Translations under genes and position numbers: made by a program | Shown here: positions 1 through 64,000 of the stretch, one piece after another | How the letters are laid out: every line of letters starts with the position of its first letter | Position numbering within the stretch: position 1 is the stretch's first letter | Source: Chitinophagaceae bacterium | GTDB taxonomy: Bacteria; Bacteroidota; Bacteroidia; Chitinophagales; Chitinophagaceae | DNA length: 64,000 nt | Reading direction: 5' to 3' | Assembly: GCA_023957125.1 (NCBI GenBank) | Contig: JAMLHL010000002.1 | Location: 248,001-312,000 of the forward strand | Notes under the pieces: model-generated | The model's input: only the letters and a program-made list of their open reading frames with translations | Told to the model about the DNA's origin: nothing | Database searches by the model: none

Positions 1-558
1 GTAGGCAGTATGCACCTCCGTTTCACCACGGGGGTAGCATCGCTTTACTGCATGGATATCCGTCAAAATATCCGTAAGGTGCTGGATGGCGTAACGGTTT
101 CCAATGGGATTGCCTGGACGAAGGACAAAACAACTATGTATTATGTGGACAGTCCGCTGCAAAGGATTGACGCCTTTGATTATGACGATGCGAACGGGTC
201 GGTTACCAACCGAAGAACCGTTGTTACGATTGCTGCCGGGGAAGGCGCTCCCGACGGGATTGCCCTGGATACGGAGGGAAAAATATGGGCGGCACTTTGG
301 GGCGCTAATGCCGTGGGGCGGTTTGATCCGCTGACCGGCCGGCAGTTAACGCGGATTGAGGTGCCTGCGCCGAACGTATCGTCCTGTGCGTTTGGAGGGC
401 CGGAGCTGGACACCCTCTATATTACAACGGCCCGGGGTGAGTTATCTGCAGACCAGTTGGCCGCTTTTCCGCTAAGCGGTGGCGTATTTTCCGTGAAGCC
501 GGGCGTAAAGGGAATTCCTGCCGGTTTTTACAAAGGAATAATTGAGGAGCAGCCATGA
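1..558 (+). CDS. SMP-30/gluconolactonase-like protein (C-terminal part)
   Basis: The reading frame is open from base 1, so the N-terminus lies outside the window; the visible part is about 185 residues. The sequence reads as the last blades of an SMP-30/gluconolactonase/LRE beta-propeller. The conserved Asn in VSNGIAW and the Asp in GAPDGIALD match the divalent-metal ligands of that family, and WAALWGANAVGRFDP is a typical blade. Family members hydrolyse sugar lactones in the cytosol, but the substrate cannot be told from this part. It ends at TGA 556-558, and the next gene (ruvX) converges on it from the minus strand. The first ATG at position 10 is an internal methionine, not a start. Confidence 0.85.
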   Translation, partial: VGSMHLRFTTGVASLYCMDIRQNIRKVLDGVTVSNGIAWTKDKTTMYYVDSPLQRIDAFDYDDANGSVTNRRTVVTIAAGEGAPDGIALDTEGKIWAALWGANAVGRFDPLTGRQLTRIEVPAPNVSSCAFGGPELDTLYITTARGELSADQLAAFPLSGGVFSVKPGVKGIPAGFYKGIIEEQP

Positions 559-581
559 GGCAGTGCTGTCAAAAGTAGCTC

Positions 582-992
582 TCAGTTGTGGTTCAGATAC
601 TCCTGGAGGAGTATGGTGGCGGCTATTTCATCTATTTTGGCTTTGTCGCGACGTTGCTTCTTTTTCATGCCCATATCAATCATGGCCTGTACTGCAAGTT
701 TGGAAGTAAACCGCTCGTCTGCTTTCTCAATGGGAATGTGTGGTAAAGCCTTTCTGATCCGTTCAATTACTTTTTCCACCGGTAACGTAGCATGAGTTGC
801 AGAACCATCCAGGTTTTTGGGCTCCCCTATAATGATTTTCTCCACCGGTTCCTGTTCACAATATTTTTTCAGGAAATCAATCAACTGTGGAGATGCTACC
901 GTGGTTAAACCCGTGGCAATGATCTGCAAAGGATCGGTAACGGCGATGCCTGTCCTTTTTAATCCGTAATCAATAGCAATAATCCGGGGCAT
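582..992 (-). CDS. ruvX: RuvX/YqgF Holliday-junction resolvase-like nuclease
   Basis: 136 residues, the normal size for YqgF/RuvX. The RNase H-like fold signature is visible: Asp in IIAIDYGLKRTGIAV near the N-terminus, Glu in IIIGEPKNLDG, the ADERFTS segment, and Asp in DEIAATILLQEYL at the C-terminus. Members act in pre-16S rRNA processing and possibly Holliday-junction cleavage. I chose the ATG at 992 because it starts directly at MPRIIAIDYG; an upstream in-frame start at 1040 would add 16 residues that read through repeat sequence. A TAnnTTTG box (997-1004, minus strand) ends four bases before this ATG, so the mRNA may be nearly leaderless. Confidence 0.93.
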   Translation of the reverse strand: MPRIIAIDYGLKRTGIAVTDPLQIIATGLTTVASPQLIDFLKKYCEQEPVEKIIIGEPKNLDGSATHATLPVEKVIERIRKALPHIPIEKADERFTSKLAVQAMIDMGMKKKQRRDKAKIDEIAATILLQEYLNHN

Positions 993-996
993 AAAA

Positions 997-1004
997 CAAA
1001 AATA
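997..1004 (-). promoter_or_regulatory. -7 box of ruvX promoter (TATTTTTG)
   Basis: On the minus strand this reads TATTTTTG, an exact match to the Bacteroidota -7 consensus TAnnTTTG. It ends four bases upstream of the ruvX ATG. A TTTTC sequence about 18-20 bases further upstream is an imperfect -33 element. Confidence 0.5.
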
Positions 1005-1047
1005 GGGTAATTTGGGTTGGGGAAAACGCGCGCATCCCATATTTTCA

Positions 1048-1103
1048 CAGGCGGGTGAGACGCCCGCCTGCAGAACTCACTACTGGTCGGTGTCCCACCG
1101 ACC
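1048..1103. repeat. pair of perfect hairpins, intergenic repeat unit
   Basis: Two perfect 8-bp stems lie 14 bases apart: CAGGCGGG/CCCGCCTG (1048-1055 with 1063-1070, 7-base loop) and GGTCGGTG/CACCGACC (1085-1092 with 1096-1103, 3-base loop). Neither is followed by a T-run, so they do not look like simple terminators. They sit in the ruvX-CPBP gap among other dispersed repeats. Confidence 0.7.
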
Positions 1104-1155
1104 GGAATGCCGCAGATGGAGCGAAAATATGCGATACATCCGGGAAAACATGGGA

Positions 1156-1218
1156 ACAAGTTGCAAGTTGCAGGGTGCAAGGAACAGGGATTTTGGGGTG
1201 CAGGTCTCAGGGTGCAGC
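1156..1218. repeat. CAGGTCTCAGG/TTGCAGGGTGCA dispersed repeat
   Basis: Imperfect repeats of the units TTGCAAGTTGCAGGG and CAGGTCTCAGGGTGCAG. The same vocabulary recurs, much longer, between der and era (61550-61840). No coding potential is evident. Confidence 0.6.
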
Positions 1219-1249
1219 GGGGAGTTTTTAGTTAGTCCTATGTCTTGAT

Positions 1250-2431
1250 TTACTTCGCCAATTCCAAGCCAAAGATCAGCGGAGTGGTATTCACCAGGGC
1301 ATGTAGCAGGGCGGCATAAAAAACATTCTTTGTTTTATAATAAACATATCCATAAGCCCAGCCGCCGATAGCAGCCAGACCAACAAAAATAACAGACCCC
1401 GCATGCGCATGCGCCAATCCGAAAACCACGCTGGTAACAGCCAGCGCCGTATAGGTTCCTACCCTTGCACCCGATTTTATTTCCAGACCAAAAGCGGCCG
1501 CAAACAACAACACCGTTACCACTGCAGGAAACCATTTTAAATTGCCATTCATAGTATAACCAACCACCAGTGACATAGCCGTTAATGCCAACAATCCTGT
1601 CAATAACCAGACTTTCCACCCGCCCGACCAGGCAATTCTTTTGGCCAGCATATTTTGCAGCAAACCACGGAACACCAATTCTTCGAACAAAGCCGTATGC
1701 AGAAAAACAGACAAAAACTTCCAGAACACCCCGGCGGAAATTACAAAATGGAAGGTATGATCATCCTTGAGCTTAATAAAATTAACCAGGTAGGCTATAA
1801 CAAACACAAAGACATAAAAAACCAGCCAAACCCAAAGCGTTGTAAAAACAGATTTCCATTTGAAAACGGGATAGAATCCTACTTCCCGTATGTTTCTTAT
1901 GGTTACAAACGAAAAAATGGCAATCAGCATCACCGAAATACGATATACGGAATCAAAACCGCCGCCATTGACCGGAAGATTTCCCGGAGGGCTTGCATCA
2001 ATAACCGTTACCGGCAGGAAAAAGAGCAAAAAGGTAGCAAAATCAAGCCAGTCGGGTTTCTCACCGGTGTATCGCTTTGCGGCGAAAACCAGCACGGGAA
2101 AAAAAAGAAGATAGGGTACTAAAAGCAAGGTATCCTGTAAAGGATTTTGATCATGCATTCCTATGTAACCAAAATAAACGAGCGCCAACAGCAAGGGGCA
2201 AAGGAACAGCACCCGGAGCTCTCCTTTTATTTTATGGCTTAACCAGTCTGAAACCTCCGGCCTGCCCATAGTGAAGAGCAGAAAATAAAGCGATACAAAA
2301 AAAGGTAACGCCATAAAAATATCCGGAGCCGGGTCAACTCCGGAAGTTTTTATCACAAACAGAACAGATAATAAGCCGGTGTAAATTCCTCCTTTTAAAA
2401 GGGATTTTCTGAACGGTGACTGAGCAGCCAT
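1250..2431 (-). CDS. CPBP family intramembrane metalloprotease (CAAX protease-like)
   Basis: 393 residues with about eight hydrophobic membrane segments. The C-terminal third carries the CPBP (Abi/Rce1-type) motifs: EELVFR at residues 250-255, His341/His343 in GLAHAHAG, and His377 in ALLHALVN, which together form the intramembrane glutamate/histidine site. The family includes type II CAAX prenyl proteases and bacteriocin-immunity proteins; the substrate here is unknown. It starts 9 bases after the stop of the SpoU methyltransferase gene on the same strand, so the two are probably co-transcribed. An N-terminal extension of about 150 residues with extra membrane segments precedes the usual core. 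Confidence 0.9.
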   Translation of the reverse strand: MAAQSPFRKSLLKGGIYTGLLSVLFVIKTSGVDPAPDIFMALPFFVSLYFLLFTMGRPEVSDWLSHKIKGELRVLFLCPLLLALVYFGYIGMHDQNPLQDTLLLVPYLLFFPVLVFAAKRYTGEKPDWLDFATFLLFFLPVTVIDASPPGNLPVNGGGFDSVYRISVMLIAIFSFVTIRNIREVGFYPVFKWKSVFTTLWVWLVFYVFVFVIAYLVNFIKLKDDHTFHFVISAGVFWKFLSVFLHTALFEELVFRGLLQNMLAKRIAWSGGWKVWLLTGLLALTAMSLVVGYTMNGNLKWFPAVVTVLLFAAAFGLEIKSGARVGTYTALAVTSVVFGLAHAHAGSVIFVGLAAIGGWAYGYVYYKTKNVFYAALLHALVNTTPLIFGLELAK

Positions 2432-2440
2432 ACAAAGGGT

Positions 2441-3001
2441 TTATAAATCGGGATTATTATTAACAAGCTTTATCAGTTCCCACAACACGATGCCGGCGGC
2501 AACAGATACATTAAGGGAGTGTTTCATTCCGGATTGGGGAATTTCAATACAACCATCACACAACCCCAGCACCTCCTCCCCTACTCCGCTTACCTCATTC
2601 CCGAACACCACAGCCATCCTCCTGAAATCACCTGATTCGGAAAAAAATTTCCCGTCCAGCTTGCTCAGGGATACGCTGCCTTCGGCCTGCTCCACGGCCC
2701 AAATCAAATAACCGGCTTCTTTCAAACTGCTCGCCGCCTCCATTGCAGTTGAATAATACGTCCAGCTTACCGTTTCCGTTGCACCCAGGGCCGTTTTATG
2801 AATATCCCGGTGAGGGGGCCGCGGCGTATAGCCGCAAAGACAAACCGACTCTACGAGGAAGGCGTCTGCCGTGCGAAAAATGCTGCCTACATTATGCATA
2901 CTCCGTATATTGTCCAGTACCACCGTAAGCGGATTTTTTACCGATTGCCTGAACTCTTCAACCGTCTTGCGGTTCAATTCTTCCATGCTCCATTTTCGCA
3001 T
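2441..3001 (-). CDS. SpoU/TrmH family RNA 2'-O-methyltransferase
   Basis: About 186 residues containing the three SPOUT-knot motifs: NIRSMHNVGSIFRTADAF (motif 1), VFGNEVSGV (motif 2) and LNVSVAAGIVLWEL (motif 3). The enzyme transfers a methyl group from S-adenosylmethionine to a ribose 2'-OH in tRNA or rRNA; the target nucleotide cannot be read from sequence. It lacks the N-terminal substrate-binding domain of RlmB, of which a separate copy lies at 11941-12693. I chose the ATG at 3001 (MRKWSMEELNRK); the longer frame to 3061 only translates the ATTTGAAATTTG repeat. A perfect TATCTTTG -7 box (3006-3013, minus strand) ends four bases before this start. Confidence 0.9.
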   Translation of the reverse strand: MRKWSMEELNRKTVEEFRQSVKNPLTVVLDNIRSMHNVGSIFRTADAFLVESVCLCGYTPRPPHRDIHKTALGATETVSWTYYSTAMEAASSLKEAGYLIWAVEQAEGSVSLSKLDGKFFSESGDFRRMAVVFGNEVSGVGEEVLGLCDGCIEIPQSGMKHSLNVSVAAGIVLWELIKLVNNNPDL

Positions 3002-3005
3002 GCGG

Positions 3006-3013
3006 CAAAGATA
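3006..3013 (-). promoter_or_regulatory. -7 box of SpoU methyltransferase promoter (TATCTTTG)
   Basis: The minus strand reads TATCTTTG, matching TAnnTTTG exactly. It lies four bases upstream of the chosen ATG, and this supports the start at 3001 over the longer frame. No clear -33 TTTG is visible at 20 bases. Confidence 0.55.
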
Positions 3014-3016
3014 GGA

Positions 3017-3057
3017 GGATTTGAAATTTGAAATTTCTGATTTGAGATTTGAGATTA
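3017..3057. repeat. ATTTGAAATTTG dispersed repeat
   Basis: Tandem units of ATTTGAAATTTG and ATTTGAGATTTG. The same family occurs near 21388, 21459, 23260, 52305 and 53895, always between genes or at a gene's 3' end. Bases 3058-3334 hold no gene or clear signal. Confidence 0.75.
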
Positions 3058-3334
3058 ACATCCGTTAATCGAAATTCCCTTTCTTGTTTCTATATGTTGA
3101 CCTATGGTATAAAAGCGCATTGTACATACTATTGGGGGCTGTAAAACTATGTCGTCTCAAAATTATTTTACTTCTTTGCAGTAGTTCTGTTGCCAACAGC
3201 ATCTCCGCTGAAAAACCGTTATGAGGTTTTTAAGACTTCCCTGATCCCCATATCATTTTGAATAACCAGGCGATTTTAATCGGGTTCCAGCTTGTGTAAA
3301 ACCGTGTAATGTTAACTTGATTAAATCAAACAAA

Positions 3335-3826
3335 ATGACAACCCTTTTGCGTACCCGGATTTTTAGCATTTTATTCATGATGACGGTAATCGTTGCTTCC
3401 ACCCATGCAAATGAAGACGCCGCAAGACCGAAACAGTTTAATCTCAATCTTTTCGTTAAGACAGCCTTCAACATTCATAATAACAATTCGCAGACAGTGG
3501 CACATCTCCTGAAAAATTATATCAGCAGAAGTTCTCGCAGTGTTTGCGTTTGTGAAATCATGGAGCTGGGCAACAATAATGACCGGCTTGAAAACGTGGC
3601 GATATTCGCGGAAAAAACCGCCAATGGAAACCTCGGTCAGGAATATAAAGCCGCTGAGCGCGCACTTTTGAGAGAAAGGAAACAATTAAGAGCCTTGTTC
3701 TTCGATAAAGTAAAAACCAATACAAAAATGGCGGTGACCAACAACTGCCTGGGTTTGTACCTGGAATTAAAAAGCAAATCTCCCAATTTGAAATTATACG
3801 ACGTTTTAAATGCAGATGTCAAATAG
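3335..3826 (+). CDS. hypothetical exported protein
   Basis: 163 residues that I do not recognise. The N-terminus MTTLLRTRIFSILFMMTVIVASTHA is a good Sec signal peptide with a cleavage site after STHA, so the mature protein of about 138 residues is probably periplasmic. The rest is polar and lysine/asparagine-rich, with VCVCEIMELGNNN and a charged helical stretch near EYKAAERALLRERKQ. I chose the ATG at 3335 over a TTG at 3317 because it begins exactly at the signal peptide. It stands alone, with about 330 non-coding bases upstream and a convergent panB downstream. No function is proposed. Confidence 0.7.
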   Translation: MTTLLRTRIFSILFMMTVIVASTHANEDAARPKQFNLNLFVKTAFNIHNNNSQTVAHLLKNYISRSSRSVCVCEIMELGNNNDRLENVAIFAEKTANGNLGQEYKAAERALLRERKQLRALFFDKVKTNTKMAVTNNCLGLYLELKSKSPNLKLYDVLNADVK

Positions 3827-3919
3827 GAAATTATAGCTACACCATCAGCCACACACAATTGGGCAGTCAATGTTTTGCGAAATGGTATGTTTTATATACC
3901 ATCCGCCTGAAAATGTTCC

Positions 3920-4735
3920 TTAATATTGTTCATCTTCATTTGGAAAATCCCCGTCTTTTACATCGTTTATGTATTGCTGAACGGCACCCGTAATCGTGTC
4001 GTTGAGATTGAGATACTGGCGCAAAAACCGGGGTTTAAATTCGGTGGTAATACCCAACATATCATGCATCACCAGTACCTGTCCATCACAATACCGGCCG
4101 GCTCCAATACCAATCGTTGGTATTTGGAGGCTCTGGGACACCTGCTTTGCCAGCAAGGCGGGGATTTTTTCCAGTACAATGGAAAAGCACCCGGTTTCTT
4201 CCAGCAGCCGGGCGTCCCGCTGCAGTTTTTCCGCCTCCGCTTCTTCCCTGGCTCTTACAATATAGGTACCGAATTTATAAATGGATTGCGGGGTTAATCC
4301 CAAATGACCCATAACAGGAACCCCGGCGGAAATGATCCTTTTAACGGATTCAATCACTTCTTCTCCGCCTTCTAATTTCACCGCATGCGCCCCGGTTTCC
4401 TTCATGATGCGGATAGTGGAGTTCAACGCTTCTTTGGAGTTTCCCTGGTAGGCGCCAAACGGAAGATCCACCACCACCAATCCGCGGCTCACTCCTCTCA
4501 CCACCGAAGCAGCGTGATAGATCATCTGATCCAGGGTTATGGGAAGGGTGGTTTCATGACCGGCCATAACGTTACTGGCAGAATCTCCTACCAGGATAAT
4601 CTCTATCCCCGCCGCGTCAAATGTTTTTGCAAATGAATAATCGTATGCGGTCAGCATGGCTATCTTTTCACCCTTGCTTTTCATCTTCTGCAGGGTGTTG
4701 GTGGTAATTCTTCTGATCTCTTTGTTGACGCTCAT
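3920..4735 (-). CDS. panB: 3-methyl-2-oxobutanoate hydroxymethyltransferase
   Basis: 271 residues, normal for PanB. It uses 5,10-methylenetetrahydrofolate to hydroxymethylate 2-oxoisovalerate to ketopantoate, the first committed step of pantothenate (CoA) synthesis in the cytosol. Family motifs are clear: [19 protein letters not shown], the metal-binding [33 protein letters not shown] and TIGIGAG. It is the last gene of the operon panC-panD-flippase-rfaE2-panB, with a 14-base gap from rfaE2. panB and panC are thus separated by panD and two unrelated genes. Confidence 0.97.
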
Positions 4736-4749
4736 AAATTAAAATTGAA

Positions 4750-5241
4750 TTACAATTCCTGTATCTTTTTTATCAGGGAGGTAGTGGAATACCCGTTCAG
4801 AAAAGGAATGATTTTTACATCTCCCCCATTTTTCATTACCTCCCCGGCCCCGACTATCCGCTCTATGGTATAATCGCCCCCTTTAACAAGCACATCAGGA
4901 AGGATCATCTTTATCAGTTCTAATGGCGTTGGTTCATCAAACAATACCACGGCATCCACCATCGTCAGCTCTGCAAGCATCCTGGTCCTGAACCATTCAT
5001 TATTAACAGGTCTGTTTTCTCCTTTCAACCTCTTTACCGATGCATCTGTATTTACGCCTACCACCAACACGTCCGCTAAAACAGCCGCCTGCGATAAGAT
5101 TTCCAAGTGACCTTCATGGAGGATGTCAAAACAACCATTGGTAAAAGCAATGCCCTTCCCCAACAGCCGCCAGCGTTCCACCTGGCGTTGCATCTCCTCT
5201 GCATTGAGAATTTTATTTTTCGTTGCTTCCGGATATTTCAT
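4750..5241 (-). CDS. rfaE2: D-glycero-beta-D-manno-heptose 1-phosphate adenylyltransferase
   Basis: 163 residues, matching the stand-alone C-terminal (RfaE2) half of HldE. It is a nucleotidyltransferase of the cytidylyltransferase fold: FTNGCFDILHEGHLEIL contains the HxGH ATP-binding motif, and VKGGDYTIE and YSTTSLIKKI are typical downstream segments. It makes ADP-heptose for the LPS inner core. Its start overlaps the 3' end of the flippase-like gene by 29 bases, suggesting translational coupling, and panB follows 14 bases later. The heptose kinase partner (RfaE1) is not in the window. Confidence 0.93.
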   Translation of the reverse strand: MKYPEATKNKILNAEEMQRQVERWRLLGKGIAFTNGCFDILHEGHLEILSQAAVLADVLVVGVNTDASVKRLKGENRPVNNEWFRTRMLAELTMVDAVVLFDEPTPLELIKMILPDVLVKGGDYTIERIVGAGEVMKNGGDVKIIPFLNGYSTTSLIKKIQEL

Positions 5242-6238
5242 TTTTCCGCCGGTTTATGATGGGTAATAATAATAAGCTTGTTATTCCCGCAAAAATAACG
5301 ATTCCTGTTTGGGCAAGCCACAAAACCCATCCGAATCCCAAAGCAGGCCCCTCATTTATTCCATATAAGGGAAGTAGTTTCTGGATGGTGTATTGATAGG
5401 CTCCTATACCTCCCTGTGTGGCCAGCATGGCTATGCTTCCAAAACTCAAAATGGAAAATCCCGCTTTCAACCCCAGGTGACTCACCTCGTGCATAGCATA
5501 AAATCCTATTCTTATGCTCAGTAAATACAAGGTCCAGATAAAAACTGTATGAAATAAAAAAGCACCCTTATTTTCCATGTGTTTAAAACTGATAATACCC
5601 AGCCATACTCCTTTAAGCAACCGCTGGACGGTTTGCATAAATTTTGAAGTGGCAAAAATCTTCGCCAGCCAAATCAATGCGACAACAACGGCTGCTAAAA
5701 TACCTGCGCTTATGCCTAATTTATACAATTTAAACTGCCCTGCCTCATCGTATAAAACATGCTGGAATTGTGCGGAGGCATATTGATGGATCATATCGAA
5801 CTGGATGACCAGAGTAAGCGCGATGATCGCCAACAGGCAAAGAAAATCAAATACCCGCTCCGTTACCATGGTGCCGATCAGCTTATCTGCCGGGATCTTT
5901 TCGTGTTTAGCTAAAATGGTGCATTTCATCACTTCCCCCAAACGGGGAACAAACAGGTTAAAAAAATATCCCAGGATCGTTGCAAAAAAAGTATTGGTAA
6001 CGGAAGGACGGTAACCGAGGGGACGGATCAGTATCCTCCATCGTAAAGCCCGGCTGTAATGACTGATTATCAACAGAACCATGGCCGGTAATACCAGCAG
6101 GTAGTTGGCATCGGTCAGCGCCTCTTTTAAATGCTGCGCGTTCTCCTCCGATAAATGGTGAGCGCTCAGCCACAACAGGAAAAGACCTAAACCCAGAAAA
6201 AAAACGTATTGCAGAATATTAACCGTGTTTTTTTTCAT
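5213..6238 (-). CDS. flippase-like membrane protein (LPG synthase TM / YbhN family)
   Basis: 341 residues with seven to eight membrane segments. The pattern matches the lysylphosphatidylglycerol synthase TM region / YbhN (UPF0104) family: SHYSRALRWRILIRPLG, VPRLGEVMKCTILAKHEKIPADKLIGTMVTERVFDF and the C-terminal ATQGGIGAYQYTIQ segment. These are conserved features of proteins thought to move or modify lipids. There is no MprF catalytic domain. It lies between panD (39-base gap) and rfaE2 (29-base overlap). The heptose gene next to it hints at an envelope-lipid role, but that is inference only. Confidence 0.85.
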   Translation of the reverse strand: MKKNTVNILQYVFFLGLGLFLLWLSAHHLSEENAQHLKEALTDANYLLVLPAMVLLIISHYSRALRWRILIRPLGYRPSVTNTFFATILGYFFNLFVPRLGEVMKCTILAKHEKIPADKLIGTMVTERVFDFLCLLAIIALTLVIQFDMIHQYASAQFQHVLYDEAGQFKLYKLGISAGILAAVVVALIWLAKIFATSKFMQTVQRLLKGVWLGIISFKHMENKGAFLFHTVFIWTLYLLSIRIGFYAMHEVSHLGLKAGFSILSFGSIAMLATQGGIGAYQYTIQKLLPLYGINEGPALGFGWVLWLAQTGIVIFAGITSLLLLPIINRRKNEISGSNEK

Positions 6239-6277
6239 TCGTATGCCTTTTTAATAGTAAAACGCCCCGGATTTTGA

Positions 6278-6625
6278 TCAGGACAGGTGATTTCCTACTT
6301 TGGGAAAAACAACAACCGGCTTGAATTTTTTCGCTTCTTCAAAATCCATGGCAGCGTACGACATGATAATAATGGTATCCCCTACGGCCCCATGCCTGGC
6401 GGCAGGTCCGTTGAGGCAGCAAACGCCGGAGCCTCTTTTTCCCCTGATCAGATAGGTTTCGATACGTGCGCCGTTGTTCACGTTCACGATCTGGATTTTT
6501 TCGTTTTCAATCATATTAGCGGCCTCCATCAGGTCTTCATCCAGCGTCAAACTTCCTATATAGTTTAAGTTGGCCTCCGTTATAGTAGCCCGGTGTATTT
6601 TTGACTTCAGTATTTCAATCTGCAT
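6278..6625 (-). CDS. panD: aspartate 1-decarboxylase precursor
   Basis: 115 residues counted from the ATG at 6625. PanD makes beta-alanine from aspartate and is a pyruvoyl enzyme formed by self-cleavage. The cleavage pair Gly24-Ser25 (NYIGSLTLD) falls exactly where expected with this start, which decided it. Other family residues are present: Lys9 and Tyr22, [22 protein letters not shown], and [11 protein letters not shown]. It follows panC by 11 bases in the same operon, so beta-alanine and pantoate ligation are co-expressed. Confidence 0.97.
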
Positions 6626-6636
6626 AGCCTGCAAAA

Positions 6637-7488
6637 TTAAGACCTAATGATCATATTATCAATCAGTCTCACTTTTCCCATAAAAGCAGCGATCAGCGCT
6701 ATGGCAGGCGTCTGCCCGTCCCATACCTCCAGGGTATTCAGATTTTCCATGTCCGCAATTTCCACGTAATCGGCCAGCACCCCATTCCGTTTGAGAATAT
6801 CCCCGGCTTGGGATACTACATTTTCTTTGGCCCCCGGCTCCAGGTGTTCTTTAATAAAGGTCAGCGCTTCAAAAATGCCACGTGCTTTAATTTTTTCCTG
6901 TTCGGATAGCCGCCGGTTCCGGCTACTCATCGCCAGCCCGCCTGCTTCCCGGAGCGTAGGACAAATCACCGCTTCCGTTTTGAAATGCATCAGGGACAAG
7001 AGCCGCTTTATTACCAGGCATTGCTGATAGTCTTTTTGCCCAAGATACAAGCGGTTAGGCGCCACCGTCTGCAGCAACCGCCTCATCACCCTGCAAACCC
7101 CCTGAAAATGACCGGGACGATATTTCCCTTCCAATACCGTTTCAAGGTATCCCAGGTCGTAATGTTCAGTCATTTCTTCTCCCGGAGGATATATCTCTTC
7201 CACCTCCGGCATAAAAAGCACATCGCAGCCGGCATGCTCCAGCAACAGGATATCCTTCTCCGGGGTTTTGGGGTACAGCTTAAAATCGTTTGCATCATTG
7301 AACTGCACGGGGTTAACAAAGATACTGCATACCACCAGGCGGTTCTCTTCTTTCGCTTTGCCGATCAGCGAGAGATGCCCTTCATGGAGCGCTCCCATAG
7401 TCGGTACAAACCCTGTTCCCTGATCCGCCGGACGTTCTTTCTCTATGTATTTTACGAGGTCTTTTGTGTGCTTAAAAATGAACATCAT
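6637..7488 (-). CDS. panC: pantothenate synthetase
   Basis: About 283 residues. PanC condenses pantoate and beta-alanine with ATP. Motifs: [16 protein letters not shown] with the HxGH ATP site, [18 protein letters not shown] (KDxQQ) and the KMSKS-like [12 protein letters not shown]. Two adjacent ATG codons (7488 and 7485) start [11 protein letters not shown]; the longer GTG frame to 7563 would run over the promoter region of the divergent gene, so I rejected it. A TACTTTTA sequence (7494-7501 in reverse) lies five bases upstream. This is the first gene of the five-gene pan/LPS operon. Confidence 0.96.
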
Positions 7489-7542
7489 GGCACTAAAAGT
7501 AGTAATTACAGGCATTTCCACCTCAATTTCATCAAAAAAAAC

Positions 7543-7550
7543 TACCTTTG
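7543..7550 (+). promoter_or_regulatory. -7 box upstream of GT5-like gene (TACCTTTG)
   Basis: TACCTTTG matches TAnnTTTG exactly and is 49 bases upstream of the ATG at 7600. No good -33 TTTG is visible at about 20 bases, so it is only a candidate. Confidence 0.4.
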
Positions 7551-7599
7551 CGGACTCTTGCACATTTATCCTTAATTCTAACTTAACATTATACGGAAG

Positions 7600-8409
7600 A
7601 TGTCTATAAAGAAACGAATTCTATTTATTGCCAATGAAATGTCTCCCTACCTTGAACTTACCGAATTTTCAGAAATCGTGAATCACCTGGCAATCAAATC
7701 GAATGATAACGGATTTGAAGTTCGTTGTATCATGCCCCGTTTCGGAACGATCAATGAGCGGCGACACCGGTTGCATGAAGTGGTACGGCTGTCCGGAATA
7801 AATGTATCGGTGGATAATGAGGATTTTCCGCTGCAGATAAAAGTTGCTTCTTTACCCAATGCCCGTTTGCAGATCTATTTTCTTGAAAACGAAGATCTGT
7901 TTAAACGAAAATTTGTATTCACCGATGAAAATGACGAATGGTTTGATGATAACTGGCTACGCACTATTTTTTACTGCAAAGGGGCGCTGGAAACGGTGAA
8001 AAAATTTGGCTGGCCGCCGGATATCATTCACTGCAGCGGCTGGATGACGGGGCTGATCCCGCTTTATCTCAGAACAGCCTACAAAAAAGAACCGGTATTC
8101 AGCAACAGCAAAGTGGTGTTTACCATCGGGCAAAATACTTTCAAGGAAAAAATCGGCGCAGATTTCCTGAAGAAAATACCCATTCATGCCTCTGTCAAAG
8201 ACAAGGATCTTGAGCCCTTCAGGGAAAACAATAACACGGCAATGTTCAGAGGCGGCGCCACTTATGCTGACGCCATCACTTTCGGGGCGGCCAAGGTTGA
8301 GAAAAAATTAGCAGACGAATTTTCAAAAGTAAAAGGCAAGAAAATACTGCCCTTCAAAGCGGATTCAGATTTAACAGACTATTTACAATTGTATAACGAC
8401 CTTGCGTAG
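7600..8409 (+). CDS. glycogen/starch synthase-like GT5 domain protein (short)
   Basis: 269 residues that align with the N-terminal starch-synthase catalytic (GT5) domain only: ILFIANEMSPYLE at the start, GFEVRCIMPRFG, DIIHCSGWMTGLIPLYL and VVFTIGQNTFK. A full GlgA has about 480 residues with a second Rossmann domain, and that is missing. The ADP-glucose-binding Lys-Thr-Gly-Gly of GlgA, expected right after EMSPYL, is replaced by ELTEFSEIV. So I doubt it is a normal glycogen synthase; it may be a regulatory or repurposed protein. Its position between panC (divergent) and a DUF4270 lipoprotein is, from memory, a recurrent arrangement in Bacteroidota. Confidence 0.8.
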   Translation: MSIKKRILFIANEMSPYLELTEFSEIVNHLAIKSNDNGFEVRCIMPRFGTINERRHRLHEVVRLSGINVSVDNEDFPLQIKVASLPNARLQIYFLENEDLFKRKFVFTDENDEWFDDNWLRTIFYCKGALETVKKFGWPPDIIHCSGWMTGLIPLYLRTAYKKEPVFSNSKVVFTIGQNTFKEKIGADFLKKIPIHASVKDKDLEPFRENNNTAMFRGGATYADAITFGAAKVEKKLADEFSKVKGKKILPFKADSDLTDYLQLYNDLA

Positions 8410-8501
8410 CAGATAAAAATTGAAAACAGCGGGAGACCTCGCATCTTTGTTTTGAAAGCTAAGTACCTTAAATAAAAACTCCTCTACAAAAACTACATCA
8501 G

Positions 8502-9965
8502 GTGAAGTTGAAATTTCTGCTGTTCTTTATCGGGCTGGGAACATGGATCGTTTTCTTTAATAATAGTTGCACAAAAATCACCCCTACAGATATTGGCACA
8601 GACCTGCTGCCGGCAGTGGATAATGTTCACACCTTTGAAACCTATCTGAGGGTGTATGCAGATAACTACCTGATGAAAGATTCTTCCGTTATTAATTACA
8701 CGGACGATCATGCCCTCGGCATCATTGAAGACGATCCGGGCTTTGGTAAAACCGAGGCCGAAATCTATTTTGGTATTGTTCCGGGTACGGCAGCCCAATA
8801 CCCATTTGAAAACGCCGATAGTATTATTGCGATGGACTCCGTTGTCCTCAGCCTGGCCTATACCGGCTTATATGGCGACAGCAATTCGGTACAGCAATTT
8901 AATGTATTTGAGATCGAAGACCCGGCGTTCAAAGACAGTACCGGCTATCCCGTCAGCCATCCGGGGTTTGCAACCGCCTTCAATGAATTAGGAAGCGCCA
9001 CCGTATCGCTGAATACCCTGAAAGATGAAAAAACCATTGTGGTAAAAAGCGATACCCAGGTAGTAAGTAACCTGCTGCGGATCCCTCTCGACACCAACCT
9101 CGGAAAGCGATTTGCCGCATACGATACCAATACCGTATATGTTTCGTCCAACAGGGATTCTGCCTTTCAGCGCGTTTTCAACGGACTGGCAATAAAAGCC
9201 GCAGAAAGTTCGCCGGGGAAAGCGGCGTTAACCTATTATAGCCTGTACAACGAAAACACCAAACTGACCTGCTATTTCCGGATAAAAAGAAATGGCGCAA
9301 CAGACACTCTTGCTGTTGATTTTAACGTATATATAATCCCCGGAACCTACAATGCCTATAATGCCAATATTGTGAGAAGGACGCCGCTACACGGATATGC
9401 GGCACTGGACACTGCCATTGGCGTTATGGATGCGGAAGAACTCTACCTGCAATCCTCTCCGGGTTCCTACGCCATCCTTAACATACCGGGGCTGGACACA
9501 TTGCAAAACAGCATAATCCATCGCGCCGAACTGGAATTTTCCCCCATTGATCAACCGGGGAATGAAATTTACACTACCCCCGATCTTCTTTTCATAGATA
9601 TGGTTGACAGTGCCAATCAAAGATTCCTTACGGTTCCTGATGATTTTAATTATTCATTTACCAATTATACCTACGACTATACCACCTTTGGGGGTTACCT
9701 GAAGAATGACCGGTTTTTCTTTAATCTTACCCGCTACGTACAAAACAAAGTAACGAAGGATAGTAAAAATTATACTTTAAGATTGTCTGCTCCCGAAACC
9801 ACCCTGGATTATTATATCTATCCCAAAGAATCGGGTTCCCTGATTACGGCCAGCCGGGTTGCTTTTCGTATCAACGCACGAATCGCTAAAGGCAGAACCA
9901 TTGTAGGCGGAGGAAGCCATCCGTTACAGCCCATGCGGCTGAGAATAATTTATTCAAAGATTTAA
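8502..9965 (+). CDS. DUF4270 family lipoprotein
   Basis: 487 residues starting at GTG 8502 (no in-frame ATG is near). The signal peptide FLLFFIGLGTWIVFFNNSC ends in a lipobox cysteine (NNSC), followed by TKITPTDIGTDLLP, a hallmark of DUF4270. The body is rich in beta-strand and Tyr/Asn/Thr, consistent with a surface or outer-membrane lipoprotein. Function is not established; the family is confined mainly to Bacteroidota. It follows the GT5-like gene on the same strand after 92 bases. Confidence 0.85.
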   Translation: MKLKFLLFFIGLGTWIVFFNNSCTKITPTDIGTDLLPAVDNVHTFETYLRVYADNYLMKDSSVINYTDDHALGIIEDDPGFGKTEAEIYFGIVPGTAAQYPFENADSIIAMDSVVLSLAYTGLYGDSNSVQQFNVFEIEDPAFKDSTGYPVSHPGFATAFNELGSATVSLNTLKDEKTIVVKSDTQVVSNLLRIPLDTNLGKRFAAYDTNTVYVSSNRDSAFQRVFNGLAIKAAESSPGKAALTYYSLYNENTKLTCYFRIKRNGATDTLAVDFNVYIIPGTYNAYNANIVRRTPLHGYAALDTAIGVMDAEELYLQSSPGSYAILNIPGLDTLQNSIIHRAELEFSPIDQPGNEIYTTPDLLFIDMVDSANQRFLTVPDDFNYSFTNYTYDYTTFGGYLKNDRFFFNLTRYVQNKVTKDSKNYTLRLSAPETTLDYYIYPKESGSLITASRVAFRINARIAKGRTIVGGGSHPLQPMRLRIIYSKI

Positions 9966-9977
9966 TCCCCCGCTTCC

Positions 9978-9985
9978 TATCTTTG
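9978..9985 (+). promoter_or_regulatory. -7 box of metK promoter (TATCTTTG)
   Basis: TATCTTTG is an exact TAnnTTTG match 62 bases before the metK ATG. The leader that follows contains a CGGGC/GCCCG inverted repeat (9994-9998 with 10015-10019). I could not assign it to a SAM riboswitch class. Confidence 0.5.
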
Positions 9986-10047
9986 CGGCATTTCGGGCAA
10001 ATTGTAATTGAAGGGCCCGGATAATGAATCCTTAAACTATCTTTAAA

Positions 10048-11298
10048 ATGCCTTATTTATTTACTTCCGAAAGTGTGTCTGAAGGACATCCCGATAAGGT
10101 TGCCGACCAGATATCCGACGCCCTGATAGATCATTTTCTGGCTTTTGATCCTGATAGCCGGGTTGCTTGTGAAACCCTTGTTACAACCGGACAGGTGATC
10201 CTGGCGGGAGAGGTTAAATCAAAAGCTTACCTGGACGTACAGGAAATTACACGGGAAGTGATTCGTAAAATTGGCTATACCAAAAGTGAATATATGTTTG
10301 ACGCCAGTTCCTGCGGGATATTATCTGCAATTCATGAGCAGTCGCCCGACATTAGCCAGGGAGTCAATAAAAAGAAGAAAGAAGACCAGGGTGCGGGCGA
10401 CCAGGGAATGATGTTTGGCTACGCTACCAGCGAAACAGAAGATTATATGCCCCTGTCGCTGGACCTCGCGCATAAATTATTAATAGAACTGGCGCAACTC
10501 AGAAGAGAAAATAAGCAAATTACTTACCTGGGGCCGGACGCGAAAAGCCAGGTAACCCTGGAATACAACGATAACAACCAACCCGTGCGCATAGACACGA
10601 TCGTTATCTCCACGCAGCACGATGATTTTGATACGGAAACGAAGATGGCTAAACGGATTGAAGACGATATCAAAAATATACTTATCCCGCGGGTGAAAAA
10701 AAGATATAAAAAATACAGGCGGCTGTTTAACGACAAGATCACCTACTTTATCAACCCTACGGGTAAGTTTGTTATCGGCGGACCCCATGGAGATACGGGG
10801 CTGACCGGCAGGAAGATCATAGTGGATACCTATGGCGGGAAGGGAGCGCATGGCGGAGGTGCCTTCAGTGGTAAAGATCCTTCAAAGGTTGACCGTTCGG
10901 CAGCTTACGCCACCCGGCACATTGCTAAAAACCTGGTGGCGGCCGGGGTGGCCGATGAGATCCTGGTGCAGGTATCTTATGCTATCGGCATCGAAAAACC
11001 TACCAGTATCAACGTGAATACATACGGTACCGCAAAAGTGGATTTAACCGATGGGGAGATTAGCAGGAAAGTGGAAAGTATATTTGATATGCGCCCCTAT
11101 GCCATTGAAAAGAGATTGAAACTGCGAAAGCCTATCTATAGTGAGACAGCGGCATACGGGCACATGGGTCGCAAACCCGAATTCGTTACCAAAGAATTTG
11201 TATCTCCGTCCGGGAAAGTCAAAAAGTTGAGAGTGGAACTTTTTACCTGGGAAAAGCTGGACAAAGTGAGGGAGATAAAAAACGCTTTCGGATTATGA
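10048..11298 (+). CDS. metK: S-adenosylmethionine synthase
   Basis: 416 residues. MetK forms S-adenosylmethionine from methionine and ATP in the cytosol. Signature segments include [18 protein letters not shown] at the N-terminus, the [12 protein letters not shown] loop, [17 protein letters not shown] and the glycine-rich [19 protein letters not shown]. It is somewhat longer than the E. coli enzyme (384 residues), with an extended central region around [17 protein letters not shown]. The stop codon sits inside a small perfect inverted repeat (TTCGGAT-TATG-ATCCGAA, 11287-11304). A -7 box lies at 9978-9985. Confidence 0.97.
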
Positions 11299-11360
11299 TC
11301 CGAATGACCGATAAAGATCAGGATTCAATATTCTTCTCTTTATGATATAACTTCTCTGAA

Positions 11361-11930
11361 ATGGATCCTCAAAGCAACGAACACCCTAATCCCTGGAAGA
11401 TCATCAACCGGGAGCGTAAATATGAGAATCCCTGGATACGGTTGGAAGAATTTAATGTGATCAACCCCGGTGGTGGTAAAGGCATTTATGGTAAGGTGTG
11501 CTTCAAAAACCTGGCGATAGGCATTGTGCCTATGGACGATGCCGGCAATACCTGGCTGATTGGACAATACCGTTTTCCTATTGATGCTTATAGCTGGGAA
11601 ATACCCGAAGGCGGCGGGCCGCTGGATACAGATCCTTTGCTTTCCGCACAACGGGAACTGCTTGAAGAAGCCGGGATCAAGGCTCAAAAATGGGAAGAAA
11701 TTCTGCAATTGCATTTGTCCAATTCGGTAACCGACGAAAAAGGGATCGTTTATCTTGCCAGAGGATTATCGTTTCACGCCGCTATGCCGGAAGAAACGGA
11801 AGCGTTGGTAATCCGTAAACTGCCATTTGAGAAAGCATTTGAAATGGTGCTGAAGGGTGAAATCACCGATTCCATTTCGGTAGCTGCCCTTTACAAAGTG
11901 AATTATCTTTTAGCAAATCAACTGATATAA
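11361..11930 (+). CDS. Nudix hydrolase (ADP-ribose pyrophosphatase-like)
   Basis: 189 residues with a Nudix fold. The box EIPEGGGPLD...SAQRELLEEAGI keeps the metal-binding REUxEExGU core, but Thr stands where the consensus has the first Glu (G-x5-E). The pattern resembles ADP-ribose pyrophosphatases (NudF-like): an IGQYRFP strand before the box and SNSVTDEKGIVYLARGL after it. Likely substrate class is ADP-ribose or another nucleoside diphosphate derivative; this is not certain. It is followed after 10 bases by rlmB, probably the same transcript. Confidence 0.88.
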   Translation: MDPQSNEHPNPWKIINRERKYENPWIRLEEFNVINPGGGKGIYGKVCFKNLAIGIVPMDDAGNTWLIGQYRFPIDAYSWEIPEGGGPLDTDPLLSAQRELLEEAGIKAQKWEEILQLHLSNSVTDEKGIVYLARGLSFHAAMPEETEALVIRKLPFEKAFEMVLKGEITDSISVAALYKVNYLLANQLI

Positions 11931-11940
11931 CTCCCGGGCT

Positions 11941-12693
11941 TTGAAAAAATCATCCCTCATTATAGGCCGGCAACCTCTGATCGAAGCGCTTGAAACCGGC
12001 AAAGCGATAGATAAAATCTTTATGTTCCGGAATATCAACGGAGAGAACGTTCACCGCATACGGGAACTTGCAAAAAGCCACCAGATTCCGGTTCAAATGG
12101 TGCCTGTGGAAAAGCTCAACAGTTTTACCAGGGCCAATCACCAGGGAGTGGTGGCGCTTACCGCCGCCGTTCAATACACCGGTCTTCAGCAAATGATTGA
12201 TTATATCTTAGCCAAAGGTGAACCTCCCTTATTATTGATGCTGGATGGCGTCACCGATATCCGGAATATTGGCGCCATCGCGCGCACGGCGGTGTGCTGC
12301 GGTGTGCATGGCATCATTATCCCTTCAAAAGGAGTTGGGGCGCTTAACGAGGAAGCAATAAAATCGTCCGCCGGGGCATTGGAGTTGCTGCACCTTTCGA
12401 GGGTAAACAGCCTGGCCCATGCCATAGACACCCTGCATCTGAATGGTATAAAAGTGATAGCATCGGAGATGAAAGCGGCTCAAAAAGTATTTGATATGGA
12501 TTTCTCTGTTCCCTGTTGCGTTATCCTGGGAAATGAAGAAAAAGGGATTCAGCATTTTTTAAGCAAAGCGGCGGATGAACATTTCACAATTCCCATAGCC
12601 GGAGACTTTAATTCCTACAACGTGTCTGTAGCTGCAGGTATTATTTTGTATGAAGCCATGAAGCAAAGGATGATGGGTAATTTGAAAATGTGA
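11941..12693 (+). CDS. rlmB: 23S rRNA 2'-O-methyltransferase RlmB-like (TrmH family)
   Basis: 250 residues starting at TTG 11941. This start yields KKSSLIIGRQPLIEAL, the usual N-terminal substrate-binding domain start, with no closer ATG. The SPOUT motifs are DGVTDIRNIGAIARTAVCCG, VILGNEEKGI and YNVSVAAGIILYEAM. By family, it methylates the ribose of G2251 in 23S rRNA (E. coli numbering). The last residues (GNLKM) and the stop codon are read from an AATTTGAAAATG repeat that continues past the gene, so the C-terminus may have been altered by repeat invasion. Confidence 0.9.
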   Translation: MKKSSLIIGRQPLIEALETGKAIDKIFMFRNINGENVHRIRELAKSHQIPVQMVPVEKLNSFTRANHQGVVALTAAVQYTGLQQMIDYILAKGEPPLLLMLDGVTDIRNIGAIARTAVCCGVHGIIIPSKGVGALNEEAIKSSAGALELLHLSRVNSLAHAIDTLHLNGIKVIASEMKAAQKVFDMDFSVPCCVILGNEEKGIQHFLSKAADEHFTIPIAGDFNSYNVSVAAGIILYEAMKQRMMGNLKM

Positions 12694-12733
12694 AAATTTG
12701 AAAATTTGAAAATGTGGAAATGTGGAAATGTGT
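12679..12733. repeat. tandem TTTGAAAAT / GTGGAAAT repeat overlapping rlmB 3' end
   Basis: Units of TTTGAAAATG and TGTGGAAATG in tandem. The array begins inside the last five codons of rlmB and provides its stop codon. It opens the 12.7-13.1 kb repeat block. Confidence 0.75.
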
Positions 12734-13115
12734 TGCCGAAGGTTCGGGATGTTAAAATGCGCTGCCCTGACGAATGGAGGGGTGGAAATGCTTGCCTCGA
12801 GGAATGGAAAGTCTTGTGTCCTGATGCACAAAGGGGAAGGCGCCACCCTGAGCTTGTCGAAGGGAGGCGACAACAAGATAATGTGAAGCGAAGAAAATAT
12901 GAAGATGTGAAAATATGAAAGTGTGGGAAATGTGGCCCCGAAGGGCTTGCCCTGATGTATAGACGGTCGGTACCCGAGGCACGAGGGTCAGACCGCCGAA
13001 TAGGAAATGTGAAAATGCTTGACCTGATGTATAGAAGGGCTTGACCTGATGCACAGCGGGGCTTGCCCTGATATATAGAAGGAGAGGTTCCACCCTGAGC
13101 TTGTCGAAGGGAGGA
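12734..13115. repeat. mosaic block of dispersed short repeats
   Basis: No gene is supported here. The block holds two identical 25-base copies (12843-12867 and 13090-13114) of an element with core CCCTGAGCTTGTCGAAGGG, a palindrome-like unit known from intergenic DNA of many bacteria. It also holds at least five variants of a unit like CTTGACCTGATGTATAGAAG (12766, 12814, 12950, 13020-13075) and an interrupted inverted repeat around GACGGTC...GACCGCC (12962-12998). Frames running through it only translate repeats. Confidence 0.75.
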
Positions 13116-13563
13116 AATGTATTATAACTGCTGTTGTCGGTAAGCCAGGCACATCCGCTATATGCAAAGCAGCAACGACAGCGGAGTATTTCCGGCAGAC
13201 CCCGCAGACAGGCGTGGAAGCCGGTTTCAGTATCCCCGCGAATCGGACCGGGGATTTTTGGCACAAAAGTCCAATCGAAGAACGAATGTCGAACCTTGCA
13301 CAAATGCCCAATCGAAGTCGTTCGGCCCCGCTTTTGGCAATACCTTGTGCGTTCGCCTTATTCAATCAGTTGTAGTGTCACTGCTGGTTGATTGCTTTTC
13401 TGTTTTGAGTGATTATGTCAAGCTGCTTTTGGGTTGCGGTAGGACCCTTCAAAAACAATGCTTCTAAGTCAACCGTATTATCATTCTCAGTTTTTTTTCG
13501 ATTTCGGTTTTCAATTGCCTCAACTGTCATGATGGTAATTCTTTTACGATTTTAAGCATCATA
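13116..13563. other. gene-free stretch, unexplained
   Basis: About 450 bases without a convincing gene. It is not made of the simple repeats to its left; it contains CCGCT...AGCGG arms (13148-13180) and reads as degenerate sequence. Frames on both strands lack a start, codon bias or recognisable domain. It could be a decayed mobile or cassette remnant, which is a guess only. Confidence 0.4.
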
Positions 13564-14118
13564 TCAACTCAATTGTTCCTTACAAAAGCTGTTGAATTCC
13601 TCCACATTTATCTCCTGCTGCATGATCTCCCGCTGAATGATCCTGTTGTTCTTAAAGTCGAGGGTAAGTAATCCGTCCTTCAATACCACGTTAGCCAATT
13701 GTTTCCAATCGTAGTACTTCCGGAAAAAAGTATTGACAACAACCCGCTCATCCGAGATGCCTATTTCTAACGGACGCCTGGATTGATGATCAAACAAAAT
13801 GAATACCATGAACAGGAGCGCCGCCCATCTTAAGCCCGGAATAAATAACCATACAACTCCTGTAATAAACAACGGGTCTCTATAGGTCTGCGACTTATTG
13901 CGTCTTCTTTTCGTCCGGATGGTCCGGATCAGCGCTGCGGGGATCAGCCAGCTTATCCAAAACAGGGCGGAATGCAAAGTATCCCCGATCAATGACAGAT
14001 ACAGGGCGAAAATCCAGGAGATAAAACACAGCAGGAAACTGATTCCGTCAACAGGTGCGGGATGCTCTTTTCTCAGGATCAATACATACTGGAATAATTC
14101 GGTTTTTCTTTTGGACAT
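13564..14118 (-). CDS. hypothetical membrane protein with C-terminal PH-like region
   Basis: 184 residues from the ATG at 14118. There are about three membrane segments (FLLCFISWIFALYLSL, ALFWISWLIPAALI and WAALLFMVFILF). A soluble C-terminal part reads IGISDERVVVNTFFRKYYDWKQLANVVLKDGLLTLDFKNNRI, with the strand pattern of small bacterial PH-like domains. I cannot name a family. It begins two bases after the stop of the ureohydrolase gene; an alternative GTG at 14124 would overlap that stop as GTGA. The two are therefore co-transcribed and probably translationally coupled. Confidence 0.7.
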   Translation of the reverse strand: MSKRKTELFQYVLILRKEHPAPVDGISFLLCFISWIFALYLSLIGDTLHSALFWISWLIPAALIRTIRTKRRRNKSQTYRDPLFITGVVWLFIPGLRWAALLFMVFILFDHQSRRPLEIGISDERVVVNTFFRKYYDWKQLANVVLKDGLLTLDFKNNRIIQREIMQQEINVEEFNSFCKEQLS

Positions 14119-14120
14119 AT

Positions 14121-15161
14121 TCACTGATTGCCTGCCACCATAAGGTTACACAATTTAAACAATACCCTGGCGCCTACATTTTCATCCCATTCATTGCTGC
14201 TGATCCCTACTTCACATAAATCAAAACCAATGAGACGACGACCGCTTTCTATTATTTTCCGGAACAGGTAAAACACCTGTTCCACCTCCAAACCACCGGG
14301 GACAGGCGTACCGGTATGAGGACAAAGCGTCCGGTTGAGCCCGTCAATATCAAAACTGATATACACTTTCTGCGGGAGGTGATTGATCATCTCATCCACC
14401 AGGTAGCGCCAGCTCAGTCCCTCAAACATTCTTTCTTTTACCTGTTTATCGAAATAAGTAACCACCCGGTTGGCGCTGTTGCAAATATATTCCCACTCGC
14501 CCTGGCTGTAATCGCGCACCCCTACCTGCACCAGGCGGGTGAGCTGCGGAATTTCATTCAGCGCGTTATACATAATGGAAGCATGTGAGTACGTGAATTG
14601 CTGATAAGCTTTTCTCAGGTCGCTATGCGCGTCAATCTGCAAAATCCCAAACTCCCCATGTTTCTCCGCTATTGCCTTATAAAATCCCATCGGCACGCTG
14701 TGATCTCCACCCAGCAATCCTACCAGCTTGCCTTTTTCAAGCAGGACCCGGGTTTGATCATATACCCAGGCATTCAAAAACGCACTTCCCTCATTCACTT
14801 CTTTCAGGGCTTTGCACATAAACCGGTTCTCATCAACATCCTGCCCTTTGGAAATGAAATCCATAAACAGTTCCGATTCTTTGCGCAGGTAATCACTTTT
14901 AAACAAAATTTTCCTGTCGGGCTGCAGCAAATGAAAGCCCTGTTTCCAGCCATCAGGCACATCCGGATCCAGGAGATCCACATGCAAACTGGCTTTTTTA
15001 ATCCGTTCGGGCGCCCTGGCGGTACCCGGCAGATAGCTCACGGTTACTTCCCACGGCACAGGAAGCAGGATCAGCTTCGCTTCTTCTTCTGAAAAGGGCA
15101 ATCCAAAAATATTATAATTCGGATTTCCGGAACTGTTGGGATCAAAACTTGAAAGGTCCAT
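14121..15161 (-). CDS. agmatinase/arginase family ureohydrolase
   Basis: 346 residues of the ureohydrolase (arginase/agmatinase/formimidoylglutamase) fold. The Mn ligands are present: His in LLGGDHSVPMG, Asp-His-Asp in QIDAHSDLR, and Asp-x-Asp in ISFDIDGLN. The segment after the last ligand pair reads GLNRTLCPHTGTP where most relatives have LDP, so an Asp-Pro is changed to Asn-Arg; these are not metal ligands in arginase. An N-terminal region of about 100 residues precedes the core. The substrate (agmatine, arginine, guanidinobutyrate or other) cannot be assigned. It is the first gene of a two-gene unit, divergent from ccmE. Confidence 0.88.
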   Translation of the reverse strand: MDLSSFDPNSSGNPNYNIFGLPFSEEEAKLILLPVPWEVTVSYLPGTARAPERIKKASLHVDLLDPDVPDGWKQGFHLLQPDRKILFKSDYLRKESELFMDFISKGQDVDENRFMCKALKEVNEGSAFLNAWVYDQTRVLLEKGKLVGLLGGDHSVPMGFYKAIAEKHGEFGILQIDAHSDLRKAYQQFTYSHASIMYNALNEIPQLTRLVQVGVRDYSQGEWEYICNSANRVVTYFDKQVKERMFEGLSWRYLVDEMINHLPQKVYISFDIDGLNRTLCPHTGTPVPGGLEVEQVFYLFRKIIESGRRLIGFDLCEVGISSNEWDENVGARVLFKLCNLMVAGNQ

Positions 15162-15432
15162 AATTCAATAAATACGGCTTCTCAAAAACGGTGCAAATTA
15201 GGGCAATTCATATAGATAAGTAAACTGCATGCTGTTTATGAACGAAAATAATACAGAAAACATGGCATAAACAGGATACATAGACCTCATATCCTCAAGA
15301 AATATTGTTTATGAAAAGTTAAATAGACACAGGGAACCCGTTCCACGCCCGAATCGTTTGTTATCTCGAAAACAATTGATATCCGCGTTGTTTTTTAACA
15401 TAATTTCGCTACGTGATAATTCGCATATTATT

Positions 15433-15852
15433 ATGAAAAAAATTCACATAATTACTTTAGTTGTAATCGCTTCTGCAATTGCTTATATGCTGATCACCTT
15501 ATCGAAGGATCTTACCACATACGATACAGTGGCTTCCGCGAAACAAAAGCAGGGAAAATTTATTCACCTGATCGCCAAATTAGACCGGTCGAAGGAAATA
15601 CAATACGACCCGATCACGGATCCTAATTACCTGTCTTTTTACGCCGTGGATTCCCTGGGCGGACAAACCAGGGTGGTTTACCACAATACCAAACCACCGG
15701 AATTGGAAATGAGCGAACGGATTGTGATGAAAGGCAGAATGAACGGGGATGTATTTGAATGCAAAGAGATATTACTTAAATGTCCTTCCAAATATAAAGA
15801 TGACCCTTTGCAACAGGAAAAAGCTTTGGATTATAAACTGCAGGACCAATAG
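15433..15852 (+). CDS. ccmE: cytochrome c maturation heme chaperone CcmE, CxxxY type
   Basis: 139 residues from ATG 15433: one N-terminal membrane anchor (IITLVVIASAIAYMLITL) and a periplasmic OB-fold domain. CcmE carries heme from CcmABCD to CcmF. In the classic protein, heme binds a His in the motif HxxxY; here the equivalent segment is EILLKCPSKYKDD, with Cys in place of His (CxxxY). CxxxY-type CcmE is known from some archaea and delta-proteobacteria (the Ccm I* system). ccmF starts 3 bases after the stop. The longer frame from 15358 adds no plausible sequence. Bases 15162-15432 upstream hold no gene. Confidence 0.9.
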   Translation: MKKIHIITLVVIASAIAYMLITLSKDLTTYDTVASAKQKQGKFIHLIAKLDRSKEIQYDPITDPNYLSFYAVDSLGGQTRVVYHNTKPPELEMSERIVMKGRMNGDVFECKEILLKCPSKYKDDPLQQEKALDYKLQDQ

Positions 15853-15855
15853 GAT

Positions 15856-18309
15856 ATGGTGTACCAGGGAGAACATTTATTTGTAGGAGAATTTGGACAT
15901 TTTTGCGTTTTACTGGCTTTTGTGGCTTCCATAGTTGCAACCGTTGGTTATTACAAGGCAACCCGTGCCCTCTCTCCGGAAGATCACCGGTTATGGAAGC
16001 GGCTGGCGCGTACGGCTTTCCTGATTGAAACCATAGCTGTAATAGCCATCTTCATCAGCTTGTATTCCATCATCTACAATCATTATTTTGAATATAAATA
16101 TGCCCACCAGCACTCCAAACGCAGCCTGCCTACCAAGTATCTGCTGAGTTGCCTCTGGGAAGGACAGGAAGGCAGTTTTATGCTCTGGATATTCTGGCAT
16201 TGTATATTGGGCCTGGGTATCATGCTTAAGGGAAAAAAATGGGAAGCACCGGTGATGACCCTCATTTCTCTTGCTCAAATATTTCTGGTTACGTTTATAC
16301 TGGGACTGTATTTCGGCGACCTGAAAATTGGCAGCAGTCCTTTTGTACTGATGAGAAATGAATTTCCGAACGCTCCTGTATTCCAGGATCCGATGTATCT
16401 CCAAAAGTATCTCCGGGACGGAAACGGGCTTAATGTATTGCTTCAGAACTACTGGATGGTCATTCATCCCCCCATTTTATTTTTAGGATTTGCTTCCACC
16501 ATCGTGCCTTTCGCTTTCGCCTTTGCAGGCCTCTGGAAAAAAGATTACAAAGGATGGACGAAGGCTGCCCTGCCCTGGACGCTGTTCAGTGCGGCCTTGC
16601 TCGGAATGGGTATTCTGCTGGGTGCCGCATGGGCTTATGAATCCCTTACCTTTGGTGGGTACTGGGCATGGGACCCCGTTGAAAACGCGTCTTTTGTTCC
16701 CTGGCTGCTGACCGTAGCCGGACTGCACATCATGCTTATCAACCAATCCACCGGCTTTTCTTCCAAATCGGTATATTGGTTCCCGTTCCTTAGTTTCCTG
16801 TTGCTGTTGTATTCCACCTTTTTAACGCGTACCGGCGTCCTGGGCGATACCTCGGTACATTCCTTCACCGGAGAAGGCAGTTCGCTGTTTTGGCACCTGA
16901 TCATCATGATGGCTTTTTTTACCGCCTTGTTTTTATGGCGCTATTTCAAAAACAGGAAGCAGATTCCCGTTATTCAAAAAGAAGAAGACATCTCCTCGCG
17001 GGAATTCTGGATGTTTGTAGGCTCGTTGGTATTGCTTATTTCTGCAGGGTATATCTCCTTTTATACCTCTCTGCCGGTGATTAATAAAATTTTCGGCACG
17101 CATAAAGCCATTGGCGAAGACCCGGAATATGTGTATAACCGTGTTATGGTTTTAATTGCCGTGGTAATAGGGCTGCTGACAGCCGTTACGCAATATCTGA
17201 AATACAAGAAGACCCCCCGTTCCTTCTGGATCAAAAAAATAATCACCCCCACCGTCATTGCCCTCGTCATTTCCGGCTCGATCATCTTGTGGGGGAAGAT
17301 TGATTATTATACCTATGGGATCGGGTTCTTAGGAGCCATACACTTAGCTATTTTTTCGGCCATCTACGCGGTGGCAGCCAATACCATGTATATCTGGACG
17401 GGAGTAAAGGGAAAGTTCAGCCAGGCTGGTGGTTCCATCACTCATCTGGGCTTTGGCCTGATGCTGGTGGGTATTCTGATCAGTTCCTCCAAAAAAGAAG
17501 TCATTTCCATCAACCGTACCGGGATTGTGATCCCCGGATTGAAAGATCCGAAAGGACGAGACGACAGCGGCTTGCAGAATGTAACCCTGATCCAGGGTGT
17601 ACCCACCCCTCTCGGAAAATACACGGCTACTTATGTGGCCGATTCTTCCCATCCCGCAGACGAAAAAATGTATTTCAAGGTTAATTACGAACGCCGGGAC
17701 GAATCTACGGGGAAGATACTGGAGACCTTTAACTTATATCCCAATGCCTTTTTGATGAAGGCGGAAGAAGGGAGAACGAGTTTATCGGCAAACCCGGATT
17801 CGAGGCATTACTGGAACAAAGACATCTTTACTTTTATTACGTCCATGCCCGACCCGGAAAGTATAAAAGATACCGCCACTTTCAGGCATCACCCGGTGCA
17901 ACAGGGGGATACCGTGTTTTATTCCAACGGATACATTACCGTTGACCAGTTGATTGAGGCCAACAGAGCCACCCACCAGGATCTGCCGCTGGTAGATAGC
18001 GCCTGGCTGGCTGAGGTAACTGTACACAGCAATGACGGTATGACCTATAAGGCGCAGCCTGCCCTGTTTTCAAAAGAAAATATGCCGATCGCGAAAAGAG
18101 ATACCGTCATGTCGCAGAGCCTGGTGCTGGAAGTAAACAAAACCAATAATACCCTTGTACTGGGGGTGAAGGAATCGAATGCCATAATGAAATACATTAC
18201 TTTGAAGGCATTTCAGTTTCCGTATATCAATATTCTTTGGATAGGTGTCCTTATCATGTCTGCCGGTTTCTTCATCAGTATGTGGAGCCGGTTTAAAAGA
18301 GACCGGTAA
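15856..18309 (+). CDS. ccmF: cytochrome c heme lyase subunit CcmF
   Basis: 817 residues, a heme-handling protein with about 14-15 membrane segments. The tryptophan-rich WWD signature is at roughly residues 265-285 (FGGYWAWDPVENASFVPWL), and conserved histidines flank it (VIHPPILFLGF, VHSFTGEGSS). A periplasmic region of about 230 residues (from about 555 to 785) precedes the last membrane helix. CcmF, with CcmE as heme donor, attaches heme to apocytochrome c. Only ccmE and ccmF are together here; ccmABC are elsewhere or absent. Confidence 0.95.
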   Translation: MVYQGEHLFVGEFGHFCVLLAFVASIVATVGYYKATRALSPEDHRLWKRLARTAFLIETIAVIAIFISLYSIIYNHYFEYKYAHQHSKRSLPTKYLLSCLWEGQEGSFMLWIFWHCILGLGIMLKGKKWEAPVMTLISLAQIFLVTFILGLYFGDLKIGSSPFVLMRNEFPNAPVFQDPMYLQKYLRDGNGLNVLLQNYWMVIHPPILFLGFASTIVPFAFAFAGLWKKDYKGWTKAALPWTLFSAALLGMGILLGAAWAYESLTFGGYWAWDPVENASFVPWLLTVAGLHIMLINQSTGFSSKSVYWFPFLSFLLLLYSTFLTRTGVLGDTSVHSFTGEGSSLFWHLIIMMAFFTALFLWRYFKNRKQIPVIQKEEDISSREFWMFVGSLVLLISAGYISFYTSLPVINKIFGTHKAIGEDPEYVYNRVMVLIAVVIGLLTAVTQYLKYKKTPRSFWIKKIITPTVIALVISGSIILWGKIDYYTYGIGFLGAIHLAIFSAIYAVAANTMYIWTGVKGKFSQAGGSITHLGFGLMLVGILISSSKKEVISINRTGIVIPGLKDPKGRDDSGLQNVTLIQGVPTPLGKYTATYVADSSHPADEKMYFKVNYERRDESTGKILETFNLYPNAFLMKAEEGRTSLSANPDSRHYWNKDIFTFITSMPDPESIKDTATFRHHPVQQGDTVFYSNGYITVDQLIEANRATHQDLPLVDSAWLAEVTVHSNDGMTYKAQPALFSKENMPIAKRDTVMSQSLVLEVNKTNNTLVLGVKESNAIMKYITLKAFQFPYINILWIGVLIMSAGFFISMWSRFKRDR

Positions 18310-18398
18310 CATGGGGTAAATTTTTCGAATCGGCGCAGCGTCCGGAACTGTTTTTAGGTCTTTGTGTATGATAATACACGTTTAATTCGTTACTTGTA

Positions 18399-18406
18399 TA
18401 ATTTTG
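18399..18406 (+). promoter_or_regulatory. -7 box of DUF4294 gene (TAATTTTG)
   Basis: TAATTTTG matches TAnnTTTG and ends eight bases before the ATG at 18415, implying a leader of only a few bases. Confidence 0.5.
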
Positions 18407-18414
18407 CAGATTGA

Positions 18415-19041
18415 ATGGTCAGTTGCAGGAAGCCATATTACCCCGTTCTCCTCACCGTACTCAGTTGTTTCCTCCTAAGTACGGAACTGCAATCTCAATC
18501 CCAATACGGATCAAACGACACCCTCACTGTTCCGGCTGTTATTTATAAAGGCGATACGTTGTCTTACCGGGAGTTGAATACTGTATATATATATCTTAAA
18601 TTAACCAGGGCGCAAAAGAAAGCACTGCGGGAATGGACGCGTTTGAGGAATGCAGTGTATGTAACTTATCCCTACGCCAAAAAAGCAAGTTTTGTATTTA
18701 ATGACATCACCCAACATTTGCAATACATTCCTGATAAGGAAAAGAGAAAAGAATACGTTAAAAGCCGGGAAAAAGATCTCCGGCAGGAGTTTACCAAACC
18801 CATCACCAACCTGTCGGTATACCAGGGAAAAGTGCTGATGAAACTGATAGCGCGGGAAACCGGCAATACCTGTTTTGAAATAATTCACGATTATAAAGGA
18901 AGCTTCTCGGCGGGTTTTTGGCAAAGCGTGGCCTGGCTTTTCGGGAGCAGCCTGAAACAAACCTATAATCCGCACGGAGAGGATGCCCAGATTGAGGACA
19001 TTGTGATGGAAGTGCGGCGGATGTACGGGATGTATTACTAA
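18415..19041 (+). CDS. DUF4294 family exported protein
   Basis: 208 residues with an N-terminal signal peptide (PVLLTVLSCFLLSTELQSQ). The following region (IYKGDTLSYRELNTVYIY...KKALREWTRLRNAVYVTYPYAKKA) matches my memory of DUF4294, a Bacteroidota-specific periplasmic family without known function. The C-terminal GNTCFEIIHDYKGSFSAGFWQSVAWLFGSSLKQTYNP is the best-conserved part of the family. It is often found near purB; here purB follows on the same strand after 87 bases. Confidence 0.85.
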   Translation: MVSCRKPYYPVLLTVLSCFLLSTELQSQSQYGSNDTLTVPAVIYKGDTLSYRELNTVYIYLKLTRAQKKALREWTRLRNAVYVTYPYAKKASFVFNDITQHLQYIPDKEKRKEYVKSREKDLRQEFTKPITNLSVYQGKVLMKLIARETGNTCFEIIHDYKGSFSAGFWQSVAWLFGSSLKQTYNPHGEDAQIEDIVMEVRRMYGMYY

Positions 19042-19128
19042 CAGGTAACACTGTTTCAAAAATACAAACTAAAGGACGGGCTTGTCAAACATCAATAGCA
19101 GTCAGAAATTTATCCTACTTTTACAACG

Positions 19129-20475
19129 ATGGATTTAACAGCGCTTACTGCCATTTCCCCAATTGACGGCAGATACAGGAATCAGTTACAACATTTGGAT
19201 CAATACTTCTCGGAATTCGCCCTGATGCGATATCGCATCCTGGTTGAGGTGGAATACCTGATCCGTTTAAGCCGGAAGAAGTTCTTTGATCTGCAACCTT
19301 CAAAAATAAAATCTTTACGAAACCTGTACCAGCATTTTTCCCCGGAAAAAGCAATGGACATAAAAGAGGTAGAAAAAACCACCAATCACGATGTAAAAGC
19401 CGTTGAATATTATATTAAAAAAGAGCTGGATCACCTGGAACTGGAGGATATCCGGGAATGGGTACACTTCGGACTTACTTCACAGGATATCAACAATACC
19501 GCCATTCCTTTGCTATGGAAAGAATCGCTTGAAAATGAATATTACCCCGCTGTAGCCACCCTTATCCTGACGCTGAAAAAACTGGCGGCCAACTGGAAAA
19601 ATATCCCGATGCTGGCCCACACGCATGGTCAACCGGCTTCTCCCACCCGGTTAGGTAAGGAGATCATGGTTTTTGCGGAACGGCTGCTACAGCAGATGGA
19701 GTTATTGCAGACCATCCCCAACACTTGTAAATTTGGCGGGGCCACCGGCAACTTCAATGCTCATTACACCGCCTATCCCGACATAAATTGGATAAAATTT
19801 GCCAACGATTTCTGCAGTAAATCATTGGGACTGCAACGCCAGCAGTTTACCACCCAAATTGAGCATTATGACCATTTAGCAGCACAGTTAGACGGGATAA
19901 AAAGACTCAACACGATCCTGGTGGATTTTTGCCGGGATATATGGACTTATATATCCATGGAGTATTTCAAACAAAAAGTAAAGAAAGGAGAGGTAGGCTC
20001 TTCCGCAATGCCTCATAAGGTAAATCCTATTGACTTTGAAAATGCCGAAGGTAACCTCGGTTTAGCCAATGCGATATTGGAGCACCTGTCTGCAAAGCTG
20101 CCCGTATCGAGGATGCAGCGTGACCTTACCGATTCCACCGTGCTCAGAAACCTGGGGGTTCCCTTTGCCCATACCGTGCTTGCGCTCAGGTCAGTTGAGA
20201 AAGGACTGGGAAAGTTGTTATTAAACGAATCCAAAATCAGGCAGGACCTGGAGCAAAACTGGGCGGTAGTGGCCGAGGCCATTCAAACCGTTCTGAGACG
20301 TGAAAATTATCCCAGGCCTTACGAAGCCTTAAAAGATCTCACCCGCGGCGTTAAAACCGTAGATTCCAAAACCATCAATCGCTTCATTGATAAACTGAAT
20401 ATATCCCCGGCGCTTAAAAAGAAATTAAAAGCGATCACGCCCTTCAACTACCTGGGGAAAAATCCTGAATGGTAA
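19129..20475 (+). CDS. purB: adenylosuccinate lyase
   Basis: 448 residues. PurB cleaves adenylosuccinate to AMP and SAICAR to AICAR, each releasing fumarate. The fumarase/aspartase-superfamily signature is SSAMPHKVNPIDFENAEGN at about residue 290; the TSQDINNTA segment and His in AHTHGQPASPT supply catalytic residues. The length matches the E. coli-type long PurB. A TACTTTTA sequence (19116-19123) lies five bases before the ATG and resembles a -7 box with a weak last base. Confidence 0.97.
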   Translation: MDLTALTAISPIDGRYRNQLQHLDQYFSEFALMRYRILVEVEYLIRLSRKKFFDLQPSKIKSLRNLYQHFSPEKAMDIKEVEKTTNHDVKAVEYYIKKELDHLELEDIREWVHFGLTSQDINNTAIPLLWKESLENEYYPAVATLILTLKKLAANWKNIPMLAHTHGQPASPTRLGKEIMVFAERLLQQMELLQTIPNTCKFGGATGNFNAHYTAYPDINWIKFANDFCSKSLGLQRQQFTTQIEHYDHLAAQLDGIKRLNTILVDFCRDIWTYISMEYFKQKVKKGEVGSSAMPHKVNPIDFENAEGNLGLANAILEHLSAKLPVSRMQRDLTDSTVLRNLGVPFAHTVLALRSVEKGLGKLLLNESKIRQDLEQNWAVVAEAIQTVLRRENYPRPYEALKDLTRGVKTVDSKTINRFIDKLNISPALKKKLKAITPFNYLGKNPEW

Positions 20476-20478
20476 CGG

Positions 20479-20886
20479 CTAAGAAGAAGACAGCTCTAAA
20501 ATGATCTTCCATTCTTTTTCGGTTACCGGCTGTACCGATAAACGGACATACTTTACCAGCGCCATATCCTTTAAACGTTTGTCTGATTTTACCTGTGCAA
20601 GGGTAACCGGTTTGGGTAATTTTTTCACCGGCTTTAAGTCCACAACCACCCAGGCGTCGTCGTCCGTGGTAGGGTCGGGATAAGATTCCTTCACCACTTT
20701 TGCTATACCCACTATTTCCAAACCTTCATTGCTGTGATAAAAGAAAACCTCGTCTCCTTTCTTCATCGTTTTAAGATAATTGCGGGCGGCATAATTGCGC
20801 ACCCCGTCCCACAGGGTTTGTTTATCCCGGACCAACTGATCCCAACTGTATTTAGACGGTTCTGATTTTACCAGCCAGAAAGCCAT
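20479..20886 (-). CDS. EVE domain protein (modified-base reader-like)
   Basis: 135 residues forming a single EVE domain (PUA-like fold): MAFWLVKSEPSKYSWDQL at the start, WDGVRNYAARNYLKTMKKGDEVFFYHS in the middle, and the DPTTDDDAWVVVDL strand. EVE proteins bind modified DNA or RNA bases and are related to YTH readers; the biological role of stand-alone bacterial copies is not settled. It starts 5 bases after the stop of ribH on the same strand and its end nearly touches the convergent purB (3 bases). Confidence 0.92.
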   Translation of the reverse strand: MAFWLVKSEPSKYSWDQLVRDKQTLWDGVRNYAARNYLKTMKKGDEVFFYHSNEGLEIVGIAKVVKESYPDPTTDDDAWVVVDLKPVKKLPKPVTLAQVKSDKRLKDMALVKYVRLSVQPVTEKEWKIILELSSS

Positions 20887-20891
20887 AAGGG

Positions 20892-21380
20892 TTAATCTTT
20901 TAAATTCATCATTTTAATGGCAGTTAGTGCGGCCTCTTCGCCTTTATGTCCATGTATTCCCCCCGTTCTTTCTTCCGCCTGCTCCTGTGAATCTACAGTC
21001 AGCACGCCGAATACGGTGGGTACCGGCAGGCTCAGGTTCAGTTGCACAATGCCGTCGGTAATGCCCCTGCAAACATAATCAAAATGCGGCGTTCCTCCCC
21101 TGATCACACAGGCAAGCGCAATAAAAGCGGCAGGGCGTTTTTCGGAGTTCTGATGGTGCCTGTCCCAATAATTTCTGATCCCGAAAGCCACTTCAAAGGC
21201 GCCGGGCACCGTAACCACCCGGAAAGGAATTCCCTGCCGGGTTAAAATACGCTTACACCCCTCCTCCAGCTTATCCACCACCGCTGCATTCCATTCGGTA
21301 CGTACAATAACTACAAAGGCATCCTTTGGAAGAATGCCTGTTTCGAGATGAAATAAATTGCTGTTGCCAACTTCCGCCAT
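20892..21380 (-). CDS. ribH: 6,7-dimethyl-8-ribityllumazine synthase
   Basis: 162 residues, standard for RibH. It condenses ribulose-derived 3,4-dihydroxy-2-butanone 4-phosphate with a pyrimidine to form lumazine, the riboflavin precursor. Motifs: RTEWNAAVVDKL, VTVPGAFEVAFGIR, VIRGGTPHFDYVCRGITDGI (with the catalytic His) and NLSLPVPTVFGVLTV. The EVE gene follows 5 bases later. No flavin riboswitch is visible upstream; the upstream gap is filled by paired ATTTGAGATTTG repeats. Confidence 0.96.
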   Translation of the reverse strand: MAEVGNSNLFHLETGILPKDAFVVIVRTEWNAAVVDKLEEGCKRILTRQGIPFRVVTVPGAFEVAFGIRNYWDRHHQNSEKRPAAFIALACVIRGGTPHFDYVCRGITDGIVQLNLSLPVPTVFGVLTVDSQEQAEERTGGIHGHKGEEAALTAIKMMNLKD

Positions 21381-21387
21381 TGATTAT

Positions 21388-21481
21388 ATTTGAGATTTGA
21401 AATTTGAAATTTAAGATTCGTTTTATTACCGGTTGATGTATCACTATACGGGAAGCCAATCTCAAATCTTAAATCTCAAAT
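21388..21481. repeat. inverted pair of ATTTGAGATTTG repeats around a 40-base core
   Basis: 21388-21418 reads TTTGAGATTTGAAATTTGAA; 21459-21481 carries the same family in opposite orientation (AATCTCAAATCTTAAATCTC). A core of about 40 bases lies between. The arrangement could form a long stem. Confidence 0.65.
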
Positions 21482-21484
21482 ACC

Positions 21485-22165
21485 TTACTCAGTAGCCCCT
21501 AATTTCCCTAAATATTTTTCAGCAGAGAATCCTCTTTCCGTATTAGGAAATTTATCCTTCAACTGCTGGAATAATGTTATGGCCTCCTTATCTTTTCCCA
21601 TCAGTTCGTATAAACTGGCAGCCCGGAACAAATATTCCGAAGACAGTGCCTGATTTTCTTCAAACAATGAGCCGGCTTTTTTATAGTTTTCCACTGCTTC
21701 CTCATTTTTCTTTAATTCCGAATAGGCGTCTCCCATTAATCCATGCACCAAAGCCTGCGTTTGTACAGAACCGTTGGATTTAAAATCTTTCAGGTATTTA
21801 ATAGCGTTATTAAAATCTCCGAGCTGAAGATAGATCTCTCCGGCATACAATTTTGCAACATTGCCGGAGGGGGTCTTTCCATATTTGTTGATCACTTTCA
21901 AAAAGCCGGCGTTTCTGCCATCTCCGTTCAACGCCAGTTGCAGAGAGTCGGTAGCGAAGTATTCCTGCGCTTTAGCAATAGCTTCAACGGCTTTCTTTTC
22001 TTCCGGCAGCCGGTACAAATATTTATAACCAATATAACCGCCGCCGAGAATTATTACGATCCCCAAAATAATAAGAATAGAACGGTTGTTTCTCTCCCAG
22101 AAATCCTGCATCTCCAACAAACCGTCTTTATGTTTAACCGCCTCATGCTTTTTGGTCGCGCTCAT
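21485..22165 (-). CDS. membrane-anchored TPR protein (YfgM-like)
   Basis: 226 residues. A short basic cytoplasmic N-terminus is followed by one membrane helix (residues about 30-48, ILIILGIVIILGGGYIGY), then a periplasmic region of tetratricopeptide repeats (YAGEIYLQLGDFNNAIKYLKDF, ALVHGLMGDAYSELKKNEEAVENYKKA, FRAASLYELMGKDKEAITLFQQL). The layout matches the YfgM/tetratricopeptide-like family that works near the Sec translocon and chaperones, but the specific role is inference. It lies between pdhA (53-base gap) and ribH on the same strand. Confidence 0.85.
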   Translation of the reverse strand: MSATKKHEAVKHKDGLLEMQDFWERNNRSILIILGIVIILGGGYIGYKYLYRLPEEKKAVEAIAKAQEYFATDSLQLALNGDGRNAGFLKVINKYGKTPSGNVAKLYAGEIYLQLGDFNNAIKYLKDFKSNGSVQTQALVHGLMGDAYSELKKNEEAVENYKKAGSLFEENQALSSEYLFRAASLYELMGKDKEAITLFQQLKDKFPNTERGFSAEKYLGKLGATE

Positions 22166-22218
22166 TGTGTATTAGTGTATTCTTTAATTATTAATGTCTT
22201 ATAAAAGATCCTTGAAAT

Positions 22219-23229
22219 TTAATCTACGATGAATGGATAATCTTCCTGTTTGTAAACGTCCTTGAGTAATTCGTCCGCGTCGGGCCAGGGGCTTTCCTCG
22301 GCAAACTTCACAGATTCCTCTACCTCCTGCTTTACTCTTGCATTGATGGCCTCAATTTCATCCTCCGTAACGCCAAACGATCCTGTCAGGGTATCTTTCG
22401 CATAGTCTATCGGATCCCGCTGTTTGTATTCCTCCACTTCTTCTTTGGTGCGGTATTTGGCAGGATCGCTCATGGAATGCCCTTTATAACGGTAGGTTTT
22501 TACTTCTATCAGGGTAGGTCCCCCACCCTCCCTGGCGCGCTTTACCGCCCGGTCAACCGCGGCATGCACGGCTTCCGGAACCATTCCGTCCACTGTATCA
22601 GCCGGCATATCGTAGGCGTCTCCCAATTTATAGATATCCATTACATTGGAAGTACGCTGAACGGAAGTGCCCATGGCGTAATTGTTATTTTCACAAATAA
22701 AGATCACCGGCAGTTTCCAGGTCATCGCCAGGTTGAAGGTTTCATGCAGGATCCCCTGACGGGCGGCTCCGTCTCCAAAGAATGTCAGCACCACGTTGTC
22801 CGTACCCTTGTATTTTTCAGCAAATGCCAGCCCGGCGCCTGTTCCTATTTGTGCGCCCACAATCCCATGTCCTCCAAAAAACCGTTCTTTTACTCCGAAG
22901 AAGTGCATGCTTCCTCCCTTCCCTTTGGAACAGCCGGTAGCCTTCCCGAAAAGTTCGGCCATGCATGACTTGGAACTTACTCCTTTAGCGATTGCCAATC
23001 CATGGTCGCGATAGGCAGTAATAAAGATGTCTTCAGGGCGGGTAGCTGTCATGCAGCCTGCCGCCACCGCCTCCTGGCCTATATATAAATGACAAAATCC
23101 ACGGATTTTCTGCATGCCATACAACTGCCCGGCTTTTTCTTCAAAACGGCGCAGCAAAAGCATCAATTCGTACCAGTATAAATAGGTTTCTTTTGAAAAC
23201 TTTACGGTTTGTTTTTTTGAACCACTCAC
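22219..23229 (-). CDS. pdhA: pyruvate dehydrogenase E1 component, alpha subunit
   Basis: 336 residues starting at GTG 23229. The thiamine-diphosphate motif runs from GDGAARQGILHETF to CENNNYAMGT. The phosphorylation-loop-like region RYKGHSMSDPAKYR is also typical of E1 alpha. With an E1 beta partner (not in the window) it decarboxylates pyruvate and hands the acetyl group to lipoyl-E2. lipA and lpd elsewhere in this window serve the same complex. A TATATTTG -7 box (23247-23254, minus strand) lies 17 bases upstream. Confidence 0.95.
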   Translation of the reverse strand: MSGSKKQTVKFSKETYLYWYELMLLLRRFEEKAGQLYGMQKIRGFCHLYIGQEAVAAGCMTATRPEDIFITAYRDHGLAIAKGVSSKSCMAELFGKATGCSKGKGGSMHFFGVKERFFGGHGIVGAQIGTGAGLAFAEKYKGTDNVVLTFFGDGAARQGILHETFNLAMTWKLPVIFICENNNYAMGTSVQRTSNVMDIYKLGDAYDMPADTVDGMVPEAVHAAVDRAVKRAREGGGPTLIEVKTYRYKGHSMSDPAKYRTKEEVEEYKQRDPIDYAKDTLTGSFGVTEDEIEAINARVKQEVEESVKFAEESPWPDADELLKDVYKQEDYPFIVD

Positions 23230-23246
23230 AATACAAAATTGAGGAG

Positions 23247-23254
23247 CAAATATA
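23247..23254 (-). promoter_or_regulatory. -7 box of pdhA promoter (TATATTTG)
   Basis: The minus strand reads TATATTTG, an exact TAnnTTTG match 17 bases upstream of the GTG start. No -33 TTTG lies at the expected distance; that area is occupied by an ATTTGAGATTT repeat (about 23258-23287). Confidence 0.45.
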
Positions 23255-23380
23255 TGTGTTAAATCTCAAATTCTAAATTTTGAACTTTTATCATAAAACA
23301 TTTATATTCGTTTTCTCTTATTCACCATTGTTCCCGGGAAATCAAAGGGAATAAAATACAAACCCCTATTCATCATCGTC

Positions 23381-23659
23381 ATGGATTCCAAAATTTTATC
23401 TGATCAGGATACAGAACATGCATCGGAGAAAAAGGCAAAGCTCGGCATCAAATTCTTCTTTCTCTATCTTCTTTTTTATGCAGCCTTCGTCATCATCGGG
23501 GTACTCAATTACGAGTTGTTTGCCATCGAGGTTTTCAGGGGAGTTAACCTGGCCGTAGTGTATGGTATGGGACTCATCCTGTTTGCCGTGTTATTGGGCA
23601 TTCTTTACAACTACCTGTGTACCCGGTACGAAAATCAAATCAATAAAACGGAGGAATAA
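23381..23659 (+). CDS. DUF485 family membrane protein
   Basis: 92 residues with two membrane helices (FFFLYLLFYAAFVIIGVL and LAVVYGMGLILFAVLLGILYNYLC), the usual DUF485 architecture. Such proteins (YjcH in E. coli) sit directly before an acetate-type sodium symporter, as here: the symporter starts 5 bases after the stop. It is presumably an accessory subunit or assembly factor for the symporter; the biochemical role is not known. The last codons contain GGAGG (23650-23654), a rare readable Shine-Dalgarno for the downstream ATG. Confidence 0.9.
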   Translation: MDSKILSDQDTEHASEKKAKLGIKFFFLYLLFYAAFVIIGVLNYELFAIEVFRGVNLAVVYGMGLILFAVLLGILYNYLCTRYENQINKTEE

Positions 23660-23664
23660 ACATT

Positions 23665-25578
23665 ATGATATACGGCATTTCCTACACGGCTCTAACTTTT
23701 TTCATACTTTTTGTAGCCTTTGTACTCTGGTTATCTTTTTATCTTGGTAAAAGAACCAAATCGGCTTCCACCTATTACGCGGCTGGCGGTAAAATACACT
23801 GGTCGGTAAACGGCATCGCATTTGCAGGAGATTACCTGTCGGCAGCCTCATTTTTAGGCATCTGCGGGATGATAGCCATATCCGGATACGATGGCTTCTT
23901 ATACGCGATCGGCTTTTTGGCAGGATGGATCGTAGCGCTCTTCCTGATAGCGGAACCCTTTAAAAAATTAGGAAAGTACACTTTCACCGATGCCTTAAAT
24001 TCAAAATTTAACTCCAGGGCCATCACGCTCACGGCATCCGTCAGTACGCTGATCATTTCGATCTTTTATCTTATTCCCCAGATGGTTGGCGCCGGCGACC
24101 TGGTAACGCCGCTTCTCGGCCTGCCCCATTGGGTGGGGGTTTTATTAGTGGGGCTGATCGTGATCTTCATAGTAGCCACCGCAGGTATGGCGTCAACCAC
24201 CTATGTTCAATTTATAAAAGGCGGGTTGCTGATAGTGCTATCCTTCTTACTAACGGGGTATATCCTGAAACATGGCTTTACATTAACCCCCGATCATCCC
24301 GGTCAGCCTTATCACGCGTTCATAGAAATGACCCCGGAAGTCAAGGGAGATAAAGTAATCACCGCAGGCGACTGGAAGGTTTTGGACCAGGTGGAAGTGA
24401 AAGGAAAAAAACTGGTCCGCCTGGAAAAAGAAGGAATTGTCCGGTGGTTTGATTTAGCCGGGCAGGAAGGGCATTACCTGCTCAAGGAAGTATTGTCTAT
24501 CACGCACGATAAATCCGGTCAGGTACTGTACAACGGCGAACCACAGGCTAACGGAAATTTTTACCAGGTAGGACATCTGAGTAAAATTGTGGTGGATGGT
24601 AAGGAAGTGGATAAGACAGGCGCGGTGGGACCGGTTGAATACCTTTCCATCCTGGAAAACAGCACCGTTGTCCGTTTCTTAAACGCAAAATTTACCTACG
24701 GCGATGAAAGCGTATCCGTTTACTATCCACACGAAACTTCGGGTAAGGATTTTCTGCTGCCGGGTTTGAAATATAAAATCGGGAAAGGCTCGAGTATCTG
24801 GAGTAAACTGGATTTCATCTCGCTGATGCTGGCCTTGTTTTTAGGAACGGCGGCGCTGCCCCATATTTTGATTCGTTATTACACCGTGAGGTCGGCACGC
24901 GATGCCCGGAAATCAACCATCCTGGCTATTGCCGCCATTGGCGCTTTTTATGTATTGACGCTCTATATGGGACTGGGTGCAGCGGTTAACGGTTCTATGG
25001 ATGTGGAATCCAGCAATATGGCTGCTCCTTTGTTGGCCAGGGCTTTTGGCGCCGTATTGTTTTCCGCCATCTCAGCCGTGGCCTTCGCCACCATCCTCGG
25101 CACGGTATCCGGATTGATCGTAGCCGCTTCGGGGGCCATCGCGCATGACTTCATTGACTTGTACCTGAAGAAAAACCTGGATGAGAATGCCAAAGTCAAA
25201 GCCGGTAAAATCGCCGCTTTCGCGGTGGGCATTTCAGCTATCATATTAGGGATGGCCTTTAAAGGCGTGAATGTGTCCTTCCTGGTAGGATGGGCCTTTG
25301 CCATCGCGGCCTCCGCCAATCTGCCCGCCATCCTGTTCCTGTTATTCTGGAAGAAAACTTCTTCCAGGGGTATTGCTTATTCCATTGTGGTAGGGATAGT
25401 CGCTTCCCTGGCCATCATCCTCACCTCGCCAACGATGTGGGGTATATACGGACTGGACCCGGCTAATGCACCACATCATTTAGAGAATCCGGCATTGATT
25501 TCATTTCCGTTAGCGGCTCTAACGGTTTATGCTTTATCGCTGGCTTATCCCAACGGGAAAATAACAGCGGCCAAGTAA
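23665..25578 (+). CDS. sodium:solute symporter, acetate permease (ActP) type
   Basis: 637 residues of the sodium:solute symporter (SSS) family with about 13 membrane segments: SFYLGKRTKSASTYYAAGGKI at the start, FAGDYLSAASFLGICGMIA (sodium site region) and the FLGTAALPHILIRYYTV motif typical of ActP. It is longer than E. coli ActP (549 residues) because of an extramembrane insert of about 160 residues (roughly 210-375, nt 24290-24790), rich in charged residues and beta-strand. The adjacent DUF485 gene supports the ActP assignment. The substrate is probably acetate or another short monocarboxylate. Confidence 0.9.
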   Translation: MIYGISYTALTFFILFVAFVLWLSFYLGKRTKSASTYYAAGGKIHWSVNGIAFAGDYLSAASFLGICGMIAISGYDGFLYAIGFLAGWIVALFLIAEPFKKLGKYTFTDALNSKFNSRAITLTASVSTLIISIFYLIPQMVGAGDLVTPLLGLPHWVGVLLVGLIVIFIVATAGMASTTYVQFIKGGLLIVLSFLLTGYILKHGFTLTPDHPGQPYHAFIEMTPEVKGDKVITAGDWKVLDQVEVKGKKLVRLEKEGIVRWFDLAGQEGHYLLKEVLSITHDKSGQVLYNGEPQANGNFYQVGHLSKIVVDGKEVDKTGAVGPVEYLSILENSTVVRFLNAKFTYGDESVSVYYPHETSGKDFLLPGLKYKIGKGSSIWSKLDFISLMLALFLGTAALPHILIRYYTVRSARDARKSTILAIAAIGAFYVLTLYMGLGAAVNGSMDVESSNMAAPLLARAFGAVLFSAISAVAFATILGTVSGLIVAASGAIAHDFIDLYLKKNLDENAKVKAGKIAAFAVGISAIILGMAFKGVNVSFLVGWAFAIAASANLPAILFLLFWKKTSSRGIAYSIVVGIVASLAIILTSPTMWGIYGLDPANAPHHLENPALISFPLAALTVYALSLAYPNGKITAAK

Positions 25579-25627
25579 AGAACGGTGCCTGAAACAAACC
25601 GGTTGATCTGTCCGGCCGGGGTGTTTT

Positions 25628-25831
25628 TTAATTTTCCACCCTGAAAGCTATCTTGCAGATGGCGCCATAGGAAATAATGTCACTCCCTTTTACATGACAC
25701 TTGAGATCCTTTACATAAACAGAATCAATATTCTTTATTGTTTTCGAAGCTTCTTTCACCGCATTTTGAACGGCGTCTTCAAAACTTTTTTCCGAAGAAG
25801 CAATAAGTTCTATAATTTTTACCACTGCCAT
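25628..25831 (-). CDS. dodecin family flavin-binding protein
   Basis: 67 residues, the size of dodecins, which form hollow dodecamers that store flavin. The pattern VVKIIELIASSEKSFEDAVQNAVKEASKTIKNI followed by strands KDLKCHVKGSDIISYGAICKIAF matches the family. The flavin-stacking Trp found in archaeal and many bacterial dodecins is not present; Tyr stands in the corresponding strand (DSVYVKDL), so ligand and affinity are uncertain. It converges with the symporter gene. Confidence 0.85.
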   Translation of the reverse strand: MAVVKIIELIASSEKSFEDAVQNAVKEASKTIKNIDSVYVKDLKCHVKGSDIISYGAICKIAFRVEN

Positions 25832-25931
25832 AACCTGAATTTTAAACAGTTAAACAATTTCAATAATGGTTACAATATATCAATAATTTTTTAGATTGCC
25901 GAACATTTCCGGGTGTATCCTCTTTTTCGTC

Positions 25932-25960
25932 TTGATTTGTATGGATTCCACATAGATTTG
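25932..25960 (+). promoter_or_regulatory. promoter candidate of recF (TTG-N18-TAGATTTG)
   Basis: TAGATTTG (25953-25960) matches TAnnTTTG, with TTG at 25932-25934 as a possible -33 element. The box ends four bases before the TTG start of recF, so transcription would begin at or just inside the gene. Confidence 0.4.
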
Positions 25961-25964
25961 TCAT

Positions 25965-27047
25965 TTGTTCAGACTGGATAACATATCACTCATTCAATTC
26001 CGCAATTACAGCCGGAGCCGGTTTATTTTTCCCCGGAAAATAACCGGTATCTGCGGAAAGAATGGCAGCGGAAAAACCAATTTACTTGACGCCATTTATT
26101 ATCTCTGTTTTACTAAAAGCTACTTTGGAAAAACCGATCTTCAAAACACACAGAGCGGGAGTATGGGATTCCGGTTAAACGGAGAACTAACGCTTAAAGA
26201 CCAACACTACGAAATCACTTCTGTTTTGAGGGAAAACGGGAAGAAAGAATTCAGCGTTAACCGGGAAAACTATACCCGGTTTTCCTCCCATATCGGGCGG
26301 TTCCCCTGTGTGATGATCGCTCCCGACGACGTGGAAGTGATCACCGGGACGAGTGAGGAAAGAAGAAAGTTCATAGACTATACCATGGCCCAGTTAGATG
26401 CCGTTTACCTGCAAAACCTTATCCATTACAATAAGCTACTGCAGCAACGGAACAGCGTTCTCAGACAAAGAGCCGAATCCGGCGTCATGGATGAGCACCT
26501 GCTGGAAGTGATCTCCAATCAACTGATTGGGGTAGGTAATTTTATTTATGCCGCGCGCAAACAGTTCCTCGAAAAATTTATCCCGGTTATTATTGACTTG
26601 TATTATTCTATTGCCGAATCTAAAGAAAAATTAACGGTATCATACAAAAGTCATTTAAAATCAATTAGTTTTGAAGAAATATTGATCCGAAATAAAGCCA
26701 GAGATTTTGCCTTGCAGCGTACCAGCCAGGGGGTGCATCGGGATGATCTTGAGTTGTATCTGGACGGAACGCCTTTTAAAACGAACGGCTCGCAGGGTCA
26801 AAGAAAAAGCCTGCTGTTTGCATTAAAACTTGCAGAATTCGAAGTACTGAAACAACACACCGGGTTTCCTCCACTCCTTTTACTGGACGATGTGTTTGAG
26901 AAATTAGATGAAGACCGGATGAAGAATCTTCTGTTAAAAGTGTGCGTTGCAAATGAGGGCCAGGTTTTTATCACCGACACGCATTGCGACCGGCTTCGTC
27001 AGTCGCTGGAACAATTACAGGCGGAATTTGAACTGATTACGTTGTAA
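25965..27047 (+). CDS. recF: DNA replication and repair protein RecF
   Basis: 360 residues, an SMC-like ABC ATPase that loads RecA at single-strand gaps. Walker A is GKNGSGKTN at about residues 31-39, the signature motif is TNGSQGQRKSLLFALKLAE, and Walker B is PLLLLDDVFEKLDEDR. The start is TTG 25965, which gives MFRLDNISLIQFRNY in perfect register with the family; an in-frame ATG at 25941 is blocked by a TAG four codons later. A -7 box ends four bases before the start. The gene stands alone before a repeat-rich gap. Confidence 0.94.
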   Translation: MFRLDNISLIQFRNYSRSRFIFPRKITGICGKNGSGKTNLLDAIYYLCFTKSYFGKTDLQNTQSGSMGFRLNGELTLKDQHYEITSVLRENGKKEFSVNRENYTRFSSHIGRFPCVMIAPDDVEVITGTSEERRKFIDYTMAQLDAVYLQNLIHYNKLLQQRNSVLRQRAESGVMDEHLLEVISNQLIGVGNFIYAARKQFLEKFIPVIIDLYYSIAESKEKLTVSYKSHLKSISFEEILIRNKARDFALQRTSQGVHRDDLELYLDGTPFKTNGSQGQRKSLLFALKLAEFEVLKQHTGFPPLLLLDDVFEKLDEDRMKNLLLKVCVANEGQVFITDTHCDRLRQSLEQLQAEFELITL

Positions 27048-27103
27048 ACCTGTAAATAGGAGTGCTGAATAACCGGGGCACTTTATGGGATGTGAGTTAA
27101 AAT

Positions 27104-27347
27104 GCCACGAATGCACGAATCTTTTGTTGGAATTCGTAAAAATTTTATGAGGATGGTACGTTTTTGAGGATAAGATTTGATCTGACAGCTTTGGTGCTGC
27201 AAGATTTTGTTAGAATTATCTGAAAATGTCCGCAGCGATCAGCCATAAAATACAATTATGCTAATTTGATATACGAATACGCCACAGGGCCCTGATGAAT
27301 AGAAGGTGTTCCCTGACAGATGGAAGGGGCATTCGTGCATTCGTGGC
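27104..27347. repeat. perfect 17-base inverted repeat GCCACGAATGCACGAAT
   Basis: The arms at 27104-27120 and 27331-27347 are perfect reverse complements separated by 210 bases. Related, more compact copies occur at 41250-41299 and 42833-42887. Between the arms is a CCCTGATGAATAGAAGG unit like those at 13 kb. Confidence 0.85.
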
Positions 27348-27384
27348 ATAGAGAACAATGCGATGCAGTTAAACAGAAGCCCCA

Positions 27385-27470
27385 AATTACCATTCCGATA
27401 AAGATCCGGTTGAAGATCGCTCTTATCCGAAAAGGTCGCTGCTGAGGTACTGGTCTCGCGGTCGCAAACG
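27385..27470 (-). pseudogene. decayed duplicate of the cysM 3' end
   Basis: About 86 bases closely match 27762-27849, the end of cysM plus the bases just downstream of it. Both hold the same TTATCCGAAAAGGTCGCTGC segment, which encodes the final residues. This copy has one base missing near TGCGACCGCGAGACC relative to the intact gene, so its frame is broken. No further upstream part of cysM is found beside it. It is a direct repeat about 377 bases from the real gene end. Confidence 0.75.
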
Positions 27471-27509
27471 CGGTCTTCCTTTTAACTCCATACGTTCCGC
27501 TGTTTTTCT

Positions 27510-27574
27510 GCTACTTTTTTGCGGAAAAAAGTAGCGCAAAAAGCCGCCGGGGAATAATTACAGCAATTCCCCGG
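27510..27574. repeat. two perfect hairpins in the recF-cysM gap
   Basis: First hairpin: 11-bp perfect stem GCTACTTTTTT/AAAAAAGTAGC (27510-27520 with 27525-27535, loop GCGG). Second: 9-bp perfect stem CCGGGGAAT/ATTCCCCGG (27547-27555 with 27566-27574). The first resembles a common Bacteroidota intergenic repeat. Neither has a terminal T-run on either strand. The whole gap 27048-27799 carries no gene that I can support. Confidence 0.65.
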
Positions 27575-27799
27575 AACGCCCTGATTGAGCCATACTACTA
27601 CTGTAGCCTCAACTATAGAACCCTGATATATGTTGATGCACCTCGCCGGGTATTAAACTGCCAGTAAAAAACAAACCAGTAGGTAAAATGTTGGTTTATT
27701 TTGGGTATTATTTTTAACGAAGCAATGGAAACAGCTATATTATAACCTAAACCATTCTTGTAATTACCATTCCGATAAATATCCTGTAGAAGACTGCTC

Positions 27800-28672
27800 T
27801 TATCCGAAAAGGTCGCTGCTAAGATACCGGTCTCCCCTGTCGCAAACGATGAAGACAATTGTTCCGGAAGACAATTCCATACTCAAACGCAGCGCTGCCG
27901 AAGCCGCCCCGCCACTGCTCATCCCTGCAAAAATGCCCTCTGATTTAGCCAGTTGCCGGCTGGTTTCTTTAGCATCCTCCTGTGAAACGTCTATGGTGCG
28001 GTCCACCCGTTCCGGCTCGAAAATTTTGGGCAGGTATTCTTTCGACCATCTCCGGATCCCCGGTATGGAGGAACCTTCCGTGGGCTGGCATCCGATGATC
28101 TGTATATTGGGATTTTGTTCTTTTAAGTACATGGAGCACCCCATTATGGTGCCGGTGGTGCCCATAGAGCTCACGAAATGCGTGATTGTGCCCCCGGTGT
28201 CGTTCCATATTTCCGGCCCGGTAGTTTTGTAATGAGCCAGCGCATTATCCGGGTTGGCAAATTGATTGAGCTGATAAAACGCCCCGGTGGCCGCTTTTTC
28301 TTCCGCATAATCCCGGCAGGCCTCGATTGTTTCAAGTAAAGTAACTTTTGCGCCATAGGCCTGCATCGTCAATACCCGCTCACGGGTAGAATTGGCGGGC
28401 ATTGCAAGTTCTACCTCCAGTCCAAAAATATTAGCGGCGAGGGCCATCGCGATTCCCGTATTTCCGCTGGTTGGTTCTATCAATTTTGTATCAGAAGAAA
28501 TATCGCCCCGCTCAAGCGCCTGCCGGATCATGTTAAACACCGGCCGGTCTTTTACACTTCCACCGGGGTTGTCGCCCTCAAGCTTTGCAAAAATTTTCAC
28601 ATCGGGGTTCCTGTTTAATTTCTGAAGTTCCACCAGCGGAGTCTTTCCCACTAAATCAGCTACAGTTGCCAT
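27800..28672 (-). CDS. cysM: cysteine synthase B (O-acetylserine sulfhydrylase)
   Basis: 290 residues of the fold-type II PLP family. The Schiff-base lysine is Lys41 in GGSVKDRP; PTSGNTGIAMA binds the substrate carboxylate and SSMGTTGTIMG binds the cofactor phosphate. It makes cysteine from O-acetylserine and sulfide or thiosulfate. The length and the C-terminal VCDRGDRYLSSDLFG fit CysM rather than the longer CysK. Its ATG overlaps the TAA of cysE (TAATG), so the two are translationally coupled. Its 3' end exists in a second, decayed copy at 27385-27470. Confidence 0.95.
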   Translation of the reverse strand: MATVADLVGKTPLVELQKLNRNPDVKIFAKLEGDNPGGSVKDRPVFNMIRQALERGDISSDTKLIEPTSGNTGIAMALAANIFGLEVELAMPANSTRERVLTMQAYGAKVTLLETIEACRDYAEEKAATGAFYQLNQFANPDNALAHYKTTGPEIWNDTGGTITHFVSSMGTTGTIMGCSMYLKEQNPNIQIIGCQPTEGSSIPGIRRWSKEYLPKIFEPERVDRTIDVSQEDAKETSRQLAKSEGIFAGMSSGGAASAALRLSMELSSGTIVFIVCDRGDRYLSSDLFG

Positions 28673-29490
28673 TATACTTTATTTTTAATTGTTCTTTTTT
28701 CCACGATGATCTCTGAGGTATGATAGACGAAAGAGTCGGAGGGCACACTTTCCGTTAGCCATACGTTACCGCCTATAATGCTGTTACATCCTATAATGGT
28801 GTCTCCGCCCAATATGGTTGCATTGGAATAAATGATTACGTTATCCTCCACCGTCGGGTGCCGTTTTACGGAAGCCATGCTCTTGTCAACACTCAGAGCG
28901 CCCAGGGTAACTCCCTGGTATATCTTCACATAATCTCCGATAACTGCAGTTTCTCCGATCACAATCCCTGTACCGTGATCCACATAAAAATATTCTCCTA
29001 TCTCAGCCCCGGGGTGAATATCTATACCGGTTTTTGAATGCGCATGTTCGGTCAGTATCCTGGGCAATAATGGTACCTCAAGCGTTAACAGAAGATGGGC
29101 GATCCTGTAAAAACATAAGGCAAAAAACCCGGGATAGGCCCGGATTACCTCAAATTCACTTTTTGCCGCAGGGTCGCCTTCGAGGATCGCAGTTACATCC
29201 GTATTCAGTACCCGGTACAACTCCGGCGCTCCCTCAAAAAACCGTTTTGAAACCAACTCGTTATTACAGTCGCTGCAAGCTTTCGTAGCGTTAAGCATTG
29301 CGGTAAGGGCATCCTCCAGCCGGTTAAAAGCCGCCTCAATTTCATCTACCGTATTATAGTTTTGATGAGACAGTTCCGGAAACAACAGGCAGATCACCTC
29401 AAAAGCCCACGCTGCAATAGCTTCATTTGGTGGTACGTCCTCCAGAAGCTGTCGCTTGTCAAAAATAAGCCGACTCAGTTTTTTTGTCAT
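28672..29490 (-). CDS. cysE: serine O-acetyltransferase
   Basis: 272 residues. An N-terminal helical domain is followed by a left-handed beta-helix of hexapeptide repeats: IDIHPGAEIGEYFYVDHGTGI carries the catalytic His, then GETAVIGDYVKIYQGVTLGA and the VIIYSNATILGGDTIIGCNSIIGGN coils. It acetylates serine with acetyl-CoA to supply the cysM product downstream. It resembles the EpsC-type serine acetyltransferases. cysM starts inside its stop codon, so acetylation and sulfhydrylation are produced together and may form a cysteine synthase complex. Confidence 0.95.
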   Translation of the reverse strand: MTKKLSRLIFDKRQLLEDVPPNEAIAAWAFEVICLLFPELSHQNYNTVDEIEAAFNRLEDALTAMLNATKACSDCNNELVSKRFFEGAPELYRVLNTDVTAILEGDPAAKSEFEVIRAYPGFFALCFYRIAHLLLTLEVPLLPRILTEHAHSKTGIDIHPGAEIGEYFYVDHGTGIVIGETAVIGDYVKIYQGVTLGALSVDKSMASVKRHPTVEDNVIIYSNATILGGDTIIGCNSIIGGNVWLTESVPSDSFVYHTSEIIVEKRTIKNKV

Positions 29491-29544
29491 CTATCGGGGT
29501 CGCTTAAAGTAAAATGAATGATGTACTGATCACGGGCCTTATCA

Positions 29545-30471
29545 TTATTTGGCAAATGCTTTTTTCTTCAACCAATCGGTCCTGCCCCGTCCTTCAAACA
29601 CATGTCTCTCGCTATGATAGGAGGAACGAACAAGGGGACCGCTTTCCACGTAATCAAATCCCATATCATAACCCGCTTCAATATATTCCGCAAATTCGTC
29701 CGGATGCACAAAACGCAAAACCGGCAGGTGCTTCGGGGAAGGTTGGAGATATTGTCCCAAAGTGATGACGTCCACATTATTGGCCCGAAGATCCCGCATG
29801 GTCTGCAAAACTTCTTCTTTTTTTTCACCCAGCCCCAGCATAATACCCGACTTGGTACGCATTCCTTTTTCTTTCAGGTATTTAAGCACTTCCATACTCC
29901 TCCAGTACTTTGCCTGTATCCGCACTAGCCTCGTCATCCGTTCCACGGTTTCCACATTGTGCGACACCACTTCAGGTGCAGCATCCACAATGCGCTGTAT
30001 ATTTTCATGCTGTCCTTTAAAATCGGGGATCAGGGTTTCCAGTGTGGTATCCGGATTCAACGCTTTTACCGCTTTTATGGTATTGTACCAGATAATGCTT
30101 CCTCCATCTTTCAGATCATCCCGGTCCACAGAGGTGATCACCGCGTGTTTCACCTTCATCAGGTGAATGGCTTCGGCTACCCGCTGCGGCTCATCCCAAT
30201 CCACCACTCCCGGTCTGCCGGTGGCTACATTACAAAAACCACAACTCCGGGTGCATATATTTCCCAATATCATAAAAGTTGCCGTACCCGCTCCCCAGCA
30301 CTCGCCCATATTGGGGCAGTTGCCGCTTTCACAGATGGTATGCAGCTTATGGGTATTGACAATATTCCTGACGTTTTTATAGTTCTCGCCAATCGGTAAT
30401 TTCACTCTCAGCCAATCGGGTTTTTTGATTCGCTGTACCGGTGAAGCGGGAGACGCACTAACTCCACTCAT
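29545..30471 (-). CDS. lipA: lipoyl synthase
   Basis: 308 residues, a radical SAM enzyme with two iron-sulfur clusters. The auxiliary cluster cysteines are in [13 protein letters not shown] and the radical-SAM CxxxCxxC is in [36 protein letters not shown] and the C-terminal [12 protein letters not shown], with the conserved RSSY, complete the signature. It inserts two sulfurs into octanoyl groups of lipoyl domains, including that of pyruvate dehydrogenase E2. A complete -33/-7 promoter lies upstream, partly inside the end of the preceding gene. Confidence 0.97.
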
Positions 30472-30500
30472 AATTTAAGGTATAAATGTTTTCGGAAGCA

Positions 30501-30532
30501 CAAAAGTAACCGACTTACTTCCGTTTGCCAAA
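30501..30532 (-). promoter_or_regulatory. lipA promoter TTTG-N20-TACTTTTG
   Basis: On the minus strand a -33 TTTG (30532-30529), a 20-base spacer and a -7 TACTTTTG (30508-30501) fit the Bacteroidota consensus exactly. The -7 box is 29 bases before the lipA ATG. The -33 box lies inside the last codons of the upstream gene. Confidence 0.65.
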
Positions 30533-31333
30533 TAAGAAAGAAACATATGCATTCAGAAACAATTTCCGGGAGGGGTTGTAGGCCATTTGGTCTATATCTT
30601 TAAAATAATATTCCACGTTGATCCCCCCTTCGATGCCCGACAAAATCGTATTAAACCGGTTGTAGTCAAACCTTAACGCGGTTTTCGCGTGTAAGCCCGG
30701 CGCCAGCTTCATTTCATTCCAACCCTTAATGAGTCCCGCCCCGCCAATAATATAGGCAGGGCTGAGGAAAAGAATGCTGTCGGGCGAATCGTATTTCACA
30801 TACCTGGTTTCGTTAGGCTGATCCTGTACTTCCACATAATAAGGCCGCAAAAGTCCTACAGAAATACCTCCCGCTCCGATACCATACACCGACACCCCAT
30901 TTTTGTTGTTCTTGCCGCCAATCAAAACCTGTTGCCCGGCGGCTAACTTCAACTGATAAAATATATTTCTTTTACCATACACAAAGGGGTTGCCAAAGAA
31001 TATAAAGCCGCCCGCGGTGGTGGGGCGGTTATCCTTTCGTTCTTTGGGGTGTTTTTTTTCATTCAGCTCCAGTTGAAAAATCGTTGCACGGGTAACAGAA
31101 TTCGCCCGGCCTAATTCATAAGATAAGCCCCAGCCGTCGGTATTTATTTTCACGCCAAAGGCGTTTTGCTTTTGAAAAGACGGCACTCCTTCCTCTTCTA
31201 ACCGCATCATCTGCATCATTTTTTCTCTTTTTTCCCTGCGCTTATCATCTCTTCTCTGGTCCCCTGGTTGTTGTTGCCCCAATACGCCCCATGCCATGCC
31301 GATGTATAAAACTGTTATAAGGATCTTTTTCAC
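30515..31333 (-). CDS. hypothetical exported, barrel-like protein
   Basis: 272 residues from GTG 31333, chosen because it begins a clear signal peptide (VKKILITVLYIGMAWGVLGQ); a frame to 31384 would add a non-fitting extension. After cleavage comes a highly charged stretch (QRRDDKRREKREKMMQMMRLEEEG). Alternating strands with Gly and aromatic residues follow (GLSYELGRANSVTRATIFQLEL, NIFYQLKLAAGQQVLIG, LFLNAYVSFLFGKRK). The last residues end in an aromatic-rich strand, as in outer-membrane barrels. I do not recognise the family. It lies upstream of lipA. Confidence 0.7.
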   Translation of the reverse strand: MKKILITVLYIGMAWGVLGQQQPGDQRRDDKRREKREKMMQMMRLEEEGVPSFQKQNAFGVKINTDGWGLSYELGRANSVTRATIFQLELNEKKHPKERKDNRPTTAGGFIFFGNPFVYGKRNIFYQLKLAAGQQVLIGGKNNKNGVSVYGIGAGGISVGLLRPYYVEVQDQPNETRYVKYDSPDSILFLSPAYIIGGAGLIKGWNEMKLAPGLHAKTALRFDYNRFNTILSGIEGGINVEYYFKDIDQMAYNPSRKLFLNAYVSFLFGKRK

Positions 31334-31531
31334 CCGGATTATTTTAAGTGTTTCTTTAAACGTAAATTTAAACAAAAATAGCACAATGCCTTCATGTGTT
31401 GTTTACGATGAAAATCTTTATTTGGTTTGCATGCACCTGGATCCGGCGTCTTCGTTGAGACCGGCTTTTCTCCTCATAAATTTAACGTTTCATTTTTTGC
31501 AGGAAGATATTGTAAAATGAAAAAAGACTGT

Positions 31532-32806
31532 TCATCCTGATCTCTTCAAAATAGCATTACCCACCGCGCAATTCAAACAATCTTTATTGAAACAATACAT
31601 TTTGGTGAGCTCGATAAAAGCCTGGGAATCATAGGCCGAATGGTTCAACAAACCCATGAGTTCCCATTTCCTGGTAATCCGGTTTCGTTCCGGTGGCGTG
31701 CTTTCCAACCATTGCAGGGCGTTGTTTTTCGATACCGGATCATCCATGACAACGCCGTAGGCAAATACCACCGGCACCACCGTGTTGATGATGATATTAC
31801 TGACCATTTGAAGGCCTGTTACTTTTTCTTTAAAAGACGAGGGCTCGTCGAACCGATAATGATAATGCCAGTAATCATTGGCAGTAACCGTTAACAGGGT
31901 TTTCAATTGTTCATAATACGTCACCGACCTGACGAGGGAGAACAAACGGGAAGACTGATTGATCAGCTGAGCGAGCTGGGCCAGCCGTACCGTAGGAAAA
32001 TTTCCCGGTCGCATGCGCAGGAAATGCACCGGCAGACAGACGGGCTGGAAATTATATTTTTTCCGGTAAAAAGCATATTCCTTTTGAAGCATCCGGGGAT
32101 ACGCTTCATTGAAATTTGCGTGTAATAGTCCTGCCTGTCCGATTAAAATGGATTCCAGTTGGTGGATTTGCCGCCGGTGTTTTGCCAGGATACGAACCGG
32201 CACAGAGCGGGCAACGGCTTCAAAGGCGTCGCTGTTTACCGTAGTGCCAAAATTCCTGGCCAGCAGCCACCAAAACACTTCTTCCCAATGCCCGTTGGTT
32301 TCTTTCAGATACTGTTCTATCAGGCTGGTTCGTCGTTGAAGCCTTTCCGCGATCAGGCGGGCTTTCCAACTGCTCCATATGACATCCGGCGTCATTGCAA
32401 TGCTCCCGCTGCATGGAATATCACCGGAAGTGTGCATGAACTCTTCGTAGCGCTGCAGGAGCAACTTGGATACTCTGTCCTGCAAAACCAGGGCAGGTAC
32501 GGGATTCCCCCATTCATCGCGCACCTCATAGTCGTTTTCCCAAACCACGTGAAGGATGATGTTTTTGTAATTTTCATCTTTGGAGTGATGATGTAATTTC
32601 CAGTCGGAGGCTTTAACGTGCAGTTCGATATTACCCGCCCAGGTGGTGGCGCCGATTTTAATACCGGCTTCCTGGAAATCAGGGCCCTGGTTAAGATTCA
32701 AATATCCCGGATAAATAATATTCAACGGATCGCCGGCAGTAGTATGCAGGTCTTTCTTATTGAAATACTGCATCTGCCAGATAAATTGCAGCAGGCGTTC
32801 TGTCAT
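31532..32806 (-). CDS. DUF2851 family protein
   Basis: 424 residues. The N-terminal MTERLLQFIWQMQYFNKKDL and GYLNLNQGPDFQEAGIKIG...WAGNIELHVKASDW are hallmark DUF2851 segments; VVWENDYEV and DIPCSGSI follow. The family is common in Bacteroidota and has no experimentally settled function. The C-terminus carries closely spaced cysteines (YCFNKDCLNCAVG), possibly metal-binding. No signal peptide, so cytoplasmic. It is the last core gene before the catabolic island. Confidence 0.88.
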   Translation of the reverse strand: MTERLLQFIWQMQYFNKKDLHTTAGDPLNIIYPGYLNLNQGPDFQEAGIKIGATTWAGNIELHVKASDWKLHHHSKDENYKNIILHVVWENDYEVRDEWGNPVPALVLQDRVSKLLLQRYEEFMHTSGDIPCSGSIAMTPDVIWSSWKARLIAERLQRRTSLIEQYLKETNGHWEEVFWWLLARNFGTTVNSDAFEAVARSVPVRILAKHRRQIHQLESILIGQAGLLHANFNEAYPRMLQKEYAFYRKKYNFQPVCLPVHFLRMRPGNFPTVRLAQLAQLINQSSRLFSLVRSVTYYEQLKTLLTVTANDYWHYHYRFDEPSSFKEKVTGLQMVSNIIINTVVPVVFAYGVVMDDPVSKNNALQWLESTPPERNRITRKWELMGLLNHSAYDSQAFIELTKMYCFNKDCLNCAVGNAILKRSG

Positions 32807-32929
32807 AGGTTAAAATAATGGTGATTCAGTGAAGAAAGATAAGGAAAAAATGGCAGGAAGCAAATAAAACCACACTATTTTACAAAACAGATCCGGGATG
32901 GCGGAGGCTACAACCCGGAAAGACCAGCG

Positions 32930-34186
32930 TTAGCGTTTTATGATGTTAATCTCCTGCACAGTAGTAGTGCGGGTTTTGTCAATCGTATATTTGATCGCAG
33001 AAGCACCCGGTCCCGTATAGATCCCGCTCATAAACCGGCAGTTGGCGATTGGTGATTCTATTAAAATCAAAGATTTGCCGTCCCCCATAAGATTCATGGC
33101 AAAAATATTATTGATCTTTCCGGCGATAGAAGCCTGCCCATATCCCCCACCACCAACTAACAATGTATAAGGGCTTCCCCCGTATGGCGAAGGCGTATCA
33201 GACCTTGCTTTTGTGATAACCCCATTGACATATACATGATGAATGCTTGCACTGTCACTTGCGCGGATGGCCACGCCTGTATAATCTGTCTGGCAGTTGG
33301 TGATGAATATTTGCTCCGTATCATCTTCCGGCCCATTCCATTTCGTAGAAGTAATCTGGTAGGAATTAACATCCCCATTGGTATGATAATAGGGATCGGC
33401 ATCTAAACTGGAAAGCGCAATTAAATCATCTCCATTAATACCGGCAATGTTATTGATGCGAAAGTATTTACAGCCATGCCGCAGGTTGATCCCATCTTTG
33501 TTATACACTTTTTTCTGAACGCCGTTTATCATAATGGTTTCCGGATTATGAAATCTCAAATTGGATAAATTAGCATTATGTGTTCTTTCAAAGCTAATGG
33601 CCCATGCATGGGAATTTTCTATCCTTACATTCTTTAGAGTAAACCCATCCACGTAAGCAATCTGAATGAGATTGTTTCGCCAGTCGCCTTTTTGCTTACG
33701 GTCATCTTTTCCCGCATCGCTTCCATAACTTATCCTCCAGTTTTTTTCATTCTCAGGAGCCAGCGTCAGAGTTCTATAAGCATCTCCCGTTGACCGGGGG
33801 TTGTCAGCGCCTTTTAATAATACATCTCCTACGCCTACAATACTTATGTTATAATTCCATACGGGGTTAGTAATACCAATACCTACATTGTCACTCCTGA
33901 ACATGTTATCCCTGCACGAATCAGAGAGTTGAATAATACAATTATCAAGTATTACGGTCATATTACCGGGCAACAGGATGGCACTGTCTATCTTCCAAAT
34001 GTTGGTACCATTTGAATTTCTTTGGGGAATTACGATCTTATGAGTGGTCTTTCTCGCAGTGTTGATGGCTGCCTGGATGCGTCCGATATCGCTGCCTTTA
34101 AAATCATTAGGAGTAATTACCGGCGCCGGGGCTGCATTTACAGATAAACTTTGTATGGCAATAATTAATAGAATTATACATTTCAT
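32930..34186 (-). CDS. exported parallel beta-helix protein (pectate-lyase-like), copy 2
   Basis: 418 residues with a signal peptide (IILLIIAIQSLSVNA). The motif ITPNDFKGSDIGRIQAAINTA is the usual opening of right-handed beta-helix proteins of the pectin lyase/GH28 superfamily. The middle repeats strand turns (YVDGFTLKNVRIENSHAWAISFERTHNANLSNLRF, RINNIAGINGDDLIALSSL). The family includes lyases, glycosidases and sugar epimerases, so chemistry is not assigned. Two paralogues (34211-35473, 50932-52206) share nearly every block. This copy has a small insert around SDTPSPYGGSPY. It is the last gene of the susC-susD unit, 24 bases after copy 1. Confidence 0.85.
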   Translation of the reverse strand: MKCIILLIIAIQSLSVNAAPAPVITPNDFKGSDIGRIQAAINTARKTTHKIVIPQRNSNGTNIWKIDSAILLPGNMTVILDNCIIQLSDSCRDNMFRSDNVGIGITNPVWNYNISIVGVGDVLLKGADNPRSTGDAYRTLTLAPENEKNWRISYGSDAGKDDRKQKGDWRNNLIQIAYVDGFTLKNVRIENSHAWAISFERTHNANLSNLRFHNPETIMINGVQKKVYNKDGINLRHGCKYFRINNIAGINGDDLIALSSLDADPYYHTNGDVNSYQITSTKWNGPEDDTEQIFITNCQTDYTGVAIRASDSASIHHVYVNGVITKARSDTPSPYGGSPYTLLVGGGGYGQASIAGKINNIFAMNLMGDGKSLILIESPIANCRFMSGIYTGPGASAIKYTIDKTRTTTVQEINIIKR

Positions 34187-34210
34187 GATTCAGTTTTAAA
34201 ATTGAAAATA

Positions 34211-35473
34211 TCAGAGCCCCTCCTGATCTATTTTTATTAGGTTGGTTTCCCCGGTATTTCTGATTTCATTTTTATCAATACCATAATGAATAACGTCAGT
34301 ACCGCTTCCGGTAAAAATACCATTCATAAACTCACAATTAGCAATCGGCGATTCTATTAAAATCAACGCGCTACCATCACCTATAAGATTCATCGCGAAG
34401 ATGTTATTTATCATCCCAGGCAATGAAGGTTTACCATAACCCTTACCTCCTACCAGCATGTTGTTGAACCTTGTTTTTGCTATTACACCATTTATATAAA
34501 CGTGGTGTACGCCCGCGCTGTCAGTGGCTCTTATGGCAATAGCACGGGTATTGGATTGGCAGGTGATATTGGTAATGGTGATTTGCTCAATATCATCCTG
34601 CGGGCCATGCCATCCGGCAGCAGTTACCATTGTAGAGTTTAAATCTCCGATACGATGCTCAGGATTAACAGTACCAAGATTAGAAAGTGCAATAAAATCA
34701 TCTTCCGTATTTCCTGAAATATTATTAATCCTGAAGTATTTACATCCCTGTCTTAAATCAATCCCATCCCTGTTGCGTATGATAATTTTATTACCATTTA
34801 CTATCTGTTCTTCAGGCAGGTTGAATCTTACATCAGATATGTAAGCATTCAGCGTTCTTTCAAAACTCACAGCCCATGCATGTGAATTTTCAATAGTAAC
34901 ATTTTGCAAATTGAATCCATCCACATAAGCCATCAGGATCATAATATTACGCCAGTCTCCTTTTTGTTTACGGCCTTCTTTGCCCGCATCGCTTCCATAG
35001 CTAACCCTCCCTGCTTGTGGCGCCAAAACCAATGTTCTGGCGCCGTCTCCGGTTGACCGGGGATTGTCAGCGCCTTTTAAAACAGCCTCGCCAACCCCGA
35101 TGATGCTTATATTTTTATTCCATGACACATGAGTAGTTCCGATACCTACATTATCGCTACGAAACATATTATCCCTGCTGCTATCAGATAATTGTATGAT
35201 GCAGTTATCAAGTATCACAGTCATATTATCGGGCAACAGGATTGCGCTATCTATCTTCCAGATATTAGTACCGTTTGCATTTCTCTGTGGGATTACGATT
35301 TTATGGGTGGTCTTTTTCGCAGCGTTGATGGCTGCCCGGATGCGTTCGATATCGCTGCCGGCGAAATCGTTGGGGGTGATATATTCTGTATTTAATTGAT
35401 ATCCACTCTGTGCAAGGATTTGTTGATGCGAAAAGAATAAAAACAGGGCAAATAAAGAATAAATAAATTTCAT
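34211..35473 (-). CDS. exported parallel beta-helix protein (pectate-lyase-like), copy 1
   Basis: 420 residues from ATG 35473, which begins a signal peptide (IYSLFALFLFFSHQQILAQ); the longer frame to 35566 has no plausible start. It shares with its paralogues the blocks ITPNDF-GSDI-RI, VIPQRN-NG, IIQLSDSSRDNMFRSDNVGIG, KGADNPRSTGD, YGSDAGK, KYFRINNISGNTEDDFIAL and the C-terminal FAMNLIGDG-ALILIESPIANC. The conserved Asp-rich NTEDDFIAL and NRDGIDLRQG stretches are candidates for a catalytic or calcium site. It is closer to the distant copy at 50932-52206 than to its tandem neighbour. It follows susD after 155 bases. Confidence 0.85.
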   Translation of the reverse strand: MKFIYSLFALFLFFSHQQILAQSGYQLNTEYITPNDFAGSDIERIRAAINAAKKTTHKIVIPQRNANGTNIWKIDSAILLPDNMTVILDNCIIQLSDSSRDNMFRSDNVGIGTTHVSWNKNISIIGVGEAVLKGADNPRSTGDGARTLVLAPQAGRVSYGSDAGKEGRKQKGDWRNIMILMAYVDGFNLQNVTIENSHAWAVSFERTLNAYISDVRFNLPEEQIVNGNKIIIRNRDGIDLRQGCKYFRINNISGNTEDDFIALSNLGTVNPEHRIGDLNSTMVTAAGWHGPQDDIEQITITNITCQSNTRAIAIRATDSAGVHHVYINGVIAKTRFNNMLVGGKGYGKPSLPGMINNIFAMNLIGDGSALILIESPIANCEFMNGIFTGSGTDVIHYGIDKNEIRNTGETNLIKIDQEGL

Positions 35474-35628
35474 AAGTGTATCTGAAGTTAATAAGTGTTT
35501 TAATAATTTTTCGATAACCTTCACTTCACATAGCTTATTACTACTCTTCAATAGTAACTTGTGCATCTCAAAAAATTTAAGTAGTTGTACCTGCCTCTAT
35601 TTCCCTTAAAATTCTTCTGCTTCGAAAC

Positions 35629-37068
35629 TTAATTATACCCTGGATTCTGAATAAGTTTTGGATTAAGGCTTATTTCATTAAATGGAATTGGGAAAAGAAT
35701 TTTGTTTGGTGTTATGTCATAATTTGCTACGTCATACCCGCCTGCCATTGAATATTTCTCCTTATAAGCTGTCATCGTACTAAGCATGGTTTCAGTTCTC
35801 AGCAAATCAAACCACCGATGCCCTTCAAAACACAGCTCTACCCGTCTTTCCTGCTGTATGGCTTTACGCAATGAACTTTGGTCCAAACCCGACAAAAGAG
35901 GTATATCAGCCCGGTTCCGTACCTCGTTTAAAGGATCAAGGGCTGCTTCAGTGGCACTGGTCTCATTGAGCGCTTCGGCATAAAGCAATAAGACATCTGC
36001 ATATCTCATCACAATCCAGTTATTACCACCCTCATTAGCTGCCATTGGTTTATCGAGATATTTTCGGGTATAGTAAACTCCGGTAACTGGAAATTCCATA
36101 ATTGCCACATTCTTTCGCAAATCCCCACTCTCAAATGCGTTATATAAATCGAGTGTCCCTTCGTTTGCACTCGCGGGCTGGCCTCCAGAAGTAATTTCCT
36201 CCCCTGAACCAAATGGAGCAAATGCTATTGAAAACTGGCTTCCCTCTCCATAACCACTATTTCCCAAATACTGTACACTGAAAATAGTTTCTGCATTATT
36301 TTTATCTTTTACACTAAAGACATCTGCATAATTCGAGAGCAACGAATAAACATGGGAGTCAATCACTTCCTTCAGTACCGGTACTGCCTCAGTAAATTGC
36401 TTGTTGGTTATCAAAACCTTTCCCAGTAAACTCTGTGCAGCGCCTTTAGTTGCCTTTCCAACTTTATCTGAAGTATAAGTAGCCGGCAATACTTGTATTG
36501 CGTCTTCAAGATCTGCTTCTATCTGGTCGTAAACATCTTGTTTTGGTACCTGTGGATAAGAATAGGCTTCCTCCTCTGTTTTAATCTCATGAACAACCAA
36601 AGGAATATTGCCAAAAAATTGCACGAGGTTAAAATACATCAAAGCCCTTATAAATTTCGCTTCTCCTTTATACTGAGATTTCAAATCATCCGGCATGCTT
36701 ACGGCATCTATCTTATCAAGAATAATATTTGCCCGCGCAATAATCGCATAAGACGAAGACCAGTTCCCGGATATATTGGAGTTATTAACAGCCCACGCCA
36801 ACTGGTCCAGGGGGAGCGCGCCTAAATTATACCCATTCGCCTGAGTATTATCCGAAGGTAGTTCTGCAACTGCGTAATATCCGCTATAATATCCGCGAAG
36901 GCCACTATACATACCGTTTACAGCAGCGGTAAGGTCTGCCTGGGTTTTGAAATATTGATCCGTGCGCACAACAGTTGGCGAAGCCAGATCCACAAATTTC
37001 TTACATCCATAATTTATACCAAGTATCAGGATGATAATACAAATTGATTTATAGCTATATATTTTCAT
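35629..37068 (-). CDS. SusD/RagB family glycan-binding lipoprotein
   Basis: 479 residues from ATG 37068. The signal peptide ends in a lipobox (ILILGINYGC), placing the protein at the outer membrane surface. The SusD fold is shown by YFKTQADLTAAVNGMYSGLRGYY, the TPR-like helices (AKFIRALMYFNLVQFFGNIPLV) and the C-terminal RNRADIPLLSGL...RRVELCFEGHRWFDLLRT and ILFPIPFNEISLNPKLIQNPGY. It binds a glycan and delivers it to its SusC partner, whose gene ends 28 bases upstream. The longer frame to 37185 lies inside the end of susC and was rejected. Confidence 0.96.
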   Translation of the reverse strand: MKIYSYKSICIIILILGINYGCKKFVDLASPTVVRTDQYFKTQADLTAAVNGMYSGLRGYYSGYYAVAELPSDNTQANGYNLGALPLDQLAWAVNNSNISGNWSSSYAIIARANIILDKIDAVSMPDDLKSQYKGEAKFIRALMYFNLVQFFGNIPLVVHEIKTEEEAYSYPQVPKQDVYDQIEADLEDAIQVLPATYTSDKVGKATKGAAQSLLGKVLITNKQFTEAVPVLKEVIDSHVYSLLSNYADVFSVKDKNNAETIFSVQYLGNSGYGEGSQFSIAFAPFGSGEEITSGGQPASANEGTLDLYNAFESGDLRKNVAIMEFPVTGVYYTRKYLDKPMAANEGGNNWIVMRYADVLLLYAEALNETSATEAALDPLNEVRNRADIPLLSGLDQSSLRKAIQQERRVELCFEGHRWFDLLRTETMLSTMTAYKEKYSMAGGYDVANYDITPNKILFPIPFNEISLNPKLIQNPGYN

Positions 37069-37096
37069 CTTTTTTGTTTTTGTAATTAAATGTTGA

Positions 37097-40000
37097 TTAA
37101 AATCCGATATCAATACCAAGCATAAAACTGCGATTAACAGGGTAAGTGCCCTGGTCAACTCCTGGTTGATATACCGAATCACCATATTGGCTAACCTCAG
37201 GATTGTACCCTACATATTGAGACAGAGTCAAAAGGTTTTGTGCGGTGACATAAATTCTTGCAGATTGCAAAAACCAGCTTGAAGCTTTTTTTGCAGGTAT
37301 TGCATATCCCAGGGTTAAGTTCCTTACCCTCAGAAATGATCCGTTATACACCACATAAGAATGTAGGTTGGAAGCTGCACCAAAACCTGAGCGGGGGCCT
37401 ACTCTTGCATACTTTACATCTCTTGTTGGATCATCAGGTTTAAAATAGTTATCGTCCATACCCTCCACAGCGTTAAATCTACCAATCCAAAGTTCTGTAT
37501 GGCGGCCTGCACCATTAATAATAGAATTGCCCAAAACACCCTGAACAATAATGCTTAGATCAAAATTATTATAAGAAAAGTTATTGGTCATCCCATATAT
37601 AAAATCGGGAAATCCATTACCCAATACTGTACGGTCTCCTTCATCTATATTTCCGTCTCCATTTACATCCCGGATTTTGTAATCTCCAACTCCTGATCCA
37701 GGCCACTTGGGGCTGTTGGCAAGTTCTTCAGCACTCTTGAAAACCCCGTCTATAATAAACCCATACATGTTGCCGAGGGGTTTTCCTACTTCTATCTTAA
37801 ATGAATTAGGCCATCCTCCAACTGAACTACTGGTCGGCAAAGATTCTCGTCCACCCAGATCCAAAACTTTTGACTTATTGAAACTTACATTCAAATTGGT
37901 ACTCCACTTAAAAGCACCAATGAAATTGCGGCTGGTAATGTCCGCTTCAATTCCCCGGTTACGTACATTCCCGGCATTGGTGGTAAAAGAACTTGCATAG
38001 CCCACAATTGCAGGTAAGCTTTTTGAGAAGAGCATCCCTTTCGTAATCTTATTATATGCATCCAGGGATATATATATTCTGTCGTTTAAAAAACCCATCT
38101 CTAATCCGATATCCGTCTGTCTGTTTTTTTCCCAGGTTAAATTTTGATTTAAAAAACCTGACTGATATACTCCTGCAACTCTTTGATCATCCAGACTATA
38201 GTTACCATAGGCTATGCGGCTCATCCACGTGAAATCTCCAATATTTGCGTTCCCTGTTTCTCCATAGCTTGCTCTTACCTTCAGTTCACTGAAAATTTGT
38301 TGATTTTGCATAAATGGCTCTTCAGACAGCCGCCATCCGGCTGAATAAGATTGAAAAACACCAAACCGGTTATTAGGTCCAAATTTGGAGGAACCGTCTG
38401 AACGTATTGATCCTGAGAATAAGTATTTGGCTTTATAATCATAGTTAATCCTTGCAGCATACGATACGAAGTCGTTTAATCCATAAGACAACGAACCTGT
38501 CTGATCAGAGGATGCTGTTGGATTATGAATCAGATCGTTTGTAAATGTCCCTAATTTCCCCTGGGTCCGTGTTGTTGTAGTGTAATACTTTTGCATGGAA
38601 GCAAGCAATAAAGCGGAAAGATTATGGCCTGACTCAAAACTTTTGGTATAGTTAAGTGTGTTCTGCCATATCCAGTCAAAAGTTTTGCTTTCTGCAACAC
38701 TGCTTGAAATGCCAGTCAAAACCGGTGTTGATAAATTAGCAAATGGAGATGTACCATAAGCTAAGGTTGAAGGAACATAGGCATTATTGGTACCAGCATC
38801 AACAGTAAGCCCTCCCTGGGTACGCAGGGTAAGCCCTTTGATAATATTCCATTCAAGAAACAGATTATTAAAAGAACCAAATGTATTCACCTGGTTTTTA
38901 TTAAGTTCCAAATAAGCCAAAGGATTGAAAATCCCTGTCTCAGCAAAACCGTATTGAGTATAAGGCAGTACATTATTTTGTCCATAATCTCCATTATCTA
39001 AATAAACAGGTACTACTGGTGGCATAAGTAAGGCTGTATAAACAGGTGAGTATGATGCGGGGCCAAGAGAAGTGGGAGTGCCCTGGATATCACGCCAGGT
39101 AAAGGATGGCGCCAGATCAAATCCTACTTTAAGGGATTTGGTAAGCTGGGCATCCAGATTAGCACGAAGATTAGCCACCTGGTAATTAGTCCCAACCATA
39201 CTACCTACCTGATTCAAGTAACTTCCGGAAACTGAAAACTGAACTTTTTCAGTACCTCCCTGAGCCCTTATTTCCATTTTTGACATAGGGGCGGTGCGGA
39301 AAATAACATCCTGCCAATCTGTATCAGGTAATTTTTCCGGTGTATCAAAGATATCGGGATACTGGAGTCCTAAAGCATTCCTGGCATCTTTAGCATAGGC
39401 AATGTACTGATCCTTATTCATCATCTTCATGCGTTTGGCTACATTTTGTACACCAGTATAGGCGCTTGCAGTGAAACTTGTCTTTCCAGCCTGACCGCGT
39501 TTAGTAGTAACTATTACTACGCCACTTGCCCCGCGAGATCCGTAAATAGCCGCTGATGCAGCATCTTTTAATACTTCTATAGATTGTATGTCCGAAACAT
39601 TTATTTTAGAAAACTCTTCTACACCCGGAAGAGGAAAGCCATCCACTACATAAAGGGGCTCATTTGAAGCGCCTAACGATGATGACCCGCGAATTCTAAT
39701 TGTGGGTGCAGCGCCAGGTGTGCTACCTGCGCCAGATTGCACCTGTACACCTGCTGCTAATCCTGTCAAAGCATCGCCAAGAGAAGATACAGGTAATTTA
39801 TTAATGTCCTGGGCAGAGATCTTACTAATAGAAGTAGAAAGTTTCTTTTTGAACTGGGTGCCATACCCCACTACTATCACATCGCTCAAAAGCGCACTAT
39901 TAGCCGTTAATCGTATATTCCAGTTTGTAGTGCTTCTAACAGGTATTTCCTGCGTTTCAAAACCACTGAAACTGAATACCAATATACTATTGCTCTGGCA

Positions 40001-40219
40001 GGCAATAGTGAATGTGCCATCTGCATCGGTTATTGTGCCAGTATTAGAACCTTTAATACCGACACTTGCTGCGGCCAGCGGCTGCCCATCGGTATCTGTA
40101 ATTTTTCCTGTAACAATCTTCTGTTGCTGTCCCTGGATGGTCAGGGAAAAAATTAATGTCATAAATAGTATGGGCAATCGCCTGCCCCGATACCATAATA
40201 GTAAATAATTGTTGAGCAT
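37097..40219 (-). CDS. SusC/RagA family TonB-dependent outer-membrane transporter
   Basis: 1040 residues. In order: signal peptide (PILFMTLIFSLTIQGQ), a carboxypeptidase-regulatory-like domain (TGKITDTDGQPLAAASVGIKG), a plug domain with the SusC signature (IEVLKDAASAAIYGSRGASGVV), and a 22-strand barrel ending in MLGIDIGF with the terminal aromatic. It imports glycan fragments over the outer membrane with TonB energy and SusD as lid. No extra secretin/TonB N-terminal domain for sigma-factor signalling is present, and no ECF sigma/anti-sigma pair is adjacent. It leads a unit of susC-susD-helix-helix. Confidence 0.97.
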   Translation of the reverse strand: MLNNYLLLWYRGRRLPILFMTLIFSLTIQGQQQKIVTGKITDTDGQPLAAASVGIKGSNTGTITDADGTFTIACQSNSILVFSFSGFETQEIPVRSTTNWNIRLTANSALLSDVIVVGYGTQFKKKLSTSISKISAQDINKLPVSSLGDALTGLAAGVQVQSGAGSTPGAAPTIRIRGSSSLGASNEPLYVVDGFPLPGVEEFSKINVSDIQSIEVLKDAASAAIYGSRGASGVVIVTTKRGQAGKTSFTASAYTGVQNVAKRMKMMNKDQYIAYAKDARNALGLQYPDIFDTPEKLPDTDWQDVIFRTAPMSKMEIRAQGGTEKVQFSVSGSYLNQVGSMVGTNYQVANLRANLDAQLTKSLKVGFDLAPSFTWRDIQGTPTSLGPASYSPVYTALLMPPVVPVYLDNGDYGQNNVLPYTQYGFAETGIFNPLAYLELNKNQVNTFGSFNNLFLEWNIIKGLTLRTQGGLTVDAGTNNAYVPSTLAYGTSPFANLSTPVLTGISSSVAESKTFDWIWQNTLNYTKSFESGHNLSALLLASMQKYYTTTTRTQGKLGTFTNDLIHNPTASSDQTGSLSYGLNDFVSYAARINYDYKAKYLFSGSIRSDGSSKFGPNNRFGVFQSYSAGWRLSEEPFMQNQQIFSELKVRASYGETGNANIGDFTWMSRIAYGNYSLDDQRVAGVYQSGFLNQNLTWEKNRQTDIGLEMGFLNDRIYISLDAYNKITKGMLFSKSLPAIVGYASSFTTNAGNVRNRGIEADITSRNFIGAFKWSTNLNVSFNKSKVLDLGGRESLPTSSSVGGWPNSFKIEVGKPLGNMYGFIIDGVFKSAEELANSPKWPGSGVGDYKIRDVNGDGNIDEGDRTVLGNGFPDFIYGMTNNFSYNNFDLSIIVQGVLGNSIINGAGRHTELWIGRFNAVEGMDDNYFKPDDPTRDVKYARVGPRSGFGAASNLHSYVVYNGSFLRVRNLTLGYAIPAKKASSWFLQSARIYVTAQNLLTLSQYVGYNPEVSQYGDSVYQPGVDQGTYPVNRSFMLGIDIGF

Positions 40220-40343
40220 TGAATTATAGTTTTAGTCTAAAAAAAAGTTACTGTGTGAGGATTTATTGAAGCATGGACGATATTTTATTGACACTTTAAA
40301 ATTACTACTGGTTGCTATCTAAAGAAACATCTGCATTTTCAAA

Positions 40344-41216
40344 TTATGACACTTCATTTGCATGATCTGTTATTATTTTCTTCCCTGCCTGAATTATATT
40401 CAAAGGTTCATCAAAGCCGGCATTTTTATGTACTATGTTCATCAATGTGCGGGTAATTTCTTCCGGCTTCTTATGCTGTATAATATTACGCCCATAAACA
40501 ATACCCGCAGCGCCCTGCTGCATTAAAGCAACGGTTCGCTGTATAATCTCTTCGTCATTTGTTTTTCCACCGCCACGCACTAATACCGGAACATTGCCTG
40601 CCACTTCCACAACTTTATGATATTCCTGTACGTTGGTACAGGGATCTGCTTTAATGATGTCGGCGCCTAATTCAACAGCCTGCCTTACAAGGGGAATGAT
40701 CTTTTGTATATCGCCATCCACCATATAACCTCCTTTCTCTGCATTGGGCTGAAACACCAGCGGCTCTATCATCAGCGGCATCTGGTAATGGTCTGCTTCC
40801 AGCTTCAGTTTTATAATATTATCTATACACTGAGCAGTAACCTCCGGCGCTCCGGGTATGGAAAACAGGTTGATGCACATGCAGGCAGCGTCAAGTCTTA
40901 CTGCCTGCAATGCAGCCTGCTCTATCATCTTGCTGAATGCAGTAGCCGGTAAGGATTTACCGTACACATTAGCCACATCCGTTCTCAATACGAGGGCAGG
41001 TTTTTGCCTGCCTGGTATCTGTTGTAAATACTTTGCCTGTCCCACAGTCAATTGTATAGCATCAGGCGCTGCATCAACAATTGCCTCAACAGCCGCCTGT
41101 ATATTTTCTATGCCTTCCAGGAAAGCATACTCATTGAAGAAGCCATGATCAATGGCTACGTCAAAACATTTCTTTGATACCGGGTGGAACAGCCTGTTCA
41201 GCCTGTAGGTTTTCAT
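40344..41216 (-). CDS. class I aldolase (DhnA/LacD/LsrF-like)
   Basis: 290 residues of the DeoC/FbaB/LacD superfamily (TIM barrel, Schiff-base aldolases). The N-terminal FDVAIDHGFF is the DhnA-type opening with the catalytic Asp. Lys189 in LGADIIKADPCTN is the likely Schiff-base lysine, and PVLVRGGGKTNDEE with VYGRNIIQHKKPEE forms the phosphate site. It probably cleaves a phosphorylated ketose made by the neighbouring isomerase and PfkB kinase. The family also contains 3,4-dihydroxypentanedione-phosphate and sulfosugar-phosphate aldolases, so the substrate stays open. It is the last gene of the six-gene catabolic operon. Confidence 0.88.
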   Translation of the reverse strand: MKTYRLNRLFHPVSKKCFDVAIDHGFFNEYAFLEGIENIQAAVEAIVDAAPDAIQLTVGQAKYLQQIPGRQKPALVLRTDVANVYGKSLPATAFSKMIEQAALQAVRLDAACMCINLFSIPGAPEVTAQCIDNIIKLKLEADHYQMPLMIEPLVFQPNAEKGGYMVDGDIQKIIPLVRQAVELGADIIKADPCTNVQEYHKVVEVAGNVPVLVRGGGKTNDEEIIQRTVALMQQGAAGIVYGRNIIQHKKPEEITRTLMNIVHKNAGFDEPLNIIQAGKKIITDHANEVS

Positions 41217-41249
41217 TGTATTGTGCGTATTATTTAAAACTTCCTTAAA

Positions 41250-41299
41250 GCCGCGAATGCACGAATGTATTTTGATATATTTATTCGTGCGTTAGTGGC
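41250..41299. repeat. short inverted repeat of the GCCACGAATGCACGAAT family
   Basis: Left arm GCCGCGAATGCACGAAT (41250-41266), right arm ATTCGTGCGTTAGTGGC (41283-41299), 16-base loop. The right arm overlaps the last codons and contains the stop codon (41292-41294) of the ceramidase-like gene. Confidence 0.8.
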
Positions 41300-42752
41300 G
41301 ATCGTCCCACATCGTATTGATCATCGCAACCGTTTCTTCTACCAGTACCTTACCTCCATCGGGCCCGATGTTGTTCGCCATAGCACTGTAGCCGCCGCCA
41401 TTGAGCGCTCGTTGCGTAGGCAGGTAACCACCTGAATCGCAGGCGAATTGAATGAGAAAAGTTTGTTTCGCTTTACTTCTCGCCGTAATGGCAAAACCGT
41501 AATCCACAAATAACTCAAAAGGATTGGTGGCCAAGGCTATTTCACCCAGCCGGATCACATGAAGTTCCATGTTGTAAATAGCATTCTTGTCCTGATTATG
41601 ATATTGTTCCAAGATCAATTCCATTGGTTTCAGCCAACCAAAATCAGAAGTCTTACTATCCCAGGGACCAAATTCCTTTGTTTTTTCGTTCTCCTTTATT
41701 TCACTGAGAAACCTGTTCCATGCCGTATCCGGAGATTGCGGATCGGCGGACTCGCGCGACCGGATTTCATTGACTACTTCGAGCGCCTTTGCATATTCTT
41801 CCCGGCTCACTCTCCGGGTAGGGAGATCAATGTTTTTAACAAGATGGCGGAAAACAACGGAAGTTTGAATGTTGTTTTGTGCTTCAGTGTAGGTATCATC
41901 AACCACTCTTGTTATTCGTTTACCTATTTCAACAATACCGGGTATATCCCACATATCGGGTTCACCGGTTCTATAGGCTGCACTCAAATCGCGTGGAGAA
42001 ATATCTCCTGCGGCGCTACATTGAGCAAGCACAAAAACATCTTCTCCATATTTTTCTTTTATTGACTTCCGTACTTCGCTCCAGTAATCGGCAGAAACAT
42101 AATATTTGGCTTCGGTGACCTGTGCCGGGCAAGCTACATTTACGATGATACCCGTAAGCTTCTTGTTTAAATTCCAGCAAAAAAGCAAATCAATTCCCGG
42201 ATCTGCAGTTCCCTCGATACCTGTAAAATCAGGTCTGCTTGTATCACCGTACATCTCTGCTGTTCCATCGGCATACATCACCCTGCGGTTATGCCCGATG
42301 ACCGCATAATCAAAGCCGGTGCTGATAGCCGCGGGTTTACGATTTTTCCATGCATTAACCACAGCTTTACAGATACCATTTAATAATATTTTACCGAAGC
42401 TGCTTTCCACTTCGGGGTAAGGCGCCGAATGCGTATGAGTGGCATTCAAAAATATTTTGTTTAGATCGAGTTCTGGTATTGTTCCCCGCAGGTGCATACG
42501 AACCGCATCCTGCATCTCTTTTAAAGTGTAGATCACATCCATCGAAACCAGTACCGCCTGCTCTGAACCGCCGTCATCCACGATCTTTTCCATGGCACAT
42601 GCCGTTACAGTTAAAGAGCTCTGCACATATCCCGAAATCCGCTCATAGTATTGGCCGTACAGTGACACCGGGCCTTCCGGCGTTACATCCTCAGCAGCCC
42701 AGCCAATGCGTAAGCCACCGTCTTTTAATTGATATTGTGAGCTATTTGCCAT
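41292..42752 (-). CDS. cytosolic neutral/alkaline ceramidase-like amidohydrolase
   Basis: 486 residues related to the N-terminal catalytic domain of neutral ceramidases. Visible family features: LRIGWAAEDVTPEGPVSLYGQYYER opening, zinc histidines in LNATHTHSAP (residues 102-110), GHNRRV, and the nucleophile motif AAGDISPR with Ser252. The C-terminal immunoglobulin-like domain of ceramidases is absent. There is no signal peptide, so it acts in the cytosol, unlike secreted ceramidases. In this sugar operon it more likely cleaves an N-acyl bond or other amide on a sugar-like compound than ceramide; that is inference. Its last codons lie in a dispersed repeat. Confidence 0.85.
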   Translation of the reverse strand: MANSSQYQLKDGGLRIGWAAEDVTPEGPVSLYGQYYERISGYVQSSLTVTACAMEKIVDDGGSEQAVLVSMDVIYTLKEMQDAVRMHLRGTIPELDLNKIFLNATHTHSAPYPEVESSFGKILLNGICKAVVNAWKNRKPAAISTGFDYAVIGHNRRVMYADGTAEMYGDTSRPDFTGIEGTADPGIDLLFCWNLNKKLTGIIVNVACPAQVTEAKYYVSADYWSEVRKSIKEKYGEDVFVLAQCSAAGDISPRDLSAAYRTGEPDMWDIPGIVEIGKRITRVVDDTYTEAQNNIQTSVVFRHLVKNIDLPTRRVSREEYAKALEVVNEIRSRESADPQSPDTAWNRFLSEIKENEKTKEFGPWDSKTSDFGWLKPMELILEQYHNQDKNAIYNMELHVIRLGEIALATNPFELFVDYGFAITARSKAKQTFLIQFACDSGGYLPTQRALNGGGYSAMANNIGPDGGKVLVEETVAMINTMWDDRH

Positions 42753-42832
42753 AATTAAATATTTTCAGGATCAAACATTATTTTGGACATTTATTTACGA
42801 CTTGCTGTTCAACGACCCCACATTTTTTCTAT

Positions 42833-42887
42833 GCCGCGAATGCAAGAATAAAAGATCAAATGCATTATCTATTCGTGCATTCGTGGC
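42833..42887. repeat. short inverted repeat of the GCCACGAATGCACGAAT family
   Basis: Left arm GCCGCGAATGCAAGAAT (42833-42849), right arm ATTCGTGCATTCGTGGC (42871-42887), 21-base loop, 15 of 17 arm positions paired. It lies between the aminotransferase and the ceramidase-like gene, inside the presumed operon. Confidence 0.8.
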
Positions 42888-42902
42888 TCTTATATTCATA
42901 TC

Positions 42903-44291
42903 TTATTTATATCCAAATTCTTTTTCCACCTCACTTATAGCATCTTCAATAATATCCATGCCCATCGCAGCATATTTTTCATCCATGATCAGCGGTGGCG
43001 ACATGCGGAGAATATGACCAGCGGGTATCCATGCGAGTCCTTTTCTAAACGCTTTCTGATATACCGATACGCCGGCTTCCGCAAAAGGTTCTTTGGTTAT
43101 CTTGTCTTTTACCAGCTCTATTCCCAATAAAAAACCTTTGCCTTTTACATCGCCGATAATGGGATGCTCCATTTTCATTTGCTGCATCCGCTTCATGAAA
43201 TAACTACCCACCGTTCTTACATTCTCCAGGATATTTTCTTCTTCGATCACTTCCATGGAAGCCAGGGCCGCAGCACAGGCCATCGGGTTGCCGCCATAGC
43301 TGGAAGAGGCTGAAATTTTTTCCAGCGCTTCACCATTTTCCTCGCTTACTACCATGGCGGTTACGGGGAACCCGTTGCCGAATGATTTGCCAAAGGTTAC
43401 AATATCCGGTATTACGTTCCAGTGGTTCAGGGTAAGCCACTCTCCGGTTCTTCCCATGCCTGCCAATACCTCGTCATCATACAGCAGTATTTCATGCTTT
43501 TCACACAAGCTCTTAAGCTTTGGGAAAAAATCATCGGGTGGAAAAATACTTCCAGCCCATCCCTGTGCCGGCTCCAATACAAAAGCGGCTACATTTCCTA
43601 CCGTTCCTTCTATCAAAAATTGTTCATAGAATTGAATATAAGCATCCGTGTCAATCGTGCCATCGGCTTTGGTCCATAGAGGACGGTAAGGATCGGGACG
43701 AGGTACCATATAAAATCCGGCCGCCCTCATGGGTCCATAGCTCAGCGTTTCGCTCCTGTGCATCCGGGCGCAGCTTACCGCTCCCATACTTTTGCCATGA
43801 AAATCGCGGTAGGCGGAAATGAATTCATGCTTATGGGTAATGGCCCTTGCCGCCCGTATCGCTGCTTCCACGGCCGTTGCGCCATCGGAATACAATTGCA
43901 CTGCATTCAGCTTACCGGGCAGGATGGCTGCCATCTTCTCCAGCAGCTTCTCTTTTACAGGTGTGGTGAAGTCATGCGCATTCATCAGCTTCTTTGCCCA
44001 GTAAGCGATCGCTTCCGATATTTTCGGATGGCAATGCCCCAGCGAAGTGACATATATGCCGGAAGAGAAATCGAGATATTTATTACCGTCTACATCTGTA
44101 AGCGTTATCCCGCTGCCTTCTTCAAAACAAACCGGGAATAGCTTTACCTGCGAGCTTAATCCTTTCATATACCGCGCAGCATTGGCATGCATCTGTTTTG
44201 AGCGTTGACCGGGCACTGCTGTTATCAAATGCGGAATGCCTTCGGCACTGCTGTGCCACCAGTTTCTATTGATCTTCAAAGTATCATTCAT
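42903..44291 (-). CDS. class III PLP-dependent aminotransferase
   Basis: 462 residues of the class III (ornithine/GABA/beta-alanine) aminotransferase family. The PLP lysine is Lys302 in TFGKSFGNGFPV; the cofactor-ring Asp is in LYDDEVLAGMGRTG, EPAQG is at 240-244, and SDGATAVEAAIRAARA binds the phosphate. It moves an amino group from a terminal or secondary amine to a keto acid. The family also includes dialkylglycine decarboxylases. Within this operon it could remove the amino group from a deacylated aminosugar or aminopolyol. It starts 29 bases after the PfkB kinase gene. Confidence 0.92.
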   Translation of the reverse strand: MNDTLKINRNWWHSSAEGIPHLITAVPGQRSKQMHANAARYMKGLSSQVKLFPVCFEEGSGITLTDVDGNKYLDFSSGIYVTSLGHCHPKISEAIAYWAKKLMNAHDFTTPVKEKLLEKMAAILPGKLNAVQLYSDGATAVEAAIRAARAITHKHEFISAYRDFHGKSMGAVSCARMHRSETLSYGPMRAAGFYMVPRPDPYRPLWTKADGTIDTDAYIQFYEQFLIEGTVGNVAAFVLEPAQGWAGSIFPPDDFFPKLKSLCEKHEILLYDDEVLAGMGRTGEWLTLNHWNVIPDIVTFGKSFGNGFPVTAMVVSEENGEALEKISASSSYGGNPMACAAALASMEVIEEENILENVRTVGSYFMKRMQQMKMEHPIIGDVKGKGFLLGIELVKDKITKEPFAEAGVSVYQKAFRKGLAWIPAGHILRMSPPLIMDEKYAAMGMDIIEDAISEVEKEFGYK

Positions 44292-44320
44292 AATGTTGAA
44301 ATATTTTATTTGGTATGCTG

Positions 44321-45487
44321 TTATAGCTTACCATTGTTTTCTGCATTTACAGGCAGTTGTTTTATATCTTTCACTTCAACCAAAGCTTCTTGTAACTCTT
44401 TCGTCATCATTGCCCATTCCGGCATATCCTCGAATATATTGTTGCAATACAAATTATTTTTACCGGCAATAGCGGCATATTTCATCGCCACACCAGGCAG
44501 CTCCCCATTTAAAATGGCAGTGAGAAATGCAGCGGCGGAAGTATCACCGGCGCCGGACGCGTTGATTATCTTTCCCTGGATTGCGGGGTAGGCTTCGCAC
44601 CACAGTTGCCTGTTGTTCCATTCCGCCTCGGGGAGGCATAGCGTTCCCTTATTGTTTACCGAAGCCACATTTCCCGTCCATAAAAACAAGCCTTTGTGAG
44701 CCGCTTTGATCAAAACAATGTTGGCGCCCCAGGCAATCAACGTTTCACCCAATTCCTTAATGAGATCCGCCGGCGCATGATCCACAATATCACCCCCGGC
44801 GGCTTCCAGCACCGTATATTCATACGGGAAAACCATTTTTAAAGCCTCTTCCAGGCTGGGCACAAAAATGTCGGTGTGAGGTAGCACAGCTTTTAAGACA
44901 TCTATCCAATTCACTTTTCCCGATTCGCTTTCTGTATCCGGCAAACTAAAGTCGAGCGAGGTTACCACTCCCAGGTCACTTATTTTCTTAAAAAGCGAAA
45001 CCAGTTGTTTTCCTTTCTGCCGGTAAAATTTTTTTAACAGCGGCGGGTAGCCGAAATGAAACACCCTGCTTTCCGCTACCGCATCATAATCTATATGATG
45101 AAGGTCGAACAACTCGCTGCATCCCGGCGACTCAAGGAAAATACGGTCCACAGCCGGCGGCGCTATCACCAAACCAAAGGCTGTGCCTTTATCCTTTACT
45201 GTCCGTATCCCTTCCAGCAATCCATATTGCGCTAAAGACTCCCTCGCTATTTTGCCGATAAAATCCGTGCCCAGTAACCCGTTGAGAAAAACCCGTTTTG
45301 AAAATTTTTTCATAGCCATACCCGTGTTGGCCACAACGCCGCCAAGAGTGGATTCCATACCGTCAATTTCAACCAGCCTGCCCGGGCGGAGTACATCGTA
45401 CACCTCATTTATCGTAACGTCTTTTTTAAACACAGGGATCAGGTCTATACAAATATATCCGGCTATTACCGCATCGTATTTTTTCAT
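44321..45487 (-). CDS. PfkB family carbohydrate kinase
   Basis: 388 residues of the ribokinase/PfkB fold. The N-terminal GYICIDLIPVF and GGVVANTGMAMKK (substrate-binding GG) and the C-terminal NASGAGDTSAAAFL with the catalytic Asp and anion hole are plain. It is longer than ribokinase (about 310 residues), with inserts around the DVLRPGRLVEIDGMES lid and LCLPEAEWNNRQLWCEAYP. It phosphorylates a sugar or ketose from ATP. The isomerase gene ends 9 bases upstream, so isomerisation and phosphorylation are probably successive. Confidence 0.92.
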   Translation of the reverse strand: MKKYDAVIAGYICIDLIPVFKKDVTINEVYDVLRPGRLVEIDGMESTLGGVVANTGMAMKKFSKRVFLNGLLGTDFIGKIARESLAQYGLLEGIRTVKDKGTAFGLVIAPPAVDRIFLESPGCSELFDLHHIDYDAVAESRVFHFGYPPLLKKFYRQKGKQLVSLFKKISDLGVVTSLDFSLPDTESESGKVNWIDVLKAVLPHTDIFVPSLEEALKMVFPYEYTVLEAAGGDIVDHAPADLIKELGETLIAWGANIVLIKAAHKGLFLWTGNVASVNNKGTLCLPEAEWNNRQLWCEAYPAIQGKIINASGAGDTSAAAFLTAILNGELPGVAMKYAAIAGKNNLYCNNIFEDMPEWAMMTKELQEALVEVKDIKQLPVNAENNGKL

Positions 45488-45496
45488 GAGGATACT

Positions 45497-46840
45497 TTAA
45501 ATCACATTTATATTTTTCAGGTAGCAAAAGTCCTTTAACAAGCAGGTCTGATCGCCATACGCAACAATATAGTGCTGGCCCGAAACCTTTTCGGAAAAAT
45601 CGTCAACGGCTTGATCAAGCATCAGCTCAAAGCTGGGCAATTGCGGGGCTGGCTGCTCCCATCCGGCTTCCTCCCATCTGACATGCTTCGCAGTGCCGGT
45701 TATAATATGCATGCTGTAATGATTTCCTGTATTAGCAAGACGTGCAAGCGTCATCCTACCGGTTTTTACCTCGGAGATATTCAGCAAACCACCGCTTATA
45801 CCTCCAAAAGCAGAGCGGGTTACCTTTACTTTACCTTCCACTACTTCTGAAGGCACATAATCGGGGACTCCCATCAATACTCCCTTTTCAAAGAATTCGT
45901 AAAATTCGAAATAGGCGCCGCATTGCCCGGTAAGCTGCTTTACGATCAATTGCGTAACCGCACCCATCACGTCATTTTCCGGGATAGTACACAAGCCTGC
46001 CTCATCGGCCAGAAGCATGAACAGGAATGCCGGTGGAAAATGCAGCAACTTTTTCATGCCATCCACGTCTTTAAGAGAAAGAGCTTTATAACCATTGTTC
46101 CTGGCAATTTTTTGCAAAGCCAGGTAGTAACGAATGCCCTTCCTGAGGAAGTCTTCATCTACCGGCTGCACAAACTGCCATTCAGACCTGATCTTATTCA
46201 GCAGCGGTTCAATTCGGGCTTCATCAACCTGCTCAGCCACCTGCAGCAGCTCCAGCATTTCGAAGAACTCCACATCAATGCCGAAATCCTTTTTAAGCGA
46301 CAATCCTTCATACAACGTGTTGTATAATTTCATGTCGCGGAATCCCATCATACCCACCCGGCTACCTGCAATTGATCTCTGAGCAAATGCAGCTTTTACA
46401 AAACATGCTATTCTATGAAGGGGCGACGGCTGACCGATGATGTTGTATACGTACCTGAATTTATATCCCAGGTCTGAAAACACTTTTCTTAAGGCAGTAG
46501 TACCCGCCTGGGCCGCTGCCGTAATAATACGTCCGTTTTCCATATCCCCCGCAAGTCCCCACAAAACGATCGGTTTGTGCGCATACTCGTGGGCGACAGC
46601 AATTACAGCATGAGAAGGTATCCAGCCGGCAAGACATACGATCAGCACTTCAAATGGCTCCTTCCCAAGATCTGCTATTGCCCGCGCTACGTCTTTGCCT
46701 TCCGCATCGTCTGTTACAACGGCTGTTGTAACGAGTGGAAAACCCAGTGATGCGATCTCTTCTCTCGCCGTCCGGCATTTGGCTTTAATCAATTCAGCCG
46801 GAGAATTGATCTCTCCAAATCCAACAAAACCTATTTTCAT
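45497..46840 (-). CDS. L-fucose/L-arabinose isomerase-like protein
   Basis: 447 residues resembling the L-fucose/L-arabinose isomerase superfamily: an N-terminal Rossmann-like part (KIGFVGFGEINSPAELIKAK, LIVCLAGWIPSHAVIAVAHEY, KPIVLWGLAGDMENGR), a middle helical part and a C-terminal domain with HYSMHIITGTAKHVRWEEAGW. Family members convert aldoses to ketoses with Mn2+. The usual metal-ligand Glu/Asp/His set is not all obvious to me, so catalysis is likely but not certain. It starts directly at the stop codon of the MFS porter gene (no gap). Confidence 0.82.
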   Translation of the reverse strand: MKIGFVGFGEINSPAELIKAKCRTAREEIASLGFPLVTTAVVTDDAEGKDVARAIADLGKEPFEVLIVCLAGWIPSHAVIAVAHEYAHKPIVLWGLAGDMENGRIITAAAQAGTTALRKVFSDLGYKFRYVYNIIGQPSPLHRIACFVKAAFAQRSIAGSRVGMMGFRDMKLYNTLYEGLSLKKDFGIDVEFFEMLELLQVAEQVDEARIEPLLNKIRSEWQFVQPVDEDFLRKGIRYYLALQKIARNNGYKALSLKDVDGMKKLLHFPPAFLFMLLADEAGLCTIPENDVMGAVTQLIVKQLTGQCGAYFEFYEFFEKGVLMGVPDYVPSEVVEGKVKVTRSAFGGISGGLLNISEVKTGRMTLARLANTGNHYSMHIITGTAKHVRWEEAGWEQPAPQLPSFELMLDQAVDDFSEKVSGQHYIVAYGDQTCLLKDFCYLKNINVI

Positions 46841-48241
46841 TCAAATCCTTTTAAAAACATTCAATAAATCCTTATCCACAGGTTTATCTGTCCATAATGA
46901 AGCAACATTTTCGAGGCTTAATCCTTTTGTTTCCGGTATCATCTTCCACGAAAAAATCACGCAACCCAAACATATCAGGGCAAAAATGATATACACTCCC
47001 GCCGGATCATTAAATCGTTCACTGAACCAGTGGGTGAGTACCGGGAAAAACTGGGCAGTGATAAAGGACGACAGATAGAGAAAGAAACAAACCACCGCCA
47101 GTGCCTTCCCCCGGATGTGATTGGGATATATTTCCGATATAATGACCCAGCTTAGAGGCGCCAGTCCTAAGGTGAAGGAACCGGTGCCTATTAACATAGG
47201 TATTAATGTAACAATGGGCGGCCAATGCCGGTGCAGGATAAACGCCATCAAAAGATGAGCCGCGCACATCCCGCAAACACTGGCTATCAGCAGGCCCCGC
47301 CTGCTGAACCGTTTTATCAAACCGAAGGCGGCCACCGTGCAGATGAAAATAAAAACGTATATCGGTATGGAGCTTAAAATAGCGCTTGAGCCAACAGATA
47401 CACCCGCGTCCGCCAGTATGCTCGGCGCATAAAGCAACATCATATTTACACCGTTGATCTGAGAAAAGATCATCAAAATAATTCCAACTATCAAAGCCTT
47501 GTATATACCCGGCTGCATTAATTCCTCAAAGCCGCCGGTAGCCGAACCGAATGATTTTTGAATATTACCCAGCTCCTGCTCAGCCATTTTCGCAACATTT
47601 ACTTTTTTAAGAATGGCAAGCGCTTCCTCCATCCGGCCTTTCGATGCCAGCCATCGCGGACTTTCAGGAATTAACATCAGTCCCACCATTAAAAACAATA
47701 CGGGAATCGCCTGGGAAGCGAACATCCACCGCCAGCCCCAGCCATCAAACGAAAAAAAATAACTTACGACAACCGCGAGGTTAATGCCAATTACATTGGA
47801 GAGCTGGTTTACATTTACCAGTACTCCGCGTTTATGCGGCGGCGATAGCTCCGCAATATAGATGGGAGAAGACATCATTGCCAGACCAATGCCCAACCCA
47901 CCAACAAAACGCCATACGCTGAAACTCCATATATCAGCCGCCAGCGCAGTTCCCATGGTGGAAACCATAAAAAAAAGAGCAGCAACCATCATCGTCACTT
48001 TCCTTCCCAGTTTTTCTGCGAACCACAACCCTGACAAAGGTCCGATGATGGCCCCGAAAATCGCACTGCTTACTGCAAGTCCCTTCAGGGCCGGTGATAA
48101 ATGGAAATCCGTTTCAAGAAAAGGAAGCGCCCCGGCAATAATTACCAGGTCGAAACCAAACAAAAAGCCGCCCACTGAAGCTACCAACGTAACACCGAAT
48201 ATGTACCTGTTCTGTTTACCCCGACTGCTTATTTCATCCAT
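46841..48241 (-). CDS. MFS sugar porter family transporter
   Basis: 466 residues from ATG 48241 with 12 membrane segments. Sugar-porter signatures are clear: GGFLFGFDLVIIAGALPFL in helix 1, GPLSGLWFAEKLGRKVTM after helix 2, WRFVGGLGIGLAMMSSPIYIAELSPPHKRG, PESPRWLASKGRMEEA and a C-terminal PETKGLSLE. It probably imports the free sugar or sugar derivative over the inner membrane by proton symport. It is the first gene of the six-gene catabolic operon, divergent from the AraC regulator. The longer frame to 48295 lacks a better start. Confidence 0.93.
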   Translation of the reverse strand: MDEISSRGKQNRYIFGVTLVASVGGFLFGFDLVIIAGALPFLETDFHLSPALKGLAVSSAIFGAIIGPLSGLWFAEKLGRKVTMMVAALFFMVSTMGTALAADIWSFSVWRFVGGLGIGLAMMSSPIYIAELSPPHKRGVLVNVNQLSNVIGINLAVVVSYFFSFDGWGWRWMFASQAIPVLFLMVGLMLIPESPRWLASKGRMEEALAILKKVNVAKMAEQELGNIQKSFGSATGGFEELMQPGIYKALIVGIILMIFSQINGVNMMLLYAPSILADAGVSVGSSAILSSIPIYVFIFICTVAAFGLIKRFSRRGLLIASVCGMCAAHLLMAFILHRHWPPIVTLIPMLIGTGSFTLGLAPLSWVIISEIYPNHIRGKALAVVCFFLYLSSFITAQFFPVLTHWFSERFNDPAGVYIIFALICLGCVIFSWKMIPETKGLSLENVASLWTDKPVDKDLLNVFKRI

Positions 48242-48366
48242 ATACCGATTACTTAAAGATTTGTATGAACGAACGGCTGCTTCATTATACACCACCGGCA
48301 GGCGCTGTATTGACAGGTCGAAATTATTGCACTTTTTACCGAAAGAATACGACTGGTTTTTCCATT

Positions 48367-48434
48367 TATAACACTATTTTTTCATCAGACCGCAATACGG
48401 TTTTTCATCAAATTATAACACGGTTTTTTCATCA
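48367..48434. promoter_or_regulatory. three spaced direct repeats, candidate AraC-type operators
   Basis: Three copies of a unit like TATAACACGGTTTTTTCATCA end at 48387, 48410 and 48434, giving spacings of 23 and 24 bases, roughly two helical turns. Copies 1 and 3 differ at two bases over 21; copy 2 (48391-48410) keeps AATACGGTTTTTCATCA. They sit in the 237-base gap between the divergent MFS and AraC genes. Spaced direct repeats of this size are typical AraC-family sites. Confidence 0.65.
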
Positions 48435-48478
48435 AAAAACCCTATACTGCAGTTTTATTAACAATACAAACGCACCTC

Positions 48479-49354
48479 ATGCAGCCCAAGCTGGAAAAAA
48501 TTCCTGTTCAGCATGCGTCATCCATCACAGTGAAAAGAGAGATCACGCCGTATATGGATTATCCCTGGCATTATCACCCTGAGCATGAGATCATCTTTGT
48601 GGAAAAAAGCTATGGGATCCGTTTTATGGGAAATCACATCGGGAATTTTTCAGATGGCGACCTGATGTTCATCAGCTCGAACCTGCCTCATGTTTGGAAA
48701 AACGACAACGATTTTTACCAGGGCAACAAAGCGTTGTTTGTAGATGTGTATGTTATACACTTCCGGGATGATGTGCTGGGCAGCGGTTTTTTCGATTTAC
48801 CGGAATGCATGCATATTAAAAGGTTGTTCGAAAAAGGGCAGCAGGGTGTTTTTATACAAGGCGCTGACCATAGAAAAATATCAGGACTTATTAAGGATGT
48901 AGTGTCCGCAACCGGGATGGAAAGATTAATTCTTTTTCTAAAGACCCTGGAAACGATCGCACATACAAAAGATTATGAATTACTTTCCAGTGCAGGCTAT
49001 ACCAGCACGGTGAATACCTCGGACACAGAGCGCATTAATGTGGTAATGAATTACATCATGCAGCATTATGCGGAAGATATCTCAGTAGAGGAAATTGCCA
49101 GCCTGTCGAACCTTACCGTATCATCCTTCTGCCGTTATTTCAAATCAAGAACACAAAAAACATTCTCTGAATTTTTAAATGAAGTTCGTATCCTCAACGC
49201 CTGTAAACTACTCGTAAAAAAAGAAATGACCATTACCCAAATATGCTATGACACCGGCTACAACAATATCTCGCATTTTAACCGGCAGTTTAAACTTATC
49301 ACCGGACTAACAGCAAAAGAGTACGCAAAAAAGTACCGGCAGAATCTTTTGTAA
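48479..49354 (+). CDS. AraC family transcriptional regulator
   Basis: 291 residues. The N-terminal cupin-like sensor domain has the HYHPEHEIIFVEK strand and FSDGDLMFISSNLPHVW, a typical ligand-binding beta-barrel. The C-terminal AraC DNA-binding domain has two helix-turn-helix motifs (ISVEEIASLSNLTVSSFCRYFKS and MTITQICYDTGYNNISHFNRQFK). It is divergent from the MFS-led operon and most likely controls it through the repeats at 48367-48434, with a sugar as ligand. No hybrid two-component system or ECF sigma factor is found in this island, so this is its only visible regulator. Confidence 0.94.
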   Translation: MQPKLEKIPVQHASSITVKREITPYMDYPWHYHPEHEIIFVEKSYGIRFMGNHIGNFSDGDLMFISSNLPHVWKNDNDFYQGNKALFVDVYVIHFRDDVLGSGFFDLPECMHIKRLFEKGQQGVFIQGADHRKISGLIKDVVSATGMERLILFLKTLETIAHTKDYELLSSAGYTSTVNTSDTERINVVMNYIMQHYAEDISVEEIASLSNLTVSSFCRYFKSRTQKTFSEFLNEVRILNACKLLVKKEMTITQICYDTGYNNISHFNRQFKLITGLTAKEYAKKYRQNLL

Positions 49355-49422
49355 AACAGATCTTTCAGATTATTTTTTTCCCCGTTGCATTTTACAGTCT
49401 CCTGTTTTCAATGGAGTATGTC

Positions 49423-50862
49423 CTAAAACTTCGTCTTAGCCTTATTCCATACATCCTCCGGAACCCCATGCGTTTTCTTCAATACCTGGTATCTTTTACG
49501 CAACTCCGCCAGTTTTGTTTTATACTTTGAATCCCCCGCCAGGTTATCGGTTTCATGCGGGTCGTGTTTTACATCAAATACTTCCTCGTAATTATGCTCT
49601 ATCCAGTTCATGTATTTAAAATCCCCCGTCACCACGCCCTCCACTCTCGGGATCCTCGGCCCGCCTAAAAAGTAATGCTGGTAAAAGAAATCCTTTCTTT
49701 CAGGGATCCTGTTTTCCACTAAACTAATGAGATCCATGCCCTGCATGCCTTTGGGGGCAGGCACCCCGGCCATGGACAGGATAGTAGGAGCAATATCTAT
49801 ATTCAGCGCCATTTGGGGCGCCCGGTATTGTTTGATCTTATCCGGTGCATTAGGATCGTAAATGAAAAGCGGCACCCGGATAGATTCTTCATAACCATAC
49901 CATTTGCCCTCTATACCATGCTCTCCCAGGAACATTCCGTTATCTCCCATAAAAATAATAATGGTATTTTTTGCGATTCCCAACTGCTCCAACTTTTTCA
50001 CCATGTCACCCACCACGCCGTCAACACCCGTTATTAACCGGTAATAATTTTTGACATTTTCCTGGTACAGCTCCGGGGTTCCAAAAAGGCCCTTCCATCT
50101 TTCCCTTCCAAAATTCGTATCCGTTCTGAAGAAGTCCGGAAGCTGATCCCAGTATTGAGGCGCGGCGGTTACCGGGGAAGGAATGGTAACATCGTTGTAA
50201 TAGTCTTTATATTGGGGTTGAATAATGTATTTCGGCGGATGACCATCCTGCTCGTGCGGCGCTTTAAAACTTACAGACAGGCAAAAGGGTTTGTCGGCAT
50301 GACCAAATTCGTCTAAAAATGTTTGAATGGCATTTCCCAGTGTATCCGTATCATGAACCTTGCTGCCGTCTTTGCCGGTGATCACATAGTCGGGCTGTCC
50401 CTTCCCTCCTGCCTCCGTATCCACCCAAAAATCATAGATAGATTCCGGCGGATTTTTTCCCACACCAAATTTTCCCGCAAAGCCTAAATTATACCCGGCC
50501 GCTTTTAATAATACCGGGTAAGTCTTTTCCATGGCTTCCGGACTTAAGTCGGTTGAAAAGTCATGGATCTGATGCCTCGATTCGTATTGCCCGGTGAGTA
50601 TGCTGGCCCGGCTCACACAGCAAATGGAAGTAGTAACATAGGCATTTTGAAATAATATACCGGCGCTTGCCAGCTTATCCATATTGGGCGTTTGGATGAT
50701 GGTATTGCCCATTGCTCCCAATGCATCCCAACGCTGATCGTCTGTGAGTAAAAAAATGATGTTGGGTTTGGATTTTTCCTCATTTCTGCCTTGTTGAGCA
50801 AAAAGAGAAAAAATACAGGAGCACAGAAAAAAGGGCAGTATAAAAAGCGATTTATATATCAT
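49423..50862 (-). CDS. exported type I sulfatase (S1 family)
   Basis: 479 residues from ATG 50862, starting with a signal peptide (LFILPFFLCSCIFSLFAQ). Metal-binding Asp41/Asp42 in LLTDDQRWD, the formylglycine motif with Cys81 (ICCVSRASILTGQ; the usual Pro is Val) and the GDNGMFLGEHG segment identify an alkaline-phosphatase-fold sulfatase. It needs a formylglycine-generating or anaerobic maturase, not seen here. It would remove sulfate from a glycan or sulfolipid headgroup in the periplasm or at the surface. The third beta-helix gene lies upstream on the same strand, and AraC converges downstream. Confidence 0.94.
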   Translation of the reverse strand: MIYKSLFILPFFLCSCIFSLFAQQGRNEEKSKPNIIFLLTDDQRWDALGAMGNTIIQTPNMDKLASAGILFQNAYVTTSICCVSRASILTGQYESRHQIHDFSTDLSPEAMEKTYPVLLKAAGYNLGFAGKFGVGKNPPESIYDFWVDTEAGGKGQPDYVITGKDGSKVHDTDTLGNAIQTFLDEFGHADKPFCLSVSFKAPHEQDGHPPKYIIQPQYKDYYNDVTIPSPVTAAPQYWDQLPDFFRTDTNFGRERWKGLFGTPELYQENVKNYYRLITGVDGVVGDMVKKLEQLGIAKNTIIIFMGDNGMFLGEHGIEGKWYGYEESIRVPLFIYDPNAPDKIKQYRAPQMALNIDIAPTILSMAGVPAPKGMQGMDLISLVENRIPERKDFFYQHYFLGGPRIPRVEGVVTGDFKYMNWIEHNYEEVFDVKHDPHETDNLAGDSKYKTKLAELRKRYQVLKKTHGVPEDVWNKAKTKF

Positions 50863-50931
50863 ATAATCCGTTCCCCGGGTTTCTATAGTTGTTGAGTTCC
50901 AAATATACAAGAATAAGAAACGAAATGTTCA

Positions 50932-52206
50932 TCACGGAGTTGGCCGACCTGTTTTTATCAGGTTGGTTTCCACTATATTGTTTGTTTCATTTTTGTCTAT
51001 GCCATAACGAATAATATCAGCTCCTCCTCCCGTATAGATACCATTCATAAAGACACAATCCGCAATGGGCGATTCTACCAAAATCAAAGCGTCGCCATCT
51101 CCTATAAAATTCATAGCTAAGATATTGTTGATCATGCCCGGCAATGAAGGTTTACCATAGCCTTTACCTCCTATCAGCATGTTATTGTATCTTGTTTTGG
51201 CAATTACATCATTTATATAAACATGATGGATACCTGCACTATCCGTTGCCCTTATAGCAACGGCGCGGGTATTGGATTGGCAGTTGATATTGGTAATAGT
51301 GATCTCTTCAATATCATCCTGCTGTCCATACCATTCCGAAGCGGTTACCATAGTGGAGTTCAGGTCTCCTATCTGGCGGATAGTATCTGAAGTGCCGAGA
51401 TTAGATAGCGCGATAAAATCATCTTCGGTATTTCCTGAAATATTATTGATCCGGAAGTATTTACATCCCTGTCTTAAATCAATCCCGTCCCGGTTGTGCA
51501 CCACCACTTTCCTGCCTTTCACGGTTTGTTCTTCCGGCAGATCAAATCTTACATCGGCAATAAAAGCGTTCAGGGTTCTTTCAAAACTCACTGCCCAGGC
51601 ATGCGATTTTTCAATAGTAACATTCCGCAGTGTAAATCCATCTACATAGCCCATAAGGATCATGATATTGCGCCAGTCACCGGTTTGCTTTCTGCCGGGT
51701 TTTCCGGCATCACTTCCATAGCTTACCCTCCCTGGCCGGGGCGTCAACACCAGGGTTCTGTGCCCATCCCCTGTGGCCCTGGGATTATCCGCTCCTCTTA
51801 AAACCACCTCCCCTATTCCGATGATGCTGATATTTTTATTCCACGACACGCCGTTGACGCCAATCCCTACATTATCACTGCGAAACATATTATCCCTGCT
51901 GCTGTCGGATAACTGCAGGATACAGTTGTCGAGAATAACCGTCATATCGCCGGGCAATAGAATGGCGCTGTCTATTATCCATTGGTTGGTACCGTTCGAA
52001 TTCACCTGGGGGATCACTATTTTATGCGTGGTGTTTTTAGCCGCTTGGATCGCTGCCCGGATCCGCTCGGTATCAGTGCCGGTAAAATCATTGGGGTTGA
52101 TGATGGTTGCAGCGGACGCCTTATCCCGGCCGGTACCGGTTTGAGCTATGACCGAACTGTTCGAATGCAATAAAAAAAAAGATAGGAATACGATAACGAA
52201 CTTCAT
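50932..52206 (-). CDS. exported parallel beta-helix protein (pectate-lyase-like), copy 3
   Basis: 424 residues with a signal peptide (IVFLSFFLLHSNSSVIAQ). It repeats all blocks of copy 1 (34211-35473): INPNDFTGTDTERIRAAI, KIVIPQVNSNG, QLSDSSRDNMFRSDNVGIG, YGSDAGK, NRDGIDLRQGCKYFRINN, ISGNTEDDFIALSNLG and AMNFIGDGDALILVESPIADC. A longer linker follows the signal peptide. It lies about 15 kb from the susCD-linked copies, next to the sulfatase (69-base gap). The triplication suggests either gene dosage or three related glycan linkages. Confidence 0.85.
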   Translation of the reverse strand: MKFVIVFLSFFLLHSNSSVIAQTGTGRDKASAATIINPNDFTGTDTERIRAAIQAAKNTTHKIVIPQVNSNGTNQWIIDSAILLPGDMTVILDNCILQLSDSSRDNMFRSDNVGIGVNGVSWNKNISIIGIGEVVLRGADNPRATGDGHRTLVLTPRPGRVSYGSDAGKPGRKQTGDWRNIMILMGYVDGFTLRNVTIEKSHAWAVSFERTLNAFIADVRFDLPEEQTVKGRKVVVHNRDGIDLRQGCKYFRINNISGNTEDDFIALSNLGTSDTIRQIGDLNSTMVTASEWYGQQDDIEEITITNINCQSNTRAVAIRATDSAGIHHVYINDVIAKTRYNNMLIGGKGYGKPSLPGMINNILAMNFIGDGDALILVESPIADCVFMNGIYTGGGADIIRYGIDKNETNNIVETNLIKTGRPTP

Positions 52207-52304
52207 ATATGTTTTAAATTAACGGTAAAACTAAGGATTCATCCTGCTTTTACCCTATCCGTTTCTTTTTCCGCTCGATCTGTTTTTTAAAGTGCTGCTG
52301 CCTG

Positions 52305-52337
52305 AATCTCAAATCTCAAATTTTAAATCTTAAATCC
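52305..52337. repeat. ATTTGAGATTTG family repeat overlapping the maf 3' end
   Basis: Tandem AATCTCAAATCTCAAATTTT units. On the minus strand they encode the last residues (FKI) of maf and its TAA stop. Confidence 0.75.
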
Positions 52338-52910
52338 CATTTCTCCCAATTCCCTCACTACCCGGCTGACCGGTAAGCCCATAACATTGTAAAAATCTCC
52401 ATTGATATATTCAATGCCCACTACCCCTATCCATTCCTGGATAGCGTAAGCGCCGGCCTTATCGTAAGGTTTGTAACGGTTCACATAAAACTCAATTCGT
52501 TCCCGGCTTAATTTGTAAAAACCTACCTCCGTGGTATTGGCAAAAATCTTTTCCCCGTTTCCATTCAAAATCGCCACCCCGGTAATTACCTCGTGCTTTT
52601 TCCCGGATAGCAGGTGAAGCATTTTTATCGCTTCTTCCCGGTCGCCCGGTTTCCCAAGAATTTTTCCTTCACATACCACGATGGTGTCAGCTCCCAATAC
52701 AGGAAATTCTTGTTTATAGCGCTTGTATTCTTCTCCGTTCCTCACCGCCAACGCTTTTTGCTTCGCAATATACATTGCCGTCTGCGTGGGCGTTAAATCT
52801 TCGGGAGAGGTTTCCTCAATGGCCGATACCATTACGTCAAAATCTATTTCCGCCCATTCAAGCAACTGCTTTCTCCGGGGAGAAGACGAAGCCAGCACAA
52901 TTTTGTTCAT
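52323..52910 (-). CDS. maf: Maf family nucleoside triphosphate pyrophosphatase
   Basis: 195 residues. The Maf signature is LASSSPRRKQLLEWA at the N-terminus, followed by GADTIVVCEG and the C-terminal KAGAYAIQEWIG. These enzymes hydrolyse non-canonical or canonical NTPs (dTTP, UTP, m7GTP depending on subfamily) and influence septum formation. The start overlaps the stop of the UbiA gene by four bases (ATGA), so the two are coupled. Its C-terminus (GFKI) and stop are read from a dispersed repeat. Confidence 0.95.
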   Translation of the reverse strand: MNKIVLASSSPRRKQLLEWAEIDFDVMVSAIEETSPEDLTPTQTAMYIAKQKALAVRNGEEYKRYKQEFPVLGADTIVVCEGKILGKPGDREEAIKMLHLLSGKKHEVITGVAILNGNGEKIFANTTEVGFYKLSRERIEFYVNRYKPYDKAGAYAIQEWIGVVGIEYINGDFYNVMGLPVSRVVRELGEMGFKI

Positions 52911-53869
52911 GAAGGATAAAGTTTAAAAAAGATCATGGACAGGATGCCGGTAAGCATCACCAGTTTAACCGCACGGCTCAGATACCCGTAATCGGCCGCC
53001 GTCACCGCTTTATATAATTTTCGGGCAATCCATAATAAAGGCAGAATGACCAGGGCCATGGAATACAGGATGCTCCACCCCCAGCCGAGGTACATCGCGT
53101 AGAATTGAATCACCAGCACTGCGCCCGTGAGCACCATCAGCCACACGCCGGCAAACATCTTGGTTACCGGTACGCCCCAAACGATGGGCATGGTTTTACA
53201 ACCATACCTGGCATCGCCCTCCATATCTTCCAGGTCTTTAATCACTTCCCGGATCAATGAAATAATAAAAGCGAATCCTCCATATAAAAATGCCAGTCGC
53301 ATGATCCTCCGGTGTACCTGCCCCGCCAATACAAGAGGCGTCTCCCCTACCGGAACAATGTTCTTCGGAAAATAATCCACCATAAAAAACACCACCAGCA
53401 CCACCCAGGCAGTAAGCGCGGAAATAATAATATTGCCGATAAGAATTTTCTTCTTGAAAGTGGTGGAATAAACCCAAAGCAACAATACACAAATAACATT
53501 GGAAAAACCGATCAACCAGTTTTGGGTTACAAATGAAATATAAAAACCTGTAACCACCCCGGTTGTGGAAAACAGCCAATGCCAGATGATCGCCCATCGC
53601 CTGTGAATATGTTTTTCCACCACGATCCGTTCAGGTTTGTTCACCTGGTCAATATTCAAATCAAAATAATCATTGATAACATACCCGCCGGCCGCAATAC
53701 TGACCGAGGAAAATACCAACAGCAGGAACAGGTTAAATTCTACTGCCGGAAAAATACCCGGGTGCAGAGCGGGATAAAGGATGCAGAAATAAAAAAGGAA
53801 CTGGGTTGCCGCAATGAAGATCAGGTTGGGATACCTGACCAGTCTTAAAAATGCGCCTGCCAGTTTCAT
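52907..53869 (-). CDS. UbiA family prenyltransferase
   Basis: 320 residues from ATG 53869 with about eight membrane helices. The two prenyl-diphosphate/Mg2+ motifs of UbiA enzymes are present: NDYFDLNIDQVNKPER and DLEDMEGDARYGCKTMP. Annotated relatives are often called geranylgeranylglycerol-phosphate geranylgeranyltransferases; the acceptor here cannot be told (quinone ring, phospholipid precursor or other). maf overlaps its stop by four bases. The longer frame to 53893 lacks support. Confidence 0.9.
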   Translation of the reverse strand: MKLAGAFLRLVRYPNLIFIAATQFLFYFCILYPALHPGIFPAVEFNLFLLLVFSSVSIAAGGYVINDYFDLNIDQVNKPERIVVEKHIHRRWAIIWHWLFSTTGVVTGFYISFVTQNWLIGFSNVICVLLLWVYSTTFKKKILIGNIIISALTAWVVLVVFFMVDYFPKNIVPVGETPLVLAGQVHRRIMRLAFLYGGFAFIISLIREVIKDLEDMEGDARYGCKTMPIVWGVPVTKMFAGVWLMVLTGAVLVIQFYAMYLGWGWSILYSMALVILPLLWIARKLYKAVTAADYGYLSRAVKLVMLTGILSMIFFKLYPS

Positions 53870-53894
53870 GCCGTGAAGATAAACGCGACTCAAT

Positions 53895-53914
53895 GAAATT
53901 TCAAATTTGAAATT
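53895..53914. repeat. short GAAATTTCAAATTTGAAATT repeat
   Basis: A 20-base unit of the ATTTGAAATTTG family, partly self-complementary (AAATTTCAAATTTGAAATT), in the gap between the DUF2520 and UbiA genes. Confidence 0.6.
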
Positions 53915-53920
53915 GCCGGG

Positions 53921-54703
53921 CTATGTATTTTTATCAACCGGCTCATAATAACCGGCTATACCGGCGGAAAATTCCCGGTATATTTCATCAAGTGCGGGGT
54001 AAGACGCTAATACCGATCTGTGTTTTGCCATCGTCTCCTCATCTCTGCGAATGGCAGGACCGGTTTGCATCAAAGCAGCAGGCTGTTGTTCCAGTCTTTT
54101 TACGGTTTCCTGCAAAAGCGGGAGTAATAATGAAAAATCAAGTTTTTCCGAAACACAAAACTCCTGGGTGAGCGTATAAAGAAAATTGGTAAAATTATTC
54201 GCCACAACGGCCGCGGTATGTAATTTCAACCTCATTGCATCATCAGCAAACTGTACACGGCTGGAAAGAGAAGCTGAAAACGATTGGATAACGGACAATG
54301 TTCCGGGTGAATCGGCGTCAATTAAAAACGGGATCCCGGTACTAACGGGATAGCCGCTTTTTAGACTTTGTAAAGGGTATAATACGCCATAGTGCTCCGC
54401 CACTCCCTGCAACACCTGTTGGCTCACCGCCCCCGCGGTATGCACCACCACCCCCTCCCTGACCGGTGGCAACCAGTTGGATATCGTATGGAGCGCCTGG
54501 TCTGCAACGGCAATAATATATATATCAGCGCTCCGGCTGATATCAGAAAAACTACTTATTGCCCGACTGTTAAGCAGGGACGCCAGGTTTTGGGCGTGCA
54601 CAGCATTCCGGCCGGCTACCTCTATAATACGATGTCCGCACCGGCTGATCTTACGTCCCAACACGTCAGCCACGTTGCCGGTACCTATAATTACCACTTC
54701 CAT
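53921..54703 (-). CDS. Rossmann-fold/DUF2520 family oxidoreductase-like protein
   Basis: 260 residues. The N-terminal MEVVIIGTGNVADVLGRKI is an NAD(P)-binding GxGxxA-type loop, and YIIAVADQALHTI closes the domain. The C-terminal DUF2520 part carries LYPLQSLKSGYPV and KLHTAAVVANNFTNFLYTLTQEFC, similar to ProC/F420-dependent oxidoreductases. Function of the family is unclear. Same strand as UbiA and maf, spacing about 51 bases with a short repeat between. Bases 54704-54986 upstream, toward the divergent topA, hold no gene. Confidence 0.88.
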   Translation of the reverse strand: MEVVIIGTGNVADVLGRKISRCGHRIIEVAGRNAVHAQNLASLLNSRAISSFSDISRSADIYIIAVADQALHTISNWLPPVREGVVVHTAGAVSQQVLQGVAEHYGVLYPLQSLKSGYPVSTGIPFLIDADSPGTLSVIQSFSASLSSRVQFADDAMRLKLHTAAVVANNFTNFLYTLTQEFCVSEKLDFSLLLPLLQETVKRLEQQPAALMQTGPAIRRDEETMAKHRSVLASYPALDEIYREFSAGIAGYYEPVDKNT

Positions 54704-54986
54704 GATCGCAAATTAGCGGAAAAGAAATTTTGTTTTGAATCTCCATGAAAGTACCGGTTTTTTTGTTTTTTAATGGTTTCCTTTAATATTGCATCTCCTA
54801 AACAAGGGAAAATCCAACAGGAGATTTTTTCCATTTAGGTTATTTATTATTGAGGAATAGCTGATAATCAGGTGATTGAGGATCAACATCTTGATTTTTG
54901 GTAACTAAAGTTTACATTGTAGTCCCTTATTCTCTTTATATGGGCGGGGTACAATTTTCTTTCGGTCGTTAAGTTTAAAGAATATT

Positions 54987-57335
54987 ATGGCAAAGAGTTT
55001 AAAGAATTTATTAATAGTGGAATCACCCGCAAAAGCGAAGACGATAGAAAAAATCCTTGGTGGGGATTTTGAGGTCAAAAGTTGTTACGGGCACATCCGT
55101 GACCTGGAAAAAAATGATATGGGGATTGATATTAACAATCATTTTGCACCGCGGTATATTGTTCCCGAAGAAAAAGAAAAAGTGGTGAAAGAATTAAAAA
55201 GCCTGGCAAAGAAAAGTGGGGAAGTATGGCTGGCGACGGATGAAGACCGCGAAGGAGAAGCCATTAGCTGGCATTTGTGCGAGGTGCTTGGATTAAATCC
55301 TGCGGACACCAAGCGGATCGTTTTTCACGAAATCACCAAACCCGCCATCCGGGCAGCAGTAGAGCAGCCCCGTACGCTGGATATGAACCTGGTGAACGCG
55401 CAGCAGGCAAGGCGTATCCTCGACAGGATCGTGGGTTTTGAATTATCTCCCGTCTTGTGGCGCAAAATGAGCATGCGCAACAACCTGAGCGCCGGCAGGG
55501 TGCAGAGCGTGGCGGTTCGTTTGATCGCCGAAAGAGAGCGGGAGATCAATGCTTTTAAAAGCATCGGCACTTTTAAAGTAGAGGCTTTATTTGCGGCAAA
55601 AGATATCAGCGGCAAACCCGTAAATTTTAAAGCGGAGGGCAGCCGTTATCCGGCGGCGCAGGATGCTGAAAACTTCCTGCAATCCTGTATTGGCGCCATA
55701 TATTCCGTTAAGGATATCCAGGTGAAGCCGGGCAGAAAATCACCGGCAGCGCCTTTTACCACTTCCACCCTGCAGCAGGAAGCCTCCCGGAAAATGGGTT
55801 ATTCGGTAAGCCGTACCATGATGCTGGCGCAAAAGCTTTATGAAAACGGGCATATAACCTATATGCGTACCGATAGCGTGAATCTCAGCGAAGTAGCGGT
55901 AAAAGACATCTCGGAGAAGATCAGCGTCCAATACGGGAAGGAATACCTGCAGAACCGTAAATTCAAAAACAAAAACGAATCCGCCCAGGAAGCGCATGAA
56001 GCCATCCGCCCCACGTCAATGGATACCCTGCAGGTGGAAGATACCGATTGTCGCAAGCTGTACGAGCTGATATGGAAACGAACCATTGCCAGCCAGATGG
56101 CCGATGCGGAACTGGAAAAAACCACGGCTAAGATCGGTATTTCCACCAATAAGGAGGAGCTTACCGCACACGGGGAAGTGCTGAAGTTTGAAGGATTTTT
56201 AAAGGTGTACCGGGAAGACCGGGACGAAGAAGATATAGAAGAGGAAGCCGCGGAAGGCGTATTGCCGCCATTGGCCGTAGGACAGCAGCCGGAATTTAAA
56301 GAGATGAAGGCGGTGGAGCGGTTTTCAAGACCGGCGCCCCGCTTTACGGAAGCCTCCCTGGTAAAGAAATTAGAAGAATTGGGCATCGGACGACCTTCCA
56401 CCTATGCGCCCACGATCTCTACCATCCTGAAACGGGGGTATGTAGAAAAAAGGGACAAAGAAGGCGTAAAGAGAGATTTCCGGATCCTGGTTTTGAAGAG
56501 CGATAAAATCACAAAACTCACGGAACAGGAAACCACGGGAGCCGAAAAATCCAAGCTTTTCCCGACTGATCTCGGGCTGGTGGTAACGGATTTCCTGAAG
56601 CAATATTTTGAAAATATAATGGACTACGGCTTTACAGCCAGGATAGAGGGAGAATTTGACGAAGTGGCGCAGGGAAAAATGAAATGGAATAAAATGTTGG
56701 AAGATTTTTACACTCCTTTTAAGCAGGAGGTAAACAAAACCATTGAAACCGCTGAGCGCATAAAAGGTGAAAGAGAACTGGGCGTGGACTCCAGCACGGG
56801 AAAACCCGTTGTTGCGCGTATGGGAAGGTACGGCCCCATGGTGCAGATCGGCAGTACAGAGGATGAGGAAAAGCCCCGGTTTGCCAAACTGAAAGCCACC
56901 CAAAGCATTGAAACCATTTCCCTGGAAGAGGCGTTGGACCTTTTCAGGCTGCCCCGGAATTTAGGAAAATTTGAAGACGCCGATGTATCCGTCAGTATCG
57001 GGCGATTTGGTCCCTACCTGGCGCACGACAAAAAATTTTATTCCCTGCCAAAAGAATTTGATCCTTACCAGGTCACCCTCGATGAAGCTACGCCTATCAT
57101 AGTGGAGAAACGCAAAGCCAAGGAAGAGAGAACTATTAAAATTTTTGAAAAGGAAAAAATACAGGTGCTCCGCGGACCTTACGGACCTTACCTGAAGCAG
57201 GGATTACGAAATTATAAGCTGAGCAAGGAGCAACAGGAAAGGGCGGCCGATCTTACACCGGAGGAAGCGCTTAAGACCATAGAGGAGCTGAAAGCCAATC
57301 CTCCCCGAAAAACAGCAAGAAAGAAAAAAGCCTGA
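54987..57335 (+). CDS. topA: DNA topoisomerase I
   Basis: 782 residues, a type IA topoisomerase that relaxes negative supercoils. TOPRIM domain: NLLIVESPAKAKTIEKILG and the acidic triad ATDEDREGEAISWH. Active-site Tyr292 is in HITYMRTDSVN. C-terminal repeats of the topoisomerase-C type follow (GRYGPMVQIG, GRFGPYLAHD, GPYGPYLKQG) and a basic tail (RKTARKKKA) replaces the zinc fingers of E. coli TopA. A possible terminator hairpin follows (57355-57380). Confidence 0.97.
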   Translation: MAKSLKNLLIVESPAKAKTIEKILGGDFEVKSCYGHIRDLEKNDMGIDINNHFAPRYIVPEEKEKVVKELKSLAKKSGEVWLATDEDREGEAISWHLCEVLGLNPADTKRIVFHEITKPAIRAAVEQPRTLDMNLVNAQQARRILDRIVGFELSPVLWRKMSMRNNLSAGRVQSVAVRLIAEREREINAFKSIGTFKVEALFAAKDISGKPVNFKAEGSRYPAAQDAENFLQSCIGAIYSVKDIQVKPGRKSPAAPFTTSTLQQEASRKMGYSVSRTMMLAQKLYENGHITYMRTDSVNLSEVAVKDISEKISVQYGKEYLQNRKFKNKNESAQEAHEAIRPTSMDTLQVEDTDCRKLYELIWKRTIASQMADAELEKTTAKIGISTNKEELTAHGEVLKFEGFLKVYREDRDEEDIEEEAAEGVLPPLAVGQQPEFKEMKAVERFSRPAPRFTEASLVKKLEELGIGRPSTYAPTISTILKRGYVEKRDKEGVKRDFRILVLKSDKITKLTEQETTGAEKSKLFPTDLGLVVTDFLKQYFENIMDYGFTARIEGEFDEVAQGKMKWNKMLEDFYTPFKQEVNKTIETAERIKGERELGVDSSTGKPVVARMGRYGPMVQIGSTEDEEKPRFAKLKATQSIETISLEEALDLFRLPRNLGKFEDADVSVSIGRFGPYLAHDKKFYSLPKEFDPYQVTLDEATPIIVEKRKAKEERTIKIFEKEKIQVLRGPYGPYLKQGLRNYKLSKEQQERAADLTPEEALKTIEELKANPPRKTARKKKA

Positions 57336-57354
57336 CAGGTAACGGCATGCTCAA

Positions 57355-57380
57355 AACCCGGCATATTTTCTATCCGGGTT
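57355..57380 (+). terminator. hairpin after topA
   Basis: Perfect 7-bp stem AACCCGG/CCGGGTT with a 12-base loop, 20 bases after the topA stop. No T-run follows directly, so it may be only a transcript-end stabiliser. Confidence 0.35.
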
Positions 57381-57438
57381 CTTCCCGCCGCCCATACTTT
57401 TTTCTTTTGATTCAGGTTTATGTGATTATTTTTGATGT

Positions 57439-58698
57439 ATGTCTAAAACGCTCCGGATTTTAGCAGCCAGTTTCCGGTTGGCCTGGCAGGAACTGACCAA
57501 CAATAAGCTCCGTACATTCCTTTCTCTGTTCGGCGTTACCATCGGCATCTTTTGTATCATTGGCGTACTAACCACGGTGGACAGCCTGGAGAGAAATATC
57601 AAGGAAGGAATTAACAGCCTGGGTTCGAACACCATTTATATAGATAAATGGGACTATTCCGCCGGGGCAAACGGCGATTATCCCTGGTGGAAATACCAAA
57701 AGCGTCCTTCTCCAAAATACGATGAAATGCGCCTGATACGGGCTAAAACGGATGTGATCGAACACATCGCTTTTACTTTACAAACCCAGCAACAAAATAT
57801 TATCTATGAAAAAGACATGATCCAAAACGCGGCTGTTTACGGCGTTACGGACGAATTCAACGCCATCCAGCCTTTTGATATCCAATATGGGCGCTATTTA
57901 ACGCTCTCCGATATGGAAAGAGGCGCCGATAATGGGGTGATGGGGTACGAAAACGCTGAAAAGTTATTTGGTTCGGCAGAACGGGCGCTCGGAAAAACCA
58001 TCACCCTGAAAAACAGGAGGGTTAATATCATCGGCGTTATTAAGAAGCAGGGGAAAAGCCTTCTGATCAGTGGCTGGAATTTCGACGACTGCCTGATCCT
58101 GCCCTACCGTTTCTTCAAAACCCTGTTTGAAGAACGCTATTCCGGACCCACTTTTATGGTACAGGGAATTCCGGGTATTACCACAGAAGCTCTGAAGGAT
58201 GAGCTGCGCGGAGCATTGAGGGCTATTCACCGTTTGAGCCCCGGAACGGAAGACGATTTTTCGCTCAATGCGGTCAGCGATTTCAGCGATGCCATCACCA
58301 AACTGTTTTCCAGCATCAAGTTGGGTGGCTGGCTCATCGGGCTGCTGAGCCTGGTGGTGGGTGGCTTCGGTATTGCTAATATCATGTTTGTAACCGTCAG
58401 GGAACGTACCCCCGTTATTGGTTTGAAAAAGGCCATCGGGGCCAAGAAAAGGACTATTTTATCCGAATTCCTTCTTGAATCGGCTTTCATCTGCATCATA
58501 GGAGGAGCCATCGGGCTTTTACTGATCTTCGCTATAGCCCAAATTGTAACAGGCGCCCTCAATTTCAAGGTTCATATCTCTTACGAGCTCCTCGCATTAG
58601 CCGTTGGGATCTGCATCACCATCGGGCTTTTAGCCGGGATTATCCCGGCTACCATTGCGGCCCGCATGGATCCCGTGGTTGCCATCCGGTCTAAATAA
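57439..58698 (+). CDS. ABC transporter permease (MacB/FtsX type)
   Basis: 419 residues. One N-terminal membrane helix (LRTFLSLFGVTIGIFCIIGVLTTV), a large periplasmic MacB_PCD domain (residues about 50-290), then three C-terminal helices of the FtsX domain (GLLSLVVGGFGIANIMFVTVRERTP...GLKKAIGAKKRTILSEFLLESAFICIIGGAIG). Such permeases pair with a LolD/MacB-like ATPase and move lipids, peptides or drugs mechanically; no ATPase gene is adjacent here. The substrate is unknown. Confidence 0.93.
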   Translation: MSKTLRILAASFRLAWQELTNNKLRTFLSLFGVTIGIFCIIGVLTTVDSLERNIKEGINSLGSNTIYIDKWDYSAGANGDYPWWKYQKRPSPKYDEMRLIRAKTDVIEHIAFTLQTQQQNIIYEKDMIQNAAVYGVTDEFNAIQPFDIQYGRYLTLSDMERGADNGVMGYENAEKLFGSAERALGKTITLKNRRVNIIGVIKKQGKSLLISGWNFDDCLILPYRFFKTLFEERYSGPTFMVQGIPGITTEALKDELRGALRAIHRLSPGTEDDFSLNAVSDFSDAITKLFSSIKLGGWLIGLLSLVVGGFGIANIMFVTVRERTPVIGLKKAIGAKKRTILSEFLLESAFICIIGGAIGLLLIFAIAQIVTGALNFKVHISYELLALAVGICITIGLLAGIIPATIAARMDPVVAIRSK

Positions 58699-58805
58699 AC
58701 CGGTGTTGCTGAAACAGATGACAGCTCCCTGAAGATATATAATATTATTCCTGTTTTTTCGTTAACAATCATAGAGACTATTTTAACTCACTTAAAGATT
58801 ATCCT

Positions 58806-59126
58806 ATGATAAAATTTTTATACATAGTCTTTCTGGGTGTAACGTCCTTTCTTCTTTTTATATTCTCAAAGGAGAAAGAAGAGATCGGCTTCAAAAACCA
58901 AACGTCCGGGACCGTAACGCTGGTAACCGATTCAACGGGTCAACATTTTCTGGGAATAATAACGGATCAGGGAGTTACGCTACACCCTTCCACCCTCACT
59001 GAAGATGTGGTGTTGACGGCAGGACAGAAAGTGTTGATCGGCTATAATGTTGATTCCCTGAAATATTCCTCCGAAAGCGGGGCATTGCCGGTTCACATAA
59101 AATCGGTCAATTACCTCACACCATAA
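58806..59126 (+). CDS. small membrane-anchored hypothetical protein
   Basis: 106 residues with one N-terminal membrane segment (FLYIVFLGVTSFLLFIF) and a short strand-rich domain (GTVTLVTDSTGQHFLGIITDQGVTLHPSTL, GQKVLIGYNVDSLKY). The pattern resembles a small beta-barrel domain. I do not recognise the family. Its stop lies 19 bases before tsaD, so the two may be co-transcribed. Confidence 0.7.
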   Translation: MIKFLYIVFLGVTSFLLFIFSKEKEEIGFKNQTSGTVTLVTDSTGQHFLGIITDQGVTLHPSTLTEDVVLTAGQKVLIGYNVDSLKYSSESGALPVHIKSVNYLTP

Positions 59127-59134
59127 ATTCTGCC

Positions 59135-59142
59135 TATTTTTG
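59135..59142 (+). promoter_or_regulatory. -7 box before tsaD (TATTTTTG)
   Basis: TATTTTTG matches TAnnTTTG and ends three bases before the ATG at 59146, so a transcript from it would be leaderless. Confidence 0.45.
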
Positions 59143-59145
59143 CCT

Positions 59146-60204
59146 ATGCAAAAAAAAGCAGACTGTGTTACCATCCTCGGCATTGAATCTTCTTGTGACG
59201 AAACTTCAGCCAGCGTTTGCGTGAACGGGCAGATACGCTCCAATCTTATCGCAACGCAGAAAATACACGAGCAATACGGAGGCGTGGTACCCGAACTGGC
59301 CTCCAGGGCGCACATGCAGCACATTGTGCCGGTGGTGGACGGCGCCTTACAAAAAGCCGGTTGTACGCTCAACGATCTGAACGCCATCGCGTTTACCCGG
59401 GCGCCGGGGCTCATCGGCTCCCTGCTGGTAGGCGCACAGTTCGCTAAATCAATGGCATTGTCGTTGGATGTTCCTTTAATTGCCGTACATCATATGCAGG
59501 CGCATGTGTTGGCCAACCTGATTGACGACCCGCGGCCCAATTTTCCTTTCTTATGCCTGACGGTGAGCGGCGGGCACACCCAGATCGTTTTGTGCGAGGC
59601 TCCGTTGCAGATGAAGGTTATCGGCGAAACCATTGACGATGCGGCAGGAGAAGCCTTTGACAAATGCGCTAAACTGCTGGGGCTTCCATATCCCGGCGGG
59701 CCCTTAATAGATAAATACGCAAAAGACGGAGACCCGGAACGATTCTCTTTCCCTGAACCCAGGATAGAAGGGCTTGATTTCAGCTTTAGCGGGGTTAAAA
59801 CGGCAATCCTATATTTTTTACAAAATGCAGGCAAAAGCTATGTTTTCAAAGAAAACGCTATAGCCACCGAAGAAGAAAAACAAACCTTCATTCAAAATAA
59901 CCTCGCGGATATCTGCGCCTCCGTGCAACACCGCATTGTTACCATTTTGCTGAACAAGCTGAAAAAAGCCACCCTCCAAACCGGCATTAAAAACGTATGC
60001 CTTGCAGGCGGTGTTTCGGCCAACAGCGGTTTACGTACCGCATTCAGGGAAGCCGGTGAAAAATACAAATGGAATACTTTCATTCCTGCTTTTGAATACT
60101 GCACCGATAACGCTGCAATGATCGCTATAACTGCCTATTACAAATATTTCGAAAATGACTTCTCGCCCTTATCCGTGACCGCCGCCGCAAGAGCCGAATG
60201 GTGA
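59146..60204 (+). CDS. tsaD: tRNA N6-adenosine threonylcarbamoyltransferase
   Basis: 352 residues from ATG 59146 (a TTG two codons upstream is possible). TsaD, with TsaB and TsaE, transfers the threonylcarbamoyl group to A37 of tRNAs that read ANN codons. Motifs: ILGIESSCDETSASV at the start, metal-binding histidines in HHMQAHVLA, LCLTVSGGHTQIVLCEA, GEAFDKCAKLLGLPYPGGP and the C-terminal CTDNAAMIA. It converges on der. TsaB and TsaE are not in the window. Confidence 0.97.
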   Translation: MQKKADCVTILGIESSCDETSASVCVNGQIRSNLIATQKIHEQYGGVVPELASRAHMQHIVPVVDGALQKAGCTLNDLNAIAFTRAPGLIGSLLVGAQFAKSMALSLDVPLIAVHHMQAHVLANLIDDPRPNFPFLCLTVSGGHTQIVLCEAPLQMKVIGETIDDAAGEAFDKCAKLLGLPYPGGPLIDKYAKDGDPERFSFPEPRIEGLDFSFSGVKTAILYFLQNAGKSYVFKENAIATEEEKQTFIQNNLADICASVQHRIVTILLNKLKKATLQTGIKNVCLAGGVSANSGLRTAFREAGEKYKWNTFIPAFEYCTDNAAMIAITAYYKYFENDFSPLSVTAAARAEW

Positions 60205-60226
60205 CAACCCTTTCTAATCCGGTGGA

Positions 60227-61540
60227 TCATTTTTTTCTAAAAAACAAACGCAGGGGAACGCCTGTAAAATTAAAGTTAGCTCTTAACTGGTTTTCAAGAT
60301 AATTTCTATAGGGTTGTTTTATCCGGTCGGGAAAATTGCAGAAAAAAGCAAAGCTGGGGACCGCAGTAGGCAATTGCGTAACATATTTAATTTTTACCTG
60401 GTTGCCACGTACTACCGGAGCTTTGTAAGCCGCCACCGCTTTTAATATCACTTCATTGAGCTTGGAAGTAGGTACCTTCCGGTTACGGTTTTCATACACC
60501 TGCAATGCCGTTTCTACCACCTTGAATATGCGCAGCTTGTCCAACGCGGAAATGAACAGCACGGGGATATCCGTGAAGGGCGCCAGGCGGTTCTTTATCT
60601 CATTTTCATAATTTTTCGCCGTATGGGTATCTTTTTCCATCAGGTCCCATTTATTCACCAGCATTACAATTCCCTTTCCTTTACGGGCTGCAAGGGAAAA
60701 TATGTTAATATCCTGTGCGGTAATACCTTTGACGGCATCCAGCATTAATAAACAAACATCCGCTTCATCCATTGCCTTAATGGCGCGGATCACGGCATAA
60801 AACTCAAGCGCCTTGTCCACCTTGTCCTTTCGCCTGATGCCTGCTGTATCTATCAGGATAAATTCTTTTTGGAACAGGTTGTAATGCGTATGGATCGTAT
60901 CCCGGGTGGTTCCCGCAACATTACTCACAATGGTGCGCTCCTCTCCTATGAGCGCGTTCAATAAGGAGGACTTACCCACATTCGGCTGTCCGATGATAGC
61001 AAATTTGGGAAGACTGCTTTTTTCAAGTTCCGATACAGCTTCCGTTTCAGGTATCAATGCTGTTAGGTCGTCCAGCAACTCCCCGGTTCCGCTGCCGCTG
61101 ATGCTGGAAAGAAAATGGATCCGGTCAAAGCCCATGCTGTAAAATTCGGTGGCATCCAACATCCGCTCGGGATTATCCACCTTGTTCACCACCAGGAAAA
61201 CGGGTTTCTCAGACTGGCGCAGCAGATCGGCCATGGCTTCATCCAAAACAGTAATACCGGTAGCCGCATCGCACATGAAAATAACGGCATTGGCTTCTTT
61301 AATAGCAATAGCCACCTGCTTGCGTATTTCTACTTCAAAAACATCGTCGCTGTCGGGCACGAAACCACCGGTATCAATAATATTAAAACTCTTGCCGTTC
61401 CACTCGGCTACACCATACTGCCGATCACGGGTAACGCCGCTTATATTGTCCACAATCGCTTTTCGTTGTTCAAGCATGCGGTTAAAAAAAGTGCTCTTAC
61501 CTACATTGGGTCGTCCGGTTATTGCTACTGTAAAACTCAT
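60227..61540 (-). CDS. der: ribosome-assembly GTPase Der (EngA)
   Basis: 437 residues with two GTP-binding domains in tandem, unique to Der: the first has GRPNVGKSTFFN, DTGGF and NKVD, the second GQPNVGKSSLLN, DTAGIRRK and NKWD, followed by a C-terminal KH-like domain (VKIKYVTQLPTAVPSFAFFCNFPDRI). Der acts in maturation of the 50S ribosomal subunit. The downstream gene tsaD converges; era lies upstream on the same strand behind a 301-base repeat block. Confidence 0.97.
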   Translation of the reverse strand: MSFTVAITGRPNVGKSTFFNRMLEQRKAIVDNISGVTRDRQYGVAEWNGKSFNIIDTGGFVPDSDDVFEVEIRKQVAIAIKEANAVIFMCDAATGITVLDEAMADLLRQSEKPVFLVVNKVDNPERMLDATEFYSMGFDRIHFLSSISGSGTGELLDDLTALIPETEAVSELEKSSLPKFAIIGQPNVGKSSLLNALIGEERTIVSNVAGTTRDTIHTHYNLFQKEFILIDTAGIRRKDKVDKALEFYAVIRAIKAMDEADVCLLMLDAVKGITAQDINIFSLAARKGKGIVMLVNKWDLMEKDTHTAKNYENEIKNRLAPFTDIPVLFISALDKLRIFKVVETALQVYENRNRKVPTSKLNEVILKAVAAYKAPVVRGNQVKIKYVTQLPTAVPSFAFFCNFPDRIKQPYRNYLENQLRANFNFTGVPLRLFFRKK

Positions 61541-61841
61541 AAAAAATCTTAGGTTTCAGGTTACAGGTCTCAGGTCTCAGGTTGCAGGTACGAGGTAGCC
61601 GATACCTGAGACCTAACTCCTCATACCCCACGGCTCAAAGCTGAAAACTCACGGCTGATGGCTGTCTCACCTGATACCTCATCAACTCCTTTGCGCCTTT
61701 GCGTCTCTGCGTGAAATTATTCTTACCGAGAGGCTTGAGGTCTTGGGTTGCAGGTCTCAGGTTTCAGGTTACAGGTTTCAGGTATGATTGCAGGGAAGCC
61801 TCCCCTAAAACCTGAACCCTGCAACTTGCGACCCGCCATCC
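61541..61841. repeat. repeat block of CAGGTCTCAGGTT units between era and der
   Basis: No gene here. Many copies of units like CAGGTCTCAGGTTGCAGGT run in both orientations (61550-61610, 61740-61785, 61805-61835). In the middle lies TTTGCGCCTTTGCGTCTCTG (61689-61708 and on to 61715), a unit whose relatives are common in intergenic DNA of Bacteroidota and cyanobacteria. The pieces form imperfect inverted repeats (CAGGTCTCAGG with CCTGAGACCT). Confidence 0.75.
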
Positions 61842-62708
61842 TTAATATCCATATTCCTTCAAATGCGTTTCGTTATCTCTCCATTTGGGCCTCACTTTCA
61901 CAAATAATTCCAGGAACACTTTGCTGTCCAGGAATTGCTCTATCTCTTCCCTTGCCATTATCCCGATCTGCCGGATCATTTTCCCCTTTTCACCTATAAT
62001 AATCGCCTTCTGTGATTCCCGGTGCACAATGATCTCCGCCGTTATTTTTATTAAGGTGGTTTTTTCCTTAAATTCTCTCACAACCACGGTGGTATGGTAA
62101 GGGATCTCTTCATGAAAGAGCTCAAATATTTTTTCACGAATAATTTCTCCTACAAAAAAACGGGTGGGTAAATCGGTCAGGTCATCATTATCATAGAACG
62201 GCTCTCCTTCCGGCAACAATTCAAGGATGGTTTCAAGCAAAAGTGAAGTGTTTACCTTTTTGAGCGCCGAAATTGCAATAATTTTTTTACAATACGGCTT
62301 TGAATTAAAATAATCCTCTGCCTGTTTTATCCTGTCTGCCGAAGCCGCATCCATCTTATTCAACACCACTATAGCGGGAACCTTTAGTGTAAGGTTTTCG
62401 AAAATGGCGTTCGCTTCTTCCTGGTTTTCATTGATATCTACCAGCAACAGCGCTAAGTCGGCGTCTTCAAGACTATTCTTCACCGATTGCATCATTTTCT
62501 CGTGCAATTTGTAGCGGGGTTCAATAATGCCCGGCGTATCTGAAAAAATGATCTGGTAGTTTTCGGCATTCAGAAAGCCCTTAATACGATGCCGTGTGGT
62601 TTGCACCTTCGGGGAAACAATCGCCAGCTTCTCCCCGATAAGCGCATTGAGCAGGGTACTTTTACCCGCATTGGGTTTACCGAAGATATTAACGAATCCA
62701 ACTTTCAT
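61842..62708 (-). CDS. era: ribosome-assembly GTPase Era
   Basis: 288 residues. The GTPase domain has GKPNAGKSTLLN (P-loop), DTPG and NKMD. The C-terminal KH domain is shown by VHRESQKAIIIGEKGKMIRQIG, which binds the 3' end of 16S rRNA. Era checks 30S subunit assembly. Promoter box TACCTTTG lies 20 bases upstream (62729-62736, minus strand), back to back with the promoter of the initiator tRNA. der follows on the same strand after the repeat block. Confidence 0.96.
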   Translation of the reverse strand: MKVGFVNIFGKPNAGKSTLLNALIGEKLAIVSPKVQTTRHRIKGFLNAENYQIIFSDTPGIIEPRYKLHEKMMQSVKNSLEDADLALLLVDINENQEEANAIFENLTLKVPAIVVLNKMDAASADRIKQAEDYFNSKPYCKKIIAISALKKVNTSLLLETILELLPEGEPFYDNDDLTDLPTRFFVGEIIREKIFELFHEEIPYHTTVVVREFKEKTTLIKITAEIIVHRESQKAIIIGEKGKMIRQIGIMAREEIEQFLDSKVFLELFVKVRPKWRDNETHLKEYGY

Positions 62709-62728
62709 TTACAATCCAACAATTGCTG

Positions 62729-62736
62729 CAAAGGTA
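62729..62736 (-). promoter_or_regulatory. -7 box of era promoter (TACCTTTG)
   Basis: The minus strand reads TACCTTTG, an exact TAnnTTTG match 20 bases before the era ATG. No TTTG at 20 bases upstream. Confidence 0.5.
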
Positions 62737-62752
62737 ACAGAAACAAAAATTG

Positions 62753-62784
62753 TTTGGAGGGTTAAAAATATACCAGTAACTTTG
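62753..62784 (+). promoter_or_regulatory. initiator tRNA promoter TTTG-N20-TAACTTTG
   Basis: -33 TTTG (62753-62756), 20-base spacer, -7 TAACTTTG (62777-62784): a perfect match to the Bacteroidota promoter consensus with the same spacer as the lipA promoter. It drives the tRNA at 62868 after a leader of about 75 bases. Confidence 0.75.
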
Positions 62785-62867
62785 CACCTCCTTTAGAGAA
62801 ACAAACTATTCCGTATAGTTGTTGATCGGGAGAACAGGATTTACTGAAAGATTAAACTAATTTATAT

Positions 62868-62939
<72 letters not shown>

Positions 62940-62946
62940 CAAACAA

Positions 62947-62975
62947 AACGTCACTTTAACCGGTGGCGTTTTTTT
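62947..62975 (+). terminator. intrinsic terminator of the initiator tRNA
   Basis: An 8-bp stem AACGTCAC/GTGGCGTT (one T-G wobble) with an 8-base loop, ending in seven T residues (62969-62975). It lies seven bases after the tRNA end. Confidence 0.8.
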
Positions 62976-63095
62976 ATGCCTTTTTGTGGTTTGCCGTTTT
63001 GCAAGTATTTTCGCACCTCAAACCAGATGTGTAAAACCGGGGGAAGGATCCGGTGCTCGTCTGTATCCATTCTTTACTAAACACATAATTCTGTC

Positions 63096-64000
63096 ATGGC
63101 ATACGATGTACTTGTTTTGGGTAGTGGTCCGGGTGGTTATCCGGCAGCTATCAGGGCTTCACAATTAGGATTTAAAGTAGCTATTATCGAAAAAGAGAGC
63201 CTGGGAGGTATATGTCTTAACTGGGGTTGTATTCCCACAAAAGCGCTGTTAAAAAGCGCCCAGGTATATGAATCCATGAAGCACAGCAAAGATTATGGAT
63301 TGGAAGCGGGTGATGTGAAAGCCAATTTTGAAGCCATTATCAAACGCAGCCGCGGAGTAGCCGATAAGATGAGCAAAGGCGTTCAGTTTTTGATGAGGAA
63401 GAACAAGATTGACGTGATCATGGGGCATGGAAAGCTGAAAGGAAAAGGCCAGATAGAAGTTACCGGCGCTGACGGAAAAACGCAACTGGTGGAAGGCAAA
63501 TACATTGTGATAGCCACCGGCGCCCGTTCCCGCCAACTGCCGAGTTTGCCTATAGACGGGAAGAAAATTATAGGGTACCGGGAAGCATTGGCCTTAACCG
63601 TTCAGCCAAAGAGTATGATCGTAGTGGGCAGTGGCGCTATCGGGGTCGAATTTGCAGAGTTTTACAATACCATCGGTACCAAAATAACCATTGTGGAATT
63701 TTTACCGAGGATCGTACCCGTAGAAGATGAAGAAGTGTCAAAAGAACTGGAAAAACAATTTAAAAAACAGGGTATAACCATATACACGAACAGCGAAGTG
63801 GTAAGCGCCGATACGAATGGCGACGGTGTAAAGGCAAAAGTTAAGACCGGCGGAGGAGAGATCACGCTCGAAGCCGATATCATTTTAAGCGCCGCAGGCA
63901 TTGTAGCCAATCTCGAAAATATAGGACTTGAGTCCCTGGGCATAAAAACGGAACGGGGAAAAATTTTAGTGGATAAATACCAGCAAACCAATGTGCCGGG
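63096..64000 (+). CDS. lpdA: dihydrolipoyl dehydrogenase (N-terminal part)
   Basis: About 301 residues are visible before the window end; the full protein would have about 465. The FAD-binding VLVLGSGPGGYPAAIRASQ opens the protein; the redox-active disulfide is in GGICLNWGCIPTKALL, and the NAD-binding domain has IVVGSGAIGVEFAEFY. It reoxidises dihydrolipoamide of the pyruvate (and 2-oxoglutarate) dehydrogenase complexes, serving the same complex as pdhA and lipA in this window. The start is ATG 63096, about 120 bases after the tRNA terminator. Confidence 0.96.
   Translation, partial: MAYDVLVLGSGPGGYPAAIRASQLGFKVAIIEKESLGGICLNWGCIPTKALLKSAQVYESMKHSKDYGLEAGDVKANFEAIIKRSRGVADKMSKGVQFLMRKNKIDVIMGHGKLKGKGQIEVTGADGKTQLVEGKYIVIATGARSRQLPSLPIDGKKIIGYREALALTVQPKSMIVVGSGAIGVEFAEFYNTIGTKITIVEFLPRIVPVEDEEVSKELEKQFKKQGITIYTNSEVVSADTNGDGVKAKVKTGGGEITLEADIILSAAGIVANLENIGLESLGIKTERGKILVDKYQQTNVP

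Follow-up and report, generated by a model that had tools for sequence, protein, structure and literature searches.

The gap between an araC-family gene and a divergent operon headed by an MFS transporter gene, situated in the 64-kb window analysed here (the whole stretch of 64,000 nucleotides from a Chitinophagaceae bacterium), very probably carries a tandem operator of the adjacent AraC-type regulator. The putative operator consists of two direct half-sites, A and B, and would serve the MFS operon and, as a second copy, a susC gene; two further repeats beside B would be duplicates of B. A sighting of repeats thereby becomes a testable regulon that comprises an operator, promoter predictions and a candidate for the regulator and serves an uncharacterised isomerase-kinase-aminotransferase-aldolase pathway in Chitinophagaceae relatives. 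The genes and sites concerned are the following (window coordinates):

48479–49354, plus strand: AraC-family regulator, 291 aa, HTH_18
46841–48295, minus strand: MFS sugar porter, which heads the divergent operon (true start codon possibly further in, at 48243)
40344–46840, minus strand: isomerase, PfkB kinase, class III aminotransferase, ceramidase-like protein and aldolase, the remaining operon
37097–40219, minus strand: SusC-like outer-membrane transporter, predicted second target (called from the sequence by eye)
48349–48363, plus strand: half-site A, ACGACTGGTTTTTCC, the one nearer to the MFS promoter; evident from 11 orthologous gaps in ungapped alignment
48370–48384, plus strand: half-site B, AACACTATTTTTTCA, within the first reported repeat; overlaps the likely araC −7 box
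48394–48410, plus strand: copy 2, AATACGGTTTTTCATCA, one base short and lineage-specific; absent from L043, L044 and L055
48414–48434, plus strand: copy 3, TATAACACGGTTTTTTCATCA, with ACGG instead of ACTA; ancestral distance to the araC start kept
40327–40364, plus strand: second operator before susC, with A at 40327–40341 and B at 40348–40362

Repeats, half-sites and their rarity

The initial annotation had described three direct repeats at 23–24-base spacing in this gap, which is bounded by the araC start at 48479 (plus strand) and the MFS ORF start at 48295 (minus strand). When both strands of the window were searched, the 10-mer TTTTTCATCA was found exactly three times, with ends at 48387, 48410 and 48434 precisely as described, and the spacing was reproduced as well: successive copies lie 24 and 23 bp apart, and copy 1 is 47 bp from copy 3. 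The middle copy fits the description less well, being one base short and diverged; along 17 bases it resembles copy 3 apart from a single substitution and a missing T, and it lacks the 5′ TATAA. The 21-mer TATAACACGGTTTTTTCATCA has one exact match in the window (48414–48434) and one with two mismatches (48367–48387), compared with a mean of 0.00 in shuffled sequence. No third match with up to three mismatches is present in the window, and for this 21-mer the statement that the window holds no other copy of the unit is correct. When the 183-bp gap was shuffled 2000 times with its dinucleotides preserved, some 10-mer occurred three times in 32 of the shuffles, and the TTTTTCATCA triplet alone is therefore only moderately unusual; the pairing of copies 1 and 3, which are 85 per cent identical over 27 bases, is the stronger evidence.

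The proposal that the repeats are operator-like holds insofar as an AraC-type operator is well supported, because the element is conserved in orthologous gaps, keeps a fixed distance to a divergent promoter box, has few occurrences in the genome and is found together with the AraC gene. Its anatomy, however, had been misread. The real pair is 21 bp apart; the first of the reported repeats alone belongs to it, and the interval 48367–48434 misses half-site A. A and B are direct half-sites separated by exactly 21 bp both in the window and in the ungapped alignment of 11 gaps, which is the spacing of an AraC/XylS-type tandem operator, and the block common to the loci reads about ACTACTGnnTTTTCAAATTATGACACTATATTTGCAT. 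Five loci (L048–L051 and L062) show no clear A at the 21-bp spacing in their araC gap, and the element is absent from that of L061.

A position matrix built from 10 orthologous sites, with the window left out, ranks the interval 48349–48386 first in the window (score 39.5) and the interval 40327–40364 second (35.2); the next unrelated place scores 7.9. The second of these lies before susC and overlaps the aldolase gene at its 3′ end, B falling within the last codons. The araC–MFS gap is thus not the sole regulatory gap, contrary to what had been claimed for it. A sequence model (R1) made from 11 orthologs, again excluding the window, finds two good matches over the 4.67-Mb genome of the organism itself (E 1.2e-10 and 3.0e-9), followed by a match at E 0.14. 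In pattern searches of the whole genome with one mismatch allowed, AACACTATTTTTNCA occurs at 12 places (7 in the reversed control), whereas the A–B pair pattern with up to three mismatches occurs at two places (none in the control); a single half-site is therefore hardly specific, but the pair is. The unit is not spread through the genome either, as a genome motif search confirmed: ACACNNTTTTTTCATCA with up to one mismatch occurs at five places against one in the reversed control, and its two exact occurrences are both in this gap. With good sites so rare, a search for the motif could reveal other genes of the pathway and, through them, its substrate.

Predicted promoters on both sides of the operator

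The element TAnnTTTG is the sigma-A −7 box of Flavobacterium psychrophilum, located at −12 to −5 (PMC9723704). The predicted boxes of this kind in the window are listed below, and all transcription starts given here are predictions from the consensus:

48319–48326, minus strand: predicted −7 box of the MFS operon, TAATTTCG, five of six positions; start predicted near 48314
48375–48382, plus strand: likely −7 box of araC, TATTTTTT, five of six positions, lying within half-site B; predicted start near 48387
40297–40304, minus strand: predicted −7 box of susC, TAATTTTA, five of six positions; offset from the operator as at the MFS operon; start predicted near 40292

On the MFS side, a Bacteroidetes sigma-A box lies at a defined place. 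Minus-strand TAnnTTTG (CAAAnnTA on the plus strand) is found 52 nt from the ACACT of B, at five or more of six positions, in all 15 loci tested out of 21, the others having been left out partly after inspection (L048–L051 and L062 have no clear A and no divergent operon was seen; L061 has no element). The match is perfect in nine of the 15 and reaches five of six positions in the window, and at other offsets from −100 to −21 a box is present in at most three of the 15 loci. The neighbour labels in this comparison were assigned by hand, and the divergent gene was identified in all loci except L052, L054 and L056–L058. By arithmetic, a box at −12 to −5 puts the MFS start near 48314, half-site A at −35 to −49 and half-site B at −56 to −70. 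Relative to this predicted start, A abuts or overlaps the −35/−33 region of the presumably activated promoter, and the layout as a whole is that of an AraC/XylS-type activator site.

A −7 box at five or more of six positions accompanies 11 of 13 secondary sites, which were hand-picked from the top-four matrix lists (the set has a 14th row, occupied by the second B of L045; a minus-strand place in L061, scoring 17.1, was left out); the misses are L044 (four positions) and L061 (three). In two Chitinophaga loci, the secondary operator (L053:6839–6879 and L059:6855–6895) is partly palindromic and scores weakly, at 6.0 and 10.4, respectively, on the opposite strand.

On the araC side, the dinucleotide TA preceding the nnTTTG of B is present in 14 of 15 araC-gap sites and in seven of 28 sites elsewhere (P = 1.8e-5), and in a thinned, hand-chosen set in 10 of 11 and four of 14 (P = 0.0037), both P values being too small because the sites are related by descent. 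The whole box at five or more of six positions shows a weak contrast (13 of 15 araC gaps versus 20 of 28 sites elsewhere), so the claim of an araC box within B rests on the TA. Such a box suggests autoregulation of araC. Copies 2 and 3 match TAnnTTTG at only three of six positions; the araC start should therefore lie with copy 1, with the extra copies in the leader. A reading of the repeats as an RNA leader element was dropped, as an Rfam search returned no match at E up to 0.1.

The extra copies of half-site B

Genomes in the collection compared here contain 20 loci related to the AraC protein at 56–96 per cent identity. The three closest orthologs (L043, L044 and L055; 95–96 per cent) have a single unit copy, TTTATAACACTATTTTTTCATCAAAAAA, at the same place as B, and Agriterribacter humi (L045) has two copies, 26 bp apart. 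The distance from the MFS-side box to the araC start codon is 47 bp longer in the window than in L044 and L055, and 46 bp longer than in L043. The single copy in the closest orthologs and the additional 46–47 bp point to copies 2 and 3 as an expansion in the window's lineage. Comparison of orthologous gaps, which had been proposed as a check on the repeats, thus speaks for a conserved operator but against a conserved array: three copies are found in none of these four gaps, and each of the three closest orthologs lacks copies 2 and 3.

The annotated reading, in which the three repeats together form an operator bound cooperatively by AraC as a three-site array, consequently appears improbable. 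It can draw on the TTTTTCATCA core common to all three copies, on the 15-base half-site length retained by copy 3, and on the extra copies in L045 and, in B-like form, in L050. Scored as a pair with the matrix, however, copies 2 and 3 reach 6.8, a background value below that of the next-best unrelated place in the window, and model R1 gives copy 3 by itself 9.1 bits (E 6.6). Relative to the helix, the 24- and 23-bp steps are off phase by 103 and 69 degrees, compared with 0 degrees for a 21-bp step, and the susC operator has no such repeats. Both extra copies read ACG where the 11 aligned araC gaps show ACT and have lost the promoter TA; ACG is, however, also the reading of L061 and of one site that presumably works (G007:37440). 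Copies 2 and 3 are probably decaying duplicates, weak or non-functional, rather than working operators.

B-type copies number three in the window, two in L045 and, as B-like copies, two in L050. In L050 (8562–8620), one B-like copy contains a perfect TATATTTG and lies 47 bp upstream of the usual B, a step equal to the distance from copy 1 to copy 3 in the window. If B acts as both an activator site and the araC core promoter, its tandem duplication might be separating the two roles, with subfunctionalisation under way. In the window, copy 1 retains the promoter TA and its spacing from A, and the last copy is the one at the ancestral distance from the araC start codon. In L045, the operator distance is kept by the upstream copy, from which the promoter TTTG has been lost, and the araC distance by the downstream copy. 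We regard this scenario as improbable. Half-site copy number that differs among close relatives offers, in any case, a small natural experiment on the evolution of an operator that overlaps a promoter.

The regulator, its relatives and known systems

The AraC-family protein has the C-terminal double helix-turn-helix of its family (PF12833, 73.9 bits; cut-off 33.6). Orthologs at 73 per cent identity or more were found in nine of 148 relative genomes, its own included, and the matches listed after these are paralogs at 42–43 per cent or less. The best match to the motif has E ≤ 2.9e-7 in all nine genomes with an ortholog, two of which (G003 and G040) supplied training sites, compared with 6.5e-4 as the best value in the other 139. 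Weak matches (E 6.5e-4 to 0.008) occur in 15 of those 139 genomes, more than the E-values predict, and the E-values are therefore too small, perhaps tenfold. The second helix of all 16 orthologs, window included, carries NN(I/L)SHFNR, and three paralogs differ there; this shared recognition helix is suggestive only.

The isomerase of the pathway is present in the same nine of 148 genomes as the AraC ortholog, and co-occurrence alone therefore cannot name the binder. The identical distributions leave room for a different regulator, one that accompanies the operon and for which the conserved block would be the operator. We consider this very improbable, as the block stays in the araC gap even where the neighbour is different (in L047 and L060, the pair in the araC gap faces a susC-like gene and not an MFS operon), and a 21-bp direct repeat is an AraC-type habit. 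Judged by sequence, the adjacent regulator is the common factor among the sites, though the isomerase shares its genome distribution.

In five of the genomes (G006–G010), paired sites are located away from araC, where they precede susC, a sulfatase gene and the gene that lies ahead of isomerase-kinase-aminotransferase-aldolase, and the araC gap has B only. Boxes lie at the expected place in these genomes, but the model that found the sites includes the box, and the agreement is not an independent test. The paired site stands directly before the sulfatase gene in L101, L102, L103, L105 and L106 (G006–G010), and the sulfatases of these genomes may be members of the regulon; the sulfatase gene of the window (49423–50910) has no such paired site. 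One of the five, the metagenome assembly G010, contains two AraC orthologs (L032 and L035; 95 and 74 per cent) and two isomerase genes on different contigs, a doubling that could be real or could reflect a mixed assembly.

Sites away from araC also bear on an explanation with no regulator, in which B is the −7 region and A the −33 region of the araC promoter, and the repeats arose by slippage in T-runs. B does overlap TAnnTTTG, with TA kept in araC gaps, T-runs do favour slippage, and five loci keep B alone. Nevertheless, the 21-bp pair of A and B is also found in front of susC and of further genes that have no araC in their vicinity, where TA is mostly absent and ACACT and TTTGCAT are mostly kept, and two good sites in 4.67 Mb are too few for a general promoter motif. 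This explanation is very improbable.

We therefore favour the tandem A–B operator of the adjacent AraC-type regulator, for which the following mechanism is proposed. Two regulator monomers would bind A and B, 21 bp or two helix turns apart, beside the MFS −33 region. In the presence of an inducer, the bound regulator would bring RNA polymerase to the divergent MFS-isomerase-kinase-aminotransferase-aldolase operon, and the second operator copy would extend activation to susC/susD. With the likely araC −7 box held within B, the bound regulator should limit its own transcription. Copies 2 and 3, situated in the predicted araC leader, would have arisen by tandem duplication of B.

As for what the regulon may handle, the isomerase scored below the cut-offs of both the sulfoquinovose and the arabinose isomerase models. 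Three similar proteins (32930–34186, 34211–35566 and 50932–52206) with the look, by eye, of secreted right-handed beta-helices flank the cluster on both sides; the one scanned (50932–52206) has no Pfam match at 0.001. A search of the open-access literature, which most subscription journals lie outside, found no description of the regulon.

AraC-type hybrid two-component systems of Bacteroides are the nearest parallel in spacing. Their predicted direct repeats average 21 bp, one example having a 5-bp spacer between 16-bp sites, and the predictions lie upstream of susC/susD and glycan genes (PMC3878776). The likeness to these systems concerns the ~21-bp spacing; unlike them, the candidate here is a one-component regulator of the AraC family.

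In the E. coli AraC system, the adjacent operators araI1 and araI2 are used in the activated state, and araI2 recruits RNA polymerase. The putative operator described here would likewise consist of two adjacent sites. Direct-repeat spacing and a divergent araC gene are likewise shared with the E. coli arrangement. The protein itself is, in contrast, far below the cut-off of the E. coli AraC equivalog model NF007860 (52 versus 208 bits).

At the promoter Pm, XylS binds two direct repeats, of which the second extends two bases into the −35 box (PMC4225500); each repeat is 15 bp long and made up of TGCA-N6-box B. Read on the minus strand, consensus B is similarly TGCA-N6-GTGTC. The XylS sites at Pm lie at −70/−56 and −49/−35, with a 6-bp spacer; these are the same numbers as those predicted here for B and A. 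Pm is a proteobacterial promoter, unlike the one here with its Bacteroidetes −7 box. On the sequence comparisons made, the putative operator is a new example of the known AraC-type kind with ~21-bp direct repeats.
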